Shown here: piece by piece, positions 1 through 64,000 of the stretch | How positions within the stretch are numbered: position 1 is the stretch's first letter | Layout of the letters: each line of letters starts with the position of its first letter | Source of the DNA: Streptomyces sp. MNU76 | Lineage (GTDB): Bacteria > Actinomycetota > Actinomycetes > Streptomycetales > Streptomycetaceae | Direction of reading: 5' to 3' | NCBI RefSeq assembly: GCF_020982545.1 | Contig: NZ_JAJKLK010000019.1 | Location: forward strand, 558,001 to 622,000 | Length of the DNA stretch: 64,000 bases | Translations under genes and position numbers: made by a program | Notes under the pieces: model-generated | The model's input: only the letters and a program-made list of their open reading frames with translations | Told to the model about the DNA's origin: nothing | Databases searched by the model: none

Positions 1-838
1 GCATGTCGTTGTAGCCCGATTCGCCGACGATGTCGGCGTCCCGGATGTCCATGTCGAGCTTCTCGAAGACGGAGAAGAAGTAGATCTTCGACTCGTCCAC
101 GAACTTCTGCCACGTGGCGAGGGTGTGCGGGTCGCCCGCCTGGAGATCGACCACCCTGCGGCGGGCCCGCGTCTTGAACTCCTCGTCGGAGTCGAAGAGC
201 TTCCTGGCCGTCTTGTACAGCCGGTCCAGGTTGGACATCGCGGCCTCGCCGGACGCCTGGAGGTCGCCGTCGGACTCCTTGTGGTCCAGCTCGTGCGGGT
301 GCTCGTCCAGATACTGGATGAGCATGCCGAACTGGGTGCCCCAGTCGCCGATGTGGTGCCTGCGGACCACGTTCTCGCCGGTGAACTCCAGGATCTGCAC
401 GACCGCGTCACCGATCACGGCGGACCGGAGGTGACCGACGTGCATCTCCTTCGCCACGTTCGGCTGGGCGTAGTCGATGACCGTGGTGCCGGGGCGCTCC
501 GCCGTGGGGACGCCGAGCCGGCCGGTGTCGTCCGCGTACCGCGCGGCGAGGTTCTCGGTGATCGCGCCGTCGGTGAGGGTGATGTTGAGGAAGCCGGGGC
601 CGGAGACCTCGATCTCCCGGATCAGCTCGCCGGACTCCACCCGGGCGACGACCTGGGTCGCCAGTTCCCTGGGGTTGGCCTTGGCCTTCTTGGCCAGCGC
701 GAGGATCCCGTTCGCCTGGTAGTCCGCCCGGTCGCTGCGTCGCAGCAGCGGGTCCGCGTCCGCGGTCGGCAGGGTGGCCGAGAGGGCGGTCGCGAGGCGC
801 TGGTGGACGGAGGCGGTGAGGGACGTGACCGAAGCCAT
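1..838 (-). CDS. argS: Arginyl-tRNA synthetase, N-terminal part (cut by window edge)
   Basis: Class I aminoacyl-tRNA synthetase that charges tRNA-Arg in the cytoplasm. Reading the minus strand from the ATG at 838 gives 279 codons with no stop before the window edge. Residues 1-90 fit the ArgRS N-terminal tRNA-elbow domain. The class I HIGH signature is present as HVGH at about 133-136, inside the conserved context [16 protein letters not shown]. The KMSKS loop and anticodon-binding domain lie outside the window. The gene diverges from lysS with about 410 bases between the starts, so the two tRNA-charging genes may share a control region. Family assignment is secure; the C-terminal two thirds cannot be judged. 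Confidence 0.95.
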
Positions 839-956
839 CAGGGGGAGCCGTTCTCCTCGGGGTACGGGTGGATGTCGTTCAGTATCCCACGGGGTAAAGG
901 GTTTTTCTGCGGTGCCTCGGGGAGGGTGCGGGTCTCGTCGGCGGGTGCGGGTGCGT

Positions 957-1103
957 TCGCGCAGTTCCCCGCCCCTGAAAGATCAGGCCCTGCGGGCCGG
1001 AAAGACCACGGCCTTGCGGGCCTGAAAGGCTGCGGGGCCGCGGGTTGAAAAGCGCGGGGCGCAGCCCGGGCTTTTCAGGAGCGCGGGGAACTGCGCGATC
1101 AGC
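957..1103. repeat. Inverted pair of the GCGCAGTTCCCC dispersed element in the argS-lysS gap
   Basis: A copy at 957-979 reads TCGCGCAGTTCCCCGCCCCT. An inverted copy at 1073-1103 reads, on the minus strand, TCGCGCAGTTCCCCGCGCTCCT. The first copy lacks two bases. About 95 bases of GC-rich, partly self-complementary sequence separate them. The same element recurs near 11.96 and 40.82 kb. Nothing else gene-like is seen in the 839-1248 gap. Confidence 0.75.
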
Positions 1104-1248
1104 CCCCACCGGAGCCGCACCCGCCCACGTACCCGTACCCCCGCGTTATTGGGCGCCCGGTTCGACCCACGGAGTGAAAGGCTGGGAGAATGACGCGGTC
1201 GCCCGGGACCGTAACCGGCGGCCATGGAAACTCCAGGAAAAAGAGGAC

Positions 1249-3000
1249 GTGCCGATCGTGGCTCAGAGCACCGAGACCACCGACTGGGTCTCCCGTTTCG
1301 CGGATGAGGTCATCGAGGAGTCGGAGCGTCGGGCCCCGGGCAAACCCGTCGTCGTCGCGTCCGGGCTGTCGCCGTCCGGCCCGATCCACCTCGGCAACCT
1401 CCGCGAGGTCATGACCCCGCACCTGGTCGCCGACGAGATCCGCCGTCGCGGCCACCAGGTCCGGCACCTCATCTCCTGGGACGACTACGACCGCTACCGC
1501 AAGGTCCCGAACGGCGTCGACGGCGTCGACGCATCCTGGGCCGAGCACATCGGCAAGCCGCTCACCTCCGTGCCCGCCCCCCAGGGCTCCGCCCACCCCA
1601 ACTGGGCCGAGCACTTCAAGGCGGCGATGGTCGACGCGCTCGCCGAGATGGGCGTCGAGTTCGACGGGATCAGCCAGACCGCGCAGTACACCTCCGGGGT
1701 CTACCGCGAGCAGATCCTGCACGCCATGAAGCACCGCGGCGACATCGACGCGATCCTCGACCAGTACCGCACCAAGAAGGCCCCGGCGGGCTCGGCGAAG
1801 AAGCAGTCGCAGAAGCCGGTCGACGAGGCCGAGCTGGAGGCCGCGGAGGGTTCCGGCGCCGCCGGTGAGGACGACGGCAGCTCCGGCACCGCCGGATACT
1901 TCCCGTACAAGCCCTACTGCGGCGAGTGCGGCAAGGACCTCACCACCGTCACCGCCTACGACGACGACACCACCGAGCTGACCTACACCTGCACCGCCTG
2001 CGGCTTCTCCGAGACCGTCGCGCTGAACGAGTTCAACCGCGGCAAGCTCGTCTGGAAGGTCGACTGGCCGATGCGGTGGGCGTACGAGGGCGTCGTCTTC
2101 GAGCCGAGCGGCGTCGACCACTCCTCGCCCGGGTCCAGCTTCCAGGTCGGCGGGCAGATCGTCGGGATCTTCGGCGGCGAGCAGCCCATCGGGCCGATGT
2201 ACGCCTTCGTCGGCATCAGCGGCATGGCCAAGATGTCGTCGTCCAAGGGCGGCGTGCCCACGCCCGCCGACGCGCTGAAGATCATGGAGCCGCAGCTGCT
2301 GCGCTGGCTCTACGCCCGTCGTCGGCCCAACCAGTCCTTCAAGATCGCCTTCGACCAGGAGATCCAGCGGCTCTACGACGAGTGGGACAAGCTCGACGCC
2401 AAGGTCGCGGACGGGTCCGCCCTGCCGGCCGATGTCGCCGCGCACTCCCGCGCGGTGCGCACGGCCGCCGGTGAGCTGCCCCGCACGCCCCGCCCGATGC
2501 CGTACCGGACCCTCGCGTCCGTCGCCGACATCACCGCGGGCGCCGAGGACCAGACCCTGCGCATCCTCAGCGAACTCGACCCCACCGACCCGCTCACCGG
2601 CCTCGACGAGGTGCGGCCGCGGCTCGACAAGGCCGAGGCATGGATCAACACCCAGGTGCCCGCCGACCAGCGGACCATCGTGCGCGAGGAGGCCGACGCC
2701 GAGCTGCTGAAGTCGCTCGACGAGGCGTCTCAGCAGTCGCTGCGGCTGCTGCTCGACGGACTCGCCGAGCACTGGTCGCTGGACGGTCTGACGCACCTCG
2801 TCTACGGCGTGCCGAAGGTGCAGGCCGGGTTCTCGGCGGACGCCACGCCCAAGGAGCTGCCGCCGGAGATCAAGACCGCCCAGCGGTCGTTCTTCGCCCT
2901 GCTGTACCACCTGCTCGTCGGGCGGGACACGGGGCCGCGACTGCCCACGCTGCTGATGGCGGTGGGGCAGGAGCGGGTGCGGGCCCTGCTCGGGGGGTAA
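1249..3000 (+). CDS. lysS: Lysyl-tRNA synthetase, class I type
   Basis: Charges tRNA-Lys with lysine; this is the class I LysRS, unrelated to the class II enzyme. From the GTG at 1249 the protein is 583 aa. The HIGH-type motif is PSGPIHLGN (HLGN at 47-50), and KMSSSK sits at 328-333. Between them an insertion carries two CxxC pairs (CGEC and CTAC), a likely zinc knuckle. The open frame extends upstream to 1045, but conserved sequence starts near residue 10. AGGA at 1235-1238 lies 10 bases before GTG 1249; an in-frame GTG at 1258 is the alternative. Transcription ends at a large bidirectional hairpin shared with the convergent DUF2637 gene. Confidence 0.95.
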   Translation: MPIVAQSTETTDWVSRFADEVIEESERRAPGKPVVVASGLSPSGPIHLGNLREVMTPHLVADEIRRRGHQVRHLISWDDYDRYRKVPNGVDGVDASWAEHIGKPLTSVPAPQGSAHPNWAEHFKAAMVDALAEMGVEFDGISQTAQYTSGVYREQILHAMKHRGDIDAILDQYRTKKAPAGSAKKQSQKPVDEAELEAAEGSGAAGEDDGSSGTAGYFPYKPYCGECGKDLTTVTAYDDDTTELTYTCTACGFSETVALNEFNRGKLVWKVDWPMRWAYEGVVFEPSGVDHSSPGSSFQVGGQIVGIFGGEQPIGPMYAFVGISGMAKMSSSKGGVPTPADALKIMEPQLLRWLYARRRPNQSFKIAFDQEIQRLYDEWDKLDAKVADGSALPADVAAHSRAVRTAAGELPRTPRPMPYRTLASVADITAGAEDQTLRILSELDPTDPLTGLDEVRPRLDKAEAWINTQVPADQRTIVREEADAELLKSLDEASQQSLRLLLDGLAEHWSLDGLTHLVYGVPKVQAGFSADATPKELPPEIKTAQRSFFALLYHLLVGRDTGPRLPTLLMAVGQERVRALLGG

Positions 3001-3008
3001 GGCCGCGT

Positions 3009-3073
3009 CGCGCACACACGAGGGAGGGGCGCCCGGTGATCATCACCGGGCGCCCCTCCCTCGTGTGTGCGCG
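3009..3073. terminator. Perfect 32-bp inverted repeat, bidirectional terminator
   Basis: Bases 3009-3040 and 3042-3073 are exact reverse complements around a single central base. The element fills the gap between lysS (stop at 3000) and the convergent DUF2637 gene (stop at 3088). Position and perfect pairing fit an intrinsic terminator serving both strands. No T tract follows, as is usual in Streptomyces. Confidence 0.85.
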
Positions 3074-3087
3074 TCAGCGTGCGCCGG

Positions 3088-4503
3088 TCATGCGATGTGC
3101 TCGTCGGTCAGTTCCGCGTTGAGGCGGTTGGAGAAGCGGTTCACCATGCGCTTGGCCTCGGCCTCTTCGAGCGTGACGCCGTACGTCGCCTCGATGTCGG
3201 ACATGAGGGCGCGCGGGGTGGGGGCGCCGTTGCCGCCCTTGGTGTTCTCGCGGAAGACCTGGTAGTAGTCCTCCTCCGTCGGCTCCGGGGCGCCGCCGCC
3301 CTCGCCCAGTTCGCGGGTGCGGTTCGGGCCGGACGGGACGGGGAAGCTGCCGGTCTCCTCCGGAGAGGGGCCGGGGGACGGGATGTCGGGTCCCTGGAGT
3401 TCCGGTGCCTCGAACTGCTGCTGCTGGAAGCGGGGGTCCCGGGGGTCCGGCTGGAAGCGGCGGTACTGCTCGTCCTGCGCGTACTGCTCGTACTGCTGCG
3501 GGTCCTGCTCCTGCTCCTCGTACCACTCCCCGTACTGTTCCTCCGGCTCGTACGACGGGTCGTAGCCGCCCTGGTACGGGACCTCCATGGGGTGGCGGGC
3601 GTGGAGCCAGGGGCTTTCGTCGACCGGGGGCTGCTCGGCGTAGCCCTGCTCCTGCTGTCCGGTTTTTTCCGGCCGACGCTGGGTGGGGGTGCTCTCCAGC
3701 TGGGGGCGCTGCTCGCTGGGAGGTGCCACTGCGCCCACCCGTGCCGCCCCAGCGGCACGATTGCCCGCAGCTAGGTCGACCTCGACCTGCTCCGCCGGCG
3801 GCAGGACCGCTGGTTCTATGCCTGCCGCGGCCAGGCCCGCCGGGGCCGTTTCCGCCAGGGGGACGCCGTAGCGGGCCAGGCGCAGTGGCATCAGGGATTC
3901 GACCGGGGCCTTGCGGCGCCAGGCGCGGCCGTAGCGGGAGCGCAGGCGGGCCTGGTAGACGAGACGTTCCTGCTCCAGCTTGATGACCTGGTCGTAGGAG
4001 CGGAGCTCCCACAGCTTCATGCGGCGCCAGAGCAGGAAGGTGGGGCCCGGGGAGAGCAGCCAGCGGGTGAGGCGGACGCCCTCCATGTGCTTGTCGGCGG
4101 TGATGTCGGCGATCCGGCCGACCGCGTGCCGGGCCGCCTCGACCGCGACGACGAACAGGATCGGGATCACCGAGTGCATACCGACGCCCAACGGGTCCGG
4201 CCAGGCCGCCGCCCCGTTGAACGCGATCGTCGCCGCCGTCAGCAGCCACGCCGTCTGGCGCAGCAGCGGGAAGGGGATGCGGATCCAGGTCAGCAGGAGG
4301 TCCAGGGCGAGCAGGACACAGATGCCCGCGTCGATACCGATCGGGAAGACGTAGGAGAAGTTCCCGAAGCCCTTCTGGACCGCCAGTTCCCGGACCGCCG
4401 CGTACGAACCCGCGAAGCCGATCCCGGCGATGATGACGGCGCCGAACACGACCACGCCGATGAGAACGCGGTGCATTCGAGTCAGCTGCATTGGCGCGGC
4501 CAC
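3088..4503 (-). CDS. DUF2637-type membrane protein (SpdB-like) with long disordered tail
   Basis: Function unknown. 471 aa from a GTG at 4503, which has GGGGAGGGGAG five bases upstream; the frame is open further upstream but nothing there looks conserved. Residues 1-120 hold about four hydrophobic segments, starting with VLIGVVVFGAVIIAGIGFAG. The DFxYVFPIGIDAG-like stretch and the following arginine-rich segment fit DUF2637 proteins, a family also found among Streptomyces plasmid spread proteins. The C-terminal half is Q/E/P-rich and low in complexity, then ends in a conserved-looking helical block (GVTLEEAEAKRMVNRF). The 50-base repeat at 3722-3771 lies in the linker. Convergent with lysS. 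Confidence 0.75.
   Translation of the reverse strand: MAAPMQLTRMHRVLIGVVVFGAVIIAGIGFAGSYAAVRELAVQKGFGNFSYVFPIGIDAGICVLLALDLLLTWIRIPFPLLRQTAWLLTAATIAFNGAAAWPDPLGVGMHSVIPILFVVAVEAARHAVGRIADITADKHMEGVRLTRWLLSPGPTFLLWRRMKLWELRSYDQVIKLEQERLVYQARLRSRYGRAWRRKAPVESLMPLRLARYGVPLAETAPAGLAAAGIEPAVLPPAEQVEVDLAAGNRAAGAARVGAVAPPSEQRPQLESTPTQRRPEKTGQQEQGYAEQPPVDESPWLHARHPMEVPYQGGYDPSYEPEEQYGEWYEEQEQDPQQYEQYAQDEQYRRFQPDPRDPRFQQQQFEAPELQGPDIPSPGPSPEETGSFPVPSGPNRTRELGEGGGAPEPTEEDYYQVFRENTKGGNGAPTPRALMSDIEATYGVTLEEAEAKRMVNRFSNRLNAELTDEHIA
3722..3771. repeat. 50-base dispersed repeat, copy 1 (inside the DUF2637 gene)
   Basis: 49 of 50 bases match 45562-45611 in resB, same orientation on the plus strand; the only difference is A at 3728 against G at 45568. 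It contains the palindrome GTGCCGC-CCCA-GCGGCAC. Here it is read antisense to the repeat's other coding use, giving RAAGAARVGA in the DUF2637 linker. Confidence 0.85.
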
Positions 4504-4528
4504 CCGTACTCCCCTCCCCTTGCGTGTT

Positions 4529-4583
4529 GTTGCGCGCAACAGAGTGGCACATGTGTACGGCAAACGGGTTGCCGGATGGCAAC
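4529..4583. promoter_or_regulatory. Two inverted repeats upstream of the DUF2637 gene (candidate operators)
   Basis: GTTGCGCGCAAC at 4529-4540 is a perfect 12-base palindrome. GTTGCC-GGAT-GGCAAC at 4568-4583 is a perfect 6-bp-arm inverted repeat. Both lie 25-80 bases upstream of the GTG at 4503. The second differs by one base from the palindrome in front of the XRE-cupin gene at 24.2 kb. Confidence 0.45.
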
Positions 4584-4611
4584 GAGCCCGGCCCCCGAGG
4601 GGACCGGGCTC
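4584..4611 (-). terminator. Hairpin after lipoprotein gene 4637-5626
   Basis: GAGCCCGG and CCGGGCTC arms at 4584-4591 and 4604-4611, with further C/G pairing inside. It lies 26 bases beyond the stop of the minus-strand lipoprotein gene. Confidence 0.65.
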
Positions 4612-4636
4612 CGACGAACCACCAGGTGAACGGCGG

Positions 4637-5626
<990 letters not shown>

Positions 5627-5759
5627 GGTTCCTTCACATTCGGACACATTCGGACACCTTCGGATTGGTTCTCCGAGAGGCCACCGTACGCGGTGAAGAA
5701 GAAGTGCGGTTCTGGTTCGGGTGGTTCACGTGTGGGCCCGAACCACCCCCGAACGCCGC

Positions 5760-6691
5760 TCAGTCGTCGAACGCCTCCGCCAGCCGTTCCGCCAGATTCC
5801 GGGCCCTGTCCTGCATTTCCTCGCTGTCCGGCACCGCCGTCGTGGTCGCAGGCTGCTCCTCGTACTCCACCGTCACGATCACGTTCGACGTGCGGAACAC
5901 CACAGTCACCGTGCGCTGTCCACTCGTGCCGAGCGTGTCGTCGAGGAAGGCCTCGTCGCCGAGACCGTCCAGTGTGCGCGGCTGGAGGGAGGCGGGGGTC
6001 CCGGAGGCGGAGGGATGGTGGATCCGGTGGTTCCGGATGAACCCGACGAACCGGATGAACCGGCAGTGTTCGATGTGTTCGAGGAGTCGGGGGAAGGGGA
6101 CGCCGAGCGGGATGCGGAGGCCGAGGGGTTCGCCGACGCGTCCTCGGTGCCGCCCCCCGTCGTCTCCGTCCCCGACGTCCCCGCCGGCTCGTCCGTCTCT
6201 TCGTCGTTCCCGTCGTCGTCCCCGGCCGAGACGGTGGGGGTCGGCTCCGGCAGGTCGGCGGCCTCGACCTTCCCGCCGTACACCTCCTGCGCCTTGCTGT
6301 CGTCGCTGACCGCGTTCTGGTACGACCCGATCCGCTCGAAGTCGACGAAGAGATAGTGGGTGGCGCCCGCTGACTCCACCTTCCAGCGGCAGCCGGCCTT
6401 GCGGCCCGTGTCGTACGTCTGGGTCGCCTCGCCCTCGTACGCCTGCTCGCGCTGGGCGGCGCCGGGGAGTTGCCCGATGCCGGGCAGGAGGGTGTCGAGG
6501 GTGTCCTGGCCGACCGAGCCGCAGGGTTCCGGGAGCGTGTCGTAACGGCCGGGCTGGGCCACGGTGGCCGAGGTGGTGGCCTCGCCCGGGCGGGGATCGT
6601 CGGGGGAGGCGTCGTCGCTCGATCCCGTGCACGCGGCCAGCACTGCCGCGAGGAGCACGGCGACGCCGGGTACGTACGCCTTCCGCTGCAC
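5760..6691 (-). pseudogene. DUF3558-like lipoprotein, broken by one frameshift
   Basis: A paralogue of the neighbouring lipoprotein. The GTG at 6691 (GAGGAG upstream) opens MQRKAYVPGV, with lipobox LAAC (C21), then LPEPCGSVGQDTL and the CRW motif. After a Ser/Gly-rich linker this frame runs into low-complexity PPPP. The expected C-terminal block (LDGLGDEAFLDD, then RTSNVIVTVEY) is in another frame and ends at 5760. The two frames join if one base is restored near 5989-6015, a G/C-run region (GGCGGGGGTCCCGG). The total length, 932 bases, is one short of a multiple of three. Either a recent pseudogene or a sequencing deletion. Confidence 0.75.
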
Positions 6692-6759
6692 GGTGGGGCT
6701 CCTCTCGACGGGGTCCCTCGGGACGCCTGCGCTGTTCTGCCTGTGGTTATTCACTTGCC

Positions 6760-6780
6760 GCCCGGGGGTGACCCCCGGGC
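6760..6780. promoter_or_regulatory. 21-base perfect palindrome between divergent genes
   Basis: GCCCGGGGGT-G-ACCCCCGGGC, 10-bp arms about one base. It lies 69 bases upstream of the lipoprotein GTG and 116 bases upstream of rtcB, so it could be an operator for either. It could also be a simple hairpin. Confidence 0.4.
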
Positions 6781-6895
6781 ACCATGTGTATCGCACGCAC
6801 TGCTGTGAACGCCGGTCCGGCATCCCTTTCGTAGACCTTGGCGACGGTTTTGCGTTCTGTGAACTTGAATGGTTTTCCGGGGGAATGAGGACGAA

Positions 6896-8089
6896 ATGTC
6901 GCATGTCGAGATACCGGGTGCGAAGGTGTCCATCCGTATGTGGACCGACCCCGCGTCGGTGGAGGAGGGGGCGCTCCAGCAGCTGCGGAACGTCGCCACG
7001 CTCCCCTGGATCAAGGGCCTCGCCGTCATGCCGGACGTGCACTACGGCAAGGGCGCGACGGTCGGGTCCGTCATCGCCATGCGGGGGGCCGTGTGTCCGG
7101 CGGCGGTGGGGGTCGACATCGGCTGCGGGATGTCGGCGGTGAAGACGTCGCTGACGGCGAACGACCTTCCCGGTGACCTGTCCCGCCTGCGCTCCAGGAT
7201 CGAGCAGGCGATCCCGGTGGGTCGGGGGATGCACGACGACCCCGTCGATCCGGCCACCCTGCACGGCTTCGCCGCCGGCGGGTGGGACGGGTTCTGGGGG
7301 CGGTTCGACGGGGTGGCGGAAGCGGTCAAGTTCCGTCATGACCGTGCGGAAAAGCAGATGGGAACGTTGGGCGGGGGCAACCACTTTGTCGAAGTTTGCA
7401 CGGATTCGACTGGTTTTGTCTGGCTGATGCTGCACTCCGGCTCCCGGAACATCGGCAAGGAGCTGGCGGAGCATCACATCGGCATCGCCCAGAAGCTTCC
7501 GCACAACCAGGGCCTGGTCGACCGCGACCTCGCCGTCTTCGTCGCCGACACCCCGCAGATGGCGGCGTACCGCAACGACCTGTTCTGGGCGCAGGAGTAC
7601 GCGAAATACAACCGCTCCATCATGATGGCGCTCCTCAAGGACGTCGTCCGCAAGGAGTTCAAGAAGGCGAGGCCGACCTTCGAGCCCGAGATCAGCGCCC
7701 ACCACAACTACGTGGCCGAGGAGCGCTATGACGGCATGGACCTCCTGGTGACCCGTAAGGGCGCGATCCGCGCGGGCTCCGGCGAGTACGGGATCATCCC
7801 GGGCTCGATGGGCACCGGTTCGTACATCGTGAAGGGCCTCGGCAACGAGAAGGCGTTCAACTCTGCCTCGCACGGCGCCGGTCGGCGGATGAGCCGGATG
7901 GCGGCGAAGCGGCGCTTCTCGACGAAGGACCTGGAGGAGCAGACGCGGGGCGTGGAGTGCCGCAAGGACTCCGGTGTCGTCGACGAGATCCCGGGCGCCT
8001 ACAAGCCGATCGAGCAGGTCATCGACCAGCAGCGGGATCTGGTGCGGGTGGTGGCGAAGCTGAAGCAGGTCGTCTGCGTGAAGGGCTGA
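6896..8089 (+). CDS. rtcB: RtcB-type RNA 3'-phosphate/5'-OH ligase
   Basis: Joins RNA ends carrying 2',3'-cyclic phosphate or 3'-phosphate to 5'-hydroxyl, through a guanylated histidine and Mn ions. 397 aa from the ATG at 6896, preceded by GAGGA. Visible family signatures are PDVHYGKG (46-53), GVDIGCGM with metal-binding D74 and C77, [14 protein letters not shown], and the guanylylation site SASHGAGR with H326. Length and motifs are complete. No archease or RtcA gene lies next to it. It is divergent from the lipoprotein genes and followed by a YnfA-type gene. Confidence 0.95.
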
Positions 8090-8202
8090 CGCTGACCCGG
8101 AGCGCGTCGGAGGAGCGCGGGGGCGGGGGCGCGGCGGTGGTCCGGATCCGCTGAGCGCCTTTGTCGCGCGGGGTGGCGCACGCGCCGTGCGACGCTGGCC
8201 GC

Positions 8203-8537
8203 ATGGGCATTGTTCGGTCTGTCGTGCTGTTCGTGCTTGCCGCGTTGTTCGAGATCGGTGGGGCCTGGCTGGTGTGGCAAGGGGTGCGGGAGCACCGGGG
8301 TGGGTGTGGGTCGGGGCCGGGGTCGTGGCGCTGGGGGCGTACGGGTTCGTGGCGACGTTCCAGCCGGACGCGCACTTCGGGCGGATCCTCGCCGCGTACG
8401 GGGGGATCTTCGTCGCCGGGTCGATCGCCTGGGGGATGGTCGCGGACGGCTACCGGCCCGACCGCTGGGACGTGACGGGCGCGCTGATCTGCCTCGCGGG
8501 CATGGCCGTGATCATGTACGCGCCGCGCGGGGGGTGA
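8203..8537 (+). pseudogene. ynfA: YnfA/UPF0060-family membrane protein, single-base frameshift
   Basis: Small integral membrane protein, normally about 108-112 aa with four transmembrane segments; role poorly known. The N-terminus ([20 protein letters not shown]) starts at the ATG at 8203. The rest ([38 protein letters not shown]) continues one frame over and stops at 8537. Adding one G to the GGGG at 8297-8300 restores a single 111-aa frame that matches the family along its length. The 335-base span is one base short of 112 codons. Sequencing deletion or a very recent mutation. Confidence 0.8.
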
Positions 8538-8566
8538 CGGCGGCTGTCGCTCAGGACGGCTGTCGC

Positions 8567-9010
8567 CTACGACGGCTGTGCCAATTCCTCCGGTAGCAGG
8601 CCGAGTTGGTTCATGAATTCCAGCTGGTCGAAGTAGAGCCGGTAGCTGGTGATCCGGCCGTCCCGGACGGTGGCGAAGTCCACGCCGCGGATCCTGATGT
8701 TCCTGTGGGTGGCGGGGATGGACGTACCGTCGGGGAACGCCAGCGGGCCGGTGTTGGTGCCGCTGTAGATGCCCTCGTCGATGGCGGTGTCGCCGACCTC
8801 GAAGGAGGAGAGCGACTCGAACCTCGCCTCGGGCACGGCGTCGGTCATCTGCCGCCAGTACTCGGCGATGGCGTCCCGGCCGTGAAGTTCTCCACCGTCG
8901 GGCGTGTGGGCGACCGCGTCCTCCGCGAAGAGGTTCCCGATGGTCTTGGGGTCCTGGTGTGTGGTGAGCGCCTCGGTGAGCTGGTCCATCAGCTCGCGCG
9001 CCTGTCCCAT
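8567..9010 (-). CDS. SnoaL-like / ester cyclase-fold protein
   Basis: 147 aa from the ATG at 9010, with a strong AGGAGGT site. The sequence fits the NTF2-like SnoaL group: an N-terminal helix (ARELMDQLTEAL), NLFAEDAVAHTPDGG, GRDAIAEYWRQM, then the GRITSYRLYFDQLEFMNQLGL ending typical of these polyketide-cyclase-like proteins. Substrate cannot be told. Divergent from the SDR gene, about 105 bases apart. Confidence 0.75.
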   Translation of the reverse strand: MGQARELMDQLTEALTTHQDPKTIGNLFAEDAVAHTPDGGELHGRDAIAEYWRQMTDAVPEARFESLSSFEVGDTAIDEGIYSGTNTGPLAFPDGTSIPATHRNIRIRGVDFATVRDGRITSYRLYFDQLEFMNQLGLLPEELAQPS

Positions 9011-9115
9011 GATCCACCTCCTGTACCGGGGATCACCTCTCTCATTGTCGCACCACCTGCCTATCCTGGCCGGGCAGAGACCGACGTTCGATTCGTACCG
9101 CCCCAGGAGCAGCTC

Positions 9116-9892
9116 ATGGCCACCGCCGTACCGTCCGCCGCCTCCCGCATCGCCGTCGTCACCGGGGCGAGCAGCGGGATCGGCGCCGCCACGGCCCGGC
9201 AGCTCGCGGCGGCCGGCTACCGGGTCGTGCTCACCGCGCGGCGCAAGGACCGCATCGAGGCGCTGGCCGAGGAGATCAACCAGGGCGGCGGGCAGGCCAC
9301 CGCGTACGCCCTGGACGTCACCGACCGCGCGGCGGTGGACGAGTTCGCGACCGCGTTCAGGACGATCGGCGTGCTGGTCAACAACGCGGGTGGCGCGCTC
9401 GGCGCCGACCCGGTGGCCACCGGCGATCCGGCCGACTGGCGCACGATGTACGAGACGAACGTCATCGGCACGCTCCATGTCACCCAGGCCCTGCTGCCCG
9501 CGCTCACCGCGAGCGGTGACGGCACGGTGGTCGTGGTGTCGTCGACGGCCGGGCACGGGACGTACGAGGGCGGCGCGGGCTATGTCGCCGCCAAGCACGG
9601 CGCGCACGTCCTCGCGGAGACGCTGCGGCTGGAGATCGTGGGGACTCCGGTGCGGGTGATCGAGGTCGCGCCCGGAATGGTCAAGACGGACGAGTTCGCG
9701 CTGACCCGCTTCGGCGGCGACGAGGCGAAGGCGGCGCGCGTCTACGAGGGCGTCGCCGAGCCCCTGACCGCCGACGACGTCGCCGACACGATCACCTGGG
9801 CGGTCACCCGGCCCAGCCATGTCAACGTCGACCTGCTCGTCCTGCGCCCGCGCGCGCAGGCCTCCAACACCAAGGTCCACCGGGAGCTGTGA
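9116..9892 (+). CDS. SDR-family oxidoreductase
   Basis: NAD(P)-dependent short-chain dehydrogenase, 258 aa from the ATG at 9116 (CAGGAG upstream). The Rossmann motif TGASSGIG lies at 16-23, followed by LTARRKDRIE (basic residues after beta-2 suggest NADP). NNAGG, VSSTAG and the catalytic YVAAK follow. The ending RPSHVNVDLLVLRPRAQAS is typical of the YdfG-like classical subgroup. Substrate unknown. Its stop overlaps the start of the next small gene (TGATG), so the two are translationally coupled. Confidence 0.88.
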   Translation: MATAVPSAASRIAVVTGASSGIGAATARQLAAAGYRVVLTARRKDRIEALAEEINQGGGQATAYALDVTDRAAVDEFATAFRTIGVLVNNAGGALGADPVATGDPADWRTMYETNVIGTLHVTQALLPALTASGDGTVVVVSSTAGHGTYEGGAGYVAAKHGAHVLAETLRLEIVGTPVRVIEVAPGMVKTDEFALTRFGGDEAKAARVYEGVAEPLTADDVADTITWAVTRPSHVNVDLLVLRPRAQASNTKVHREL

Positions 9893-10062
9893 TGACGATC
9901 GAGGGTGCCCCGACTCCCGACGGCGACCTGACGCCCGAGAAGCGCCGGCTCGCAGAGGAGAAGAAGAACGAGCGGTACGTGTGGTGGTACCTCGGGTACT
10001 TCCTCTTCGGCATCCACATCGTCGCCTTCGTGATGATCTACGCGGTCCTGCACGCGAAGTAG
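9892..10062 (+). CDS. Small single-pass membrane protein
   Basis: 56 aa, not recognised. The ATG overlaps the SDR stop codon (TGATG). The first ~27 residues are charged (TPEKRRLAEEKKNER). One hydrophobic segment follows (WWYLGYFLFGIHIVAFVMIY) and then VLHAK. The 'charged helix, WWY, one membrane span' pattern recurs in small streptomycete proteins. Coupling to the SDR gene suggests co-expression, but no function can be inferred. Confidence 0.7.
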   Translation: MTIEGAPTPDGDLTPEKRRLAEEKKNERYVWWYLGYFLFGIHIVAFVMIYAVLHAK

Positions 10063-10156
10063 CGACAGGACCGCCGCCGACAGCGCAGGAATAGAGGAGA
10101 GCGGGCCCACGTTCACAGGTATAGTTGAATCGTAAACAACCTGGAGGGTGGCAGCC

Positions 10157-11296
10157 ATGATGCAGTTCGGGATCTTCAGCGTCGGTGATGTGACGCCGGA
10201 CCCCACCACGGGCCGGACGCCGACCGAGCGCGAGCGCATCAAGGCGATGGTCGAGATCGCGCTGAAGGCGGAGGAGGTCGGCCTCGACGTCTTCGCCACC
10301 GGTGAGCACCACAACCCGCCGTTCGTGCCGTCCTCGCCGACCACGATGCTCGGCTATGTCGCCGCGCGCACCGAGAAGCTGATCCTCTCCACCTCCACCA
10401 CCCTCATCACCACCAACGACCCGGTGAAGATCGCCGAGGACTTCGCGATGCTCCAGCACCTGGCCGACGGGCGCGTGGACCTGATGATGGGGCGCGGCAA
10501 CACCGGCCCGGTCTACCCGTGGTTCGGGCAGGACATCCGGCAGGGCATCAACCTCGCCGTCGAGAACTACGCGCTGCTGCGCCGGCTGTGGCGCGAGGAC
10601 GTCGTCACCTGGGAGGGCAAGTTCCGCACGCCGCTGCAGGGCTTCACCTCCACGCCCCGCCCGCTGGATGACGTACCGCCGTTCGTCTGGCACGGCTCCA
10701 TCCGCTCGCCCGAGATCGCCGAGCAGGCCGCGTACTACGGCGACGGCTTCTTCCACAACAACATCTTCTGGCCGGCCGACCACACCAAGCGGATGGTCGA
10801 GCTGTACCGGCAGCGGTACGCCCACTACGGGCACGGCACGCCCGAGCAGGCGATCGTCGGTCTCGGCGGGCACATCTTCATGCGGAAGAACTCGCAGGAC
10901 GCGGTACGGGAGTTCCGGCCGTACTTCGACGTCGCGCCGGTCTACGGCAACGGGCCCTCCCTGGAGGACTTCGCCGACCAGACGCCGCTCACCGTCGGCT
11001 CGCCGCAGCAGGTGATCGAGAAGACGCTGGCGTTCCGCGAGTACGCCGGTGACTACCAGCGGCAGCTGTTCCTGATCGACCACGCGGGGCTGCCCCTGAA
11101 GACCGTCCTGGAGCAGCTCGACATGCTCGGCGAGGAGGTCGTGCCGGTGCTGCGGGAGGAGTTCGCGAAGGGGCGGCCGGCGGACGTGCCGGACGCGCCG
11201 ACCCACGGGTCGTTGCTGGCCGCGGCGGGGAAGCGGGACGCCGACCAGCGGGACGCGGAGAACAAGGACGCGGAGAAGAAGGAGAGTGTGTCGTGA
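10157..11296 (+). CDS. CE1758-family FMN-dependent luciferase-like monooxygenase
   Basis: Flavin-dependent two-component oxygenase of the bacterial luciferase fold, 379 aa. The ATG at 10157 has GGAGG nine bases upstream; a GTG at 10148 sits on the ribosome site itself. Signatures are MQFGIFSVGDV, EHHNPPFVPSSP, ADGRVDLMMGRGN and PFVWHGSIRSPE. The last ~30 residues are a K/D/E-rich tail. It overlaps by four bases the CE1759-family reductase that should supply reduced FMN, an arrangement known for this pair in actinobacteria. Substrate unknown. An imperfect GTTG...CAAC repeat near 10125-10141 may be an operator. Confidence 0.85.
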   Translation: MMQFGIFSVGDVTPDPTTGRTPTERERIKAMVEIALKAEEVGLDVFATGEHHNPPFVPSSPTTMLGYVAARTEKLILSTSTTLITTNDPVKIAEDFAMLQHLADGRVDLMMGRGNTGPVYPWFGQDIRQGINLAVENYALLRRLWREDVVTWEGKFRTPLQGFTSTPRPLDDVPPFVWHGSIRSPEIAEQAAYYGDGFFHNNIFWPADHTKRMVELYRQRYAHYGHGTPEQAIVGLGGHIFMRKNSQDAVREFRPYFDVAPVYGNGPSLEDFADQTPLTVGSPQQVIEKTLAFREYAGDYQRQLFLIDHAGLPLKTVLEQLDMLGEEVVPVLREEFAKGRPADVPDAPTHGSLLAAAGKRDADQRDAENKDAEKKESVS

Positions 11297-11910
11297 AGCT
11301 CGTCGTCGTCTCGGCGGGGCTGAGTGTGCCCTCGTCCACGCGGCTGTTGGGCGACCGGCTCGCCGCCGCCGTGGTCGGGCAGGACGCGTCCGTCGAGGTC
11401 CAGGTCGTCGAACTGCGGGATCTCGCGGTCGAGATCGCCCACAACTTCACCAACGGGTTCCCCGGCCGGAAGCTCGCCGCCGCGTCGGACGCGGCGGCGG
11501 GGGCCGACGGGCTCGTGGTCGTCACGCCGGTGTTCTCCGCCTCCTACAGCGGGCTGTTCAAGTCCTTCTTCGACGTGCTGGACCGGGACGCGTTGGCCGG
11601 GAAGCCGGTGCTGATCGCCGCGACCGGAGGGTCGGCCCGGCATTCGCTGGTGCTGGAGCACGCGTTGCGGCCGCTGTTCGCGTACCTGCGGGCCGTCGTG
11701 GTGCCCACGGGGGTGTACGCCGCGTCCGAGGACTGGGGTGCGGAGGGGTTGGCCGGGCGGATCGAGCGGGCGGCGTCCGAGTTGGCCGGGTTGATGGCCG
11801 GGCTGTCCCGGCGGGGGGCTCCGCCGGTCGGGCGCGGGACCGGCCCCGCCGAGACCGAGGGGTTCGTTGTTGTTCCCTTTGAGGAGCAGTTGGCGGCGCT
11901 TCGGGGCTGA
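11293..11910 (+). CDS. CE1759-family FMN reductase
   Basis: NADPH-dependent FMN reductase-like flavodoxin-fold protein, 205 aa. The GTG at 11293 overlaps the upstream monooxygenase stop (GTGA). Residues 1-20 give the phosphate-binding loop (VVSAGLSVPSSTRLLGDRL). VVTPVFSASYSGLFKSFFDVLD is the flavin-binding region, and ATGGSARHSL follows. It probably feeds reduced FMN to the partner oxygenase encoded just upstream. Complete and in the expected order. Confidence 0.85.
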   Translation: MKLVVVSAGLSVPSSTRLLGDRLAAAVVGQDASVEVQVVELRDLAVEIAHNFTNGFPGRKLAAASDAAAGADGLVVVTPVFSASYSGLFKSFFDVLDRDALAGKPVLIAATGGSARHSLVLEHALRPLFAYLRAVVVPTGVYAASEDWGAEGLAGRIERAASELAGLMAGLSRRGAPPVGRGTGPAETEGFVVVPFEEQLAALRG

Positions 11911-11936
11911 GATGCGCCGTTGGGGTGCGGTCGGAG

Positions 11937-13217
11937 TCAGGCCGCGCGCTGTTTGTGGTTGGTCGCGCAGTTCCCCGCGCCCCTGAGGGGCGCGGGTGTG
12001 GCCCTCTTCCACGAGCGCACCCTCTGCCGCAGCCAGCTCTTGGCCCTCGTCGAGCCCCGTTTCCAGGTGCGCTGGGGCCTCGTTTCGCGCAGTTCTGCGA
12101 ACAGGTACTCGTACTTGGTGACGATCGGGGCCGGGTCGTAGCGGTGGGCGCTCGCCAGGGCCGCTCGGCCCATGGCGCGGCGGAGGGACGGGTCCGCGGT
12201 GAGGTCGAGGATGGCTTCGGCCAGGGCGTGCGGGTCGTCGACCGGGACGAGGCGGCCGTCGACGCCGTCGGTGATGATCTCGGCGGGGCCCAGCGGGCAG
12301 TCGGTGCTGACGACCGGGACCCCGCAGCGCATCGCCTCGACGAGGGTCATGCCGAAGGACTCCGCGTCGGAGGCGCTGACCACGATGGAGGCCCGCGCGA
12401 ACTCCTCCTCGATGGGGGTGTGCGGGCCCATCAGATGGGCCCGGTCGGTGAGACGGAGCTCCTGGACGAGGGTCTCCAGCCGCTCCTGCTGCTTGCCGCC
12501 GCCGTAGATGCGCAGCTGCCAGTCCGGTTCCTTCGCGGCGACCCTCGCGAACGCCTCCAGCAGCAGGTCGAAGCGTTTGCCGCGGGCGAGGCGGCCGGCG
12601 GCCGCGATGACGGGGGCCGTGACGTCCGACGGGGCGACCTGGGCCTCCGGGACGATGTTGGGCACCGACATCACCCGTACGCCGGGCAGTTTCATCCGGG
12701 CGCGGTACACCGCCGCGTCCGCCCGCGTGGTCGTGACGACCGCGTCCAGGGTGCGGTAGTGGCGGGCGAGGACCTTGCGGAGCTGCTTGGAGTGGGCGTC
12801 GTGGCGCAGGTGTTCCTGGGCGATGCGCAGGGCGCGGCGGCGCGCGAAGCGGGAGACGTAGACGTTGATGCCGGGACGGGTGCCGATGACGACGTCCGCG
12901 TCGCAGCGGGCCAGGTACGCGCGGACCCGGAGGTCGGTGAGGCGGCTGTACTGGCGGTGCCGCTTGTCCTCGGCCGGGAAGTCCGTCGCGGGCTGCGCCT
13001 GGGCCGGATCGCGCAGGTCGGGGCTGTAGGGGCGGATGTCCACCAGGGGGACGAGCGTGACCCGCGGATCGACCTCGAAGCGGGGCTCCTCCAGGTGGCG
13101 GGCCATCGAGGCGATCTCCACGTCGTGGTGGTCCGCGAGCGCCGACGCCAGGTTCAGCGTCGTACGGACGGTGCCGCCGATGGCGTACGCGTTGTGCAGC
13201 AGGAACACGATCTTCAT
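11937..13217 (-). CDS. GT4-family glycosyltransferase
   Basis: GT-B-fold retaining glycosyltransferase, 426 aa from the ATG at 13217; a TTG four codons upstream is placed better for the GAAGG site and is the alternative. N-terminal MKIVFLLHNAYAIGG is the acceptor-domain start with the GG loop. The C-terminal domain has AAGRLARGKRFDLLLEAF, IYGGGKQQ and the E-x7-E element (SDAESFGMTLVEAM), then ADPSLRRAMG. The last ~14 residues (PAPLRGAGNCATNHK) are encoded by the dispersed GCGCAGTTCCCC repeat, so the original C-terminus has probably been replaced. Sugar and acceptor unknown. It stands alone on its strand. Confidence 0.85.
   Translation of the reverse strand: MKIVFLLHNAYAIGGTVRTTLNLASALADHHDVEIASMARHLEEPRFEVDPRVTLVPLVDIRPYSPDLRDPAQAQPATDFPAEDKRHRQYSRLTDLRVRAYLARCDADVVIGTRPGINVYVSRFARRRALRIAQEHLRHDAHSKQLRKVLARHYRTLDAVVTTTRADAAVYRARMKLPGVRVMSVPNIVPEAQVAPSDVTAPVIAAAGRLARGKRFDLLLEAFARVAAKEPDWQLRIYGGGKQQERLETLVQELRLTDRAHLMGPHTPIEEEFARASIVVSASDAESFGMTLVEAMRCGVPVVSTDCPLGPAEIITDGVDGRLVPVDDPHALAEAILDLTADPSLRRAMGRAALASAHRYDPAPIVTKYEYLFAELRETRPQRTWKRGSTRAKSWLRQRVRSWKRATPAPLRGAGNCATNHKQRAA
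11957..11995. repeat. GCGCAGTTCCCC dispersed element inside the glycosyltransferase 3' end
   Basis: Plus strand GGTCGCGCAGTTCCCCGCGC followed by CCCTGAGGGGCGCGG, whose GCGCCCCTGAGGGGCGCG part is a palindrome. Same element as at 957, 1073 (inverted) and 40821. Here it is read through on the minus strand as protein. Confidence 0.8.
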
Positions 13218-13509
13218 GCGGCGGCTCAAGGCCCTACCTTCCCGACGGCGTGAGCGGTGCGGTGATGCAGTTGTGCGGATGTGGTGTCGTTGTCCGATGT
13301 TGTGGTTGGTGGTGATGGTTTGGTTGGTTCGGACTCTTTGTACTCCATCTGCTCGCTCTGCCCGGGTTCCCGTGCGGCGGGGTGTCACACGGACACGCTG
13401 CGCCTGAGGAGTAAGGCGGACGCGCGGTCGGGGTGAGAGGCCGGTAAGAAGGGCGGTCCGGTGCTCTGGACGAGGTGGTGGGCGCCCGTGACCTTGGCAG
13501 ACTGGTGGG

Positions 13510-14253
13510 GTGCCCCAGAACGTGCTGCTCGCCGAGGACGACCGCGCCATCCGCCATGCCCTGGAACGCGCGCTGACCCTGGAGGGGTACGAGGTCACGG
13601 CGGTCGCCGACGGCGTCGAGGCGCTCGCCCAGGCGCACCGCAACCGGCCCGACGTGCTCGTGCTCGATGTGATGATGCCCGGCATAGACGGCCTCCAGGT
13701 CTGCCGGGTGCTGCGCGCGGAGGGTGACAGGACGCCGATCCTGATGCTCACCGCGCTCGTGGAGACCGCCGACCGGATCGCCGGCCTCGACGCAGGAGCG
13801 GACGACTACGTCGTCAAACCGTTCGACGTCGAAGAGGTGTTCGCGCGGTTGCGGGCGCTGCTGCGGCGGACGGGCGGTTCGGACGGGTTCGCGGCTCCGG
13901 CCCCGTCGTCGGCGGCCGCAGCCCAGACCCATGCTGCGGCCCCGGACTCCGGCGGGCTCCTCACGGCCGCCGGGCTGCGCATGGACGTGCAGGCGCGGCG
14001 GGCGTGGCGCGGGGCGCGGGAACTGGAGCTGACCCGGACCGAGTTCGACCTGCTCGAACTGCTGGTCCGCAACGCCGGCATCGTCCTCGACCACGCGACC
14101 ATCTACGACCGGATCTGGGGCTACGACTTCGGTCCCGGCTCAAAGAACCTCGCCGTCTACGTCGGTTATCTGCGCCGCAAGCTCGACGAGCCCGGGGCAC
14201 CGGCGCTGATCCACACCGTGCGCGGTGTGGGGTACGCGCTGCGGGAAGACTGA
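13510..14253 (+). CDS. OmpR/PhoB-type response regulator
   Basis: 247 aa from the GTG at 13510. Receiver domain 1-125: acidic pair E9-D10-D11, phospho-acceptor D53 (LVLDVMMPG) and K103 (VVKPFD). A ~45-residue Ala-rich linker leads to a winged-helix output domain (LELTRTEFDLLELL, GPGSKNLAVYVGYLRRKL, IHTVRGVGYAL). The start lies directly behind possible -35/-10 elements, so the mRNA may be leaderless. Its cognate kinase begins 12 bases after the stop. The 290-base gap upstream (13218-13509) holds only this promoter region and nothing gene-like. Confidence 0.92.
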   Translation: MPQNVLLAEDDRAIRHALERALTLEGYEVTAVADGVEALAQAHRNRPDVLVLDVMMPGIDGLQVCRVLRAEGDRTPILMLTALVETADRIAGLDAGADDYVVKPFDVEEVFARLRALLRRTGGSDGFAAPAPSSAAAAQTHAAAPDSGGLLTAAGLRMDVQARRAWRGARELELTRTEFDLLELLVRNAGIVLDHATIYDRIWGYDFGPGSKNLAVYVGYLRRKLDEPGAPALIHTVRGVGYALRED

Positions 14254-14265
14254 GGGCGGCGCGCG

Positions 14266-15835
14266 ATGCCGCCGCTCCGTGGCGTCCGGGTGTCCCGGCT
14301 GCTCTCCCGGCTGCGTCCGGTCCCCTCGCTGCGGGCCACGTTCACCGTGTCGTTCGTGGCGGTGGCGTGTGTCGTCACCGTCCTCGTCGGGATCCTCAGC
14401 TACAGCGCGGCGGCGCGGCTGGTGCGGGTCGACGAGCAGACCGTGTTCGCCGAGGTCGTGCGTGATCTGCGGGAGTTGGTGGAGCAGGACCCGCTGACGC
14501 CGGAGGACTTCGCGTCGGGCGACACCGGCGGTCCGCGCGACGACCTGATCCGCTCCGGCCGTACGGACGTCCAGGTGCTCGGCCCGCACGGGGAGATCCT
14601 CGACAAGGGCGCCCCCGGCCTGCCCGTCCGTGACGCCGACCGTCGTACGGCCGACGCGGTCCTGGCGGGGGTGACGGTCGAGCACGGCGAGGTCGAGGTC
14701 GGCAACGACCGCTACCGGGTGGTGACCGTCGCGCTCGGCGGCGGCCGGGGCGCGGTGCAGGTCGCGCAGGAGTTCAGCGACACGGAGGACCTGCTGCGGG
14801 AGCTGCAGCAGCGGACCCTGTTGTTCGTCTCCGGTGTCGTCATCTCGGCCGGGTTGTTCGGGTGGTGGCTGGCGCGGCGGCAGACCCGGCGGCTGGTGCA
14901 GCTGGCGGGGGCGGCGGAGGACGTGGCCCGGACCGGGCACCTCGGCATCCAGGTGCCGGTCGCGGGCCGGGACGAGGTGGGGCGGCTGGGCCGCTCCTTC
15001 GACCGCATGCTGGTTCGGCTCGCGCAGTCGGAGGAGGACCAGCGGCGCCTGGTCCAGGACGCGGGACACGAACTGCGCACGCCCCTCACGTCCCTGCGTA
15101 CCAACATCTCCCTGCTCCGGCGCATCGACGAGCTGCCGCCGCGGGTACGGGAGGAACTCGTCGACGACCTCTCCCAGGAGGCCCTGGAACTGACGGACCT
15201 GGTCAACGAGTTGGTCGACCTCGCGGCCGGGCAGTCGAGCACCGAGCCGGTGCAGCGGGTGCAGTTGGCCGACCTCGCGGAGGAGGTCGCCGGGACCGCG
15301 CGGCGGCGCACCGGGCGCGAGATCGTCGTCCGGGTGGCCGGGGACACGACCGTCGAGGGGAGGGCCGGGGCGCTGCAGCGGGCCATCTCCAACCTGGTGG
15401 AGAACGCGGCCAAGTTCGACCGCGGAGGCTCGGGGGCGATCGAGGTCGTGGTCGCCCGGGGGTCTGCGGGGCCCTCGGTGAGCTGGGCGGACTGGGTGAG
15501 CTGGGCGGACGGGGTGAGCTGGGGACCGCGGCGACCTGGGCGGGCTCGCCGGTCCGGGTGGGCCCGGCCACGACTCGGACGTGGTCCGCGTCGAGGTCCT
15601 CGACCGGGGCCCCGGCGTCCCCGACTGCGACCTCGAACGCATCTTCGACCGCTTCTATCGGGCCCCCGACGCCCGCAGCCTGCCCGGTTCGGGCCTCGGC
15701 CTCTCGATCGTCCGAGCGGTCTCCTCCGCCCACGAGGGCGCCCCGTTCGCCTTCCGCCGCGAGGGCGGGGGCCTGGTGACCGGCTTCACGGTACGGGTCG
15801 CCGACGGCGGAGGGAGCGTCGGCGGCGCCGGGTGA
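14266..15835 (+). pseudogene. HAMP sensor histidine kinase, frame broken in the ATP-binding domain
   Basis: Partner of the preceding response regulator. From the ATG at 14266: a first membrane span (about 26-47), an extracellular sensor of ~130 residues, a second span (about 186-205), HAMP, then the H-box GHELRTPLTSL with H268 and the N-box LVENAAKF. After IEVVVARGSAG the frame turns into low complexity. The G-boxes (LDRGPGVPD, GSGLGLSIV) are read two frame changes later and end at 15835. Three ~18-base copies of GTGAGCTGGGCGGAC(T/G)GG lie at the break (15476-15525). Two lost bases would restore the frame through ALGELGGLGELGG. The kinase is inactive if the sequence is right. Confidence 0.75.
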
Positions 15836-15910
15836 CGGTACGTGCCAGGGTGCGAGGGGCGACGAGGTGGGCGGGGCGAGGGCGGACCGGGCCGGGGTGG
15901 AGTGGGTGGT

Positions 15911-16681
15911 TCAGGGAGTCGGGCGGGTCGCTCCCGCGCTCCAGCGGCCGAGGACCGGTTCGCTCAGGGTGCGGGCCGTCCAGCACAGGGTCTGGCCGTG
16001 GCGGGCGAAGAGTTCGTCGCGGTCGTCGAAGTGGCCGAGGTCGGCGACGACCCGGGCGGAGAGATCGCAGGCGGGGCCGGATCCGGTGCCTGCCTCGGTG
16101 CCGCAGGCGTCCCAGCGGACCCCCGTACGGGCCACCGCGTCGAAGAGGGTCTCGCCGCCCTCGTTGGCGAAGCCCTCGCCGTCGCCGCCGGGGGCGGGGG
16201 AGTCGAAGAGTTCGCCGATGGGGACCCAGGCGCCGCTGATCCTGAACTCCGGCCAGGCCAGCAGGACCTGCTCCGGCACGAACGGCTTCAGCCGAGGGAA
16301 CCGCGGATACCAGAAAGCCCCGTCCACCAGCAGCCCGCGCACCCGCGTCCGCACCCGGACCGCCCGCGCGACCGCCTCCAGCGCCGCCATCCGCTGACTG
16401 CACGAGCCGCGCCGCAGCCGCAGCGTCCGCGACACCCGCCGGCGGTCCTCCACCGAGTACACGGGCCGTACGTCCCGGGCGATGATCCGGTGCGCGGTCC
16501 GCAGCGCGTCACGCGGTGTGGCCTCGTTCAGCACCCGGCGCGCGACCGCCCCGACCAGCGGGTCGTCATGGTCCAGGATCTGCGTGGCCCGGGTGGAGCC
16601 GAGCACGCCCGTGGGCTCCCGCACCGTCACCGCGGCCCGTTTGACCTGGGCGTTGTACGACATGAGCAACCGACTGGTCAT
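15911..16681 (-). CDS. Transglutaminase-like domain protein
   Basis: 256 aa from the ATG at 16681. The middle (VEDRRRVSRTLRLRRGSCSQRMAALEAVARA) fits the transglutaminase-like core, with C94 as the candidate nucleophile. It continues with the FWYPRF and VLLAWPEF strands seen in this family in actinomycetes. The histidine and aspartate of the triad cannot be placed with certainty. No signal peptide. Possibly a cytoplasmic peptidase or amidase-like enzyme; substrate unknown. Convergent with the kinase gene, 75 bases away. Confidence 0.65.
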   Translation of the reverse strand: MTSRLLMSYNAQVKRAAVTVREPTGVLGSTRATQILDHDDPLVGAVARRVLNEATPRDALRTAHRIIARDVRPVYSVEDRRRVSRTLRLRRGSCSQRMAALEAVARAVRVRTRVRGLLVDGAFWYPRFPRLKPFVPEQVLLAWPEFRISGAWVPIGELFDSPAPGGDGEGFANEGGETLFDAVARTGVRWDACGTEAGTGSGPACDLSARVVADLGHFDDRDELFARHGQTLCWTARTLSEPVLGRWSAGATRPTP

Positions 16682-17064
16682 GACAGTTCCGTCCCCGTAC
16701 CCGTTGTGTCCGCGCTCCCGGCGGAGCGCCGCCCACCCCCTGCGGGCACCCTCCCGCCATCATCACACGACCCTCCGACCGGCTCGCGAACCACTCAGGG
16801 TGAGGGTCGGGCCGGGGTTCCATGGCCCAGGGTGACGCGCTTTCGTAGTACTTCCACCGACCCCATTGCGGCGGTGTGAACGGGCCGACTACGGTCATTC
16901 CTGCGCTCACGGAGAGTGCTCGAAAGATTACTCATCTGTCCCGCATGGCTACTTACTGTGCCGCCAGTCGTCAGCGCACCCCGGGCCGTCGACACCCGAG
17001 GAGGATCCACAGACGCGGTAGGGAGGCGAGCAGTTCCTTCTCGTCGCAATGGAGTTGATCACCC
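16682..17064. other. 383-base intergenic region
   Basis: Lies between divergent starts (transglutaminase-like gene and anti-sigma-type ATPase) and should hold both promoters. An open frame at 16876-17058 has no ribosome site, no recognisable content and arginine-rich composition; I do not call it. No strong hairpin was seen. Confidence 0.5.
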
Positions 17065-17559
17065 GTGACCGAAACCGCCCGTAGTCTCCGCGCCCCGTTC
17101 CCCAGTGCCACCCCCTGGCTCTCGCCCGCGGCGACGACGTACACCCTGTTCTGTCCGTCCCTCGACACCTCCCCGCTCATCGCCCGCGACTTCGTCGCCA
17201 CCGTCCTGCGCGCCCTCGGCCTCGACACCCTCGTCGACGCGGCCGCCCTGTGCACGTCCGAGCTGGTCACGAACGCCTGTGTGCACGCCAAGGGCGGAGG
17301 ATCGGTTCTCTGGCTGTCGGTGGAGACCTGTCGCGTGCGCGTGATCGTCTTCGACGGGGACGAGAGTCCGCCGGTCATGCGGGAGTTGACGCCGGGCCGC
17401 TGGGAGGAGGGCGGACGCGGGCTCTACCTCGTGGACGCCCTCACCGAAGGACACTGGGGCACCGCCGCCGGCCTCCCGGACGGCGGCAACCTCGTCCACC
17501 CCGACGGCAAGGCGGTCTGGTTCGACCTGGCGGCACCGAGCGCGTCCCTGACCAGGTGA
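17065..17559 (+). CDS. Anti-sigma-type ATP-binding protein (RsbW/SpoIIAB-like HATPase)
   Basis: 164 aa from the GTG at 17065. A stand-alone GHKL ATPase of the kind abundant in Streptomyces as serine kinases and anti-sigma factors. The N-box is SELVTNACVHA, the G1 region FDGDESPP, and the G2 part GGRGLYLVDALTEGHWG. No histidine phospho-acceptor and no membrane segment. Target unknown; no sigma factor or antagonist gene lies alongside. Confidence 0.85.
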   Translation: MTETARSLRAPFPSATPWLSPAATTYTLFCPSLDTSPLIARDFVATVLRALGLDTLVDAAALCTSELVTNACVHAKGGGSVLWLSVETCRVRVIVFDGDESPPVMRELTPGRWEEGGRGLYLVDALTEGHWGTAAGLPDGGNLVHPDGKAVWFDLAAPSASLTR

Positions 17560-17639
17560 GGGCCCGCGCGGGCCCACATCCGTTTGTGACCGGTCCCGTT
17601 CGCGTATTACATGCCGGGGGGCGAACGAAGGGTGGCCGC

Positions 17640-18613
17640 ATGCGGAGCAGGGCCGGGTTCATAGCGGATGAGTACGGACTGGGAGGCGGGGCCTGGGAGA
17701 TGGTGCCCGTCGCCCGCGGGGCCCTGGGGCAGATCTGGCGGTTGTCCGGGGGCGACGGGGTGTGGGCGGTCAAGGAGTTGCTGTTCGGGTGTGACGAGGA
17801 GCAGGTCGCCCGGGAGGCCGGGCTGCGGAACGCGGCGGAGGGGCTGGGGATCTCGGCGCCACGCTTCCTCGCGGACCGGCACGGGGCGTATGTGTCACGG
17901 CTCCCGGAGTCGATGGGCGGGGCGTATGTGAAGGTGTACGGCTGGGTGGACGGGAGCGAGGCGGACCCCCGTGACCGGGAGCTGCTCGCCTGGTGCGGGC
18001 GGACCCTCGCGCTACTGCACCGGGCCGGGGAGGGGACCGGGGAGACGCCGAACGACTGGTACGAGCGGTGTCCCGGGCCGGCGGAGTGGGCTCGGGTGTG
18101 CGAGGCGGTACGGCGGGCCGGGGTGCCGTGGGCGGCGGCGCTGGAGCGGTTCGCGGCCACTCGGGCGGTGGAGTTGGCGGCGTACGTCACCCCGTCCGGG
18201 GTCGGCGACACCGTGACCTCGCATCTCGACATGCGGCCGCAGAACGTGCTGGTGGGGCCGACCGGACCCGCCCTCCTCGACTGGGACTCTCGGCGGAGCG
18301 GGAACTCGCCCGGGCCGTCCATGTGTGGGCCGGCGGGAACGACTTCCGCGCCGCGTCCGCCCGGCGGCTGGTGCGCGGCTACGTGGCGGCCGGAGGGCCC
18401 GGGCGTATCGAGGGCGTGGAGTCGTTCTCCATGCTCTTCGCGACCGAGCTGAACTATGTGCGGGTGCAGGCCGGGTGCGCGATCGATCCGGAAGCCACCG
18501 CGGCACAGCGGGAGTTCGCGGACGGGCAGATCGTGGAGCTGCTGGCCAAGGGCAGGCTGCCGGATCCCGCGGCCGTCGACCGGCTGGTGACCGCCCTCGC
18601 CCCCGAGTGGTGA
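17640..18613 (+). pseudogene. Aminoglycoside phosphotransferase-family protein, single-base frameshift
   Basis: Kinase-fold phosphotransferase, ATG at 17640 behind GAAGGG. The N-lobe has VWAVKELLFG with the ATP-binding lysine. The catalytic Brenner motif is HLDMRPQN (195-202) and the metal-binding site ALLDWD. Just after LLDWDS the frame fails near 18285-18292. One added base restores SAERELARAVHVWAGGND and the C-terminal helical part to the stop at 18613. The 974-base span is one short of a multiple of three. Substrate cannot be inferred, and these are not necessarily resistance genes. Confidence 0.75.
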
Positions 18614-18641
18614 CCGGCCCTCGGTGACGGTGGGGCGGCGC

Positions 18642-19037
18642 TCACGTCCGGTCGATGTGGACGTTCGTGGACTTCACCCGGGCCGTGGCCTCCATGCCGA
18701 CCTCCAGGCCCAGTTCCTCCACGGCCTCCCGGGTGAGCAGGGAGACCAGGCGGTGCGGACCCGCCTGGATCTCGACCTGGGCCGCCACGTCACCGAGCTT
18801 CACGGCGGTGACGATGCCGGAGAAGGCGTTGCGCGCCGACGTGTACGGAACCTCGGCCTCGTCGGCGGCGTCCCGGGCGAGGCGTACGGAGAAGGCCGCG
18901 AGGTCCTTCCCGTCGATGAGCCGACGCCCGCTCTCGTCGCGTCGCGTCGCCATCCGGCCCGCGTCCGCCCAGCGCCGCGCGGTGTCGGGGCTGACCCCGA
19001 GCAGCCGTGCGGCCTGCCCGATCGTGTAGGACTGCAT
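18642..19037 (-). CDS. Helix-turn-helix protein with TOBE (molybdate-binding-like) domain
   Basis: 131 aa from the ATG at 19037. Residues 1-55 are a MerR/excisionase-type HTH (YTIGQAARLLGVSPDTARRWADAGRM). Residues 65-131 form a TOBE/Mop domain (SARNAFSGIVTAVKLGDVAAQVEIQ, TREAVEELGLEVGM). The combination is known in actinobacterial molybdenum-responsive regulators; oxyanion binding is an inference. No modABC genes lie in the window. A TTG three codons upstream is a second possible start. Confidence 0.8.
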   Translation of the reverse strand: MQSYTIGQAARLLGVSPDTARRWADAGRMATRRDESGRRLIDGKDLAAFSVRLARDAADEAEVPYTSARNAFSGIVTAVKLGDVAAQVEIQAGPHRLVSLLTREAVEELGLEVGMEATARVKSTNVHIDRT

Positions 19038-19071
19038 GGGCGCCAAGATATGCGGGCCGGCGAGAATACGC

Positions 19072-20121
19072 TCAGCGCGCCCCGGTGCCGCCCGCGACCG
19101 GTGCCGTACGCCGTCGGCCCGCCCGGCCGACGAACACCGCCACCACGGCCAGCAGCAGCCCGACCGCCGCCGCGCCGCCCCCGATCGTCACCAGCTCCGA
19201 GTCCAGCTCGGGGTGCCTGGTCTTCGACGTGCCGTCCGGGGTGGCCAGGTGCTCCTCGCCCTTGTACGCCACCGGCGCGGTGCGGTCCTCCGGCGGCTTC
19301 CCCGCGGCCTCGACCGCGGCGGGCGCGTCGACGATGCCGTACCCGTCCAGCGGGCTGTGCCCCTGGGCGGCGTGCCCGGCGGTCGTGGTCAGGATCGTCC
19401 TGACCTGGGCCGGGGTCAGCTTGTCGTTGCGGGAGAGCATCAGGGCGACGACACCGGAGGCGAGCGCCGTCGCGGGCGAGGTGCCGTCGATCGTCGCGTA
19501 GCCGCCGCCGTCGCTCGCGCTCATGATGTCCACGCCGGGTGCCGCGACCGCGTTGTACGTCCGCACGGTGGAGAACGCGGCCCGGGTGCCGTCCTGCTGG
19601 AGCGCGGCGACCGCGATCACACCCGGGTAACCCGCCGGGTACTGGGCATCGTTGAAGAGGTCGCCGTTGTTGCCCGCCGAGGCGAGGACCGGGACGCCCG
19701 CCAGGGCGGCGCGGCCCACGGCGTCGGTCTCGTCCTCGTCGTAGCTGTTGCCGAGCATCTGGTCGCCGATCGACATGGAGATCACGTCCGCGCCGTGCTC
19801 GATCGCGTAGTCGATCCCCTGCGCGATGGGGTTGCCGCCCTTGGGGTACCCCGGCTCGCCGCTCCCGTCGGTCACCCGCAGCGAGAGGATCTTCGCCTTC
19901 GGGGCGACCTTGAGGACGTCCGAGGCCATGGCCGTACCGTGCCGGCCCTCGTTGTCCGCCTCCTCGGAGTCCGAGCCCTCCCCGATGTAGTCGGGGCCCG
20001 TGGTCACCTTCCCCTTCAGAGCGGGATGGTCGGCGTCCACGCCGGTGTCGAGGACCGCGACGGTGACGCCCTCGCCCTGGGCGACCTGCTGTGCCGCGCA
20101 CAGCTTCAGCGTCTGCCTCAT
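19072..20121 (-). CDS. Subtilisin-family (S8) serine protease, mycosin-like, no signal peptide
   Basis: 349 aa. Triad visible as D25 (VAVLDTGV), H61 (GRHGTAMAS) and S215 (DGTSPATALASG). The C-terminus has one membrane span followed by a basic tail (VGLLLAVVAVFVGRAGRRR), as in mycosin-like proteases. Secreted relatives begin with a signal peptide and an ~15-residue lead-in. Here the ATG (20121) overlaps the aminotransferase stop as ATGA, and only ~15 residues precede the protease fold, none of them signal-like. Upstream in frame there is no signal either. Export is therefore doubtful; an N-terminal deletion is possible. No ESX genes nearby. Confidence 0.85.
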   Translation of the reverse strand: MRQTLKLCAAQQVAQGEGVTVAVLDTGVDADHPALKGKVTTGPDYIGEGSDSEEADNEGRHGTAMASDVLKVAPKAKILSLRVTDGSGEPGYPKGGNPIAQGIDYAIEHGADVISMSIGDQMLGNSYDEDETDAVGRAALAGVPVLASAGNNGDLFNDAQYPAGYPGVIAVAALQQDGTRAAFSTVRTYNAVAAPGVDIMSASDGGGYATIDGTSPATALASGVVALMLSRNDKLTPAQVRTILTTTAGHAAQGHSPLDGYGIVDAPAAVEAAGKPPEDRTAPVAYKGEEHLATPDGTSKTRHPELDSELVTIGGGAAAVGLLLAVVAVFVGRAGRRRTAPVAGGTGAR

Positions 20122-21338
20122 CGCAGCGTCGTCATGAACTTCCCCAACCGGGAGATCCCCTCCCGCAGTTCGTCCGCCGAGGCCGCGTAGGAGAGGCGGA
20201 CGTGGGTGTCGGCGGTGTGGGTGCCGAAGTCCCGGCCGGGCGTCAGGGCCACGTGCGCCTCCCGCAGGGCCCGTTCGCAGAACTCCCAGGAGGTCAGGCC
20301 GGTCCCGCTGACGTCGAAGTAGACGTAGAACGCCCCGTCGGGCGGCACCGGGACCGGCAGCCCGATCCGTGCCAGCCCGTCCAGGACCAGCGCGCGCCGC
20401 CCGCCGAACTCCACCCGGCGCGCCTCGCACACCGCGAGGGACTCGGGGGTGAAACAGGCGAGGGCGGCGTGCTGGGCCGGGGCGGAGGCGCAGAGGAAGT
20501 AGTTCTGGGCCAGCCGCTCCAGGGCCGGTACGAGAGGCTCCGGGACGACGCACCAGCCGAGCCGCCAGCCGGTCATCCCGAAGTACTTCGAGAAGCTGTT
20601 GATCACGACGGCACCGGGGTCGTACGACAGCGCGCTGCGCGGCGGCCGGCCCCGCTCGTCGTGGTCGCCGAGGTCGAGGTAGATCTCGTCGACGAGACGC
20701 CACGCGTCCCGCTCACGGGCCAGTTCGCAGAGCGCGGCGAGTTCGTCGGCCGGGACGGAGGTGCCGGTCGGGTTGGACGGGGTGGCGACCATGAGCCCGC
20801 GCGTACGGTCCGTCCAGTGCGTCCGCACCGCCGCCGTGTCCAGCTGGAACCGGCTCGCGGCGGTGGTGGGCACCAGCGTGACGTCGGCGCCGAAGCTCTC
20901 CACGATCTGCCGGTTGCACGGGTAGGACGGGTCGCCGATGAGCACCTCGTCACCGGGGTCGACGAGCGCGGCGGTGGCCAGCACGAGCGCGGCCGAGGCG
21001 CCGGCCGTGACGACGACCCGGCCCGGGTCGACCTCGACGCCGTGCCGGTCGCCGTAGAACCCGGCGATGGCCTCCCGCAGGGCGGGCAGTCCGAGTGCCG
21101 CCGTGTACGTCATCGGCCGCCCGTCCATCACCTCCCGCATCGCCTCCACGACGGCCGGGGGTGCGCCGAAGTCCGGTTCGCCGAGGCTGAGTTTGACGAC
21201 GTCATGGCCCTGGGCCGACAGCGCGGCGGCCTGCTTGGCGAACTCCATGGCGTAGAAGGGAGCGACGGCCCGGGCCCGCCGCGAGACCCGCATGCCGCTG
21301 TCGCCGTTCACGTCGTTCACATTGCTCATGCCGCTCAT
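20118..21338 (-). CDS. PLP-dependent aminotransferase, fold type I (class I/II)
   Basis: 406 aa from the ATG at 21338; ATGs at 21329 and 21294 are alternatives, and none has a strong ribosome site. Signatures are LSLGEPDFG, the cofactor-binding VTAGASAALVLA, ATPSNPTGT, and the Schiff-base lysine K251 in NSFSKYFGMTGWRLGW. The C-terminal domain is complete (GRDFGTHTADTHVRLSYA). The amino donor cannot be told. The last four bases overlap the S8 protease start, so the two are translationally coupled. Confidence 0.88.
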   Translation of the reverse strand: MSGMSNVNDVNGDSGMRVSRRARAVAPFYAMEFAKQAAALSAQGHDVVKLSLGEPDFGAPPAVVEAMREVMDGRPMTYTAALGLPALREAIAGFYGDRHGVEVDPGRVVVTAGASAALVLATAALVDPGDEVLIGDPSYPCNRQIVESFGADVTLVPTTAASRFQLDTAAVRTHWTDRTRGLMVATPSNPTGTSVPADELAALCELARERDAWRLVDEIYLDLGDHDERGRPPRSALSYDPGAVVINSFSKYFGMTGWRLGWCVVPEPLVPALERLAQNYFLCASAPAQHAALACFTPESLAVCEARRVEFGGRRALVLDGLARIGLPVPVPPDGAFYVYFDVSGTGLTSWEFCERALREAHVALTPGRDFGTHTADTHVRLSYAASADELREGISRLGKFMTTLR

Positions 21339-21477
21339 GCTGCGGCCTGGAGGGGGCCGGAGGCCAGCGGCGACCGGGGTGCGGACAGGTGGTTGGAGCG
21401 GGGCCGGGGCGAGGGGGACCACCACTGGTTCGCCCCTACCCCGGGCCCTCCTCTCCTCCAGCCCGTTCCGCGTGCCG

Positions 21478-22425
21478 TTAGGCCGTGAGCGCCCCCGCCA
21501 CCAGGCCCGCCGCCCTGGCCACCAGTGGGTTGTCCGTGGGGCCCGCCGGGTCGAGTTTCGTCGACAGGACGGACAGGACGAGGGGCGGGCGGCCGGGGGG
21601 CCAGACGACGCCGACGTCGTTGGCGACACCGTACGCCGCCCCGCCGCCGGTCTTGTCCGCGAGCGTCCAGTCGGCGGGCAGGCCGGCCCGGAACCGCTGG
21701 ACGTTCGTCGAGTTGGAGATCAGCCAGTCCGTCAGCAGCTCCCGGTCCACGTCCCGCAGGGCCCGGCCGAGGAGGAGCCGCGCGTACGTCCCGCCGATGG
21801 CCGAAGGCGTGGTGGTGTCCGTCGTCCGCCATGGCTCCGCCGTGTTCAACTCCGGCTCCCAGCGGTCGAGTCGGGTCGTCCGGTCGCCCAGCGAGCGGCA
21901 GAAGCGGGTGATCGCGCTCGGCCCGCCGAGCTCGCGCAGCAGCAGGTTCCCCGCCCCGTTGTCGCTGTGCGAGACCGTCGCGGAGCACAGCTCCCCGACC
22001 GTCATACCGGCCTCGACGTTCGCCGCCGTGCCCGTGATCGGGCTGTAGCCCGCCGCCTCGACGTACTGCTTCGTGTAGTGGATCCGCCGGGCGAGGTACT
22101 CGCCGTCGCGGTCGAGGTCCCGTAACACCGCCCCGGCGGCGAGCGTCTTGAACACTGAGCAGAGGGGGAACCGCTCGTCCGCGCGGTACGCCACCGTGCG
22201 CCCCGTCGCCGTGTCATGGGCGTAGACCCCGAGGCGCGCGGAGTACTCCCGCTCCAGCTCCGCCAGCTGCCCGGCGAGCCCCGCACCGGCACCGCCCGAG
22301 GCGTACGCCGTCCCGGCACCGAGCGTGCCGAGCGCGCCGACGGTGCCCAGAGCCGCCAGCCCACCGAGGCCGAGCGCCGTCCGACGGCGGGGGAGGGGAC
22401 GTGGGTGCGCTCTCGTGGTTGCCAA
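21478..22425 (-). CDS. Class A beta-lactamase
   Basis: Serine beta-lactamase, 315 aa from a TTG at 22425 with GGAG six bases upstream. A Tat-like signal (PRRRTALGLGGLAALG) precedes an Ala-rich cleavage region. Active-site motifs are all present: S90-V-F-K93, SDN at 154-156, EPELN with E190, and KTG at 258-260. Length is normal for the class. It hydrolyses beta-lactam rings outside the membrane. No blaR/blaI pair is adjacent; the nearest upstream gene is an MFS-pump remnant on the same strand. Confidence 0.93.
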   Translation of the reverse strand: MATTRAHPRPLPRRRTALGLGGLAALGTVGALGTLGAGTAYASGGAGAGLAGQLAELEREYSARLGVYAHDTATGRTVAYRADERFPLCSVFKTLAAGAVLRDLDRDGEYLARRIHYTKQYVEAAGYSPITGTAANVEAGMTVGELCSATVSHSDNGAGNLLLRELGGPSAITRFCRSLGDRTTRLDRWEPELNTAEPWRTTDTTTPSAIGGTYARLLLGRALRDVDRELLTDWLISNSTNVQRFRAGLPADWTLADKTGGGAAYGVANDVGVVWPPGRPPLVLSVLSTKLDPAGPTDNPLVARAAGLVAGALTA

Positions 22426-22484
22426 GGTCGTCTCCGTACAGGTCGTCGTGATCGAGTCGTCGTAGTCTCTGACCGATATGACGA

Positions 22485-22509
22485 GGGCGGGGTTCCGGGA
22501 ACCCCGCCC
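22485..22509 (-). terminator. Perfect 12-bp hairpin after the MFS remnant
   Basis: GGGCGGGGTTCC and GGAACCCCGCCC around one central base. It lies downstream of the minus-strand MFS remnant and upstream of the beta-lactamase. GTGAAC-GACAA-GTTCAC at 22662-22678 is a separate inverted repeat beside the MFS stop. Confidence 0.7.
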
Positions 22510-22681
22510 GCAGTTCGTAGGCAGTGCCGGGCGGCGCTGTTCCGCGGGGCCCGCATTCGACCGGCCGGACTCATGGCTGGATCCGTTTCAGAAGCCTGGA
22601 GGGGACAGCGGGGGCGGCGCCGGAGACGCTGATCCACTACGCGGCATGACGAGGCCGCAGAGTGAACGACAAGTTCACAGG

Positions 22682-23422
22682 TCAGCACAGGTCGGCGACG
22701 ACATCGTCGGAGTCACGGCTGTGGCCACCAGAACTCTGGGTCCGTTGCCGCGGACCTCTCGCGAGCACGTGGACGAACAGGATCGCCATGACTACTGCGC
22801 CTGCCCACATGGCGTGCTGCCAGCCGTCGACGAAGGACTCGTGGGCGGCTCGGGTGAGCGCCTGCGCCTGGGGGCCGGCCCCGTCGGCGGCGTCGCCCGG
22901 TACTCCGTCGAGCCGGGAGTCGATGGCGTCGCGGTAGCCGGCGGTCAGGACCGCTCCGAGCAGCGCGACACCGAGCGCGGTGCCGAACTCCCGGGTGACG
23001 TCGTTGAGCGCGGACGCGACACCTTGACGCTCACGCGGCAAGGCGGATGTGATGGCCTCGGTGGAGGGTGTCATCGTCAACCCCATACCGAGTCCCATGG
23101 CGAGCATGCCGGGGAGGATCGAGAGGTAGCCGCCGTCGACGGAGACGAAGGCGGCCATGAGGACCAGTCCCGCGCCGCCCAGGAATATCCCTGAGGCCAT
23201 CGTCGAGCGGGTGCCGATGCGCGCGGCTGCCCGCGGGGCGAGGCCGGAGGCGAACATCATCAGCAGCGCCATCGGCATGAGCGCCAGGGTGGAGCGAAGG
23301 CCGGACCAGCCGAGCACCGCCTGGAAGTACGGGAAGCGGACCACGAAGATCCCTGCCTGCACGCCGAAGACCGTCAGCTGACACGCTCACAGCGAGTCAC
23401 CAACCTGAGTTGACAACTCCAT
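22682..23422 (-). pseudogene. MFS drug-transporter remnant (DHA2-like), N-terminal half deleted
   Basis: The C-terminal ~230 residues of a 14-span multidrug transporter: FPYFQAVLGWSGLRS, LALMPMALLMMFASGLAPR, MLAMGLGMGLTMTPST, LPRERQGVASALNDVTREFG, and a last span at WAGAVVMAILFVHVLA. Family proteins are about 480-520 aa. Upstream, an ATG at 23422 with AGGA opens an 11-codon frame (MELSTQVGDSL) that stops just before the remnant begins near 23385. This may be the original start followed by a large internal deletion. AGTTGACAACT at 23409-23419 is a short palindrome near that start. Confidence 0.75.
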
Positions 23423-23494
23423 TGGGAATCCTTTCAGGAAGGCATGGTGAATCGGCGCCGGATCAGCGGGCCCTGGCGCTGGAGGACGGTGTGA

Positions 23495-24130
23495 TCACCG
23501 GCGTCGTGTGGCGCGTACGACGACGTCGTGGAGGGGGACCGCTCGGCCCCCGTGGCCGGTGAGTGTGCGGAGGTGCTCCTCGGCGGTGACGATCTCCCAC
23601 TCCCTGCCGTCCAGGCGCGCGGTGATGGCCGCGCAGGTGGCCGACGCTTCGGCAGGAGGGTGGTGCCCGTGGCCGGTAGAGCCCGAGGTGTGCAGGTGCC
23701 CCACGATGAGGAGCGTGCCACCGGGGCCCACCCATCCGGCGATGCGGTCGTAGAACTCCAGCTGGGGCATTGCCGGGTGGGCGTAGTGGGTCATGACCAG
23801 GTCGAACGGCGCGCCCGGGCTCCAGGCGCCCAGATCCGCCTCGACCCACCGCAGGCGCTCGGGAGCCTCGCTCGTCGCCGCCCGCTCGGCAGCGCGAGCA
23901 AGTGCCTTGGACGAGATGTCGGCCGCGGTGACGTGCCAGCCGTGGGATGCGAGCCAGATCGCCTCGGCACCGCCGCCACACCCCGCATCCAGCGCCGTGC
24001 CCGGTGTCAGGCCGCTGGTCTCACGAGCGAGGTACGGGTTGGGCGGGTTGTCGCCCATGGATACGGGGCCGCCGGCCTGCCCCTGTTGCCAGTGCCGCTC
24101 CCAGAAGTCCTTGTCGAATCCGTGCGTCAC
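23495..24130 (-). CDS. Class I SAM-dependent methyltransferase
   Basis: 211 aa from the GTG at 24130 (GAGGAG upstream). Rossmann-like methyltransferase: motif I ALDAGCGGGAEAIWLA, an acidic residue after beta-2 (TAADISSKAL), WVEADLGAW, and motif IV (LVMTHYAHP). It resembles the thiopurine/tellurite-resistance-like group that starts with FWERHW. Substrate unknown. It is transcribed away from the XRE-cupin gene; this divergent regulator/methyltransferase arrangement suggests the regulator controls it. Confidence 0.85.
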   Translation of the reverse strand: MTHGFDKDFWERHWQQGQAGGPVSMGDNPPNPYLARETSGLTPGTALDAGCGGGAEAIWLASHGWHVTAADISSKALARAAERAATSEAPERLRWVEADLGAWSPGAPFDLVMTHYAHPAMPQLEFYDRIAGWVGPGGTLLIVGHLHTSGSTGHGHHPPAEASATCAAITARLDGREWEIVTAEEHLRTLTGHGGRAVPLHDVVVRATRRR

Positions 24131-24224
24131 GTATCGCCCTCCTCGTTCGCAACGCCCCTCTGCGGGTGCGTTCCTCGGCTCGTTCTTCACGGTGCCGAGA
24201 GAGAGGGCAGGTGCGCAAACCTTG

Positions 24225-24238
24225 TTGCCGAATGGCAA
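24225..24238. promoter_or_regulatory. Palindrome TTGCC-GAAT-GGCAA, candidate XRE operator
   Basis: A perfect 14-base inverted repeat ending nine bases before the XRE-cupin ATG, in the divergent gap with the methyltransferase. The site at 4568-4583 differs by one base within the shared 15-mer. Location suggests autoregulation. Confidence 0.55.
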
Positions 24239-24247
24239 AATGACGGA

Positions 24248-24844
24248 ATGGATGAAGCCATCGACCGCACCCTGGACGCCGTCGGAGCGAGGTTGAAACG
24301 CCTTCGGCTGCATCGGGACGTCACGCTCGCCGACCTCGCGGCGGAGACCGGTATTTCCACCAGCACCTTGTCCCGGCTCGAGGCGGGCCTGCGGCGCCCC
24401 ACGCTTGAGCAGCTACTTCCGCTTGCTCGCGCCTACGGGGTCACACTCGACGAGCTCGTCGATGCGCCGCCCACGGGCGACCCCCGCATCAACCTGCGTC
24501 CCATCTCCTGCAGCGACGGCTCGGTCATCCTGCCGCTGACCCGCAGGCCCGGGGGGATCCAGGCCTACAAGTTCGTCCTGCCGACCGGAAGCGACGACGC
24601 CGAACCGGACCTGCGCACCCACGAGGGCTACGACTGGGTCTACGTCCTCAACGGAACGCTCCGCCTTGTACTCGGGGAACACGACCTCATCCTCAAGTCC
24701 GGGGAAGCCGCGGAGTTCGACACGCGCACCCCGCACTGGTTCGGGGCCACCTGCGCCGGCCCCGTCGAGTACCTGAGTCTCATCGGGAAACAAGGCGAAC
24801 GCGCACACGTCCGTGCGGCACCGAGACAAGGCCCGGCCGAGTAG
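24248..24844 (+). CDS. XRE-cupin transcriptional regulator
   Basis: 198 aa from the ATG at 24248. Residues 14-72 are an XRE helix-turn-helix (RLKRLRLHRDVTLADLAAETGISTSTLSRLEAG). Residues ~105-185 are a cupin (THEGYDWVYVLNGTLRLVLG, GEAAEFDTRTPHWFGA). There is no strong ribosome site before the ATG and the operator-like palindrome ends at -9, so transcription may start near the codon. It probably represses itself and the divergent methyltransferase; the ligand sensed by the cupin is unknown. Confidence 0.88.
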   Translation: MDEAIDRTLDAVGARLKRLRLHRDVTLADLAAETGISTSTLSRLEAGLRRPTLEQLLPLARAYGVTLDELVDAPPTGDPRINLRPISCSDGSVILPLTRRPGGIQAYKFVLPTGSDDAEPDLRTHEGYDWVYVLNGTLRLVLGEHDLILKSGEAAEFDTRTPHWFGATCAGPVEYLSLIGKQGERAHVRAAPRQGPAE

Positions 24845-25057
24845 GAAGGCTCAGGGACCACACATCCGGGACCACTGCTGCTCGTGGACAGCTCCGCTGC
24901 GGTCCTCCGGCGATCTCGGCTCGGGCTGATCGGTGACGGTGCGCGACGGCGACGGGCGCAGTGCCGTTCACCGAGAACGGCGCCGGCACGGCCACCGGCG
25001 CACGTAATGCCCTCGGTGATTGCAGCGGCCCTGGCCGCCAGACGCCCCTCCGGGGAC

Positions 25058-26345
25058 ATGAAGAAGGCGGGGCTCGAAAGCCCCGCCCACATGCTGCGGA
25101 TGGCCAACCGCACCCGCGAGCGTCAGCCGCTGCTGGCGGTCCTCTCCGAGCACGTCACTACCGAGTGGCAGCGCCTGCGGATCCTGCTGGACGCGGCGAA
25201 ACAAGCCCGGCTGGGCGAGCAGTTCACCGTCGACGGCGTCACCTGGCAGCGCGCCGCCAGCAAGGCCGCCGCGCGCCGACCTGAACTTCTCGGCTCCGAA
25301 CCGATCCGGGTGATCAACAGGGACACCGGCGAACTGGTACGCCTGGCCTACGAGGAGAACAGCGCTTTCTGGCAATGGGCCGTGGTGGAGACCCTGCGCC
25401 TGGCCGGGCTGTGCCGCGAGGAACTCGTTGAGCTGACCCACCTGAGCGTCCGTCAATACCAGCGCCCCAACGGCGAGGTCGTCGCCCTGCTGGTGGTCAG
25501 TCCGTCCAAGAGCGACCGCGAGCGCGTCATCCCGATGTCCGTGGAGCCGTTCCACGTCACCGCGCAGATCATCCGCCGCCACGGCGAGGAGCACGGGACC
25601 GTCCCGGTCTGCCCCCGCTACGACCAGAGCGAACGCACCTGGTGCGAGCCGCTGCCCTACCTCTTCCAGCGAGTGCAGAGCGGCACTCCGCGGGCCCTGT
25701 CGGTCAGCGGGGTGCGCCAGATCGTCCTCGATGCCGCCAAGGCCCTGATCCCCACCCACCCGGAGTTCGCCGAAATCCGCTTCGCCCCGCACGACTTCCG
25801 CAGGCTCTTCGCCACCGACCTGGTCAACAACGGACTGCCCATCCACATCGGCGCGGCCCTGCTCGGCCACTTCGACATCCAGACCACCCGCGGCTACGTC
25901 GCCGTCTTCGACGAGGACGTCATCGCCCACTACACCGAATTCCTCGACCGCCGCCGGGCCAAGCGGCCCCCAACCGAGTACCGCCAGCCGACCAGCGAAG
26001 AGTGGAGTGACTTCCAAGAGCACTTCGACAAGCGCAAGGTCGAACTCGGGTCCTGCGGACGCCCCTACGGCACGCCCTGCGCCCATGAGTACGCCTGCAT
26101 TCGCTGCCCGATGCTGTCAATCAACCCCAAGATGCTGCCCCGCCTCGACGAACTGGAGACCGACCTACTGGCCCGCCGCCAACGCGCCAAAGACGAAGGC
26201 TGGCGCGGTGAGGTCGAAGGACTCGACCTCACCCTGCGGTTCCTGCGCAGCAAACGCGCCCAGGCCCACCGCACCGCCGCTATGGGGCAGGGTGGACCTG
26301 GGCATGCCCACACGGTCCCGGCACCACTCCGGCCACGGCGCATGA
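25058..26345 (+). pseudogene. Large tyrosine recombinase, 5'-truncated, frameshift near the end
   Basis: Family sequence starts abruptly near 25079 (SPAHMLRMANRTRERQP); the open frame before it (from 24884) is arginine-rich and unlike the family. The catalytic domain is present: R in LAGLCREELVEL, HDFRRLFATDL, GHFDIQTTRGYVAVF with the tyrosine, then the Cys cluster CGRPYGTPCAHEYACIRC. The usual ending is in another frame (LWGRVDLGMPTRSRHHSGHGA, stop at 26345), shifted near 26280-26290. It resembles the second gene of Tn554-like elements. A dead copy marking an older insertion at this site. Confidence 0.75.
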
Positions 26346-26472
26346 CCTCCGCGGCCCTGCTGCACGCGGTCACGTCGGTCGCGTCTCGGCCCCGGCACTC
26401 GATCGATCGGGCAGACTGGCCTAGTCCGGCCCCCCCACGCAGCGCTCGAAGGTCGACATGGGGTGATGGTCG

Positions 26473-26962
26473 ATGACCGACGCACCGAGTCTTGCGATTC
26501 CGCTGCGCTCGTGGCGCGCTCGCGTCCAGCCGGCAGACGTAGGCCTGCCCTTCCGGCCGGGCTCGCGCAGGATTGCGGATTGCGTCGTGAGGAGGTCGCC
26601 TGGCTCGCCGCGTCTCACCGGACTACGTCAAACGTCTCGAGCAGGGCCGCGCGCATCCCAGCGGTGCCGTCCTGCGCGCGTTCTCACGGCCGCTGCGCCT
26701 GGCGGAGGCCGAGTACGAACTGGCCTGCCGCCTGGCAGGGCACGCCGCCGAAAGCGGCGGACTGGTGCCTCAGCGCATCTGCCCCGGCGTGCAGCGCCTG
26801 CTCGACCGCCTGACCGACACCCCGATCGCCGTCTTCGACGCGGCCTGGACCTTCATCTAGCACAACGATCCGTGGGCCGCGCTGACCGGAGACGACCGGC
26901 GCGGCCGCGGTGGCCGGTCGGCGAACATCGTGTGGCGAGCCTTCCACGACGACAAGTCGTGA
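26473..26962 (+). pseudogene. MmyB-like XRE regulator, heavily decayed
   Basis: The ATG at 26473 opens LRSWRARVQP. The HTH part continues in a second frame (LRREEVAWLA) and then a third (SPDYVKRLEQGRAHPSGAVLRAF). This leads to the PAS-like ligand domain (RLLDRLTDTPIAVFDAAWTFI), broken by an amber codon at 26858-26860, then HNDPWAALTGDD and a stop at 26962. Intact relatives are about 260-280 aa. Two frame changes, one nonsense codon and a missing C-terminus mean real decay, not a single sequencing slip. Confidence 0.7.
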
Positions 26963-27067
26963 TCGACTGGGCGCTGGGCCGGCCGAAGCCGGTCGGCCGG
27001 GAACTGGACGCGGCGGTGCAGCGGCGCTCGCCTCACACCGAGCTGGTGGACCGGCCCGAGTGGGCAC

Positions 27068-27676
27068 TCAGGTGGTCAGGGTGGCCGGTCGAGGTTGCCG
27101 CAGCCCCTGGAGGAGCAGTTCGATCAGGCGGCGGGGGTCGTAGCGGGGGTCGTCGTCGCGCCCGATGCAGAGGTTGCCGATGCCGCGCATCAGTTCGTAG
27201 GGCTGGATGCCGGGCCGGATGTCGCCCGCCTCGACCGCGGCGTCGAGGAGTTGGGCGCTCACGGGCTCCAGGCGGTCGACGAGGTAGGTGTGCAGCGTGG
27301 CGAAGCGGTCGCTGTCGGACTGCAGGGCGTCGGCGAGTCCGTGCTTGGTGGCCAGAAAGTCGACGAAGAGGTCGATCCACTGACGCAGTGCGTCGAACGG
27401 GGATTCCGAACTGGCCAGCAGCTTCGGTCCGGCCTCGACGCATGCCTCGATCTGATGGCGGTAGACGGCGGTGACGAGGTCCGCCCGGGTCGGGAAGTGG
27501 CGGTAGATCGTGGCCATTCCCACGCCCGCCCGTTCGGCGATCTGGCGAATCGGCGCGTCGACTCCGGAGGTGACGAACACCTCGGCGGCGGCGGTGAGTA
27601 CGGTCTGCTGGTTGCGCAGCGCGTCGGTCCGCTTGCTCCGGGTCGGTACCTTCCCCGTGGGGCTCTCGCTGGGCAT
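27068..27676 (-). CDS. TetR/AcrR-family repressor
   Basis: 202 aa from the ATG at 27676, just behind a GTG at 27679 with GGAAGAG upstream. The N-terminal HTH is typical (ILTAAAEVF-type helix, IRQIAERAGVGMATIYRHFPTRADLV). The C-terminal ligand domain is all-helical. It faces the alpha/beta hydrolase gene across 170 bases that contain a 21-base inverted repeat, so it probably represses that gene and itself. Confidence 0.88.
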   Translation of the reverse strand: MPSESPTGKVPTRSKRTDALRNQQTVLTAAAEVFVTSGVDAPIRQIAERAGVGMATIYRHFPTRADLVTAVYRHQIEACVEAGPKLLASSESPFDALRQWIDLFVDFLATKHGLADALQSDSDRFATLHTYLVDRLEPVSAQLLDAAVEAGDIRPGIQPYELMRGIGNLCIGRDDDPRYDPRRLIELLLQGLRQPRPATLTT

Positions 27677-27729
27677 CACGCTCTTCCTTCCGGCGCCGCT
27701 TGACGAAACGGAGCGCTGTTCCGGATATT

Positions 27730-27750
27730 AAGTGGTGCGACGCTCCACTT
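27730..27750. promoter_or_regulatory. Candidate TetR operator, AAGTGG-N9-CCACTT
   Basis: Six-base arms at 27730-27735 and 27745-27750 in the divergent tetR/hydrolase gap. GGAGCG upstream and CGCTCC at 27741-27746 form a second, wider inverted pair. Confidence 0.5.
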
Positions 27751-27849
27751 CAGGTTAGCTGAAAACCGGGCGCCCCCACCTCCCTTGTCCTACCGCTTCC
27801 GAACCGGACCGGTGGCCGACAAGGCCCGCAGATAAGGAAACCGCGCATC

Positions 27850-28803
27850 ATGAGCACATCCACCACCACCGCCGACACCCTGAGCTCGTCGGCCCCGGTC
27901 CTGTCCTACAGCCCGGTGGTGCTGTCCATACCCGGACGTCCCGTGGACCTCCAGGTACGGGTCACCGCGCCCGAGACCGGCACGGACCTTCCCGTCATCC
28001 TTCTCTCCCACGGCCAGGGACCCTCGAACAACCTGTCCTCGCTCAACGGCTACGCGCCGCTCGCCAACTTCTGGGCGGCCCACGGCTTCGTCGTCATCCA
28101 GCCCACCCACCTCACCTCCAGGACGCTGAGCGACCATGTCGCCGACGCCCCCGGAGCCCCCTTCTTCTGGCGCTCGCGCTCCGAGGACATGAGCCACATC
28201 CTCGACCGGCTCGACGAGATCGAGAAGGCCGTACCGCTGCTCGCCGGACGGATCGACCACACCAAGATCGCCGTCGCCGGACACTCCTTCGGCGGCTTCA
28301 CCTCCAGCCTCCTGCTCGGCGCCCGCGTCACGGACGACGGCGAGGAAGTGAGCCTGCTCGAACCCCGGATCAAGGCGGGCGTGCTGCTCGCCGCGCCCGG
28401 CAGGGGTGACGTCCTCAACGGGTCCATGGCCGACATGCTGCCGGTCTTCCGAACCATCGACTTCTCCACGATGACCACACCCGTGCTGGTCGTCGCCGGC
28501 GACGAGGACGACTCCCGGCACTTCACGGACATGGGACCCGACTGGCACGCCGACCCCTACACCCTCGCCCCGGGCCCCAAGGTCCTGCTCACCCTGTTCG
28601 GCGCGGGGCACGCACTCGGCGGAATCCCCGGGTACGACGTCGCCGAGACCACGGACGAGAGCCCCGAACGGGTCGCTGCCGTCGGCCGCCTCACCTCCGC
28701 CTACCTCCGCAGCCAGCTCCACCCCGGCGACAACGCCTGGCAGACCGCACGCGAGGCCCTGTCGTCCGGCCCCGACCCGGTTGGACGAGTCGAAGCCAAG
28801 TAG
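27850..28803 (+). CDS. Alpha/beta hydrolase (chlorophyllase/PAF-hydrolase-like)
   Basis: 317 aa from the ATG at 27850. The fold is shown by VILLSHGQGPSNN (oxyanion region), the nucleophile elbow GHSFGG with S146, LVVAGDEDD (likely acid) and a late histidine in FGAGHALGG. No signal peptide. The DLPVILLSHG...GFVVIQPTH pattern fits the chlorophyllase-like/dienelactone hydrolase group; substrate unknown. Divergent from the TetR gene. Confidence 0.82.
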   Translation: MSTSTTTADTLSSSAPVLSYSPVVLSIPGRPVDLQVRVTAPETGTDLPVILLSHGQGPSNNLSSLNGYAPLANFWAAHGFVVIQPTHLTSRTLSDHVADAPGAPFFWRSRSEDMSHILDRLDEIEKAVPLLAGRIDHTKIAVAGHSFGGFTSSLLLGARVTDDGEEVSLLEPRIKAGVLLAAPGRGDVLNGSMADMLPVFRTIDFSTMTTPVLVVAGDEDDSRHFTDMGPDWHADPYTLAPGPKVLLTLFGAGHALGGIPGYDVAETTDESPERVAAVGRLTSAYLRSQLHPGDNAWQTAREALSSGPDPVGRVEAK

Positions 28804-28897
28804 TCCGTCCGCGAGCCTCATGGTCATGGTCGCTCCCGCCGACCTGCATGATGCCGTGGGGCCCGCGGGCTATCAGCGTTCCCATACTCCGAGGGCC

Positions 28898-29375
28898 TCA
28901 CGCACCCACCATGTCCGCCGTGGCGGGATACTCATCCCAGGTCCGCCCATCGAGCAGGCGGCCTGCAGCCTTCGGGGTCGGCCCGCCGACCTGCTTGAGG
29001 AACAGAGCCACCTGAAGATCGACACACCGATCGCGAATGTCACGGACCCAGGCCAAGTCCAGCGGCCGGTGAGCCGGGCCACTCTCACCACCGACGATCA
29101 CCCAGTCGATCCGCGACAGCTCCAGGGACGGCACTGGCCCAAGCAGCGGCCAGCGGCAGAAACCGGACAGCCGCAGGGATGCCCCGCAGCTCATCAGCCC
29201 GCCAGCAGTACTCATCCGACTCGATCGACGTGCCGATCCAGACATTGGGAAGCGGCCAGAAACTCAAGGCGCTCCAGTTGGCCATACGCTTGCGCACGTC
29301 CTCGCGCACGGGCCTGGCCAGCGGAACAGCATCGTCCTCTGACAACTGTTCCATCTCGGTCCAGACCGCGTCCAC
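28898..29375 (-). pseudogene. DUF5131 (phage Gp37-like) remnant
   Basis: The downstream half of a DUF5131 protein in two frames. One carries WPLPNVWIGTSIESDEYCWRADELR; the other continues PLLGPVPSLELSRIDWVIVGGESG, KQVGGPTPKAAGRLLDGRTWDE. The switch lies near 29135-29165. The N-terminal ~100 residues with the radical-SAM-like Cys cluster are absent. Function of the family is unknown; it is often carried by mobile DNA. Confidence 0.65.
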
Positions 29376-29442
29376 GAACTTCTGCGATGCCAGCAGACGA
29401 CGCAGACGCCGGGGTCTCCACAGTAGGAGGGGAGATGCAGTC

Positions 29443-29655
29443 GTGTGCGCTTCGGAGCCGCTGGAGTTGGACGACTACATCAAGTCCATCGGCGACGAGA
29501 AGGTCGTCGTCGACATGCTCGTCGGTGACCTGCAACGGGTGATCGAGTACCCGAAGCTCGGCTTCGTAGTCGAGCAGGACGTACCGGGGGATGTGCATGA
29601 CGCTTACGAGCGCCTTCTACGCGACGGATTCGACAGCCGCCTCATCGGCACCTGA
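29443..29655 (+). CDS. Small acidic protein of unknown function
   Basis: 70 aa from the GTG at 29443, with AGGAGGGGAG eight bases upstream. Sequence features: ELDDYIKSIGDEKVVVDMLV, a LQRVIEYPKLGFVVEQDVPG core and DAYERLLRDGFDSRLIGT at the end. Acidic, no membrane span, no recognised family. The good ribosome site and even codon pattern suggest a real gene. It lies between the DUF5131 remnant and the recombinase trio; whether it belongs to the mobile unit is unclear. The 226 bases to the trio show no gene. Confidence 0.6.
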   Translation: MCASEPLELDDYIKSIGDEKVVVDMLVGDLQRVIEYPKLGFVVEQDVPGDVHDAYERLLRDGFDSRLIGT

Positions 29656-29881
29656 CCCGTTCCACGCTGGTTCGCCGGGCGGGTGTGCGCGATCAGCCAA
29701 CCGAACCTCTTCCCACGGCTGTCCACGCTGGCCAAGCTGTACGCCGCCGATCGGTGGATCATCCTCGACTTAACCGACCCGCTCACCAGGTGTGTGCCAC
29801 GTTGACGAGACCAGTGTCCTGAGCCGTGCCACAGTCGTTAACCGCCCCGAGTCCTGATGTACGGGACGTTGGGGAGAGAAC

Positions 29882-31054
29882 ATGCCACTGCGACTGGTCC
29901 TGGGACAGCTACGGGTTCAGGAGGTACGACACAACGGGCTGTTGGGCCACACCATCGTGCGCGCCGACGGATCACTCCACGACTTGGCGGACGCGTACCT
30001 GCGCACGTGCACCGCTGGGACTGCTCGGACGTACGCCTACCTGCTGGTCGATCACCTGCGCTGGCTGGAGTGTGAGGTCCTCAAGCCCGAGTCGGTGGGC
30101 CTGCGGGACCTGGAGCGCTACATGGGGGCGGTCGGCGCGGAGGTGCCGGGACCGTACGGCCAGCCATGGCGCCCGGACAAGCGCCCGTACGGGCCGAGTT
30201 CCCTGCTCACGGCCGCCGCTTGTGTCAAGGGTTTCTACGTCTTCCAGGGACGGCAGGGCATCAATGAGGCACTCGCCAAGGCCCTGGACGGAACTCGGTT
30301 GCCGACAAAGGCGGACCGTCGAAGGTCCTTCCTCGGGCACACCCTGCAGGCCCTGCCCTCCAACCCGCTGACCCCGACGAAGACCGTGCGACGGCGCCAT
30401 CCCAAGATGCTGCCCGAGCAGGCCCGGCCCCGGCTTGTCGAAGAGCTGTCCTCGGCCAGGGACCGCATGGTCGTGACGTGGCTCGACGACGGCGGTTTCC
30501 GCATCGGCGAGTTGTGCGGTCTCCACCTCACCGATCTCCATCTGCGTGACGGCGCCCCATGCGGGGACTGTGTCTCTCCGCACGTCCACATCTGCCACCG
30601 GGAACGCAACGCCAACCGGGCCCGCGTCAAGGTCAAGGACCCTTGGATCGTCGAATCCGGAGTGGTACGAGGCGGTGAGGTCCGAAGGGCCAGTCCGACG
30701 ATGATCCACACCTACTTCGAGTACATCACCAGTGAGTACCCCCGCTCCGCCCGGCACGGGATGCTGCTCGTTCAGCTGCATGGGCCACGCCGGGGCGAGC
30801 CCTGGGCCACCGCTGCGGCACGCGGAATGCTGCGGCGAGCCGGGATCCGCGTCGAGCTCGGCAAGATCCTGCCCAAGGAGTTCAGGCACTCCTTCACCAG
30901 CGCGGTCCTCGACGCGTCCGACGGCAACACGATGATCGCCCGTGAAGCCGGCGGCTGGAAGTCGGCCGCCATGGTCGAGGAGGTCTACGGCCACACCGAT
31001 GTCCATGACCCGGTCCTCGCCGCCGCCCTGGAGCGCACCTGGGAGGAGCAGTGA
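29882..31054 (+). CDS. TnpA-like tyrosine recombinase
   Basis: 390 aa from the ATG at 29882 (GGGGAGAG upstream). SAM-like N-terminal arm-binding domain (ARTYAYLLVDHLRWLE) at ~45-85, catalytic domain from ~175. Candidate catalytic residues: R207 (DGGFRIGELCGL), R335-H336 (KEFRHSF, with K where most recombinases have the box II histidine), W359 (GGW) and nucleophile Y369 (VEEVYGH). CxxC and HxxxC pairs at 227-239 (CGDC, HICHR) may bind metal, as in other TnpA-like proteins. The stop overlaps the next gene by four bases. Confidence 0.85.
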   Translation: MPLRLVLGQLRVQEVRHNGLLGHTIVRADGSLHDLADAYLRTCTAGTARTYAYLLVDHLRWLECEVLKPESVGLRDLERYMGAVGAEVPGPYGQPWRPDKRPYGPSSLLTAAACVKGFYVFQGRQGINEALAKALDGTRLPTKADRRRSFLGHTLQALPSNPLTPTKTVRRRHPKMLPEQARPRLVEELSSARDRMVVTWLDDGGFRIGELCGLHLTDLHLRDGAPCGDCVSPHVHICHRERNANRARVKVKDPWIVESGVVRGGEVRRASPTMIHTYFEYITSEYPRSARHGMLLVQLHGPRRGEPWATAAARGMLRRAGIRVELGKILPKEFRHSFTSAVLDASDGNTMIAREAGGWKSAAMVEEVYGHTDVHDPVLAAALERTWEEQ

Positions 31055-33639
31055 CCACGGTCCTGCCCTTGCTGTCCGGTGCTGCACCTGACCGGACCGT
31101 TCGCGACAGACTTGAGATCCTCACCGCCCTGATCGCCGCGCCGAGTTTCGACCCGCTGTTCCGCGACGAGATCATCCAGATCCCCGGTCAGCACTCGGTC
31201 TTCACCTGGGGCTGCCAGGTTCCACACTGCGAACGCCCGGGCTACGAGGCATCGCGGTTGTGTGCCACACATGATCGTCAGTGGCGCGGTGCACACGCTC
31301 GGGGTGAGCGTAAAGCGGTCTTCCTCGCTTCCGCTGAGGCGTTGGTCGCGCACCAAGGCTTCGGCTACGGACGCTGCCGCGTCTGCCCCGGGCGACCGGC
31401 GCACACCCGTGAATTGCGGCTGTGTGAACGCCACGAGCACCTGTGGTCTGTCTTCTGCAGGGACGAGACGGCGACGCCGGATCTGGAGCAGTGGGCGGCT
31501 GATCAAAGCGCCTTCCACAGTTTCGGTACCTGCCGAGTCCCGGCCTGCGCCGAACTCTCCGTCTCCCCCTTGGGCCTGTGCCTGGGACACCGCCATCGTT
31601 ACAACCTGGAGGGCAGGCCCGGCGGCGCGACCATCCCTCAAGCATGGCGACGCGTCTACGAAGACCGAGGCCGCCCCGTCCCTGTGAACATCGAGGATGA
31701 ACACACCTACGCGCAGTGGCGCGCGAGGACCGGCCCGCTGTTCCGGGCCGGTCAGATCAACCTCAAGAGACTGCGTCCCCTGGTCCGAGCCGAGATCCAG
31801 TGGGGCCTCTTCGCACACACCCAGGAGGCGGACCCCGGCTACTGGGCGATCACCTCGATCCAGCGCTTGGTGGCCGTCTGCCGCGAGCGGGGCTTCGACT
31901 CGCTGGCGGACGCAGACACTGACGGCGAGCACCACAAGGTCCGGGCAATCGCCCGGTCGCTCCGCGACACCCTTCAGGTGCTCTACTCCACTCCGGAGGA
32001 GACCAAAGAGGCCGGCTACATCGAGACCGAGCACTTCGGCCGTCGCTTTCCACGCAGCGCCAGCCGTATCGATCTCACCGCGGTCAGCCAGCCCTGGCTG
32101 CGCGACCTACTCTGGGACCACCTCGCTGCTCTCATGCGCTCCCACAAGTGCCCGCGCTCTCGCGCCCCCTTGGACAACGCCCGCCGCGCCTGCATGGAGC
32201 TCAGTGCCTTCTTGGCTATCGATGCCCCGGACGTCGGCCATGACCCCAGGGCACTTACCACCCGCCATGCCGAACGGTTTGTCGCCGATCAACGCCAACG
32301 GGAAGGCAAGGGCATGCCGACACTCGCACGACCCGTCCGTGACAACGGCACGCCTTCACTCGTCACCCCGAACATCCGAAGGATCGTCTTCAACTACAGC
32401 CGCAAGATCCTCTATGACGCCCTCGAATCCGGCGAAGCCGACCGAATCGGCCTGGACCGCTCCTTCATCACCGCATTCCCACCCGGCGGGGAGGCCCAAC
32501 GCGTCTCGCGCAACCCCTTCACCGACCAGGTCGCCCGCGCGCTCGCTGACGAGGCCAACCTGCAGCAGTTCGCTCGTGAATACGACGTCAACGACCGTGG
32601 CCTGCGCGACATTTGGGAGGCCCTCGTGCTCACCGGACGACGTTGCAGCGAAGTGCTCAAGCTCCGTCTGGACTGCGTCGGCCGCTACCACGGCCGACTG
32701 CCGATGCTCTGGCACGACCAGACCAAGGTCGGGAACTACAACGAGGGCATCCGCATCCCCGAACGGCTTTACACCAGCCTCGAAAAGCGCCGCCGCACGA
32801 CGCTGGAACGCTTCGAGCTGCGAAACGGACGCCAGCCCACCGCTGAAGAGCGGACCGGGATGGCGCTGTTCCCCACCGAGGTACGCAATCGCGGAGAGCG
32901 GCGATCAATCAGCCACACCTTCTTCCACCTGCAGTTCAAGAGCTGGGTCGACAGCCTCGACCTCGGGAAATGCGTCCCCCACCAGGCGCGTCACACGCTG
33001 GCCACCAAGCTCCTGAGCAATGGCGCCAGCCTTGCCCACATCCGGCGCTACCTCGGTCAGGTCTCCGACCGGATGGCCGAGCACTACGCCAAGGTCGCCG
33101 ACTCCGAGATCGAGACCGTCCTGCAGGCCGTCTGGGTCTCCGGCCCCGGAGCCGCCCGCCCCGGGGAACTCCTCACCGGCGCCGAACCCCTCAGCCGCGA
33201 GCAAGCCACGGCCCTGGCCCTGGACCTCAGCCGCCGCAGCACTCCGGCCGAGGGCGGTTTCTGCACCTTCCAACCCGTGGTCAACGGCGACGCCTGTCCC
33301 TGGAAGCTCAACTGCGAAGGCTGCGACAAATTCGTCCTCTCCGGCGCTGACCTCCTCTACTGGCGGCGCAAGCAGGAGCAGTGGCGAAGTATCGCCGAGA
33401 GGGCGCCCGACGACGCCACCGCCGACTACCTCCACCAGGTCTTCGAACCGACCGCACGGGCCATCGATGGCCTGGAACGGGTACTGGCGGGTCTCGGCCT
33501 GCTCGAAGACGCGCTGGCGCTGGACCTGCGCCGGCCCCAGGACTTCTACCACCGCCTCTGGAACACCGCCTTCCAGACCAGCGACCTCGCCGACCTCGCC
33601 AGCGACGCCGCCTACACATCCATCACCGAGGGGCCATGA
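31051..33639 (+). CDS. TnpB-like large tyrosine recombinase with three zinc knuckles
   Basis: 862 aa from the GTG at 31051, overlapping the first recombinase (GTGA). Residues 55-180 contain three repeats of a CCCH knuckle: C55-x4-C60-x10-C71-x2-H74; C109-x2-C112-x12-C125-x2-H128; C161-x4-C166-x10-C177-x2-H180. The catalytic domain is at ~460-690: R near 530 (LTGRRCSEVLKL), HQARHTLATKLL near 644, and AEHYAKV near 680 with the tyrosine. A C-terminal Cys cluster (GFCTF, ACPWKLNCEGC) follows. Presumably acts with TnpA in strand exchange. Confidence 0.85.
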   Translation: MTTVLPLLSGAAPDRTVRDRLEILTALIAAPSFDPLFRDEIIQIPGQHSVFTWGCQVPHCERPGYEASRLCATHDRQWRGAHARGERKAVFLASAEALVAHQGFGYGRCRVCPGRPAHTRELRLCERHEHLWSVFCRDETATPDLEQWAADQSAFHSFGTCRVPACAELSVSPLGLCLGHRHRYNLEGRPGGATIPQAWRRVYEDRGRPVPVNIEDEHTYAQWRARTGPLFRAGQINLKRLRPLVRAEIQWGLFAHTQEADPGYWAITSIQRLVAVCRERGFDSLADADTDGEHHKVRAIARSLRDTLQVLYSTPEETKEAGYIETEHFGRRFPRSASRIDLTAVSQPWLRDLLWDHLAALMRSHKCPRSRAPLDNARRACMELSAFLAIDAPDVGHDPRALTTRHAERFVADQRQREGKGMPTLARPVRDNGTPSLVTPNIRRIVFNYSRKILYDALESGEADRIGLDRSFITAFPPGGEAQRVSRNPFTDQVARALADEANLQQFAREYDVNDRGLRDIWEALVLTGRRCSEVLKLRLDCVGRYHGRLPMLWHDQTKVGNYNEGIRIPERLYTSLEKRRRTTLERFELRNGRQPTAEERTGMALFPTEVRNRGERRSISHTFFHLQFKSWVDSLDLGKCVPHQARHTLATKLLSNGASLAHIRRYLGQVSDRMAEHYAKVADSEIETVLQAVWVSGPGAARPGELLTGAEPLSREQATALALDLSRRSTPAEGGFCTFQPVVNGDACPWKLNCEGCDKFVLSGADLLYWRRKQEQWRSIAERAPDDATADYLHQVFEPTARAIDGLERVLAGLGLLEDALALDLRRPQDFYHRLWNTAFQTSDLADLASDAAYTSITEGP

Positions 33640-34235
33640 GCACCAAGCCGCACCAACGGACCGCAGCCGCCATCGCTTCGCGCCGTCAGACCGCCGAGGC
33701 GATGCTCGACCGAGTCCGGGAGGCCCTTGCCCGGATGGAGCGCAGCCGCGCGCCGATCACGGTGGCCGCCGTTGCCCGTCAAGCCGACGTCTCCCGCACG
33801 TTCCTCTACCAGAACTCCCAGGCCAAGGACCTCATTGCCCAAGCGTCCACACGAAGTGGTGTCGGCCGTGAGCAAGACCGCGAGGACGCTGACGCCCGCC
33901 TCACGGCCTCGTGGCGCGAACGGGCACTCAACGCCGAGGACGGTCTGAAGACAGCACTGGGAGAGGTCCGTACTCAGCGTGATCGCATCGGCGAACTCCT
34001 CGGCCGAATCCGTGACTTGGAACAGGATCTACCCAAGGACGCCGTCCAGCGCGTGATGACGGAGAACACCACCCTCAGACGCCAGATCCAGCAACTCGGC
34101 GGCGAGCGCAGGAGCCTGGAAGACCGGTTGAAGGGGGCGCGCGAGAACAACCGCTTCCTCGACAAGCGCGTTGCTGAACTCGAGGCTCAGCTTGCCGAGC
34201 TGCTGACCCAACGCGGCGCACTGGACTTGCCTTGA
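33636..34235 (+). CDS. DUF6262 coiled-coil protein (TnpC-like)
   Basis: 199 aa. The ATG at 33636 overlaps the recombinase stop (ATGA). Residues 1-60 form a small helical domain with a TetR-like recognition pattern (ITVAAVARQADVSRTFLYQN). The rest, ~80-195, is a long charged coiled coil (GELLGRIRDLEQDL, NTTLRRQIQQLGGERRSLEDRL). DUF6262 proteins regularly follow paired tyrosine recombinases. By analogy with Tn554 TnpC it would be an accessory factor affecting efficiency or orientation. Confidence 0.8.
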   Translation: MSTKPHQRTAAAIASRRQTAEAMLDRVREALARMERSRAPITVAAVARQADVSRTFLYQNSQAKDLIAQASTRSGVGREQDREDADARLTASWRERALNAEDGLKTALGEVRTQRDRIGELLGRIRDLEQDLPKDAVQRVMTENTTLRRQIQQLGGERRSLEDRLKGARENNRFLDKRVAELEAQLAELLTQRGALDLP

Positions 34236-34289
34236 CGCTTCGTAACTGCCCTGGCGACCAGACATGTTCGTTCCCGGTGTAATGTCCCT

Positions 34290-35004
34290 CTACCGGGGCT
34301 GACCGTTCACGTTGTCCTCGAACAGTTCCCGGGTACGGCACAGCAGGGCTTCCCGCACGTCGTCCGGTGACAGGACCCGCAGTGGTGTGGCCAGGCTGAG
34401 GAGGTACTTGGCGAGCCCGTCCGCGTCGGGGCCGCCGATGTTGACGATCGTGGCGTCGGGGCCTTCCGGGCGGTGGGTACCGACCGTCGGCGGGATCAGC
34501 CGAAGCGACTGATCCAGGGGCAGCGGGAGGCGGATCGTCACGTAGAGCGGGTAGGTCCCGGTCGCGATGGAGCGGGAAACAAGAAGGGCCGGGTCAGGTG
34601 GGTCGATGAACTCCACCGGGCGTCCGGCCGGCTGTATCTGGCCGACCCTGTCGGCTCGGAAGGTACGCCACTCGTTCCGCCTCACGTCCCGGGCGACGAA
34701 GTACCAACGGCGTCCCGTGTAGAACGCCGCTGAGCGCGGCCTCGCGCAGCCCGACGGCCACGGCGAGTGCCTCTTCGTCATCGAGGATCAAGGGCGGCAG
34801 CCGTGCTCCGGCGCGGAGGCGATAACCGCCCCACGGCCCGGGGTCGGACTCGACTCCGTAGCCGATTTCTCGGAGCCTGGCGATGTCCCGCCGCACCGTG
34901 CGCTCGGTGACCGCCATGTGGTCGGCCAGCTCGCCGCAGGTCCACGACGGCCGCGCGGACAGCAGTGAGACCAGTCGCAGCAGACGGGCGGATGTACTGA
35001 TCAC
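34290..35004 (-). pseudogene. HTH-WYL regulator with internal deletion
   Basis: The GTG at 35004 starts a DeoR-type HTH (RLLRLVSLLSARPSWTCGELADHM) and continues to DDEEALAVAVGLREAALSGV. At about 34715-34730 the frame jumps to the C-terminal part (YTGRRWYFVARD, WRTFRADRVG, PLYVTIRLPLPLD, ending at 34290). Full-length relatives have roughly 70-90 residues between these blocks, including part of the WYL core, so a segment is deleted and the join is out of frame. It is divergent from the VOC gene it may once have controlled. The recombinase trio ends only 54 bases from its 3' end. Confidence 0.75.
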
Positions 35005-35067
35005 ATCGTGAAGTGTCCCGCATGACCAGGACCGAATCTGTCCTGGTCCCGGCATAGCGTCTTCCCC

Positions 35068-35454
35068 ATGAGCACCGGAAATACGTCCGCACCCGCGATC
35101 CGCTACTCGGCCATCACTTTTGACTGCCCGGACCCCGCCGCAATGGCCCGCTTCTATGGAGAGGCCCTCGGCCTGCCTGTCGCCTACTCCAGCGACGACT
35201 TCATCCTGCTCGGCCAGGAGGGCTCGGCTGGACTGGGGTTCAATCGGCTGACCGACTACAGGCGTCCCACCTGGCCGGACCCGTCCCAGGAGAAGCAGGC
35301 CCACATCGAACTGGGCGTCGACGACCTGGAGGGCGCGCAGGCTCACCTGCTGGCCCTGGGTGCTGTCGAGCCCCCGGCCCAGCCCCAGCCCGACCGGTGG
35401 AGGGTCCTGCTGGACCCCGCTGGCCACCCGTTCTGCATCACCACCCTGGTCTGA
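35068..35454 (+). CDS. VOC/glyoxalase-fold protein
   Basis: 128 aa from the ATG at 35068. A single vicinal-oxygen-chelate module pair: AITFDCPDPAAMARFYGEALGLPV, a central GLGFNRL strand, KQAHIELGVDDLEGAQAHLLALGA and a closing LLDPAGHPFCITTL. Such short proteins are often bleomycin-resistance- or glyoxalase-like; the ligand is unknown. The antibiotic-monooxygenase gene follows after two bases, so they form an operon. Confidence 0.83.
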   Translation: MSTGNTSAPAIRYSAITFDCPDPAAMARFYGEALGLPVAYSSDDFILLGQEGSAGLGFNRLTDYRRPTWPDPSQEKQAHIELGVDDLEGAQAHLLALGAVEPPAQPQPDRWRVLLDPAGHPFCITTLV

Positions 35455-35456
35455 GC

Positions 35457-35783
35457 ATGATCGGCAGACTCATGACCATGACCGCGCACCCGGGCAGGGG
35501 CGGCGAACTCGCCGCCGTCCTGCTGAGGGTCGCGGAGACGCTGCACGGCTTCCCTGGCTGTGAGATCTATCTGATCAGCCAGGACGCAGCCGATCCGGAC
35601 ACAGTGCATGTCACCGAGGTCTGGCGGGACGCGGCCAGTGCGCAGGCAGCCCTCGCCGCACCGTCGCGCGCCGACGGTCCCGACCCTGCAGATGTCCTCG
35701 CGCTGCTGTCGTCTCCGCCGCAACGCACGGACCTGACTGTCCTCGGCGGAGTGGGTCTCCCCACCGCCGACGGCCGGCCCTGA
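35457..35783 (+). CDS. Antibiotic biosynthesis monooxygenase (ABM) domain protein
   Basis: 108 aa from the ATG at 35457, two bases after the VOC stop. The dimeric ferredoxin-like fold of the YgiN/ABM group is seen in MTMTAHPGRGGELAAVLLRVAETL, PGCEIYLISQDAADPD and VTEVWRDAASAQAAL. Cofactor-free oxygenation of quinones is known for some members; the role here is inference. Followed by a strong hairpin at 35795-35834. Confidence 0.8.
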   Translation: MIGRLMTMTAHPGRGGELAAVLLRVAETLHGFPGCEIYLISQDAADPDTVHVTEVWRDAASAQAALAAPSRADGPDPADVLALLSSPPQRTDLTVLGGVGLPTADGRP

Positions 35784-35794
35784 CACACGCCCCT

Positions 35795-35834
35795 GGCCGC
35801 AAGAATGGCCCGCTCGGGGGTCATTCCTGCGGCC
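35795..35834 (+). terminator. Hairpin after the VOC-ABM operon
   Basis: GGCCGCAAGAATG (35795-35807) pairs with CATTCCTGCGGCC (35822-35834) with one mismatch and a 14-base loop, 11 bases after the ABM stop. Confidence 0.65.
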
Positions 35835-35943
35835 GGGTCGCGTAGGACCGGCACTGACATGCCCGTCGCGCCGCTGATGATGCGAGCACTGACAGAACGG
35901 CGGCCGGCAGCGCTGTCCTCCACGTCGCGAACATGCACGGGAC

Positions 35944-36801
35944 GTGAACTTGCAGTTCAGGGGCTCTTCTACACACGCGACGCTCGGAAAACTCGACGAC
36001 GTCCAGTTCGCCCGGCGCGACTACCAGCACCGGGCCCGCCTCGCGGCCCTGGACAGCCCCGCCAGGCAGCAGTGGCTCACGCTCCCCAGCCACTTGCCCG
36101 ACGGGCGCCCGACACTGATCAACCAGGCGCGGCTCGCCGACCCCAGCCGCTCCCGCCGTACCGTCAGCCTGCTGATTCGCCAGTACTACGGCCGCAGCCG
36201 CCACTGGCCCGCGGTGCGTGAAGTCCTGGACACGGTCCTCGATCAGTTCGAGGACGCCGACCGCGTCTCCGACATAGCCAGGGCGTCGACTATCGCCCTG
36301 CTCACCGCCCTTGGCTGGAGCGGTGACGTACTGGACAGCAGCACGATCCCGACTCGGGAGGGCCGATCAGAACGGCTCGCCGACCTTGCCGCGGTCACGA
36401 ACAGTACCCACTATCTCTGCGGCACGGGTGGCTGGCGCTACCTCGACCCGGCTCCATTCGATGCCCACGGCATCCCGGTGCTGGCTTTCCACACGCCTGT
36501 GGATACGGAAGACCCACTCTGGCGGTGGTCCCGAGGGGTCAGCAGCCTCTGGGCACTGAGCCAGATCGGGCCGGAAGCCCTGGCTGCCGTGCTGGCGGCC
36601 CAACGAGACAAGGTCCTTCGGGGGCTTCACGTGACCGAGCCGCTGATGTCGGGCAAGAAGCCGTTCCTGTACGTCGTCGTGTGTGCGGCCGGGGTCGCTG
36701 GCGACGTCGGCAAGTCGATTACGGCTGCTCAGGAGGCGAACTGGGACGTGGGCGTGGTGGCCACTCCGCAGGGCCTGGGTTTCATCGACACGGAGGGGTA
36801 G
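35944..36801 (+). pseudogene. Truncated WbqC-family protein fused to a flavoprotein N-terminus
   Basis: 285-codon frame from a GTG at 35944. WbqC-family sequence begins abruptly at LDDVQFARRDYQHRARL (about residue 17); the usual start of ~25 residues is missing. It runs through SSTIPTREGRSERLADLA, THYLCGTGGWRYLDP and LSQIGPEALAAVLAAQ. In the same frame a flavoprotein/PPC-decarboxylase-like N-terminus follows (KKPFLYVVVCAAGVAGDVGK, WDVGVVATPQGLGFID), cut off by a stop at 36801. A GTG at about 36631 could be that gene's own start. Both ends look cut by recombination, so it is unlikely to be functional. Confidence 0.65.
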
Positions 36802-36927
36802 CCGATCTGCAACGAATCGAAGAATGATCTCTTGGTCGAGGCCCTCCACAGCGTAGGCAGCCGCGTGCCGCAAGATGAGCGGGCCACATCGGGAACTTCG
36901 ACGTGGTGGAGGACTTCATACTCAAGC

Positions 36928-37278
36928 ATGCACGCGTACGCCTCCGCGCTCCTGGACGCGGGGGAGAACATCAAGGCGCTCTCCGAGTACCTCGGCCACT
37001 CGGACCCGGGCTTCACGCTGCGGACGTACACGCACCTGCTGCCGTCCAGCGACACCCACACCCGCAAGGCGATAGACGACGCCTTCACCGAGGAAGCCGA
37101 GCAGGGAGGGCACATCAGTGCCCTCGCCAGAGCCAATGTGCCCTGGCCGCCTGAGGGCGCCTCCCGGCACACGATGAGGGTGGAGCCCTTAAAGCTCCAC
37201 CCAATGCCCAAGAAACCCCAAGTCAGGGCCACACCAGGCAATAAGGCTGATGCCCCGCCTCATGCAACCGATGGCTGA
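36928..37278 (+). pseudogene. Tyrosine integrase (ICE/pSAM2-type), C-terminal remnant
   Basis: Only the last part of the catalytic domain remains: HAYASALLDAGENIKALSEYLGHSDPGFTLRTYTHLL, containing the (H/K)xLGH and final tyrosine motifs, then RKAIDDAFTEEAE. The upstream RxxH region is gone; a poor frame from 36832 leads in. The reading frame ends at 37278, inside the 3' end of the opposite core gene (37223-38653). This fits an integrase lying beside its attachment site. Dead gene. Confidence 0.75.
37179..37201. repeat. Inverted repeat GGTGGAGC-N7-GCTCCACC
   Basis: 8-bp perfect arms within the tail of the integrase remnant, 22 bases before the end of the convergent core gene. It could be a terminator for either, or part of a recombination site. 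Confidence 0.45.
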
Positions 37279-38653
37279 AGTCCTGCCACTCGTGCAGCAG
37301 TTGGTAGACGTTGAACGCGTCGCGCGGGCCGCCGCGGTCCGGGACCGTCGACCAGATGAACGCGGCCGCGCCCACCGCCTCCTCGCCGATGCCGCGCAGC
37401 GGGTCGACGACGGTCATGGGGAGCTTCACGACCGCGTAGTCGGGGTGCAGGACGACCAGTTCGAGCGGGGGCACCTTGTGGAGGGGGACGCCTTCGATGC
37501 CGGTCAGCACCATCGCGGCCATCGTCTCCGGCTTGATCTTGGTGAACATGCCGTTCATGCCGAGTTCGTCGCCGCCGAGTTCCTCGGGGCGCATCGAGAT
37601 CGGGACGCGGGCCGCGGTCGCGCCGTCGGGCGCGCCGAAGTATTTGTACGTCACCCCCACCCGACCACCATTCCCGCTCCCCGCCCGGAGCCGGCCCACC
37701 GCGTGGTCCAGGCCGTCCACCCGGTCTGTGCGGTCCGCGCTCTCGATGCGGTCCGTACGGTCCTTGCGGTCCGCGCGGCTCCTGCGTTCCGCACGCGTCC
37801 TGCGATCCACCAGGTCAGGCCGGTCCATCCGGTCCGTCTGATCCATTCCGTCCACACGATTGACACGATCCACATGATCGGCGCGATCCATACGGTCCAT
37901 ACCGTCCATACGGCTGCGCCGCCCGATCCGCTCAGCGCCACCGCCCTGGATCCGGTCGGACCCACCGGGCGGGACCCGGTCGGAGCCATTGGACGGGATC
38001 CGGCCGGAAGCGCCCTCGGCGCGGCCGAGTCCGCCCTCGGACCGGTCGGGTCCCTGCGCGGAGCGGTCGGTTCCGCCCTCGCCCCGGTCGGCACCGGTCG
38101 GAATTCCCCCGGTGCCGGTCTGCCCGGTGCCGGTCGGGGAACGGTCGGCCTCGCCCTGCGCACCGCGTCGGCGACGTGAGCGCGGCGAAGCCGGCGGAGC
38201 CTCCTGCCGCTGGTCCTGCCGCTGGTCCTGCGAACCGCGTGCGTCGCGTGCGTCACGCGCGGCGCGCGGATCGAGTGGGTCGTGTGTGCCGTGTGCACCC
38301 TGCGGACCGTACACGCCCGGCTGCCCCTGCGGTGTGTACGGGGGCTGTGACCCCGGCGACCCCACGGGCGGCGGCGGTACCGAGGGAAGGGGTGGCACGG
38401 GCGGCGCCGGCGGTCCCACCGGCCGGGCCGGCGGACCGCTCTGCGGCCCCGGCGACGACTGCGGGCCCGGCCCGGCCGCCCCGCTCACCTCGCCCGGCGC
38501 GCTGCGGTCGGTCGACCCGCCCCGCTCCTGCCGTGTCTCCGCGGCCTCCTCCGCCTCGCGCCGGTGCCTGCCCCGCCGGGCACGACGAGGACCGAGGTCA
38601 CCGGTCCCCTCGCCCAGTCCGCCACCGCGATGCATATCTCCACCCGAACGCAT
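37223..38653 (-). CDS. Conserved streptomycete protein with DR-rich repeats
   Basis: 476 aa from the ATG at 38653; a second ATG at 38635 follows GGTGGAG and may be the true start. Three parts: residues 1-150, Pro/Gly/Gln-rich and disordered; ~220-320, an imperfect array of DR-containing units (MDRMDRADHVDRVNRVDG and so on); and the last ~140, a folded conserved domain (YKYFGAPDGATAARVP, KIKPETMAAMVLTGIEGVP, AFNVYQLLHEWQDF, ending HQPYCLVWP). Function unknown. It is divergent from hemL and its 3' end abuts the integrase remnant. Confidence 0.75.
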   Translation of the reverse strand: MRSGGDMHRGGGLGEGTGDLGPRRARRGRHRREAEEAAETRQERGGSTDRSAPGEVSGAAGPGPQSSPGPQSGPPARPVGPPAPPVPPLPSVPPPPVGSPGSQPPYTPQGQPGVYGPQGAHGTHDPLDPRAARDARDARGSQDQRQDQRQEAPPASPRSRRRRGAQGEADRSPTGTGQTGTGGIPTGADRGEGGTDRSAQGPDRSEGGLGRAEGASGRIPSNGSDRVPPGGSDRIQGGGAERIGRRSRMDGMDRMDRADHVDRVNRVDGMDQTDRMDRPDLVDRRTRAERRSRADRKDRTDRIESADRTDRVDGLDHAVGRLRAGSGNGGRVGVTYKYFGAPDGATAARVPISMRPEELGGDELGMNGMFTKIKPETMAAMVLTGIEGVPLHKVPPLELVVLHPDYAVVKLPMTVVDPLRGIGEEAVGAAAFIWSTVPDRGGPRDAFNVYQLLHEWQDFSHRLHEAGHQPYCLVWP

Positions 38654-38773
38654 TTCTGGGCCGCGTGACCCCGCCGCGCAACCCGATCATCGTGTCAGTG
38701 ACCTCCCCCGCGACCGCTCGCCGAAACGTGCGCGCAAACACCAGTCGGCAGGATCTTCGGAGCCTCTGACACC

Positions 38774-40093
38774 ATGGCCTGTGTGAGCTATCCGTACGAA
38801 GCCCCAGTTTCGCAGACTCTTTTCGAGCGCGCGGCGGCCGTCACGCCCGGCGGCGTGAACTCTCCCGTGCGCGCCTTCCGCGCCGTGGGCGGTACGCCCC
38901 GGTTCATGGTGTCCGGTACCGGTCCCTATCTCACCGACGCCGACGGTCGGGAGTATGTAGATCTTGTGTGCTCGTGGGGTCCGATGATCCTCGGGCACTC
39001 CCGGCCCGAGGTCGTCGCCGCCGTCCAGGAGGCCGTCGGGCGCGGCACCTCCTTCGGTACGCCCGGCGAGGGCGAGGTCGCGCTGGCAGAGGAGATGGTC
39101 GACCGGGTCGGGCCCCTGGAGCAGGTGCGGCTGGTGTCCAGCGGGACCGAGGCCACCATGTCGGCGATCCGGCTCGCCCGCGGTTTCACCGGCCGTGCCA
39201 AGGTGGTGAAGTTCGCCGGGTGTTACCACGGTCACGTCGACTCGCTGCTCGCCGCCGCCGGGTCCGGCCTCGCCACCTTCGCGCTCCCCGACACCCCGGG
39301 CGTCACCGGTGCCCAGGCCGGCGACACGATCGTGCTGCCCTACAACGACCTCGACGCCGTGCGCGCCGCCTTTGCCGCCCACCCCGGTGAGATCGCCTGT
39401 GTGATCACCGAGGCGTCCCCGGGCAACATGGGCGTCGTCCCGCCGCTGCCGGGCTTCAACCAGGGCCTCAAGGACGTCTGCGCGGAGAACGGCGCGCTGT
39501 ACGTGTCCGACGAGGTGATGACCGGCTTCAGGACCAGCCGGGCCGGGTGGTTCGGCATCGACGGGGTCGTCCCGGACCTGATGACCTTCGGCAAGGTGAT
39601 GGGCGGCGGCTTCCCCGCCGCGGCCTTCGGCGGTCGCGCCGACGTGATGGCCCGCCTCGCGCCCGCCGGGCCCGTCTACCAGGCCGGCACGCTCTCCGGG
39701 AACCCGGTCGCGACGGCCGCCGGGCTCGCCCAGCTGCGGCTGCTGGACGAGGCGGCGTACGACGTCGTCGACGCCGTGTCCCGGCAGATCCAGGGGCTCG
39801 TCACGGACGCGCTCAGCAAGGAGGGCGTCGCGCACACGCTGCAGAACGCCTCCAACATGTTCTCCGTGTTCTTCACGGAGACGCCCGTGCGGAACTACGA
39901 GGAGGCCAAGGCGCAGGAGTCGTACCGCTTCAACGCCTTCTTCCACTCGATGCTGTCGCAGGGCGTCTACTTGCCGCCGTCGTCGTTCGAGTCGTGGTTC
40001 GTGTCGACCGCGCACGACGAGCGGGCGGTTCAGCGGATCGCCGACGCCCTTCCGGCGGCGGCGCGGGCAGCAGCGGAGGCTTCGGCAGCATGA
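38774..40093 (+). CDS. hemL: Glutamate-1-semialdehyde 2,1-aminomutase
   Basis: Converts glutamate-1-semialdehyde to 5-aminolevulinate in tetrapyrrole (heme) synthesis; PLP enzyme, 439 aa. The ATG at 38774 has GGAG 11 bases upstream; a GTG at 38783 is the alternative. Signatures are [46 protein letters not shown] and the cofactor lysine K274 in [11 protein letters not shown]. Its stop overlaps the phosphatase start (ATGA). Sitting close to the cytochrome c maturation genes, it supplies the heme pathway those genes depend on. Confidence 0.95.
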
Positions 40094-40764
40094 GTGACAT
40101 CACGGTCGTCCACCTGATGCGGCACGGCGAGGTCGCCAACCCGGAGGGGATCCTTTACGGGCGCCTGGACGGGTACCACCTCTCCGACCTCGGGCGGCGC
40201 ATGGCCGACCGGGTCGCCGAGCACCTGGCGCCCCGGGACATCACGCACGTCGTCGCCTCCCCGCTGGAGCGGGCGCAGGAGACGGCGACGCCGATCGCCA
40301 AGGCGCACGGGCTCGACCTCGCCACCGACGGGCGCCTCATCGAGGCGGACAACGTCTTCCAGGGCAAGACCTTCGGCGTCGGCGACGGCGCGCTGAAGCG
40401 GCCGGAGAACTGGAAGCACCTGGTCAACCCGTTCAAGCCGTCGTGGGGCGAGCCGTACGTCGACCAGGTCGTGCGGATGATGGGGGCCCTCGACGCGGCG
40501 AAGGACGCGGCGCGCGGGCACGAGGCCGTGCTGGTCTCGCACCAGCTGCCGATCTGGATCGTGCGGTCGTACGTCGAGAAGCGGCGGCTGTGGCACGATC
40601 CGCGCCGGCGGCAGTGCACGCTCGCGTCGCTGACCACGTTCACGTACCAGGGCGACAGGATCGTTTCCGTGGGGTACAGCGAGCCGGCGCGGGATCTGGT
40701 GCCGCCGCATCTGCTGGCGGGCGCCAAGCCGGTCAAGGGAAAAGACAAGGCCTTTGGTGCGTGA
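40090..40764 (+). CDS. Histidine phosphatase superfamily protein
   Basis: 224 aa, ATG overlapping hemL's stop. The catalytic motif LMRHGE places the phospho-histidine at 12. The second arginine (SPLERAQET), the late histidine ([10 protein letters not shown]) and a normal fold length are present. Annotated in many genomes as phosphoglycerate mutase-like, but the real substrate is unknown. Coupling to hemL is conserved in Streptomyces as far as I recall. Confidence 0.88.
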
Positions 40765-40796
40765 GTGCTCCGCTGAACAGCCGTGTGTGAGGTTGT

Positions 40797-40850
40797 CGGG
40801 GAACTGCGGGTCCGTCGTGGTTGCTCGCGCAGTTCCCCGCGCCCCTAAGG
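40797..40850. terminator. Hairpin built on the GCGCAGTTCCCC element
   Basis: CGGGGAACTGCG (40797-40808) pairs exactly with CGCAGTTCCCCG (40828-40839) over a 19-base loop. The right arm belongs to the dispersed element (40821-40847). It follows the hemL-phosphatase operon, so the repeat probably serves as its terminator. Confidence 0.65.
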
Positions 40851-40955
40851 CGTCTGAGCTTTCCGGAGATCAATAGGAACCGCCGCGTCCTCTCCGCCCT
40901 CTCAGACGGTGTGCTTCACGTGAACTGGTGCGTGAACTGACCCAAGGGGGACGTA

Positions 40956-42224
40956 ATGCGCGAGATTTCGCGGAGGGGGATGCTCGGTGTCGGCGCGGGA
41001 GCGGTCGCCGGACTGGGGCTGACGGGATGCGGTACGGGGTCCGGGGGCAAGCCGACCGAGGCCGGCGGGGCCGGTGACGGCGGCAAGGGCTCGGGGAAGA
41101 AGAAGCCGGGGAAGACGGCGAAGCCACTGGGTGACGGGTCGACCTCGTACACCGGCAAGCAGCCGAACCAGCCGGGCAAGCCGCGGCCGCTGGCGCCCGG
41201 CGAGACGCCGCCGCAGTTCGTGGTGTTCTCCTGGGACGGGGCCGGAGACGTCGGGAACGGGCTTTTCGAGCGGTTCCTGAAAGCCGGGCGGGACCACGAC
41301 GCCCATATGACGTTCTTCCTCTCCGGGATCTATGTCCTGCCGGAATCGAAGAAGCGTCTCTACCTTCCGCCGAACAACGCGCCCGGCGCCTCCGACATCG
41401 GTTATCTGACGGACGAGCACATCAAGTCGACGCTGGGACACCTGCGTACGGCGTGGCTCGACGGGCACGAGATAGGCACCCATTTCAACGGCCATTTCTG
41501 CGGCGGCAGCGGCTCGGTCGGCAACTGGACGCCGAAGCAGTGGCGCAGCGAGATCGAGCAGGCGAAGTCCTTCGTCAAGGAGTGGCGGACCAACAGCGGC
41601 TGGACGGACGTCGAGCCCCTGCCGTTCGACTACGACAAGGAGCTGGTCGGCGGCCGGACGCCGTGTCTGCTGGGGCAGGAGAACCTGCTGCCCACCGCGC
41701 GCGAGCTGGGCTGGCGCTACGACTCCTCCTCGCCCGGCGGCCTCCAGGTCTGGCCGAAGAAGAAGCAGGGTCTGTGGGACCTGCCCCTGCAGTCCGTGCC
41801 GTTCCCCGGGCGGAGCTTCGAGGTGCTCTCCATGGACTACAACATCATGTACAACCAGTCCCAGAACTCCACCCAGGCCCCACCCGCCAACTACCCGGCC
41901 TACCGCACCCAGGCCACCGGCGCGTACGTCGCCGGGTTCCAGCGGGCGTACGAGACGAACCGGGCGCCACTGTTCATAGGGAACCACTTCGAGGAGTGGA
42001 ACGGCGGGGTCTACATGGACGCCGTCGAGGAGGCCCTCAAGCACATCGCGCGGGCCAAGGAGAAGGCCAAGGACGGCGAGATACGGATCGTGTCCTTCCG
42101 GCAGTTCGTGGACTGGATGGACGCGCAGACCCCGGACGTCCTCGCCAAGCTCCAGACCCTCGGCGTGGGGCAGGAGCCGACCGGTGGGTGGAAGGAGTTC
42201 CTGGGAGCCGGTTCGACAGCCTGA
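40956..42224 (+). CDS. Tat-exported lipoprotein, polysaccharide-deacetylase-like
   Basis: 422 aa from the ATG at 40956 (AAGGGGGA upstream). SRRGMLGVGAGAVAGLGLTGC is a twin-arginine signal with a lipobox (C25). A Gly/Lys-rich linker to ~residue 85 precedes a NodB-like barrel: FVVFSWDGAG, MTFFLSGIY, EIGTHFNGHFCGG, LPFDYDKELVGGRTPCLLGQENLL and FIGNHFEEWNGG. The canonical TFDD motif is replaced by SWDG, so catalytic activity as a deacetylase is uncertain. Probably acts on the outer face of the membrane. Confidence 0.72.
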   Translation: MREISRRGMLGVGAGAVAGLGLTGCGTGSGGKPTEAGGAGDGGKGSGKKKPGKTAKPLGDGSTSYTGKQPNQPGKPRPLAPGETPPQFVVFSWDGAGDVGNGLFERFLKAGRDHDAHMTFFLSGIYVLPESKKRLYLPPNNAPGASDIGYLTDEHIKSTLGHLRTAWLDGHEIGTHFNGHFCGGSGSVGNWTPKQWRSEIEQAKSFVKEWRTNSGWTDVEPLPFDYDKELVGGRTPCLLGQENLLPTARELGWRYDSSSPGGLQVWPKKKQGLWDLPLQSVPFPGRSFEVLSMDYNIMYNQSQNSTQAPPANYPAYRTQATGAYVAGFQRAYETNRAPLFIGNHFEEWNGGVYMDAVEEALKHIARAKEKAKDGEIRIVSFRQFVDWMDAQTPDVLAKLQTLGVGQEPTGGWKEFLGAGSTA

Positions 42225-42289
42225 CCTGCGGAGAAGGGGGCCGTCGACCCCGCCGTAAGCCCCCGAAACGGGCATGCGAAACTTTTCAC

Positions 42290-42889
42290 ATGAGTGTCCG
42301 TACGAGCCGCAGTCGTGCCGCTTTGCTCTCAGCCGGGGCCGCCGCCCTGGCGCTGACGCTGTCCGCCTGCGCGGGCGGGGGCATCGAGGGCGGTGGCGGT
42401 CAGACCGGCTTCATCACCGGATCCGACGGGATCGCCACGGTGAAGAAGGGGGACCGGGACACCGCGCCCGACCTCTCCGGGAAGACCATCGACGGCAAGC
42501 AGCTCGACCTCTCCGCCTACCAGGGCAAGATCATCGTCCTGAACGTGTGGGGCTCCTGGTGCGCGCCCTGCCGCGCCGAGGCCCCCAACCTGGCCAAGGT
42601 CTCCGAGGACCTCGCGGACCAGGGAGTGCAGTTCGTCGGCATCAACACCCGCGACACCAGCACCCGGCCCGCGATCGCCTTCGAGAAGCAGTACAAGGTC
42701 GAGTACCCGAGCCTGTACGACCCCACGGGCAAGCTGCTGCTGCGCTTCGAGAAGGGCTCGCTCAACCCGCAGCTGATCCCCTCCACCCTGGTCGTCGACC
42801 GGGAGGGAAAGCTCGCGGCGCGCACCCAGCAGGCGCTGAGCGAGGAGAAGCTGCGCAAGATGCTCGACCCGATCCTCGCGGAGAAGTGA
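42290..42889 (+). CDS. resA: ResA/TlpA-like thiol-disulfide lipoprotein
   Basis: Membrane-anchored thioredoxin that keeps apocytochrome c cysteines reduced for heme attachment. 199 aa from the ATG at 42290. Signal with lipobox LSAC (C27), AhpC/TSA-like fold, active site WGSWCAPC with C91 and C94, then the GINTRDT insertion and SLYDPTGKLLLRF. First gene of the system II cluster resA-ccdA-resB-ccsB, one base before ccdA. Confidence 0.9.
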   Translation: MSVRTSRSRAALLSAGAAALALTLSACAGGGIEGGGGQTGFITGSDGIATVKKGDRDTAPDLSGKTIDGKQLDLSAYQGKIIVLNVWGSWCAPCRAEAPNLAKVSEDLADQGVQFVGINTRDTSTRPAIAFEKQYKVEYPSLYDPTGKLLLRFEKGSLNPQLIPSTLVVDREGKLAARTQQALSEEKLRKMLDPILAEK

Positions 42890-42890
42890 C

Positions 42891-43673
42891 GTGATGGTGT
42901 CGGGAACGGCCGCGCTCACCACGACCGCCGCCGAGCTGAACGAGACCGTCTTCAACGGGGCCCTGCTGCTGGCCCTGCCGATCGCCGTCCTCGGCGGACT
43001 CGTCTCCTTCTTCTCCCCCTGTGTCCTGCCACTGGTGCCCGGCTATCTGTCGTACGTCACCGGAGTCGGCGGCACCGACCTGGTCGACGCCCGCCGCGGC
43101 CGGATGGTGGCCGGGGCCGGGCTGTTCGTGCTCGGGTTCACCATCGTGTTCGTCTCCAGCGGCGCGCTCTTCGGCTACTTCGGCCGGACCCTGCTGGAGC
43201 ACCAGGACGTGCTCACCAAGGTGCTCGGCGCGCTGATGATCGCCATGGGCCTGTTCTTCATGGGGCTGATGCCCTGGTTCACCCAGCGCGAGTTCCGCTT
43301 CCACACCAAGCCGGCCACCGGGCTCGTGGGCGCCCCGATACTGGGCGCGCTCTTCGGCATCGGCTGGGTGCCCTGCATCGGCCCGACCCTCGCCTCGGTC
43401 AACGCGCTCGCCCTCGAACAGGCCAGCGCCGGGCGGGGAGCGCTGCTGATGGTGGCGTACTGTCTGGGGCTGGGCCTGCCCTTCGTGCTCGCCGCGGTGG
43501 CCTTCCGTAAGGCGCTCGGCGCCTTCGCCTGGGTCAAGCGGCACTACGCGTGGGTGCTGCGCATCGGCGGCGGCATGATGATCACGATCGGACTGCTCAT
43601 GCTGACCGGCGCCTGGGACCGCATCATTCAGGAGATGCAGGTCTGGTCCTCCGGTTTCACCCCTGGGATCTGA
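42891..43673 (+). CDS. ccdA: CcdA-type cytochrome c biogenesis membrane protein
   Basis: Six-span thiol-disulfide shuttle passing electrons from cytoplasmic thioredoxin to ResA. 260 aa from the GTG at 42891 (GGAG seven bases upstream; ATG at 42894 is the alternative). The conserved cysteines are in FFSPCVLPLVPGYLSY and GWVPCIGPTLASV. Hydrophobic spans are evenly spaced, ending ITIGLLMLTGAW. One base after resA, four before resB. Confidence 0.92.
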   Translation: MMVSGTAALTTTAAELNETVFNGALLLALPIAVLGGLVSFFSPCVLPLVPGYLSYVTGVGGTDLVDARRGRMVAGAGLFVLGFTIVFVSSGALFGYFGRTLLEHQDVLTKVLGALMIAMGLFFMGLMPWFTQREFRFHTKPATGLVGAPILGALFGIGWVPCIGPTLASVNALALEQASAGRGALLMVAYCLGLGLPFVLAAVAFRKALGAFAWVKRHYAWVLRIGGGMMITIGLLMLTGAWDRIIQEMQVWSSGFTPGI

Positions 43674-43677
43674 GCCA

Positions 43678-45684
43678 ATGACGACGACCGACTCCGGCCG
43701 CGAGGCCTCCGGCGAGCGGAAGAACAGCACCGAGCACACCGGCGACGGCGACGGCGAGGACCGTCCGGCCGGCGCGGCCCGGTCCACGGACCGGGCCCGG
43801 CCGTCCGGGAAACGCGGTTCCACCGCCGCCGACCGGCCCGCCGCTTCGGCCTCCGCCACCGGTCGTGCCTCCGCGTCCCCCGACGACAACGAGCTCGGAG
43901 CCGCCGGCTCGCAGCTGTCCACCGCTCCGCAGGAGGACGCGCCGAACCTGCCCGCGCTGGGGGCGATCGGGTGGGCCCGCTGGTTCTGGCGGCAGCTGAC
44001 CTCGATGCGGGTCGCGCTGATCCTGCTGTTCATGCTGACGCTCGCGGCGATCCCCGGCTCGCTGATCCCGCAGTCGGGACAGGACGAGACCCGGGTCGCC
44101 GACTTCATGGAGCGGCACGACACCCTGGGACCGATCTACGAGAAGCTCGGGCTGTTCCACGTCTACAGCTCGGTGTGGTTCTCGGCGATCTACATCCTGC
44201 TGTTCATCTCGCTCATCGGCTGCATCGTGCCCCGCACCTGGCAGTTCGTGGGCCAGCTGCGCGGCCGCCCGCCGGGCGCGCCCAGGCGGCTGACCCGGCT
44301 GCCGGCCTACGCCACCTGGCGCACCGAGGCGACGCCCGAGCAGGTGCGCGAGGCCGCGCTGAGGGCGCTGAAGAAGCGCCGGTTCCGCGCGCACCTCGCC
44401 GGGGACGCGGTCGCCGCGGAGAAGGGCTATCTGCGGGAGGCGGGCAACCTCGCCTTCCACATCGCCCTGATCGTGATGCTCGTCGCCTTCGCCTGGGGCC
44501 AGCTCTACCGCTCCGAGGGCAACAAGCTGATCGTCGAGGGCGACGGCTTCGCCAACACCCTCACCCAGTACGACGACTTCAAGTCCGGCAGCCTCTTCAC
44601 CGCCGAGGACCTCAACCCCTTCAGCTTCGACCTCAAGAACTTCCGGGGCACCTACGAGGTGAGCGGGCCGAACAAGGGCACCCCCCGGATCTACGAGGCG
44701 TACATCGACTACGCGGTCGGCGCGGACGGCAAGGAGAAGTCGACCAAGATCGAGGTCAACAAGCCGCTGGAGATCGGCGACTCCAAGGTCTACCTGGTCA
44801 GCCACGGATACGCCCCCGTGATCACCGTGCGGGACGGCAAGGGCGAGGTCGTCTTCAGCGACGCCGCGCCGCTGCTGCCGCTGGACTCCAACGTGACCTC
44901 CTCCGGCGCGATCAAGGTCATGGACGGCTACACCAACGCCCAGGGCAAGCGGGAACAGCTCGGCTTCCAGGCGTTCTTCCTGCCGACGTACGGCGGCGAG
45001 AACACGGCCGTGCTCTCGCAGTTCCCCGCGCTGCTGAACCCCGTGCTCAACCTGGAGCCCTACCACGGTGACCTCGGGGTCGACTCGGGTGTGCCGCAGA
45101 GCGTGTACCGCCTGGAGAAGCGGAAGCTGAAGGCGTACGAGGACGACAAGGGCGCGCAGGTGCGGGAGAACCTGAAGGTCGGCGAGACCATGACGCTGCC
45201 CGGGGGGAACGGCACGGTCACCTTCGACGGGGTGAAGGAGTGGGCCGGCTTCCAGGTCACCCAGCAGCCCGGCAGCGGGTGGGCCCTCGCCGGAGCGATC
45301 GCCGCCATTCTCGGCCTTGCCGCGTCCCTCTTCGTGCAGCGCCGCCGGGTGTGGGTGCGGGCGGTGGCCGGGGCCGACGGGGTCACGGTCGTGGAGATGG
45401 CGGGGCTCGGGCGCAGTGAGTCGGCGAAGGTGCCGGAGGAGTTGGGTGACTTGGCCGGGCTTGTGCACGACGAGGCTCCTACTGTCGCTGAGCTTGGTCC
45501 CGATGGTGAGCCGCCTGCTGGTGCCGAGGCCGACGGCGGTGACGCTGACCGGCGCTCGCCGGGTGCCGCTGCGCCCACCCGTGCCGCCCCAGCGGCACGA
45601 TTGCCCGCAGCAAAGACGGACCTGAAGACCTCCACCTCTACCCCCAACCCCCCAGCCGTGCCGTCCGAAGGGGCCGAGCAGTGA
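43678..45684 (+). CDS. resB: ResB cytochrome c synthase subunit
   Basis: Membrane component of the system II heme-handling synthase. 668 aa from the ATG at 43678. An N-terminal ~95-residue disordered stretch precedes the first span (RVALILLFMLTLAAIPGSLIPQ), two more (VWFSAIYILLFISLIGCIVP; LAFHIALIVMLVAFAWGQLY), a ~270-residue extracytoplasmic domain and a last span (ALAGAIAAILGLAASLFVQ). The C-terminal ~80 residues are Ala/Pro/Glu-rich and include the 50-base dispersed repeat. Overlaps ccsB by four bases. Confidence 0.92.
   Translation: MTTTDSGREASGERKNSTEHTGDGDGEDRPAGAARSTDRARPSGKRGSTAADRPAASASATGRASASPDDNELGAAGSQLSTAPQEDAPNLPALGAIGWARWFWRQLTSMRVALILLFMLTLAAIPGSLIPQSGQDETRVADFMERHDTLGPIYEKLGLFHVYSSVWFSAIYILLFISLIGCIVPRTWQFVGQLRGRPPGAPRRLTRLPAYATWRTEATPEQVREAALRALKKRRFRAHLAGDAVAAEKGYLREAGNLAFHIALIVMLVAFAWGQLYRSEGNKLIVEGDGFANTLTQYDDFKSGSLFTAEDLNPFSFDLKNFRGTYEVSGPNKGTPRIYEAYIDYAVGADGKEKSTKIEVNKPLEIGDSKVYLVSHGYAPVITVRDGKGEVVFSDAAPLLPLDSNVTSSGAIKVMDGYTNAQGKREQLGFQAFFLPTYGGENTAVLSQFPALLNPVLNLEPYHGDLGVDSGVPQSVYRLEKRKLKAYEDDKGAQVRENLKVGETMTLPGGNGTVTFDGVKEWAGFQVTQQPGSGWALAGAIAAILGLAASLFVQRRRVWVRAVAGADGVTVVEMAGLGRSESAKVPEELGDLAGLVHDEAPTVAELGPDGEPPAGAEADGGDADRRSPGAAAPTRAAPAARLPAAKTDLKTSTSTPNPPAVPSEGAEQ
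45562..45611. repeat. 50-base dispersed repeat, copy 2 (inside resB)
   Basis: Matches 3722-3771 at 49 of 50 bases. Read as APTRAAPAARLPA in the disordered ResB tail. Confidence 0.85.
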
Positions 45685-46802
45685 ATCTCGCCGCCGCCAC
45701 CAACGAAAACCTCGCGAGCATCAGCAACACGCTGATCTACTCCGCGATGGCCGTGTACACCCTGGCCTTCTTCGCCTACATCGCCGAATGGCTCTTCGGG
45801 AGCCGGAGCAAGGTGGGCCGTACGGCCGCCGCGCTGACCTCCGAGGGCGGTGCCGCCGCGGAGAAGGCGGACGCGCCCGCGGTGACGGTGAAGACGGCCG
45901 GCGGGACCTCCGTGCTGGAGCGGCCGAAGGTGGTCGTGCGGGCCGCCACCGGCTCCCGGGACGTGCCGGACGGGCCCGGCGCCCACGGTGGGGACGAGCA
46001 GGGCGACCTCTACGGCCGTATCGCCGTGTCCCTCACCGTGGTCGCGTTCCTCGTCGAGTTCGGCGGGGTGCTCACGCGGGCGCTCTCGGTGCAGCGGGCG
46101 CCGTGGGGCAACATGTACGAGTTCAACATCACCTTCTCCACCGTGGCCGTCGGCGTGTACCTCTCGCTGCTCGCGCTGCGGAAGAACGTCCGCTGGCTCG
46201 GGCTGCCGCTCATCACGAGTGTCCTCCTCGATCTCGGTCTGGCCGTCACTGTCTTGTACACCGCCAGCGACCAGTTGGTTCCCGCCCTGCACTCGTACTG
46301 GCTGTACATCCACGTCTCGACCGCGATCTTCTGCGGCGCCGTGTTCTACGTCGGCGCGGTCGGCACGATCCTGTACCTGTTCAAGGACTCCTACGAGAGC
46401 AAGCTCGCGAGCGGCGGCCGGCCCGGCCGGTTCGCGACCTCGGTCATGGAGCGGCTGCCGGCCTCCGCCTCGCTCGACAAGTTCTCGTACCGCGTCAACG
46501 CCGCCGTCTTCCCGCTGTGGACGTTCACGATCATCGCGGGCGCCATCTGGGCGGGCGACGCGTGGGGCCGCTACTGGGGCTGGGACCCCAAGGAGACCTG
46601 GTCGTTCATCACCTGGGTCGCCTACGCCGGCTACCTGCACGCCCGCGCCACGGCCGGCTGGAAGGGCCGCAAGGCCGCGTACATCGCCATCGCCGCGTTC
46701 GCCTGCTGGCTGTTCAACTACTACGGCGTCAACATCTTCGTCAGCGGCAAGCACTCCTACGCGGATGTCGGCCTGGCGGTGCTGCACTCGGTCCGTTCCT
46801 GA
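45681..46802 (+). CDS. ccsB: CcsB (CcsA/ResC-type) cytochrome c heme-handling protein
   Basis: Partner of ResB in heme export and ligation to apocytochrome c. 373 aa from the GTG at 45681, overlapping resB (GTGA). The tryptophan-rich heme-handling motif WGWDPKETWS lies near residues 299-308, and conserved histidines are in YWLYIHVS and GYLHARAT. About eight membrane spans; a Lys/Ala-rich insertion (residues ~50-110) follows the first. Completes the system II set. Confidence 0.93.
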   Translation: MNLAAATNENLASISNTLIYSAMAVYTLAFFAYIAEWLFGSRSKVGRTAAALTSEGGAAAEKADAPAVTVKTAGGTSVLERPKVVVRAATGSRDVPDGPGAHGGDEQGDLYGRIAVSLTVVAFLVEFGGVLTRALSVQRAPWGNMYEFNITFSTVAVGVYLSLLALRKNVRWLGLPLITSVLLDLGLAVTVLYTASDQLVPALHSYWLYIHVSTAIFCGAVFYVGAVGTILYLFKDSYESKLASGGRPGRFATSVMERLPASASLDKFSYRVNAAVFPLWTFTIIAGAIWAGDAWGRYWGWDPKETWSFITWVAYAGYLHARATAGWKGRKAAYIAIAAFACWLFNYYGVNIFVSGKHSYADVGLAVLHSVRS

Positions 46803-47753
46803 CGCGCATCCTCCAGGCGTTCGTGGACCGGGCCCGGCAGGGTCAAGGACCTCGCTGACCTGTCAGGAGATGGCCGCAGCGTTCGGCGTGCACCCGTCTC
46901 GCGCACAGGATGGGCAACGTGGCGGACGGGCCGGACCGCGTGCGGTGTGACGGGTCCGCCCCCACGGACGGGTCCGCCCTCACCAAGGAGGAGGCACGGA
47001 TCCGCGACCTGACCTGCTGGCGGTGATCCAGACCGTCCGCTCACCGTTGCCGGTCGCGGAGAGGGCGACGGGGCCCGGCACCGTGTGCCCGGCGGAGGTG
47101 GGCGAGATGCTCGGCCCCGATCCCGCCTCGGCCTTCGACGCGGCCTCGGTCATCGGTGGACTGCCTCCGGCCTGTCCGGAGTGGCGCGCCCGGCGAGGCC
47201 GTCCGCGTGCGCGGGCGTCCAGCGCTCGCACTCCTCCCCCTTACCGGGTGGCCAGGGCGGCGCGCCGGTCGCAGCCGTGACACCACGGCCCCGGCGTCTG
47301 CCGACGGGGGCTGTTGGCGCGGGTGTCGTGACGGTCTACGTGGCTGCGTGTGCGGGCAGGCGGGAAAGCGGGTGGAGGGACCGAGGCATGTCTCGAGCGT
47401 GTCAGTCACGCTGTTACATCAGGAATCCTGAGAAACACTGACGCCTGTCGCGCGACCCCGTCAAGACCGCTGCGGCAACATTCCCCCTCCGAGGCGTCGA
47501 GGCGTGGAGCCTCGAAGGGCGGGTCCGACACGTCTCGGCAACACCCTTGTCATCCGGCGTCGGCGTGTGCATCATCATGGGCATCATCAGGGTTCCTGAT
47601 ACCGGGCTTGTCGCCCGGCCCTACCGGGATGCGAAGGAACCCGCCACCGCTCTCTGCTGTGGGCGCCCCCCGGCGGCTTCAGTCGCCCGTTCCGACTTCC
47701 CCGGCGGCTCCACCACCCTCACTTCCGCTCCCTCGACGTGCCCGGAGGCATTC
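46803..47753. other. 951-base stretch without a convincing gene
   Basis: Separates ccsB from the importer operon. Frames at 47023-47280 and 47156-47431 are open but have no ribosome site or recognisable content; part may be decayed coding sequence. Two ordered signals stand near the operon: the palindrome TCAGGA-A-TCCTGA at 47419-47431, and the hairpin CCGGGC-TTGTC-GCCCGG at 47602-47618, about 135 bases before the first gene. Confidence 0.55.
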
Positions 47754-49082
47754 ATGAGCGCACCCATGAGCACACCCGCGAACGGCAATTTGTCCCGAAG
47801 ATCCGTTCTCCGGGGAACGGCCGGTGCCGCGGGGCTGTTCACCGCAGGCGGTCTGCTGACCGCCTGCGGTGGCATCAAGGAGTCCTCGGCGCAGACCGAC
47901 GCGGTGCTCCGGATCGGCTATGTCTCACCCAGCACGGGACCGGCCGCGGGCTTCGGCGAGCCGAACGCGTATCTGCTGAAGAAGATGCGCGCCACCTTCG
48001 AGGGCGGACTGAAGATCGGCGGCAAGAAGTACTCGGTCGAGATCGTCGACCGCGACAGTCAGTCGAATCCGCAGACCGCCGCACAGGTCGCGACCGACCT
48101 GATCAACAGCGAGAAGATCGACCTGATGCTCGTCACCTCCACGCCGGAGACGGTCAACCCCGTCGCCGACGCGTGCGAGGCGGCCAAGGTCCCGTGTCTG
48201 TCGACCGCCGTGCCGTGGGAGGCCTGGTACTTCGGCCGCGGCGCCACCCCCGAGAAGCCGTACACGTACACCTACCACTTCTTCATAGGCGTCGCGGAGA
48301 TCCATGCCGCGTACACCTCCTTGTGGACCAAGGGCGGGGTGGAGACCAACCGGCGGGTCGGCGTCATGTGGCCCAACGACCCCGACGGCAAGGCGATCCG
48401 GGAGGGGCTCGGACCGCAGCTGAAGAAAAGCGGGTTCAGGATCGTCGACCCCGGAGCGTACGAGGACGGGACGAACGACTACTCGGCGCAGATCGCGGCG
48501 TTCAAGAAGGCGGACGCGGAGATCTTCAACACCTTCCCGCTGCCGCCCGACTTCGCCACCTTCTGGAAGCAGGCCCGGCAGCAGGGCTACCGGCCGCGCA
48601 TCGCGTCCATCGCCAAGACCGGCCTCCTCCCCTCCCAGATCGAGGCGCTCGGCTCGCTCGGCCACGGCCTCAGCGCCGGCTTCTGGTGGTCGCCGAAGTT
48701 CCCGTTCACGTCCACCCTCACCGACCAGACCGCCGGACAACTGGCCGACGACTACGAGAAGTCGACGGGCAAGCAGTGGAACCAGGTCATCGGTTCCAAC
48801 ATGGCGCTCTTCGAGGTCGCGGTGCACGCGCTGAAGGCGACCTCCGACCCCAAGGACCGGAAGGAGCTGGCGGCCGCCATCGGCAAGGCCAGGCTCACCA
48901 CCGTCGCCGGGCCGCTGGACTTCACGTCCGGGCCGGTGAAGAACGTGTCCACGGAGCCGCTGGTCATGGCGCAGTGGCGCAAGGCCACGGGGGGCAGCAA
49001 GTTCGCCGTCGAGCCGGTCATCGTCGACAACGGCGCCTTCCGCGACATCCCGCTCGGAGGCGAACTTGAGCCCCTCCGCTGA
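47754..49082 (+). CDS. Branched-chain-type ABC importer substrate-binding lipoprotein
   Basis: 442 aa from the ATG at 47754 (GGAGG upstream). Tat signal with lipobox (SRRSVLRGTAGAAG...LLTAC, C38). Periplasmic-binding fold of the LivJ/amide-binding class: LRIGYVSPSTGPAAGFGEP, VEIVDRDSQSNPQTAAQVATDL, VMWPNDPDGKA, PPDFATFWKQARQQGY. It binds the substrate outside the membrane and delivers it to LivH/LivM. The ligand cannot be read from sequence; aromatic and motif-rich loops (PWEAWYFGRG) do not resemble a plain leucine-binding protein. First gene of a five-gene operon. Confidence 0.88.
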   Translation: MSAPMSTPANGNLSRRSVLRGTAGAAGLFTAGGLLTACGGIKESSAQTDAVLRIGYVSPSTGPAAGFGEPNAYLLKKMRATFEGGLKIGGKKYSVEIVDRDSQSNPQTAAQVATDLINSEKIDLMLVTSTPETVNPVADACEAAKVPCLSTAVPWEAWYFGRGATPEKPYTYTYHFFIGVAEIHAAYTSLWTKGGVETNRRVGVMWPNDPDGKAIREGLGPQLKKSGFRIVDPGAYEDGTNDYSAQIAAFKKADAEIFNTFPLPPDFATFWKQARQQGYRPRIASIAKTGLLPSQIEALGSLGHGLSAGFWWSPKFPFTSTLTDQTAGQLADDYEKSTGKQWNQVIGSNMALFEVAVHALKATSDPKDRKELAAAIGKARLTTVAGPLDFTSGPVKNVSTEPLVMAQWRKATGGSKFAVEPVIVDNGAFRDIPLGGELEPLR

Positions 49083-49857
49083 GCCGGCGACCGACACCGT
49101 GGGGACAGGGGAGGCCGCCTCGGCGGCCTCCCCGGCCGCGCCTGTGCTCGCCGCGAACGGCATTCACCGACGCTTCGGCAGCCTGGTCGTCCTCGAAGGC
49201 ATCGACATCACCCTCGCCCCCGGCGAGGCCCTGGGCATCGTCGGCCCGAACGGCGCCGGAAAGACGACCCTGCTCGACATCCTCTCCGGGGCCCAGTCCC
49301 CCTCCGAGGGCCGCGTCACCTTCCAGGGGCAGGACGTGACCCGCTGGAAGGTCGACCGCCGCTGCCGCAGCGGCATCGGGCGCTCCCATCAGGTGCCGCG
49401 CCCCTTCACCGGCATGACGGCCTACGAGAACGTGCTGGTCGCGTCGGTACAGGGTGGCTCGCACCGGCGCCGGGCCGCAGAGCGGCACGCGCTCGGCGTA
49501 CTCGAGCGCTGCGGCATGCTCGGCCAGGCCAACCGGCCCGCGGCCGCGCTCACCCTGCTGGAGCGCAAGCGGCTGGAGATGGCACGGGCGCTGGCGACCG
49601 ATCCGCAGGTGCTGCTGCTGGACGAGATCGCGGGCGGTCTCACCGACGCCGAGACGGACGAACTGATCGCCACCATCGGGCAGTTGCGCGCCGAAGGCAT
49701 CGCCATCGTCTGGATCGAGCACGTCATCCACGCGCTGCTGAGGGTGATCGACCGACTGGTCTGTCTGGCGCAGGGCCGAGTCCTGGCCGAGGGTGAACCG
49801 GACGCCGTCATGTCCGATCTCCGGGTTGTCGAGGCCTACCTCGGGAGCGCGGCATGA
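49066..49857 (+). CDS. livG: LivG-type ABC importer ATPase
   Basis: 263 aa from a TTG at 49066 inside the end of the binding-protein gene (GGAGG five bases upstream, 17-base overlap). Walker A GPNGAGKTT, Walker B VLLLDEIAG, switch histidine IEHV. The signature region reads LTLLERKRLEMARAL instead of a canonical LSGGQ/LSYGQ, a variant seen in this class. The N-terminal ~25 residues are an Ala/Glu-rich extension. Pairs with the LivF ATPase downstream. Confidence 0.9.
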   Translation: MSPSAEPATDTVGTGEAASAASPAAPVLAANGIHRRFGSLVVLEGIDITLAPGEALGIVGPNGAGKTTLLDILSGAQSPSEGRVTFQGQDVTRWKVDRRCRSGIGRSHQVPRPFTGMTAYENVLVASVQGGSHRRRAAERHALGVLERCGMLGQANRPAAALTLLERKRLEMARALATDPQVLLLDEIAGGLTDAETDELIATIGQLRAEGIAIVWIEHVIHALLRVIDRLVCLAQGRVLAEGEPDAVMSDLRVVEAYLGSAA

Positions 49858-50612
49858 GTCTGCTGTCGGTCGAGAATCTGGAAGTACGGCACGGTCTGTT
49901 GCGCGCCGTCCGCGACGTCTCCTTCGCCGTGGAGGAGGGCGAGGTCGTGGCGGTGGTCGGGGCCAACGGTGCCGGAAAGTCCACCCTGATGCGGGCCGTC
50001 GCCGGAGCACACCGGCCGGCTGAGGGCCGTATCGGCCTGGCGGGTGTGGACGTGACGGCCCGGCGGGCCCACGACCGTGTCGAGGCCGGGATCGCGCTGG
50101 TCCCGGAGGGGCGGCGGCTCTTCGCCGACCTCACCGTGGAGGAGAACCTGCTGGTCGCGTCCCGGGTGCGGCGCCCCGGACCGTGGGACCTGGCAGCCGT
50201 CGTGGCCGCCTTTCCGCTGCTCGACGGGCTGCTGAAGCGGCGCGCCGGCAACCTGTCGGGCGGCGAGCAGCAGGCCGTGGCCATCGGCAGGGCGCTGATG
50301 ACCAACCCCCGGCTGCTGATGCTCGACGAGGTCTCCCTCGGCCTCGCGCCCATCGTGGTCGACACCCTCTACGACTCGCTCGGCGAGATCCTCTCCGGCG
50401 GTACGACGGTGCTGCTGGTGGAGCAGGACCTCGGCCGCGCCCTGGGGGTGGCCCGGCGCGTGCTGTGCATGCTCGAAGGCCGCGTTGTCCTGGACGAACC
50501 CGCCGACGACGTCACCCGCGACCAGGTGGTCGAGGCGTACTTCGGACTCGGTCGGGCGGCGGCGGCCACGGACCGCACCATGTCCGCAACCGCGCAGGAG
50601 GAACCGGCATGA
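49854..50612 (+). CDS. livF: LivF-type ABC importer ATPase
   Basis: 252 aa; ATG overlaps livG's stop (ATGA). Walker A GANGAGKST, signature LSGGEQQAVAIGRAL, Walker B LLMLDEVSLGLAP, switch in LLVEQD. The LVPEGRRLFADLTVEENL region is diagnostic for LivF. The last ~20 residues are a short extension. Coupled to livH by another four-base overlap. Confidence 0.93.
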   Translation: MSLLSVENLEVRHGLLRAVRDVSFAVEEGEVVAVVGANGAGKSTLMRAVAGAHRPAEGRIGLAGVDVTARRAHDRVEAGIALVPEGRRLFADLTVEENLLVASRVRRPGPWDLAAVVAAFPLLDGLLKRRAGNLSGGEQQAVAIGRALMTNPRLLMLDEVSLGLAPIVVDTLYDSLGEILSGGTTVLLVEQDLGRALGVARRVLCMLEGRVVLDEPADDVTRDQVVEAYFGLGRAAAATDRTMSATAQEEPA

Positions 50613-51481
50613 ACTGGATCAACGCCATCGTGCAGGGCGTCATGCTCGGCGGCGTCTACGCGCTCTTCGCCTGCGGCCTCTCCCTGATGTTCGGCGTGAT
50701 GCGGACCGTCAACCTGAGCCACGGCGACCTCGCTGTCCTCGGCGCGTTCCTCGTCGCGGTGCTGGCCGCCGCCGTCGGCATCAGCCCGTTCTTCGCGGTC
50801 CTGCTGGTCCTGCCCGCGATGGGCCTGGTCGGAGTGGCGTTGCAGCGGGGCATCCTCAGCAAGGCGCTGCGCACCGGCGAGATGTCGTCGATGCTGGCCA
50901 CCTTCGGTCTCGCCATCGTGCTGCAGAACGTGCTGCTGGAGATCTTCAGCGCCGACTCCCGCTCCCTGGACGTCGGTTCGCTGTCCACGTCGGGTCTCCA
51001 GCTCGGGTCGTCGGTGAGCATCCCGTACCTCGGTGTGCTGACCGTGGCAGTGGCGGTCGCGCTGCTCGGCGGGCTGCAGCTGCTGCTCGCCCGTACGGGC
51101 ATCGGCCGGGCGATCCGCGCCACCGCCGCCGACGCGGACACCGCCGAGCTGGTCGGGATCGACAGCCGCCGGGTGTACGCCTGGGCCGCCGCGATCGCCG
51201 TCGCCACCGCGGGTCTGGCGGGAGCGTTCTTCGCGATGCGGTCGTCGTTCAGCCCGGCCATGGGGCCGACCCAGCTGCTGTTCGCCTTCGAGGTCGTCGT
51301 GATCGGTGGGCTCGGTTCGCTGTGGGGGACGCTCGTGGGGGGCATGGTCCTCGGCGTCGCCCAGACGGTCGGAGCGCAGGTGGATCCGCGCTTCTCCATC
51401 GTGGCCGGACACGTGGTGTTCCTCGCGGTCCTGGCCTTCCGTCCGCAGGGCCTGCTCGGCATGAGAAGGAGCCGTACATGA
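50609..51481 (+). CDS. livH: LivH-type ABC importer permease
   Basis: 290 aa from the ATG at 50609. About eight membrane spans; family signatures are GVMLGGVYALFACGLSLMFGVMRTVNLSHGDL at the start, the cytoplasmic coupling loop GRAIRATAADADTAELVGID, and IGGLGSLWGTLVGG near the end. Forms the translocation pore with LivM. Overlaps both neighbours by four bases. Confidence 0.92.
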   Translation: MNWINAIVQGVMLGGVYALFACGLSLMFGVMRTVNLSHGDLAVLGAFLVAVLAAAVGISPFFAVLLVLPAMGLVGVALQRGILSKALRTGEMSSMLATFGLAIVLQNVLLEIFSADSRSLDVGSLSTSGLQLGSSVSIPYLGVLTVAVAVALLGGLQLLLARTGIGRAIRATAADADTAELVGIDSRRVYAWAAAIAVATAGLAGAFFAMRSSFSPAMGPTQLLFAFEVVVIGGLGSLWGTLVGGMVLGVAQTVGAQVDPRFSIVAGHVVFLAVLAFRPQGLLGMRRSRT

Positions 51482-52497
51482 CCACCGCACCACCGGTGCC
51501 CACCGCCACCGCCACCATCCACCGGTGGACCCCCGTCTCCCGTACGGCGTCCGGTGCACTGTCCGCCCTGCTGCTCGCGCTGGCGTTCGCCCCCTTCGTC
51601 TTCACGCCCGAGGCGACCGCGAAGCTGACGACCCTGTTCGTCCTCGTCGTCGTCGCGGCCATGTGGAACGCGCTGGCGGGCTACGCCGGCCTGGTCTCCG
51701 TCGGCCAGCAGGGTTTCATCGGCCTCGGCGCGTACGGAGTCTTCCTGTTCGTCGACCGAGGCGTCAGCCCCTTCCTCGCGGTCGTCCTGTCGGCCCTGCT
51801 CGCGGGTGCCGTCGCCGTGCCCACCTCGCTGCTCGCGTTCCGGCTCACCGGCGGGCAGTTCGCCATCGGCATGTGGGCGATCGCGGAGTTCTTCCGGCTC
51901 GTCGTGGTGAACACGCCTTCGCTGGGCGGCGGTTCCGGGCGCTCGCTCACCGATCTGTCGGCCACCGATCCGGCGGTGCGGCAGGCCCAGGTGTACTGGC
52001 TCGCCCTAGCGCTGATGAGTGCGCTGCTGCTGGCCGTGTTCGTGCTGCTGCGCAGCAGGCTGGGAGCTTCGCTGGAGGCGATCCGCGACGACCCGGTGGG
52101 CGCGGCCTCCGTCGGGGTACGGGTCACCTCGGCGAAACGGCTGGTCTTCGTCCTGGCGGCAGTGGGCGGCGCGGCAGCCGGTGGACTCACCCTCGCCAAC
52201 ACCCTGCGGGTGCAGCCGGACTCCATCTTCGGGGTCCACTGGTCCGCGTACATGATCTTCATGGTGGTCATCGGCGGCCTCGGCACCTTCGAGGGACCGA
52301 TCATCGGGGCGATCGTGTTCTTCCTGGTGCAGGACTGGTTCGGCGACACCGGAGGCACCTGGTACCTGATCGGGCTCGGCGCGCTGGCCATCGGGATGAC
52401 GCTGTGGATGCCCCATGGGCTGTGGGGTACCGTGGCTCGCCGACATGACCTCGAACTCCTACCTGTCGGCTATCGGGTGAAGGCACCGGGCGTCTGA
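51478..52497 (+). CDS. livM: LivM-type ABC importer permease
   Basis: 339 aa from the ATG at 51478. NALAGYAGLVSVGQQGFIGLGAYG, the coupling loop LEAIRDDPVGAASVGV and VIGGLGTFEGPIIGA are typical of LivM. The C-terminal ~25 residues (LWGTVARRHDLELLPVGYRV) are cytoplasmic. Last transport gene; the MarR gene begins 54 bases later on the same strand. Confidence 0.92.
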   Translation: MTTAPPVPTATATIHRWTPVSRTASGALSALLLALAFAPFVFTPEATAKLTTLFVLVVVAAMWNALAGYAGLVSVGQQGFIGLGAYGVFLFVDRGVSPFLAVVLSALLAGAVAVPTSLLAFRLTGGQFAIGMWAIAEFFRLVVVNTPSLGGGSGRSLTDLSATDPAVRQAQVYWLALALMSALLLAVFVLLRSRLGASLEAIRDDPVGAASVGVRVTSAKRLVFVLAAVGGAAAGGLTLANTLRVQPDSIFGVHWSAYMIFMVVIGGLGTFEGPIIGAIVFFLVQDWFGDTGGTWYLIGLGALAIGMTLWMPHGLWGTVARRHDLELLPVGYRVKAPGV

Positions 52498-52551
52498 CCT
52501 GGGCGACGGTCCCGCCCGACCTCCCCGACGACCGACCGTGAGGTGCGAACG

Positions 52552-53046
52552 ATGGCGGAGGCAGCCGATCGGGATCCGGAGCCGGATACGTATCCCGCTC
52601 CGGACTCCGAGGGCCACAAGGGCCCGCTGACGATCTATCTCGTCAAGCAACTCGAACTGGCCATCCGCTCGTTCATGGACGAGGCCCTGCGGCCGTACGG
52701 GCTCACCACGTTCCAGTACACGGCCCTGACCGTGCTGCGGCACCGAGGCGGGCTCTCCTCCGCCCAGTTGGCCCGCCGCTCCTTCGTCAGACCCCAGACG
52801 ATGCACGAGATGGTGCGCGCGCTGGAGGAGCGCGGGCTGATCGAGCGTGCCCATGCCCCGGGAAACCGGCGGATCATGGAGGCCCGGCTGACCCGGGAGG
52901 GGGAGGACCTGCTGACGGCGTGCGCGCCGGCGGTACAGAAGCTGGAGGACCAGCTGCTTCTCGGCATGCCGGAGACGCGGCGGTCCGCGTTCCGGCAGGG
53001 CCTGGAGGACGGGCTCGCCTCCTTGACGGGGTGGCACCAGGGCTGA
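52552..53046 (+). CDS. MarR-family regulator
   Basis: 164 aa from the ATG at 52552 (GAGG upstream; GTG at 52543 is possible). Winged helix: LTTFQYTALTVLRHRGGLSSAQLARRSFVRPQTMHEMVRALEERGLI, then the wing ANRRIMEARLTREG-like segment. It follows the importer operon closely and probably controls it, perhaps by sensing the transported compound. MarR proteins often bind aromatic acids, but that is only a hint here. Confidence 0.88.
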   Translation: MAEAADRDPEPDTYPAPDSEGHKGPLTIYLVKQLELAIRSFMDEALRPYGLTTFQYTALTVLRHRGGLSSAQLARRSFVRPQTMHEMVRALEERGLIERAHAPGNRRIMEARLTREGEDLLTACAPAVQKLEDQLLLGMPETRRSAFRQGLEDGLASLTGWHQG

Positions 53047-53417
53047 CGGCCGGGGGACCAGCGGGCTGCCGCCCGGCCCGGCCCGCTTCCCGTTCCTGCC
53101 GGGCCACAGCCTGCGCAGGAGGTCAGAGGCTCCTTCCCTCCGGAGTGGCTGAGGAATCGTCCGGCTCGTACGGCGAGCCGTCGGTGACAGAGAGGAGGCC
53201 GAGGCCGTCGGCATCGACCTCCGCGTGGGAAAGCGACGGCGTGATGGCCGGAACCCCTCCGGCCGCCGGAAGGCGGCAGCACAGGCCAGACCGGTGCTGC
53301 CGCCGGGGTGCGGGCCCTTCTCGACGATGGCCTCACCTCGCATTGGGGTATGAGGCTCCCGGGGCGAGGCGGTCCAGGTCCCTTTGGAGGCGGGCGGTCA
53401 CCTCGGGGCCGGTGGGG
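53047..53417. other. 371-base gap between convergent genes, with a hairpin
   Basis: AGCGGGC (53060-53066) and GCCCGCT (53081-53087) form a 7-bp stem just after marR, a likely terminator. The rest is GC-rich; no gene is supported on either strand. Confidence 0.55.
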
Positions 53418-55229
53418 TCAGGGGTCCGCCTCGTACCAGGTCGCGTGGAGTGCGCGGCGTACACGGAGGTGGAGGCCGGGGTCCGTGCCCGGCGGTGGGC
53501 GGTGGGACTCGTCCGTGCGGCCGACGGCGATGGCCGCGCGGTGGTCGTCGGAGGAGTGGTGCGGGGCCGCCGCGATGAAGGTGAGGGCCGCGAGCCACTC
53601 GTGGGGGTCCAGCGCGGGGAGGGTCTCCCGGAGGTGGGACACCGCGAAGTCCGGTTCTCCCAGGGCGAGTTCATGGTGGGCCCGATGGAGGGGGCGAGCG
53701 CTGCCGTAGTGGGCGGCCAGGGCACGGTGGGCGTCCCGCCAGACCGTGGCGGCCGGGTGGCCGTTCACGTGGCGCAGGCGCAGCAACAGCAGGGTTCGGA
53801 GGAAGGGGTCGCCCACGAAGTGGTCGGGGGCGGGGGGATGGCCCTCCGCCGTCAGTCGGCCTTCCAGCGCCCGTACGCCCGACGCGCCGAAGCCGGAGGG
53901 GAGCCGGGACTCGGCGAGGGCGACGGCGGAGTCGTGGTCGTGGGCGACGGCGAGGACGGTCAGCTCGTCGAGATGGTCCACGTCCGGGAGAAGGAGGTCC
54001 AGCAGCGCTTGGTAGGTGGGGCTTCCGGCGTGGTCGGCGAGCAGCAGGTCGGCCGGACCGGTGAGCCCTCGGGGGAGGTTCCGGCGGGCCGATTCGGCTA
54101 TGAGTGCCGTGCCGAGCGGGTTGCCGCCCGTCAACCGGTGGACCAGGGAAGGGAGGTGCGCCGGAACCGGCTGCCGGGGGCACGCCCCTTCGATCACATC
54201 ACGCGTGTCGTCGGCCGAGAGGGGCGGCAACGACACCAGCAGGGCGTGCGAGGACGGCGTACCGCCCGGAGCCCAGCCGTTGCCGGTACGGGTCGCCTCC
54301 GCGAGCGTGCGGCGGGCCGCGTTCCGCAGGGCGGGGTGGCCCTGCCCCCGCAGCCCCGCGAAGAACGCCACCTGGTCCGCCTGGCCGTCCGCCCGCGCCC
54401 GTAGCACGGACTCCATCAGCCGCCGCCCCGCCGCCTCCTGCACGTTGTCCAGCAGCACCACCGGCCGCCCGGTCCGCTGCGGGCGCGGTACGACCCCCGC
54501 GCCCCCTGCGTACGCGTCGTCGAGGTCCGTCAGCAGCGCCCGTACGAGATGGTGCTCGGCGTGGGTCCGGGCGTCGCCGCCCGCGTGGAAGTGCCGGGAG
54601 AGCAGAACCATGCCGAGCTTGGGGTTCCCGGCCGCGTGCGGATGGTCGCGGTACCAGACGGCGCCCCGGCGCAGCCGCCGGTGCGAGGACGACATCCCCT
54701 CGCTGAACGCCTCCAGCGCGCCCTCGACGATCGCCTCGACCACCGGTCCCTGGTCCGACAGCGACGACACCAGCCGCGCCACGGCCTTCCCCACCCACCG
54801 CCCCGCCAGCCAGCCGCCCGTGTCGCTCAGCAGCAGGACCCGCTCCGCCTCCGCGCAGATCCGCGACAGCCCGCGATCCCCACCCACCGGCCGCGACGGC
54901 GAGCAGCCCGCACGCCAGCCGGGGAACGTGATCCGCCCGGCCCCGCCCAGCGGCTCCGCCAGCTGCTCGGCGACCACGGTCAGCGCCTCGTACGCCGGTG
55001 ACCACGATGCCGGGGGCCGGCCCGGGGGCGGTCGGTCGAACCGGGTCTCCTCCCCGTCGATCAACGCGACGGGGCTGCGCCCCCGGTAGGCCGCGCGCAA
55101 CTCCCGCAGCACCGTGCTTCTGCCGAGCCCACGGGCTCCCGCCAGCACCACGAACGGGGGGCCCTCCGGGGGGTGGAACGCCTTGGGTATGTCGAGGAGG
55201 GCGTGGGGCTGGATGGTTGCCGTAGTCAT
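53418..55229 (-). CDS. STAND/AAA-type ATPase of unknown role
   Basis: 603 aa from the ATG at 55229; a TTG six codons upstream is possible and neither has a clear ribosome site. Walker A is GARGLGRST (31-39), with R in place of the usual K. Walker B is PVVLLDNVQ near 255. LSADDTRDVIEG and LVHRLTGGNPLGTALIAESARR match the AAA_16/STAND helical region. The C-terminal half is helical with no recognised effector or HTH. It lies 73 bases behind the XRE-DUF397 pair on the same strand, so the three may form one transcript. Confidence 0.7.
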   Translation of the reverse strand: MTTATIQPHALLDIPKAFHPPEGPPFVVLAGARGLGRSTVLRELRAAYRGRSPVALIDGEETRFDRPPPGRPPASWSPAYEALTVVAEQLAEPLGGAGRITFPGWRAGCSPSRPVGGDRGLSRICAEAERVLLLSDTGGWLAGRWVGKAVARLVSSLSDQGPVVEAIVEGALEAFSEGMSSSHRRLRRGAVWYRDHPHAAGNPKLGMVLLSRHFHAGGDARTHAEHHLVRALLTDLDDAYAGGAGVVPRPQRTGRPVVLLDNVQEAAGRRLMESVLRARADGQADQVAFFAGLRGQGHPALRNAARRTLAEATRTGNGWAPGGTPSSHALLVSLPPLSADDTRDVIEGACPRQPVPAHLPSLVHRLTGGNPLGTALIAESARRNLPRGLTGPADLLLADHAGSPTYQALLDLLLPDVDHLDELTVLAVAHDHDSAVALAESRLPSGFGASGVRALEGRLTAEGHPPAPDHFVGDPFLRTLLLLRLRHVNGHPAATVWRDAHRALAAHYGSARPLHRAHHELALGEPDFAVSHLRETLPALDPHEWLAALTFIAAAPHHSSDDHRAAIAVGRTDESHRPPPGTDPGLHLRVRRALHATWYEADP

Positions 55230-55302
55230 AGCTGCTGGTGTTATCAACAGCTGTGGAAGGAGGGGCAGTTGTTTCGGAATGCGGCGAAGTCTGCCCGTTC
55301 GC

Positions 55303-55503
55303 TTACGACTCCGACCGAACGGCGGCTATGAAGGAGAGCCAGGCGGGACGGTTGATGACCAGGATGGGGCCGTGGGGGTTCTTGCTGTCACGGACGGGGA
55401 CGACGGCGGGGATATCGGGGGCGATTTCGATGCAGTCGCCGCCGTTGTCGCCACTGTGGCTGCTCTTGATCCAGGTCGCTGTGCTCAGCTCGTACCTGTC
55501 CAT
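55303..55503 (-). CDS. DUF397 protein
   Basis: 66 aa from the ATG at 55503. Classic DUF397 pattern: WIKSSHSGDNGGDCIEIA, VPVRDSKNPHGPILVI, W-x-x-F-I near the end. DUF397 proteins regularly follow an XRE regulator in Streptomyces and are thought to act with it, some in an antitoxin-like manner. The start lies inside the XRE frame. Confidence 0.88.
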   Translation of the reverse strand: MDRYELSTATWIKSSHSGDNGGDCIEIAPDIPAVVPVRDSKNPHGPILVINRPAWLSFIAAVRSES

Positions 55504-56329
55504 GCTGCTCGTACCCCTTCATCACGTCGCTGATCAGGGCGGCGGACTCGCGAGCTGACGGGATGTCGGCCCTGAGCACATCATAGGTTCGGCTATAACG
55601 GGCGTAAGCAGTCGGTTCGTTGTTGAAGTGGCTGTGGTCCATCGACTCGGAGTAGAGCCACCGTTCGTCGGGCAGCTCGATCAGGGACATGGACTGCCGG
55701 GGACGGAAGATCCCGAACAGGTCCGCCGGAGCCACCTGGATGCGGATGTTGGGCCGCCGTCCGGCGCTCAGCAGGTGCGCGCACTGGTCGCGCATGATGT
55801 CCGGGTTCCCGACCGCCGTGCGAAGGCAGCTCTCGTCCAGGACCACGACGTACAGCGGGGCGTCGTCGGAGAGGAAGCGGGGCTGGCGGCTCATGCGGGC
55901 CCGGACGCGTTCCTCCACCTCATCGCCCGGGATGGCCTGGGAGAAGAGCGCGCGGGCGTAGTCCTCCGTCTGCAACAGGCCCGGGACGACCCGCTCCTGG
56001 TACTGCCGCAGCCCGACCGCCACCGCCTCCATCTCCACGCGGCGCTCGAACCAATCCGGGTGCTGGACGGTCGGATACCAGTCCACCTTGGCCCACATCC
56101 GCGCCAACACCCCACCCGTTCCCAGCACTTCGTCGCACCGTTTCGCGAACTGGTCGCTCGGGATCCTCGTGCCCGCCTCGATCTTCGCCACCTGGGAGCG
56201 GTCGCACGGGATCTGCCGCGCCAGTGCCTCCTGGGTCAGCAGCGCGCCCTCGCGGTAGTGCCGCAGCACCTCGCCGAACAGCACCGAACTCCCGGTGCCG
56301 ACCGCCCCGTCCGCGTTCCGCCTCGTCAT
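55388..56329 (-). CDS. XRE regulator with Scr1-type C-terminal domain
   Basis: 313 aa from the ATG at 56329 (GAGGGGG upstream). HTH at ~15-75 (LLTQEALARQIPCDRSQVAKIEAG), then the DUF5753/Scr1-like domain (VPGLLQTEDYARALF, LDESCLRTAVG, FGIFRPRQSMSLIELPDERWLYSESM). The open frame overlaps DUF397 by 116 bases and ends in an arginine-rich tail unlike the family. One extra base in the CCCC at 55514-55517 would end the protein at VRAAWTGTS, just past the DUF397 start. The 3' end may therefore be a sequencing slip. Probably regulates its own operon. Confidence 0.82.
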   Translation of the reverse strand: MTRRNADGAVGTGSSVLFGEVLRHYREGALLTQEALARQIPCDRSQVAKIEAGTRIPSDQFAKRCDEVLGTGGVLARMWAKVDWYPTVQHPDWFERRVEMEAVAVGLRQYQERVVPGLLQTEDYARALFSQAIPGDEVEERVRARMSRQPRFLSDDAPLYVVVLDESCLRTAVGNPDIMRDQCAHLLSAGRRPNIRIQVAPADLFGIFRPRQSMSLIELPDERWLYSESMDHSHFNNEPTAYARYSRTYDVLRADIPSARESAALISDVMKGYEQHGQVRAEHSDLDQEQPQWRQRRRLHRNRPRYPRRRPRP

Positions 56330-56448
56330 GACGACCCCCTCGTGCGGTGTGGCAATGGTCCAGTGCCACACGTCCCGCGTTGATATCGACCGTTCCCGTG
56401 GGCGACGCTGGATACACCCAGAGTGACGAACGGGGCTGTGGAGTGGGC

Positions 56449-56658
56449 GTGGAACCAGAGGGGCAGCTTGTCTTCGATCCGCGGACGCGGCGCGTGGGCG
56501 AGTACCGGGACAGGGTAGGGCCGTACGCGTTGCTGCGTCCGGTGGGCGGCGGCCGGGAGTGGGAGGCGGATCCGGTGACCTTGCGGCCGGCGACTCCGGC
56601 GGAGCGGCTCGGGGCGCAGGTCAGGGCCGCCAACCGCCTTACGAAGAGAAGGGTGTGA
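56449..56658 (+). CDS. Small basic protein of unknown function
   Basis: 69 aa from the GTG at 56449 (GGAG five bases upstream). Content: QLVFDPRTRRVGEYRDRVGPYALLRPVGGGREWEAD, then ATPAERLGAQVRAANR. The pattern recurs in short streptomycete proteins beside DUF397/XRE genes; no function known. Its stop overlaps the next start, and it diverges from the XRE gene. Confidence 0.7.
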   Translation: MEPEGQLVFDPRTRRVGEYRDRVGPYALLRPVGGGREWEADPVTLRPATPAERLGAQVRAANRLTKRRV

Positions 56659-57095
56659 CGTTGCGTCAACTTGACCCCTTGGGTCCGCCCCCCGTTCCGG
56701 TGAACGGATGTGCGGTGTGCGCGGAGCTGGCCGTACGGCGGGACGAGGCGCGGGCCCGGTACGACCGGAGCGCGGAGACGGACGCGAACGTGCTGCTCCG
56801 TCACCATCAGCGACGGGAGCACGCCGGAGGCCCCCGCACTCGCGACCGCGCCCGCCGTGTCTTCCGTTACGTGCCCTACGTCATCGCGCAGGACACGACG
56901 GCGGAGCCGGAGTACGAGGCGCGGTGTGTGTCGGGCGACGAGACGGAGTGCGGCGCGGAGTCGGGCGTGCACAGTGATCCGGCGGCCGTGGAGGAGTGGC
57001 AGCGCAGGCACACACAGGAGACCCGGCACCTGCGCTACCGGCGCAGCTTCGGCGACTACTCGGTGCTGGAGCCGCTGGAGGAGGTGCCCTCGTGA
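56655..57095 (+). CDS. DUF7848-like protein with N-terminal extension
   Basis: 146 aa from the GTG at 56655, overlapping the previous stop (GTGTGA). Residues 1-65 contain a CAVC pair and a charged segment. Residues ~68-140 fit DUF7848: FRYVPYVIAQD, YEARCVSGDETECGAESG, HSDPAAVEEWQRRHTQETRHLRYRR. Three cysteines in the domain could bind metal. Translationally coupled to the 69-aa protein; role unknown. Confidence 0.7.
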   Translation: MTLRQLDPLGPPPVPVNGCAVCAELAVRRDEARARYDRSAETDANVLLRHHQRREHAGGPRTRDRARRVFRYVPYVIAQDTTAEPEYEARCVSGDETECGAESGVHSDPAAVEEWQRRHTQETRHLRYRRSFGDYSVLEPLEEVPS

Positions 57096-57182
57096 GGGTG
57101 GCCGCATCGGCCCTTGCCCTCGATTCGACCGGATCGACAGAATGATCGCGTGGCGAACGACGAGGTTGGCGAGGTCCCACGG

Positions 57183-59021
57183 TCAGCCTGTCCGCCCGCC
57201 CGCGCCCGATCGAGGCAGCCGCAGGGTGAAGACGGATCCCGCTCCGGGTGTGCTGGTGACGTCGGCCGTTCCGCCATGGGCGCGTACGAGCTGGAGGACG
57301 ATGGCAAGCCCCAGGCCGCTGCCTCCCGCGTGGCGGCTGCGTGACTTCTCGGCACGCCAGAACCGCTCGAAGAGCATGGGCAGGTCATCGGCGTCGATGC
57401 CGGTGCCGGTGTCGGCCACCTCGATGACGACATCCTCACCGTCCACGTACGACGAGATGGTGACGCTGCCGCCCCGCCCTGTGTGGCGTACCGCGTTGGA
57501 CACCAGGTTGCCGACGGCCTGGCGCAGTCGCGCGGGGTCGGCGATGAGCTGGACGCCGTCCTCGCCGCCGACCGTCAGCCGGATTCCCGCGGCGTCCGAC
57601 GCGACCCGGTGCGCGGCGGCCACGTGATGCAGAATGTCGCCGAGCCGTACGGCTTCGGGACGGATGCTCAGCTTGCCGGCGTCGGCCGCCGCCAGGTCCT
57701 GGAGGTCGTCGATGATGTGCTGCAGCAGCAGTGCCTCCTCCAACAGGGAGGAGACCAGAGCCGGGTTCGGCGTGGCGATGCCGTCCTCGGTGGCCTCCAG
57801 CCCGTTGCGGATGTTGGTGAGTGGGGTGCGCAGTTCGTGGGCGACATCGCTGACCATGACCTTGCGCTGCTCCTCAAGGCGCTCCCGGCGTTCGGACATC
57901 TCGTTGAACGCCTGCGCGAGGTAGCCGACCTCGTCCTTCGTGCTCACCGGCACGCGCCGGTGCGGTCCGCTCGGGTTGCGTGCGGCGTCCGTCAGCGCCC
58001 GCAACGGGCGTACGAGCCGGGAGGCGATCACAGCGGTCACGCCGACGGTGAGTACCAGTACCAGGCCGGTGACGCCGATGATGCGGGTGCGGTTTCGCGC
58101 GGAGAGGTCGAACAGCGGTGCGTCGGTGCCGCCGGGAGTGGAGAGGTACAGCAGAGCGGCCGGTGCCACGTAGGTGCGCAGCTGCGCGCGGCGGCTTTCG
58201 GCGACGCAGTCCTCTATGACGGCGGTGTACTTGTCGGGCAGTTTCGTGGCCAAGGAGAAACCCGGCTCGACCCTGACCGCGTACTGGGGAGGCAGCGGCA
58301 GGTCAGGGTGCCGGGCGGCCAGGCAGGCAGCGGTCATGGTGTTGAGGCGGGCGAGGGGTTCGCGTTCGGTGGCGGTGGGCTGGTCGAGCGGGAGATAGCA
58401 CGCGTCGGACCCGGCGAGCGCGGCGGGGTTGAACCTGACGGCCGGACGGCCACTTGGGCTGTCGATGCGTTGAGCGTTGATCCCCCGGTCGCGCAGGCAA
58501 CGGATCTGTTTGTCCGCCCGCCGGCGTAGTATGGAGCGCTCCGCTCCGGGCAGCTGATAGGGACCCGTGGCACGGGGATCGATACCGTCGCCGCCGACCG
58601 GGGCGCCGCTGCCGTGCAGCAGCCCCTGGCCCGTGCGCAGCGGGTCGATGACCGCGGATGCCTTCGAGGGCGGTGGTGCGGCGGAGGCGACGGAGTCCGC
58701 TATCGGGCCACGGTTCATCGAGGTCAGGACGACACGGCGTCCGGTCCGCTCCGCCAGGTCGCGTACAAGTGGCTCCACCCCGTCCCAGTCGCGGTGAACG
58801 GCCGCGTATCCCAGCAGTCGGTCGTAGACACTGGCGTCGTCGGCAAGGACCTGGCCCTGTTCCTGCTGGATCGCCCGGGTGGTGGTCTGCACCGCCAGCC
58901 AGGCGGTGGCGCCGATGGAACACACGGCGACCAGCACCGAGGTGGCCATCAGCCGTGCCAGCACGCTCCCCCGCAGCGGCACCCCGCGGCGGGGGAGCCG
59001 TGCCCCCTTACGGCGAGACAT
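57183..59021 (-). CDS. HAMP sensor histidine kinase
   Basis: 612 aa from the ATG at 59021. Span 1 at ~19-43, a large extracytoplasmic sensor (~45-310) with several cysteines, span 2 at ~312-333, HAMP, H-box VAHELRTPLTN with H395, N-box LVSNAVRHTG, G-boxes VADTGTGIDADD and GGSGLGLAIV. All domains intact. Its response regulator should lie directly upstream, but only the last ~30 codons remain there. As it stands the kinase is an orphan in this window. Confidence 0.9.
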   Translation of the reverse strand: MSRRKGARLPRRGVPLRGSVLARLMATSVLVAVCSIGATAWLAVQTTTRAIQQEQGQVLADDASVYDRLLGYAAVHRDWDGVEPLVRDLAERTGRRVVLTSMNRGPIADSVASAAPPPSKASAVIDPLRTGQGLLHGSGAPVGGDGIDPRATGPYQLPGAERSILRRRADKQIRCLRDRGINAQRIDSPSGRPAVRFNPAALAGSDACYLPLDQPTATEREPLARLNTMTAACLAARHPDLPLPPQYAVRVEPGFSLATKLPDKYTAVIEDCVAESRRAQLRTYVAPAALLYLSTPGGTDAPLFDLSARNRTRIIGVTGLVLVLTVGVTAVIASRLVRPLRALTDAARNPSGPHRRVPVSTKDEVGYLAQAFNEMSERRERLEEQRKVMVSDVAHELRTPLTNIRNGLEATEDGIATPNPALVSSLLEEALLLQHIIDDLQDLAAADAGKLSIRPEAVRLGDILHHVAAAHRVASDAAGIRLTVGGEDGVQLIADPARLRQAVGNLVSNAVRHTGRGGSVTISSYVDGEDVVIEVADTGTGIDADDLPMLFERFWRAEKSRSRHAGGSGLGLAIVLQLVRAHGGTADVTSTPGAGSVFTLRLPRSGAGGRTG

Positions 59022-59460
59022 GGCCGCCGCTCTCCGCGTGCCCCGTCCGGCCGTCCGCCAGCTTGTATCCGACGCCGAAGACGGTCAGCAGGTGGACCGG
59101 CCTCCGCGGATCCGGTTCGATCTTCTTGCGGATGCGTGGACCGGAAGACGGTCGCGGGCCCGGAGGGCAGACCTGCTGCCTCCAGTCCTTCGAGGTAGCC
59201 GCGCTGACGGGTCCGCCGAGGCGGGCGCGTCGTCGTCCTCGCGGACGAGGACGATCCGCCGATGCCCCAACTCGGTCAGTTGGCCCACGACTTCACGCGT
59301 GGCTTCGACATGGTCCGCGCCGACCCATGCCACGCCCTCCAGTTCCTCGCGGCGGCCCAGGCGCACGACCGGGAAGCCGTCCTCGACCAGCCGCTTGAGC
59401 TCCGCCCGGGGTCTGTGCCGACCGATGAAGAGACAGCCGTCGGAGTGCTACACCCGTTCT
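59022..59460 (-). pseudogene. LacI-family remnant fused to the tail of an OmpR-type response regulator
   Basis: Next to the kinase (59022-~59135): IRKKIEPDPRRPVHLLTVFGVGYKL, the last part of an OmpR winged helix. Directly upstream the sequence changes to LacI effector-domain sequence: GCLFIGRHRPRAELKRLVEDGFP, GVAWVGADHVEATREVVGQL, LGHRRIVLV, and in another frame RGYLEGLEAAGLPSGPATVF. The join is near the RST/HIRKK codons at ~59135. Both genes lost most of their length in one deletion, and the LacI part also has a frameshift near 59205-59215. Confidence 0.7.
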
Positions 59461-59581
59461 GCCACTTGCACTGCTTGGCGCAGACGCGCCACCCGGACGG
59501 CGTGTCAGATCACATGAGGGCGAACGTCGCCGGGCCTCCCCGGGGTCCGGGTGCGAGCTGTCTGACACGACGCTGCCGACC

Positions 59582-60178
59582 TCAGGCCTGCGCGTGGCCG
59601 TATCGCGCCCTGGCTGAGGTCAGGTCGGGTTCGCCGAACCGGGTGCGCAGAAGATCGAATGCGTGGACCTTGTCCGCGCCGAACTTCTCCACGTGCGCGG
59701 CATAGGAGTCGGCGGTGAGGAACGTAGGGGGTGTCGTCTTGCTGTGGAACTTGTCCGCGTACATGACCAGTTGCTCTTCGATGGTCTCGGCCAGATAGTC
59801 GGCCTCGGGTATGGCGAGCTTCTGTTCGCGGATGTCGTGCCGGGTAAGACCGACTCCCGTGTGGCAGGAGCAGAAGCGGCGCAGGCGCTCCGGGAAGCCC
59901 TCCTCCTGGAGGATCTCGTGGCCGAGGACGCCATGGCGGATGTAGTGGCGGTGATCGAGCCGACCGGCCTGGTCGTACAGCCGGTAGACGCCGATGTCGT
60001 GGAGCAGGGCGCCGACACGGACGAGGTCGGCGTCGAGGGGGAGGTCTGTCTGTGCCACAAGCTGTTCGGCGATGCCGCAGACGATTTCGCAGTGGGTGAA
60101 GACGAGGTCCAGCGCCTCATGCGAGGGCGCGTACCGCTCGTGCAGCGCGCGTACCTCATGGACCGTCGGAAGGATCAC
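59582..60178 (-). CDS. HD-domain phosphohydrolase
   Basis: 198 aa from the GTG at 60178 (GGAAGG ten bases upstream). The HD metal-binding set is visible: H29 (VFTHCEIV), H60-D61 (GALLHDIG) and later H/D residues (HRHYIRHGVLGHEIL). EIVCGIAEQLV and EGFPERLRRFCSCHTG fit the predicted HDIG-type hydrolases. Likely acts on a nucleotide or phosphoester; substrate unknown. Upstream lies a short coding-like fragment, downstream the LacI remnant. Confidence 0.82.
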   Translation of the reverse strand: MILPTVHEVRALHERYAPSHEALDLVFTHCEIVCGIAEQLVAQTDLPLDADLVRVGALLHDIGVYRLYDQAGRLDHRHYIRHGVLGHEILQEEGFPERLRRFCSCHTGVGLTRHDIREQKLAIPEADYLAETIEEQLVMYADKFHSKTTPPTFLTADSYAAHVEKFGADKVHAFDLLRTRFGEPDLTSARARYGHAQA

Positions 60179-60235
60179 TCCGGCAGCGTACCTTCCCACC
60201 CACAAGCGATCGGCCGCCGCAGCGGCTGACCCCAA

Positions 60236-60371
60236 AAGCCGACACACCGGACTCACCCTCTACCAGATCCTCGACGCCCTCCAAGACCTGCTGAACTGCT
60301 GGACCGGCACCTGCAACACCTGCCACCAACCCCGGCCCAGAAGGGCCACACCAAGACCAAGACAGACCTAA
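60236..60371 (+). pseudogene. Short coding-like fragment, possible transposase end
   Basis: The frame reads HTGLTLYQILDALQDLLNCW then TGTCNTCHQP before stopping at 60371. The composition is protein-like, with a Cys-Cys-His tail reminiscent of insertion-sequence transposase C-termini, but I cannot name a family. No start or ribosome site. Confidence 0.3.
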
Positions 60372-60385
60372 CGGAGTCCTACTGG

Positions 60386-60772
60386 TCAGGGCCGGTCCGG
60401 GCCCAGGGCGTCGCGGACGGCGGTCAGGATGGCTTCGGTGTCGGCGCCCAGGGCGCGGGCGGAGGCCGTGAAGTCGCGGGCCAGGGTGGCCAGTTGGTGG
60501 GCGTGCGGGCGGGTCGGTCCGGTCCGTGGCGCCGCCACGCGGGTGCCCGCGCCACGGCGGGTGCGGATCAGCTCGGCGGCCTCCAGCGCGCGGTAGGCGC
60601 GGGCCACGGTGCCCGGCGCCAGACCGAGGTCGGTGGCCAACTGGCGCACGGTCGGCAGCCGTTCGCCCTCGGCCAGGCGGCCGGTGACGATCAGCGCGGC
60701 GAGCTGCGCCCGGATCTGCTCGTACGGCGGGACCTGGCTGGTGGTGTCGACGCGGACGGCGGGGTCACTCAT
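60386..60772 (-). CDS. GntR-family regulator, YtrA type
   Basis: 128 aa from the ATG at 60772, eight bases inside the upstream gene (ATGAGTGA). Winged helix PPYEQIRAQLAALIVTGRLAEGERLPTVRQLATDLGLAPGTVARAYRALEAAELI, then a short helical tail as in the YtrA subfamily, which lacks a large ligand domain. It is encoded after the membrane protein it presumably regulates; two CTTGT...ACAAG sites precede that operon. Confidence 0.9.
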   Translation of the reverse strand: MSDPAVRVDTTSQVPPYEQIRAQLAALIVTGRLAEGERLPTVRQLATDLGLAPGTVARAYRALEAAELIRTRRGAGTRVAAPRTGPTRPHAHQLATLARDFTASARALGADTEAILTAVRDALGPDRP

Positions 60773-61559
60773 CGTCGGGTGCCCCGTTCTCGGCGCTCTC
60801 GTTCTCGACCGCGCGGGGCGCGACCACGGTGACCAGCGACCAGACGACCGTGAAGAGGTTCAGCAGGGCCAGGGGGTAGAAGACCCAGAAGGTGATCGCG
60901 CCCAGCGTGCCGGCGCAGCCGGTCTCCGTCAGCGCGACGGAGATCATCAGGACGGCGTACAGCTGCTGGCTCGACACCAGCAGGCCCCAGGCCCCGGTGA
61001 CCGCCCACGCGCGGTCACGGCGCTGCTGTTCCCCGCCCGGCCCGTGCGCGATGTGGCGCAGGGCCCAGATGCAGGTGGGGGTGGCTATGGCGAGCGCGCC
61101 GAACATCGGGAGGCTGTAGTACAGGCCGGGCCACGGGCCGAGGGTGGCGCGCATCCCGTTGCAGGTGATGTCGACGACCTTGCCGGTGATGAACATCCGG
61201 TCGCCGTCCACGGACGCCGTGGCGCCTGTGATCACGAGCAGGACGACGAGGGAGAGACCCTGGAGGACGATCAGAGGACCCATGCGCGGTGGCACATGGT
61301 CTCTGACCAGGCGCGGGGCGAGACTCGCGGTGCGTACGGCCTCCTGGGGGCGCAGGGTCAGGGCGTCGGCGAGGAGGACACCGGCCACCGCGCACAGGCC
61401 GAAGGCCGTGAGGCAGAACACCACGCGCTGCTCGAACTCGATGTGCCCGAGCGTGGACAGCGCCTGCGCGACGACCAGGCCGACGGCCAGGCCGGACCAG
61501 CGGGCGTAGTGGTCGGCGTGGTCGAGGAGCCGGTCCTGGAGCGGGGCGGTGTCGAGCAT
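60765..61559 (-). CDS. Six-span membrane protein in a GntR operon
   Basis: 264 aa from the ATG at 61559, behind GGGGGGAT; the ATG seven codons earlier has no ribosome site. Hydrophobic segments: WSGLAVGLVVAQAL, VVFCLTAFGLCAVAGVLLAD, MGPLIVLQGLSLVVLLVITG, YYSLPMFGALAIATPTCIWAL, WGLLVSSQQLYAVLMISVAL and LGAITFWVFYPLALLNLFTVVWSLVTVV. No recognised family; similar proteins sit beside YtrA-type GntR genes in Streptomyces. Perhaps a sensor or transport component for cell-envelope stress, but that is a guess. Confidence 0.7.
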   Translation of the reverse strand: MLDTAPLQDRLLDHADHYARWSGLAVGLVVAQALSTLGHIEFEQRVVFCLTAFGLCAVAGVLLADALTLRPQEAVRTASLAPRLVRDHVPPRMGPLIVLQGLSLVVLLVITGATASVDGDRMFITGKVVDITCNGMRATLGPWPGLYYSLPMFGALAIATPTCIWALRHIAHGPGGEQQRRDRAWAVTGAWGLLVSSQQLYAVLMISVALTETGCAGTLGAITFWVFYPLALLNLFTVVWSLVTVVAPRAVENESAENGAPDDE

Positions 61560-61580
61560 GGAGAGATCCCCCCGGATCAT

Positions 61581-61644
61581 CTTGTATCAAGCAGTGAGTA
61601 CAAGATGCCGTGGCCGGGATCTTGTGTCAAACACTCGATACAAG
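61581..61644. promoter_or_regulatory. Two GntR operator-like sites, 40 bases apart
   Basis: Site 1 at 61581-61604 has CTTGTA and TACAAG ends. Site 2 at 61621-61644 has CTTGTGTC and GATACAAG, 7 of 8 matching. Each is 24 bases long; starts are exactly 40 bases apart. They lie just upstream of the membrane-protein/GntR operon. Confidence 0.65.
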
Positions 61645-61695
61645 GTGACGCGGGGGAAGACGGGATGCGGGGCGTTCGGGTTCCCCCAGGGGAGG

Positions 61696-62673
61696 TCAGT
61701 CGACGGTGATCGAGTCCAGTTGCGCCCGCAGGTACACGTGCGAGTCCACCGGCGGGTACGCCACCCGTCCGACCGGCGCGGGGACGGACTCCACGATCGT
61801 GCCGGGCGTGCACTCGCCGAAGTAGACCAGCGACATCAGCTCCTCGGCGGGCTCGTCGGCCGGGGGCGGCAGGACGCGGTGGCGCCCGGAACGCCAGCGG
61901 TCACCGGTCCAACGGGCCATCAGGTCACCGATGTTGATCGTGAAGGCGGCCGGGTCGTACGGGGCGTCCTCCCAGCCGCCCTCGTCCGTGTACACCTGGA
62001 GCCCGCCCTTCCCGGCCTGCCGGTCGAGGATGGTCACCGTGCCGAAGTCGGTGTGCGGGCCGATCCTGAACTGGCCCGGCACGGGGTCGCCGATGACGTC
62101 CGTCCCCGGGTACCAGTTGATGTTGAAGCCGTAGGTGGGGTGGCTCATATGGCGGGAGAAGAAGTCCGGCTCCAGCCCGAGGGCCTCCCCGAGGAGGGAG
62201 AGCAGCAGGTTCTCCAGCTCGCCCATCCGCGCCAGGTACTCCTCGCAGAGCTCCCGCAGCTCCGGCACCTCCGCAGGCCACACGTTCGGCGCGTACCACT
62301 CCGCGTTCACGACCGGGTCGTCGAACGGCTCGTGTGTCGCGAACGTCAGCGACTCCTTGAGGTCCGGCGGGGTCTCCGTACCCTCGGCGTACCCGTTCGC
62401 CTCGGCCCCGGGCCCGAGCCAGCCGCGCCCGCCGACCTTCACCTCGTACGCCTGCTTGGCCTCGGCGGGCAGGACGAAGAATCTGCGGGCGGCCTCCCGG
62501 ATACGCGTCCGGAGCGCCGGGTCGACCCCATGGCCGGTGACGAGCAGGAAACCGGCGCTCTGGAGCGCCTCGTCGACGGTCCGGGCGATCCTGGCGCGGT
62601 CCTCGGGGCCGCCGTCGAGCCAGGGGCGCAGGTCGATGGTGGGGACACGGGGCGGCCTACTGTCCGGCGTCAC
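61696..62673 (-). CDS. Isopenicillin-N-synthase-family Fe(II)/2-oxoglutarate oxygenase
   Basis: 325 aa from a GTG at 62673 with GGAG six bases upstream; further in-frame GTGs reach 62727. N-terminal DIOX_N domain (VPTIDLRPWLDG, GFLLVTGHGVDP, FFVLPAEAK). Jelly-roll core with iron ligands H207-x-D209 (HTDFGTVTIL) and H265 (SGRHRVL), and the downstream arginine region for 2-oxoglutarate is not clearly placed. NINWYPGTD is typical of the family. Substrate unknown; the gene overlaps or adjoins the deaminase upstream, so the two may act on one compound. Confidence 0.85.
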   Translation of the reverse strand: MTPDSRPPRVPTIDLRPWLDGGPEDRARIARTVDEALQSAGFLLVTGHGVDPALRTRIREAARRFFVLPAEAKQAYEVKVGGRGWLGPGAEANGYAEGTETPPDLKESLTFATHEPFDDPVVNAEWYAPNVWPAEVPELRELCEEYLARMGELENLLLSLLGEALGLEPDFFSRHMSHPTYGFNINWYPGTDVIGDPVPGQFRIGPHTDFGTVTILDRQAGKGGLQVYTDEGGWEDAPYDPAAFTINIGDLMARWTGDRWRSGRHRVLPPPADEPAEELMSLVYFGECTPGTIVESVPAPVGRVAYPPVDSHVYLRAQLDSITVD

Positions 62674-62698
62674 TGATGTCTCCGGCGTCGCTGATGTC

Positions 62699-63169
62699 TT
62701 AGGCGTCACTCGCGTCACTCGGATCACCGATGTCCTCGTTCCATAGAGCCGGGTGGTGCTCGACGAAGTCCCGCATCAGGGCCACGCACTCCGGGTCGTC
62801 CAGTACCAGGACCTCCACGCCGTGCTCGGCGAGCCAGTCGTGGCCGCCGTGGAAGGTGGTGGCCTCCCCGACCACCACCCGCGAGATCCCGAACTGTCGC
62901 ACCAGGCCGGAGCAGTACCAGCACGGCGAGAGCGTCGTCACCATCGTCGTACCGTGGTACGTCCGCTGCCGCCCCGCCGCGCGGAACGCCGCCGTCTCGG
63001 CGTGCGTGGACGGATCGCCGTCCTGGACGCGGCGGTTGTGCCCGCGCCCGAGCAGGCGGCCGTCCGGCCCGTACAGCGCGGCCCCGATCGGGATGCCGCC
63101 CTCGGCCAGCCCCGCCCGCGCCTCCTCGACGGCGGTGGCGAGCCATGCGCGTGCCTGGTTCTGGTTCAT
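62699..63169 (-). CDS. Nucleoside/cytosine deaminase-like zinc enzyme
   Basis: 156 aa from the ATG at 63169 (GAGG upstream). Zinc and catalytic residues: H56-A-E58 (STHAETAAF) and PCWYC with C83 and C86. GGIPIGAALYGPDGRLLGRGHN is the usual N-terminal strand pair, and the ending WNEDIGDP is as in fungal/bacterial cytosine and guanine deaminases. Likely deaminates a free base. The stop lies within the start region of the oxygenase gene, so translation is probably linked. Confidence 0.9.
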   Translation of the reverse strand: MNQNQARAWLATAVEEARAGLAEGGIPIGAALYGPDGRLLGRGHNRRVQDGDPSTHAETAAFRAAGRQRTYHGTTMVTTLSPCWYCSGLVRQFGISRVVVGEATTFHGGHDWLAEHGVEVLVLDDPECVALMRDFVEHHPALWNEDIGDPSDASDA

Positions 63170-63217
63170 GACCTCACTCTGCCCGCGACGGGCGGCGCTC
63201 ACGTGCGCGACGCGGGA

Positions 63218-63580
63218 TCAGGGCGGCGGGAGGAGGGTGCCCAGGGGGCCGAGGTCGAGGTTGAGGTCGTCGAGGGTGAGGTCGTAGCGGTCGCAGAGTT
63301 CCGTCATACGCTCGTGCAGGACCATCAGGGTCATGCCGAGGCGCTCCTCCTGCTCCTCGGTCAGCCCGCCCTGGTCGACGCGGTGCAGGGCCTAGCGCTC
63401 CATCAGCTGGCGGAGCAGTTCGACGATGGTGAGGACAAGACGGACGAGGTCCCGCTCGACCGTGTCGGGGTCGGTGCGCAAGCGGCGCGCCACGGCTTCG
63501 CCCCGGGCCGGGGGCGGCGGGGCGACCTCCTCCGGCCGGGCGGGCAGCAGGGAGAACGCGCGGGACGCGGCCGCGGACAC
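63218..63580 (-). pseudogene. gvpK: Gas vesicle protein K-like gene with an in-frame amber codon
   Basis: GvpK is an accessory protein of gas vesicle assembly. The frame reads RLRTDPDTVERDLVRLVLTIVELLRQLMER, then TAG at 63392-63394 where relatives have glutamine, then continues in the same frame ALHRVDQGGLTEEQEERLGMTLM, YDLTLDDLNLDLGPLGTLLPP to a stop at 63218. A single C-to-T change explains it. The start is unclear; the GTG at 63580 has a poor site. No other gvp genes are in view, and the 5' end is joined in frame to a MerR fragment. Confidence 0.75.
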
Positions 63581-63703
63581 CTCGCGGAGGCGGTCGATGT
63601 GAGGGCAGGCCGCCGCGGTCAGGCAGGGGGCTTCCCAGACCCGCAGCGTCGACGTCCGCACGCCGAGCAACGCCGCGACTTCGCCGATCGGCTCACCGCT
63701 CAC
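63581..63703 (-). pseudogene. MerR-type helix-turn-helix fragment
   Basis: From a GTG at 63703: GEPIGEVAALLGVRTSTLRVWE is the first half of a MerR DNA-binding domain. It then departs from the family (APCLTAAACPHIDRLRE) and runs in frame into the gvpK-like sequence. A truncated regulator left by a deletion. Confidence 0.55.
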
Positions 63704-63713
63704 CGCTGCCGCG

Positions 63714-64000
63714 TTACGCCTCGTCGCTGTCCTTCCGGTCCCGCGTCTCGCCCTTCTCGCCGACCTCGCCACTCCCGTCCTTCGCGCCGCCCTCCCGCTC
63801 CTGCCGCTTCAGTTCCTCCTCGCGGCGGCGCAGGTCGGCCTCCCAGCTCTTGAGCAGCGACTCGTCCTTCTTGTTGTCCTCGGCGAGCGACTTCAGAAAC
63901 TCGGGGTTGTCGTCGGGCGCGACGTACTGCGTGCGGTGGTTGCGGCGCCACTCGGAGGGCGTGCGCCCGCCGGCCGACGGGTTGCGGAGCTTGCCCGCGG
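63714..64000 (-). CDS. C-terminal part of an unrecognised charged protein (cut by window edge)
   Basis: 95 codons visible, stop at 63714. The sequence includes LRNPSAGGRTPSEWRRNHRTQYVAPDDNPEF, then a charged coiled-coil-like tail rich in Lys/Glu (SLLKSWEADLRRREEELKRQ). No family recognised. Its stop precedes the MerR fragment by ten bases. Confidence 0.55.
   Translation of the reverse strand, partial: AGKLRNPSAGGRTPSEWRRNHRTQYVAPDDNPEFLKSLAEDNKKDESLLKSWEADLRRREEELKRQEREGGAKDGSGEVGEKGETRDRKDSDEA

Follow-up and report, generated by a model that had tools for sequence, protein, structure and literature searches.

A probable Tn554-related transposon in wbqC of Streptomyces sp. MNU76, with relatives that often insert at acidic codons

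We analyzed a 64,000-nucleotide stretch of the Streptomyces sp. MNU76 genome, called the window here. Three recombination genes and three cargo genes in it probably form a single Tn554-related site-specific transposon (we put this at roughly 80%), inserted precisely into wbqC within a lysS-hemL hotspot, with relatives whose sites mostly fall on codon boundaries and often on codons for acidic residues. The features of the element and its target are listed below.

29683..29769, + strand: 5' part of wbqC, the target gene
29764..29769, + strand: left 6-bp core CTCGAC, encoding Leu-Asp as two codons of wbqC
29770..35991, + strand: whole transposon, 6222 bp, placed by near-identical copies elsewhere, end motifs and three uninterrupted wbqC sites
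29770..29779, + strand: left terminal repeat TTAACCGACC
about 29838-29847: second copy of the left repeat, TTAACCGCCC, 68 bp further inward
29882..31054, + strand: tnpA, tyrosine recombinase, 390 aa (Pfam)
31051..33639, + strand: tnpB, large tyrosine recombinase, 862 aa (Pfam)
33636..34235, + strand: tnpC, DUF6262 coiled-coil protein, 199 aa (Pfam)
34290..35012, - strand: cargo, WYL-family regulator, split across two frames
35068..35454, + strand: cargo, glyoxalase/VOC-family protein (Pfam)
35458..35783, + strand: cargo, antibiotic biosynthesis monooxygenase-domain protein (Pfam; start read from sequence)
40 bp from the right end: further motif GCAGTTCAG
35982..35991, + strand: right terminal repeat GCTCGGAAAA
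35992..35997, + strand: right 6-bp core CTCGAC
35992..36801, + strand: 3' part of wbqC (WbqC Pfam); from about 36640 it runs on into a flavoprotein-like gene that is truncated

The element and its ends

The ends were set by two 5291 bp copies, 99.92% identical to each other, in one other genome. Furthermore, the wbqC flanks are contiguous in three relatives and overlap there by exactly 6 bp, the core reading CTCGAC in L154 and L171 and CTGGAC in L157. The second copy of the left repeat lies 67-68 bp inward in 20 of the 26 sequences compared (at most three mismatches), and 111-133 bp separate the left end from the tnpA start in nearly all related loci. Because trio and cargo form one 6.2 kb element within wbqC, part of the genes that the initial annotation had called chimeric are accounted for; we read the fragment fused behind wbqC as flavoprotein-like.

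The trio at 29.9-34.2 kb had been described as live and Tn554-like, and its three genes are indeed intact and overlapping, tnpA and tnpB directly so. Profile comparison with hhalign matched TnpA to Tn554 TnpA (probability 96.9) and TnpB to its Tn554 counterpart (95.3). TnpC is DUF6262 in both elements, with a direct blastp match of only E 0.039 over 20 residues. Values of dN/dS between 0.16 and 0.18 across the three genes (tnpA 0.16 against its nearest relative, tnpB 0.18) show that, by this estimate, all of them have been under purifying selection. An AF2 model and fold search matched the catalytic fold of TnpB, and the 50 VIA matches listed all begin at residue 341 or beyond. The trio is single copy in the host genome, where the three other matches span 43-48 bp each. 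Of 199 Streptomyces genomes sampled, 34 had a TnpB match, fragments counted.

Insertion sites of relatives

A search gave 152 relatives, and 79 loci were read here. Related elements have their 6-bp core in phase with the codons of the target in 66 of 72 frame-callable loci (87 were scored, 15 gave no frame call, and the codon-usage thresholds were our choice). By named target family the figure is 19 of 21 (p = 8e-8 against an expected 1/3). This codon-usage test is the unbiased one in comparison with Pfam, which was given frame-0 target fragments only, so that targets in other frames may be missed. At L123 and L124 the core does not coincide with a codon boundary, and the RVTD group (11 insertions at one site) looks non-coding. 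We rejected tRNA or other RNA genes as targets: the window holds no tRNA gene, and five loci of odd target groups gave no Rfam match.

The residues at the second core codon were counted for the 64 identified insertions among 90 rows, the other 26 being out of phase, non-coding or unidentified. Asp or Glu is encoded there in 46 of the 64, and in 12 of the 19 target families. These two residues take up 10.1% of the codons in eight genes of the window, and against this background the excess has p = 2.8e-8 by family. The acid-codon targets include the Walker B motifs of ComM and TniB-like ATPases and HAD, ATP-grasp, PD-(D/E)xK and HD genes; the other 7 of the 19 families, TniA with 10 insertions among them, have neither residue at that codon. 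The target labels HAD and ExeA-like are our working assumptions, as are the catalytic roles given to the conserved residues. Pfam support for targets outside the YH, PY and L109 groups is uneven: two HAD fragments, one of two TniB-like fragments and L107 had no match, ATP-grasp, TniA and DUF222 fell below the cut-off, and PD-(D/E)xK was assigned from its motif and a DUF5655 match behind it. Taken at the level of sequence, the group appears often to insert on codons for conserved acidic active-site residues across unrelated enzymes, which we consider new. Such siting may also amount to a mere DNA preference.

Targets cluster on the TnpA tree, with 32 changes against 67.0 after shuffling (0 of 200 shuffles were as low); since targets follow clades, the insertions are non-independent. 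The sister of the window copy is L061, with L063 branching next; each of these sits in comM at its Walker B, and the host comM is intact and carries the identical core CTCGAC. The window copy may descend from elements in the comM Walker B site that moved to a look-alike site in wbqC. L046 groups within the PD-(D/E)xK elements on the tree and interrupts a FadB-like gene; its right core, ATCGAA, encodes Ile-Glu, the two residues found in the target that its clade normally uses.

TnpA and TnpB would recombine a circular copy with a chromosomal site by strand exchange at the 6-bp core. The chromosomal DNA would have T at successive codon second positions and then A, which in protein terms is a hydrophobic strand leading into an acid. 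The right core would copy the left core of the previous site, a pattern reported in the literature for Tn554 and for strand-biased elements, and the right core of L046 fits this. Left and right cores differ in 28 of the 46 insertions with both complete; where the two differ and only one matches the conserved residue pair of the target, the matching core is the left in all six cases (L054, L056, L078, L133, L126, L045). No donor-daughter pair was seen, and neither of the two pairs of copies sharing a genome (L035/L036; L075/L076) fits a core handed from one to the other.

An alternative to which we give close to an even chance is that the enzyme reads only a short degenerate word around a quasi-palindromic core, about NTSGAN with an upstream T every third base, with no motif targeting as such. 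Phase and acid codons would follow because GC-rich genes have this word most often in frame, and active sites would appear because only insertions in widely conserved DNA spread enough to be sampled. The family-weighted base bias does peak at four positions (-5, -2, core 2 and core 5). The word NTCGAN differs little from its reverse complement, both orientations occur in comM, ExeA-like and TniA genes, and homology-based sampling favours conserved targets. However, the clustering of targets by clade demands more specificity than this word offers, as every genome can be expected to abound in hydrophobic-acid codon pairs.

It is also possible, though we lean somewhat against it, that the N-terminus of TnpB reads the target and that switches arise there. 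Three CxnC..CxxH motifs lie in this part, their 12 Cys/His residues invariant in 46 of 46 sequences, as the catalytic residues are conserved too; zinc binding is predicted from sequence. It is also the fastest-changing part of TnpB (mean pairwise identity 42%, against 63% and 73%), and there is a precedent in TnsF, whose first 199 aa hold multiple zinc fingers and which binds comM Walker B DNA according to the available text of PMC10293859. Yet Tn554 TnpB lacks the motifs and is site-specific in a published report. For TnpB of the present group, Separate trees built from its N-terminus, its middle and its C-terminus require 20, 20 and 19 target changes (minimum 18), so the N-terminus of TnpB tracks targets no better than the other parts.

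The lysS-hemL hotspot

Several remnants surround the transposon.

22682-23362: MFS fragment
25095..26290, + strand (start approximate): large recombinase from a second Tn554-related pair, one that lacks tnpC; only the C-terminal half is left
28898-29375: DUF5131 remnant
36930..37110, + strand: C-terminal remnant of an island integrase
37213..37298, strand unspecified: attachment-site repeat, formed by the 3' end of the gene that precedes hemL
37223..38653, - strand: conserved gene adjoining hemL (20 of 20 regions), its 3' end the island attachment site

The site had been proposed as a repeated integration hotspot, and conserved gene order with a variable gap supports this. We searched 61 genomes, 11 of which had no same-contig pair; lysS lies ahead of hemL on the same strand in 48 of the other 50, with a gap of 4.7-77.6 kb (median 21 kb). 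This synteny refutes the suggestion that a rearrangement had joined distant core blocks. Content differs between strains, contrary to an old stable region. Nor does lysS flank the region, as had been assumed: it lies at 1045-3000, about 19.5 kb to the left, no argS was identified, and the immediate left flank consists of subtilase, aminotransferase and beta-lactamase genes. GC content is 0.64-0.71 inside the region, 0.70-0.76 in left-flank windows and mixed (0.67-0.75) on the right.

Of the three recombinase generations claimed earlier, three separate systems are present, but only one ordering is established, the trio having entered a pre-existing wbqC. The large recombinase at about 25.1-26.3 kb is truncated as described (Phage_integrase E 2.4e-12, only the C-terminal half left), and its match to an 809 aa plasmid relative is confined to the C-terminal half of the latter. 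The integrase tail was confirmed as a C-terminus at about 36.93-37.11 kb, and on this comparison it belongs to islands adjoining hemL. In 20 hemL-upstream regions, hand-picked from search matches and in some cases for a nearby wbqC, the adjoining conserved gene is always present, an integrase C-terminus lies beside it in four, and a 76-86 bp repeat of its 3' end recurs 8-12 kb away in three (L152, L157, L165). We looked for a second att copy as the left end of a hemL island and found none in the host genome.

At least five truncated or chimeric genes are present, as predicted: the MFS fragment, the DUF5131 remnant, the split WYL and wbqC genes and the flavoprotein-like fusion. The intact genes had been described as regulator/target pairs; a tetR/hydrolase pair does recur on plasmids at about 80% identity and XRE-cupin/methyltransferase is a candidate pair, but the WYL gene is broken. 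It is highly improbable that an ordinary decayed island left the trio, the cargo and the two parts of wbqC side by side as debris without any connection: many genes nearby are truncated, but exact ends, 6-bp cores, three empty sites and the low dN/dS of all three genes speak against it, and the uninterrupted wbqC sites rule it out for the element itself.

Relation to known systems

The transposon resembles Tn554 and Tn558 in its tnpA-tnpB-tnpC order, downstream cargo, DUF6262 TnpC and 6-bp core, the left one supplied by the target. It also shares a site in a gene beside a conserved active-site motif, a conserved motif being reported upstream of the radC site in the available text of PMC3788773. 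In contrast, Tn554 TnpB has 630 aa and no zinc-finger-like motifs, and published Tn554-type insertions favour radC, whereas the actinobacterial group uses many genes. As the radC preference is published for Firmicute members, our family claim is limited to Tn554 in the broad sense. RadC has no match in the host genome, where the target is wbqC. A RadC search of control genomes gave no locus, so we used an element outside the group, on a Lysinibacillus plasmid, which we take to be Tn558-like from its gene content. It interrupts a JAB/RadC gene immediately behind the residues HNHPS, presumably a zinc motif, and the remainder resumes near 8039 of L179.

Actinobacterial Tn554-related transposons, some from Streptomyces, were described with a long and a short tyrosine recombinase and mostly a TnpC-like partner (Van Houdt et al. 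2012, PMC3414803), the architecture of our trio; ends and target genes are absent from the portion of that text examined. The closest prior report among the matches listed is Faure et al. 2023 (PMC10293859), whose available text describes Walker B targeting in comM by Tsy and Tn6022, advances the conserved-anchor idea and, in its main text, does not mention Tn554. The present finding therefore generalises a known idea. Tsy likewise pairs a small recombinase with a large one, whose N-terminus carries zinc fingers where that of TnpB has zinc-finger-like motifs, and shares comM Walker B with relatives of our element. It differs in a small upstream HTH protein, a GIY-YIG nuclease in part of the group and, according to its authors, no inverted repeats, where the window element has terminal repeats; the group studied here has many further target genes. 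The window copy itself sits in wbqC rather than comM Walker B, has no small HTH gene and has overlapping tnpA and tnpB.

Strand-biased circularizing integrative elements also take the left 6 bp from the target and have inverted terminal repeats, and their right 6 bp come from the donor, as proposed above for our element, but the available text of PMC10214605 reports them in Gammaproteobacteria with four core genes (intA, tfp, intB, srap). We rejected a RIT element, defined there as three tyrosine recombinases of 315-410 aa, as only two of the trio genes have a recombinase domain and one of these encodes 862 aa.

Walker B in comM had been described as a conserved anchor for one recombinase group, and the same kind of anchor now appears across many unrelated enzymes. 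Because protein function preserves active-site DNA whatever the host, such DNA would make a durable anchor. It is a speculative and rather unlikely extension that Tn554-type transposons as a whole use active-site "DNA shadows" by sensing a period-3 hydrophobic-then-acid pattern; if true, such recognition would let one family jump among ComM, HAD, ATP-grasp, nucleases and transposon ATPases and persist in any host. The recurrence of such anchors would account for "truncated" enzymes annotated beside recombinase trios, predict where such elements land and offer candidate recombinases with naturally conserved sites. How a tyrosine recombinase may find active-site DNA without an RNA guide can now be tested.

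The wbqC-splitting transposon

The 10.5 Mb host genome carries the tnpABC trio as a single copy, within a Tn554-related transposon that splits wbqC.

Features of the element (window positions)
29770-35991: whole transposon, 6222 bp, delimited by end motifs, with CTCGAC on both sides
tnpA: 390 aa; start and stop codons of the trio genes overlap
tnpB: 862 aa, middle gene of the trio
tnpC: 199 aa, DUF6262
Cargo: broken WYL regulator, glyoxalase-family gene and ABM-domain gene

In a second genome, two copies at different places, 99.92% identical over 5291 bp, are both bounded by TTTACCGACC and its reverse complement. Almost every relative has a match to TTTACCGACC 111-133 bp upstream of tnpA, and 20 of 26 sequences examined have another copy 67-68 bp further inward. 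The right end is closed by GCAGNTCAG and then GGTCGGTAAA, or a variant, wherever it was identified. At three uninterrupted wbqC sites, the two flanks adjoin and share exactly six bases, the core, which reads CTCGAC in L154 and L171 and CTGGAC in L157. Given these ends and uninterrupted sites, the element comprises tnpABC plus three cargo genes.

The nearest relative, L061 of Kitasatospora aureofaciens (80% TnpA identity), is 4591 bp long, leaving no space for cargo. Between the two, dN/dS is 0.156 for tnpA, 0.176 for tnpB and 0.164 for tnpC, the last with a dS of 1.5 that is close to saturation; all three genes are thus maintained by selection. The presumed catalytic residues of TnpA are invariant in 23 of 23 proteins, except for the HxxR histidine (His in 18, Lys in 3, Gln in 2; Lys in the window).

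Two other relatives, L041 and L042, carry as cargo, between tnpC and the right end, closely similar proteins of 264 aa that resemble a nucleotidyltransferase. A 4691 bp contig of Streptomyces sp. B-S-A12 (L108) consists of one element and nothing else, from one core to the other; this would be expected if assembly had collapsed a multi-copy element, or if the DNA is a circle.

The lysS-hemL interval

The initial annotation regarded this region as an integration hotspot, and lysS and hemL do bracket one in 48 of 50 genomes. The large recombinase it called dead, left of the element, is indeed truncated and can now be described as the C-terminal half of a protein from a tnpC-less pair occurring on plasmids, where the counterpart has 809 aa (L175). 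Directly before it is a terminator-like stretch (25028-25094) that matches the sequence following the L154 island integrase at 88% identity and another near 37140-37207 at 75%; an island of the same type may have left a second scar here. A divergent tetR/hydrolase pair (27068-28803) has ~80% identical copies on several Streptomyces plasmids, named there as chlorophyllase and TetR regulator.

On the right side, wbqC continues into a flavoprotein-like fragment, with an integrase tail behind it. The same three occur in the same order over ~8 kb beside hemL in L171, so a deletion has likely shortened this stretch in the window. The island attachment site is at the end of this gene:

37223-38653: gene beside hemL; its N-terminal part is long, repetitive and rich in Asp and Arg, its C-terminal part is conserved, and the final codons of the latter make up the attachment site

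In L152, L157 and L165, the 3' end of this gene is repeated 8-12 kb away, as expected if an island had integrated.

Insertion at active-site codons

A one-genome-per-species scan gave 152 relatives. We read 79 of these loci jointly with the window and 25 loci of a genus sample; removal of duplicate records left 90 insertions with left cores, 89 of them complete. Reading frames were scored by codon usage over six frames, blind to gene identity, on the left flank or, if unclear, the right. A frame was called in 72 of 87 loci, and the core is in phase in 66 of the 72, on either strand. The exceptions are L066, L134, L123, L124, L132 and L067, with element ends uncertain in the last two.

Pfam, flank similarity or motif placed 64 insertions in 19 target families. 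The second core codon encodes an acidic residue, Asp or Glu, in 46 of the 64 and in 12 of the 19 families. In comM (13 insertions, three reverse-oriented) it is the Asp of LFLDE, and the TniB-like and ExeA-like targets are entered at the same Walker B position. The second core codon falls on the second Asp of LDVD in HAD-like targets, the Glu preceding CNP in ATP-grasp targets, the Glu of (V/I)E(F/Y)K in PD-(D/E)xK targets and the Asp of KIAD in an HD gene. We take these residues to be catalytic, and the HAD and ExeA-like labels are likewise our assumption. The other seven families do not fit the pattern, mainly TniA (10 insertions, core freely variable).

Eleven insertions share a near-identical site, CGTGTGAGGGTGACGGAC (L039, L048, L059, L065, L066, L069, L071, L072, L073, L077 and L134), which looks non-coding; the four of them searched against Rfam gave no match.

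Probable target switching and target recognition

Six insertions have differing cores of which only one matches the conserved residue pair of the target family; it is the left core in all six. This agrees with the rule that the left core comes from the target, published for strand-biased elements and Tn554 (PMC10214605). L046 illustrates what would be a donor-side right core: it is nested among PD-(D/E)xK elements on the tree, inserted in a FadB-like gene, and its right core encodes Ile-Glu. Core inheritance was not directly seen in either of two same-genome copy pairs.

A TnpA tree of 90 rows, built by a quick method with SH-aLRT support, requires 32 target-label changes, against a mean of 67.0 when labels are shuffled; none of 200 shuffles is as low. 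The element in the window groups with L061 as its sister (support 97), then with L063 (99), both in comM; most likely its lineage switched target from comM to wbqC. The host has an intact comM with an identical core (CTCGAC); the right core is uninformative on this switch because CTCGAC fits both genes.

The catalytic part of TnpB (residues about 348-681) is predicted to fold like known tyrosine recombinases (integron integrase, Z 14.6, rmsd 5.2, 267 aligned; best Foldseek match Cre), in a model that is poor near the catalytic tyrosine (residues 647-686, pLDDT <50). Residues 1-200 contain three CxnC..CxxH motifs that are invariant in all 46 proteins compared and modelled mostly at pLDDT ~90; Tn554 TnpB lacks them. 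Walker B targeting in comM was already known; TnsF binds this DNA and has multiple zinc fingers within its first 199 aa (PMC10293859). With families weighted equally, the target-site bases most strongly biased are T at -5, T at -2, T at core 2 and A at core 5. Our guess is that the zinc-finger-like motifs read this pattern; a single test of finger-based reading came out null.

Active-site DNA may anchor the wider Tn554 family as well. On a Lysinibacillus plasmid, an element that we take from its gene content to be Tn558-like interrupts a JAB/RadC gene immediately behind HNHPS, presumably a zinc motif, and the gene resumes on the far side. A highly conserved motif immediately upstream of the radC site is also described for Tn6188 (PMC3788773), and both cases fit this idea. 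Tn554-related elements were already known in Actinobacteria (PMC3414803). Among the literature matches listed, we found no account of one family entering many enzymes at the same kind of codon.

Many copies lie inside genes that look like other transposons' transposase or ATPase genes (TniA- and TniB-like; L035, L036, L044, L037, L041, L042 and others). Given these insertions, the family may additionally disarm rival transposons.
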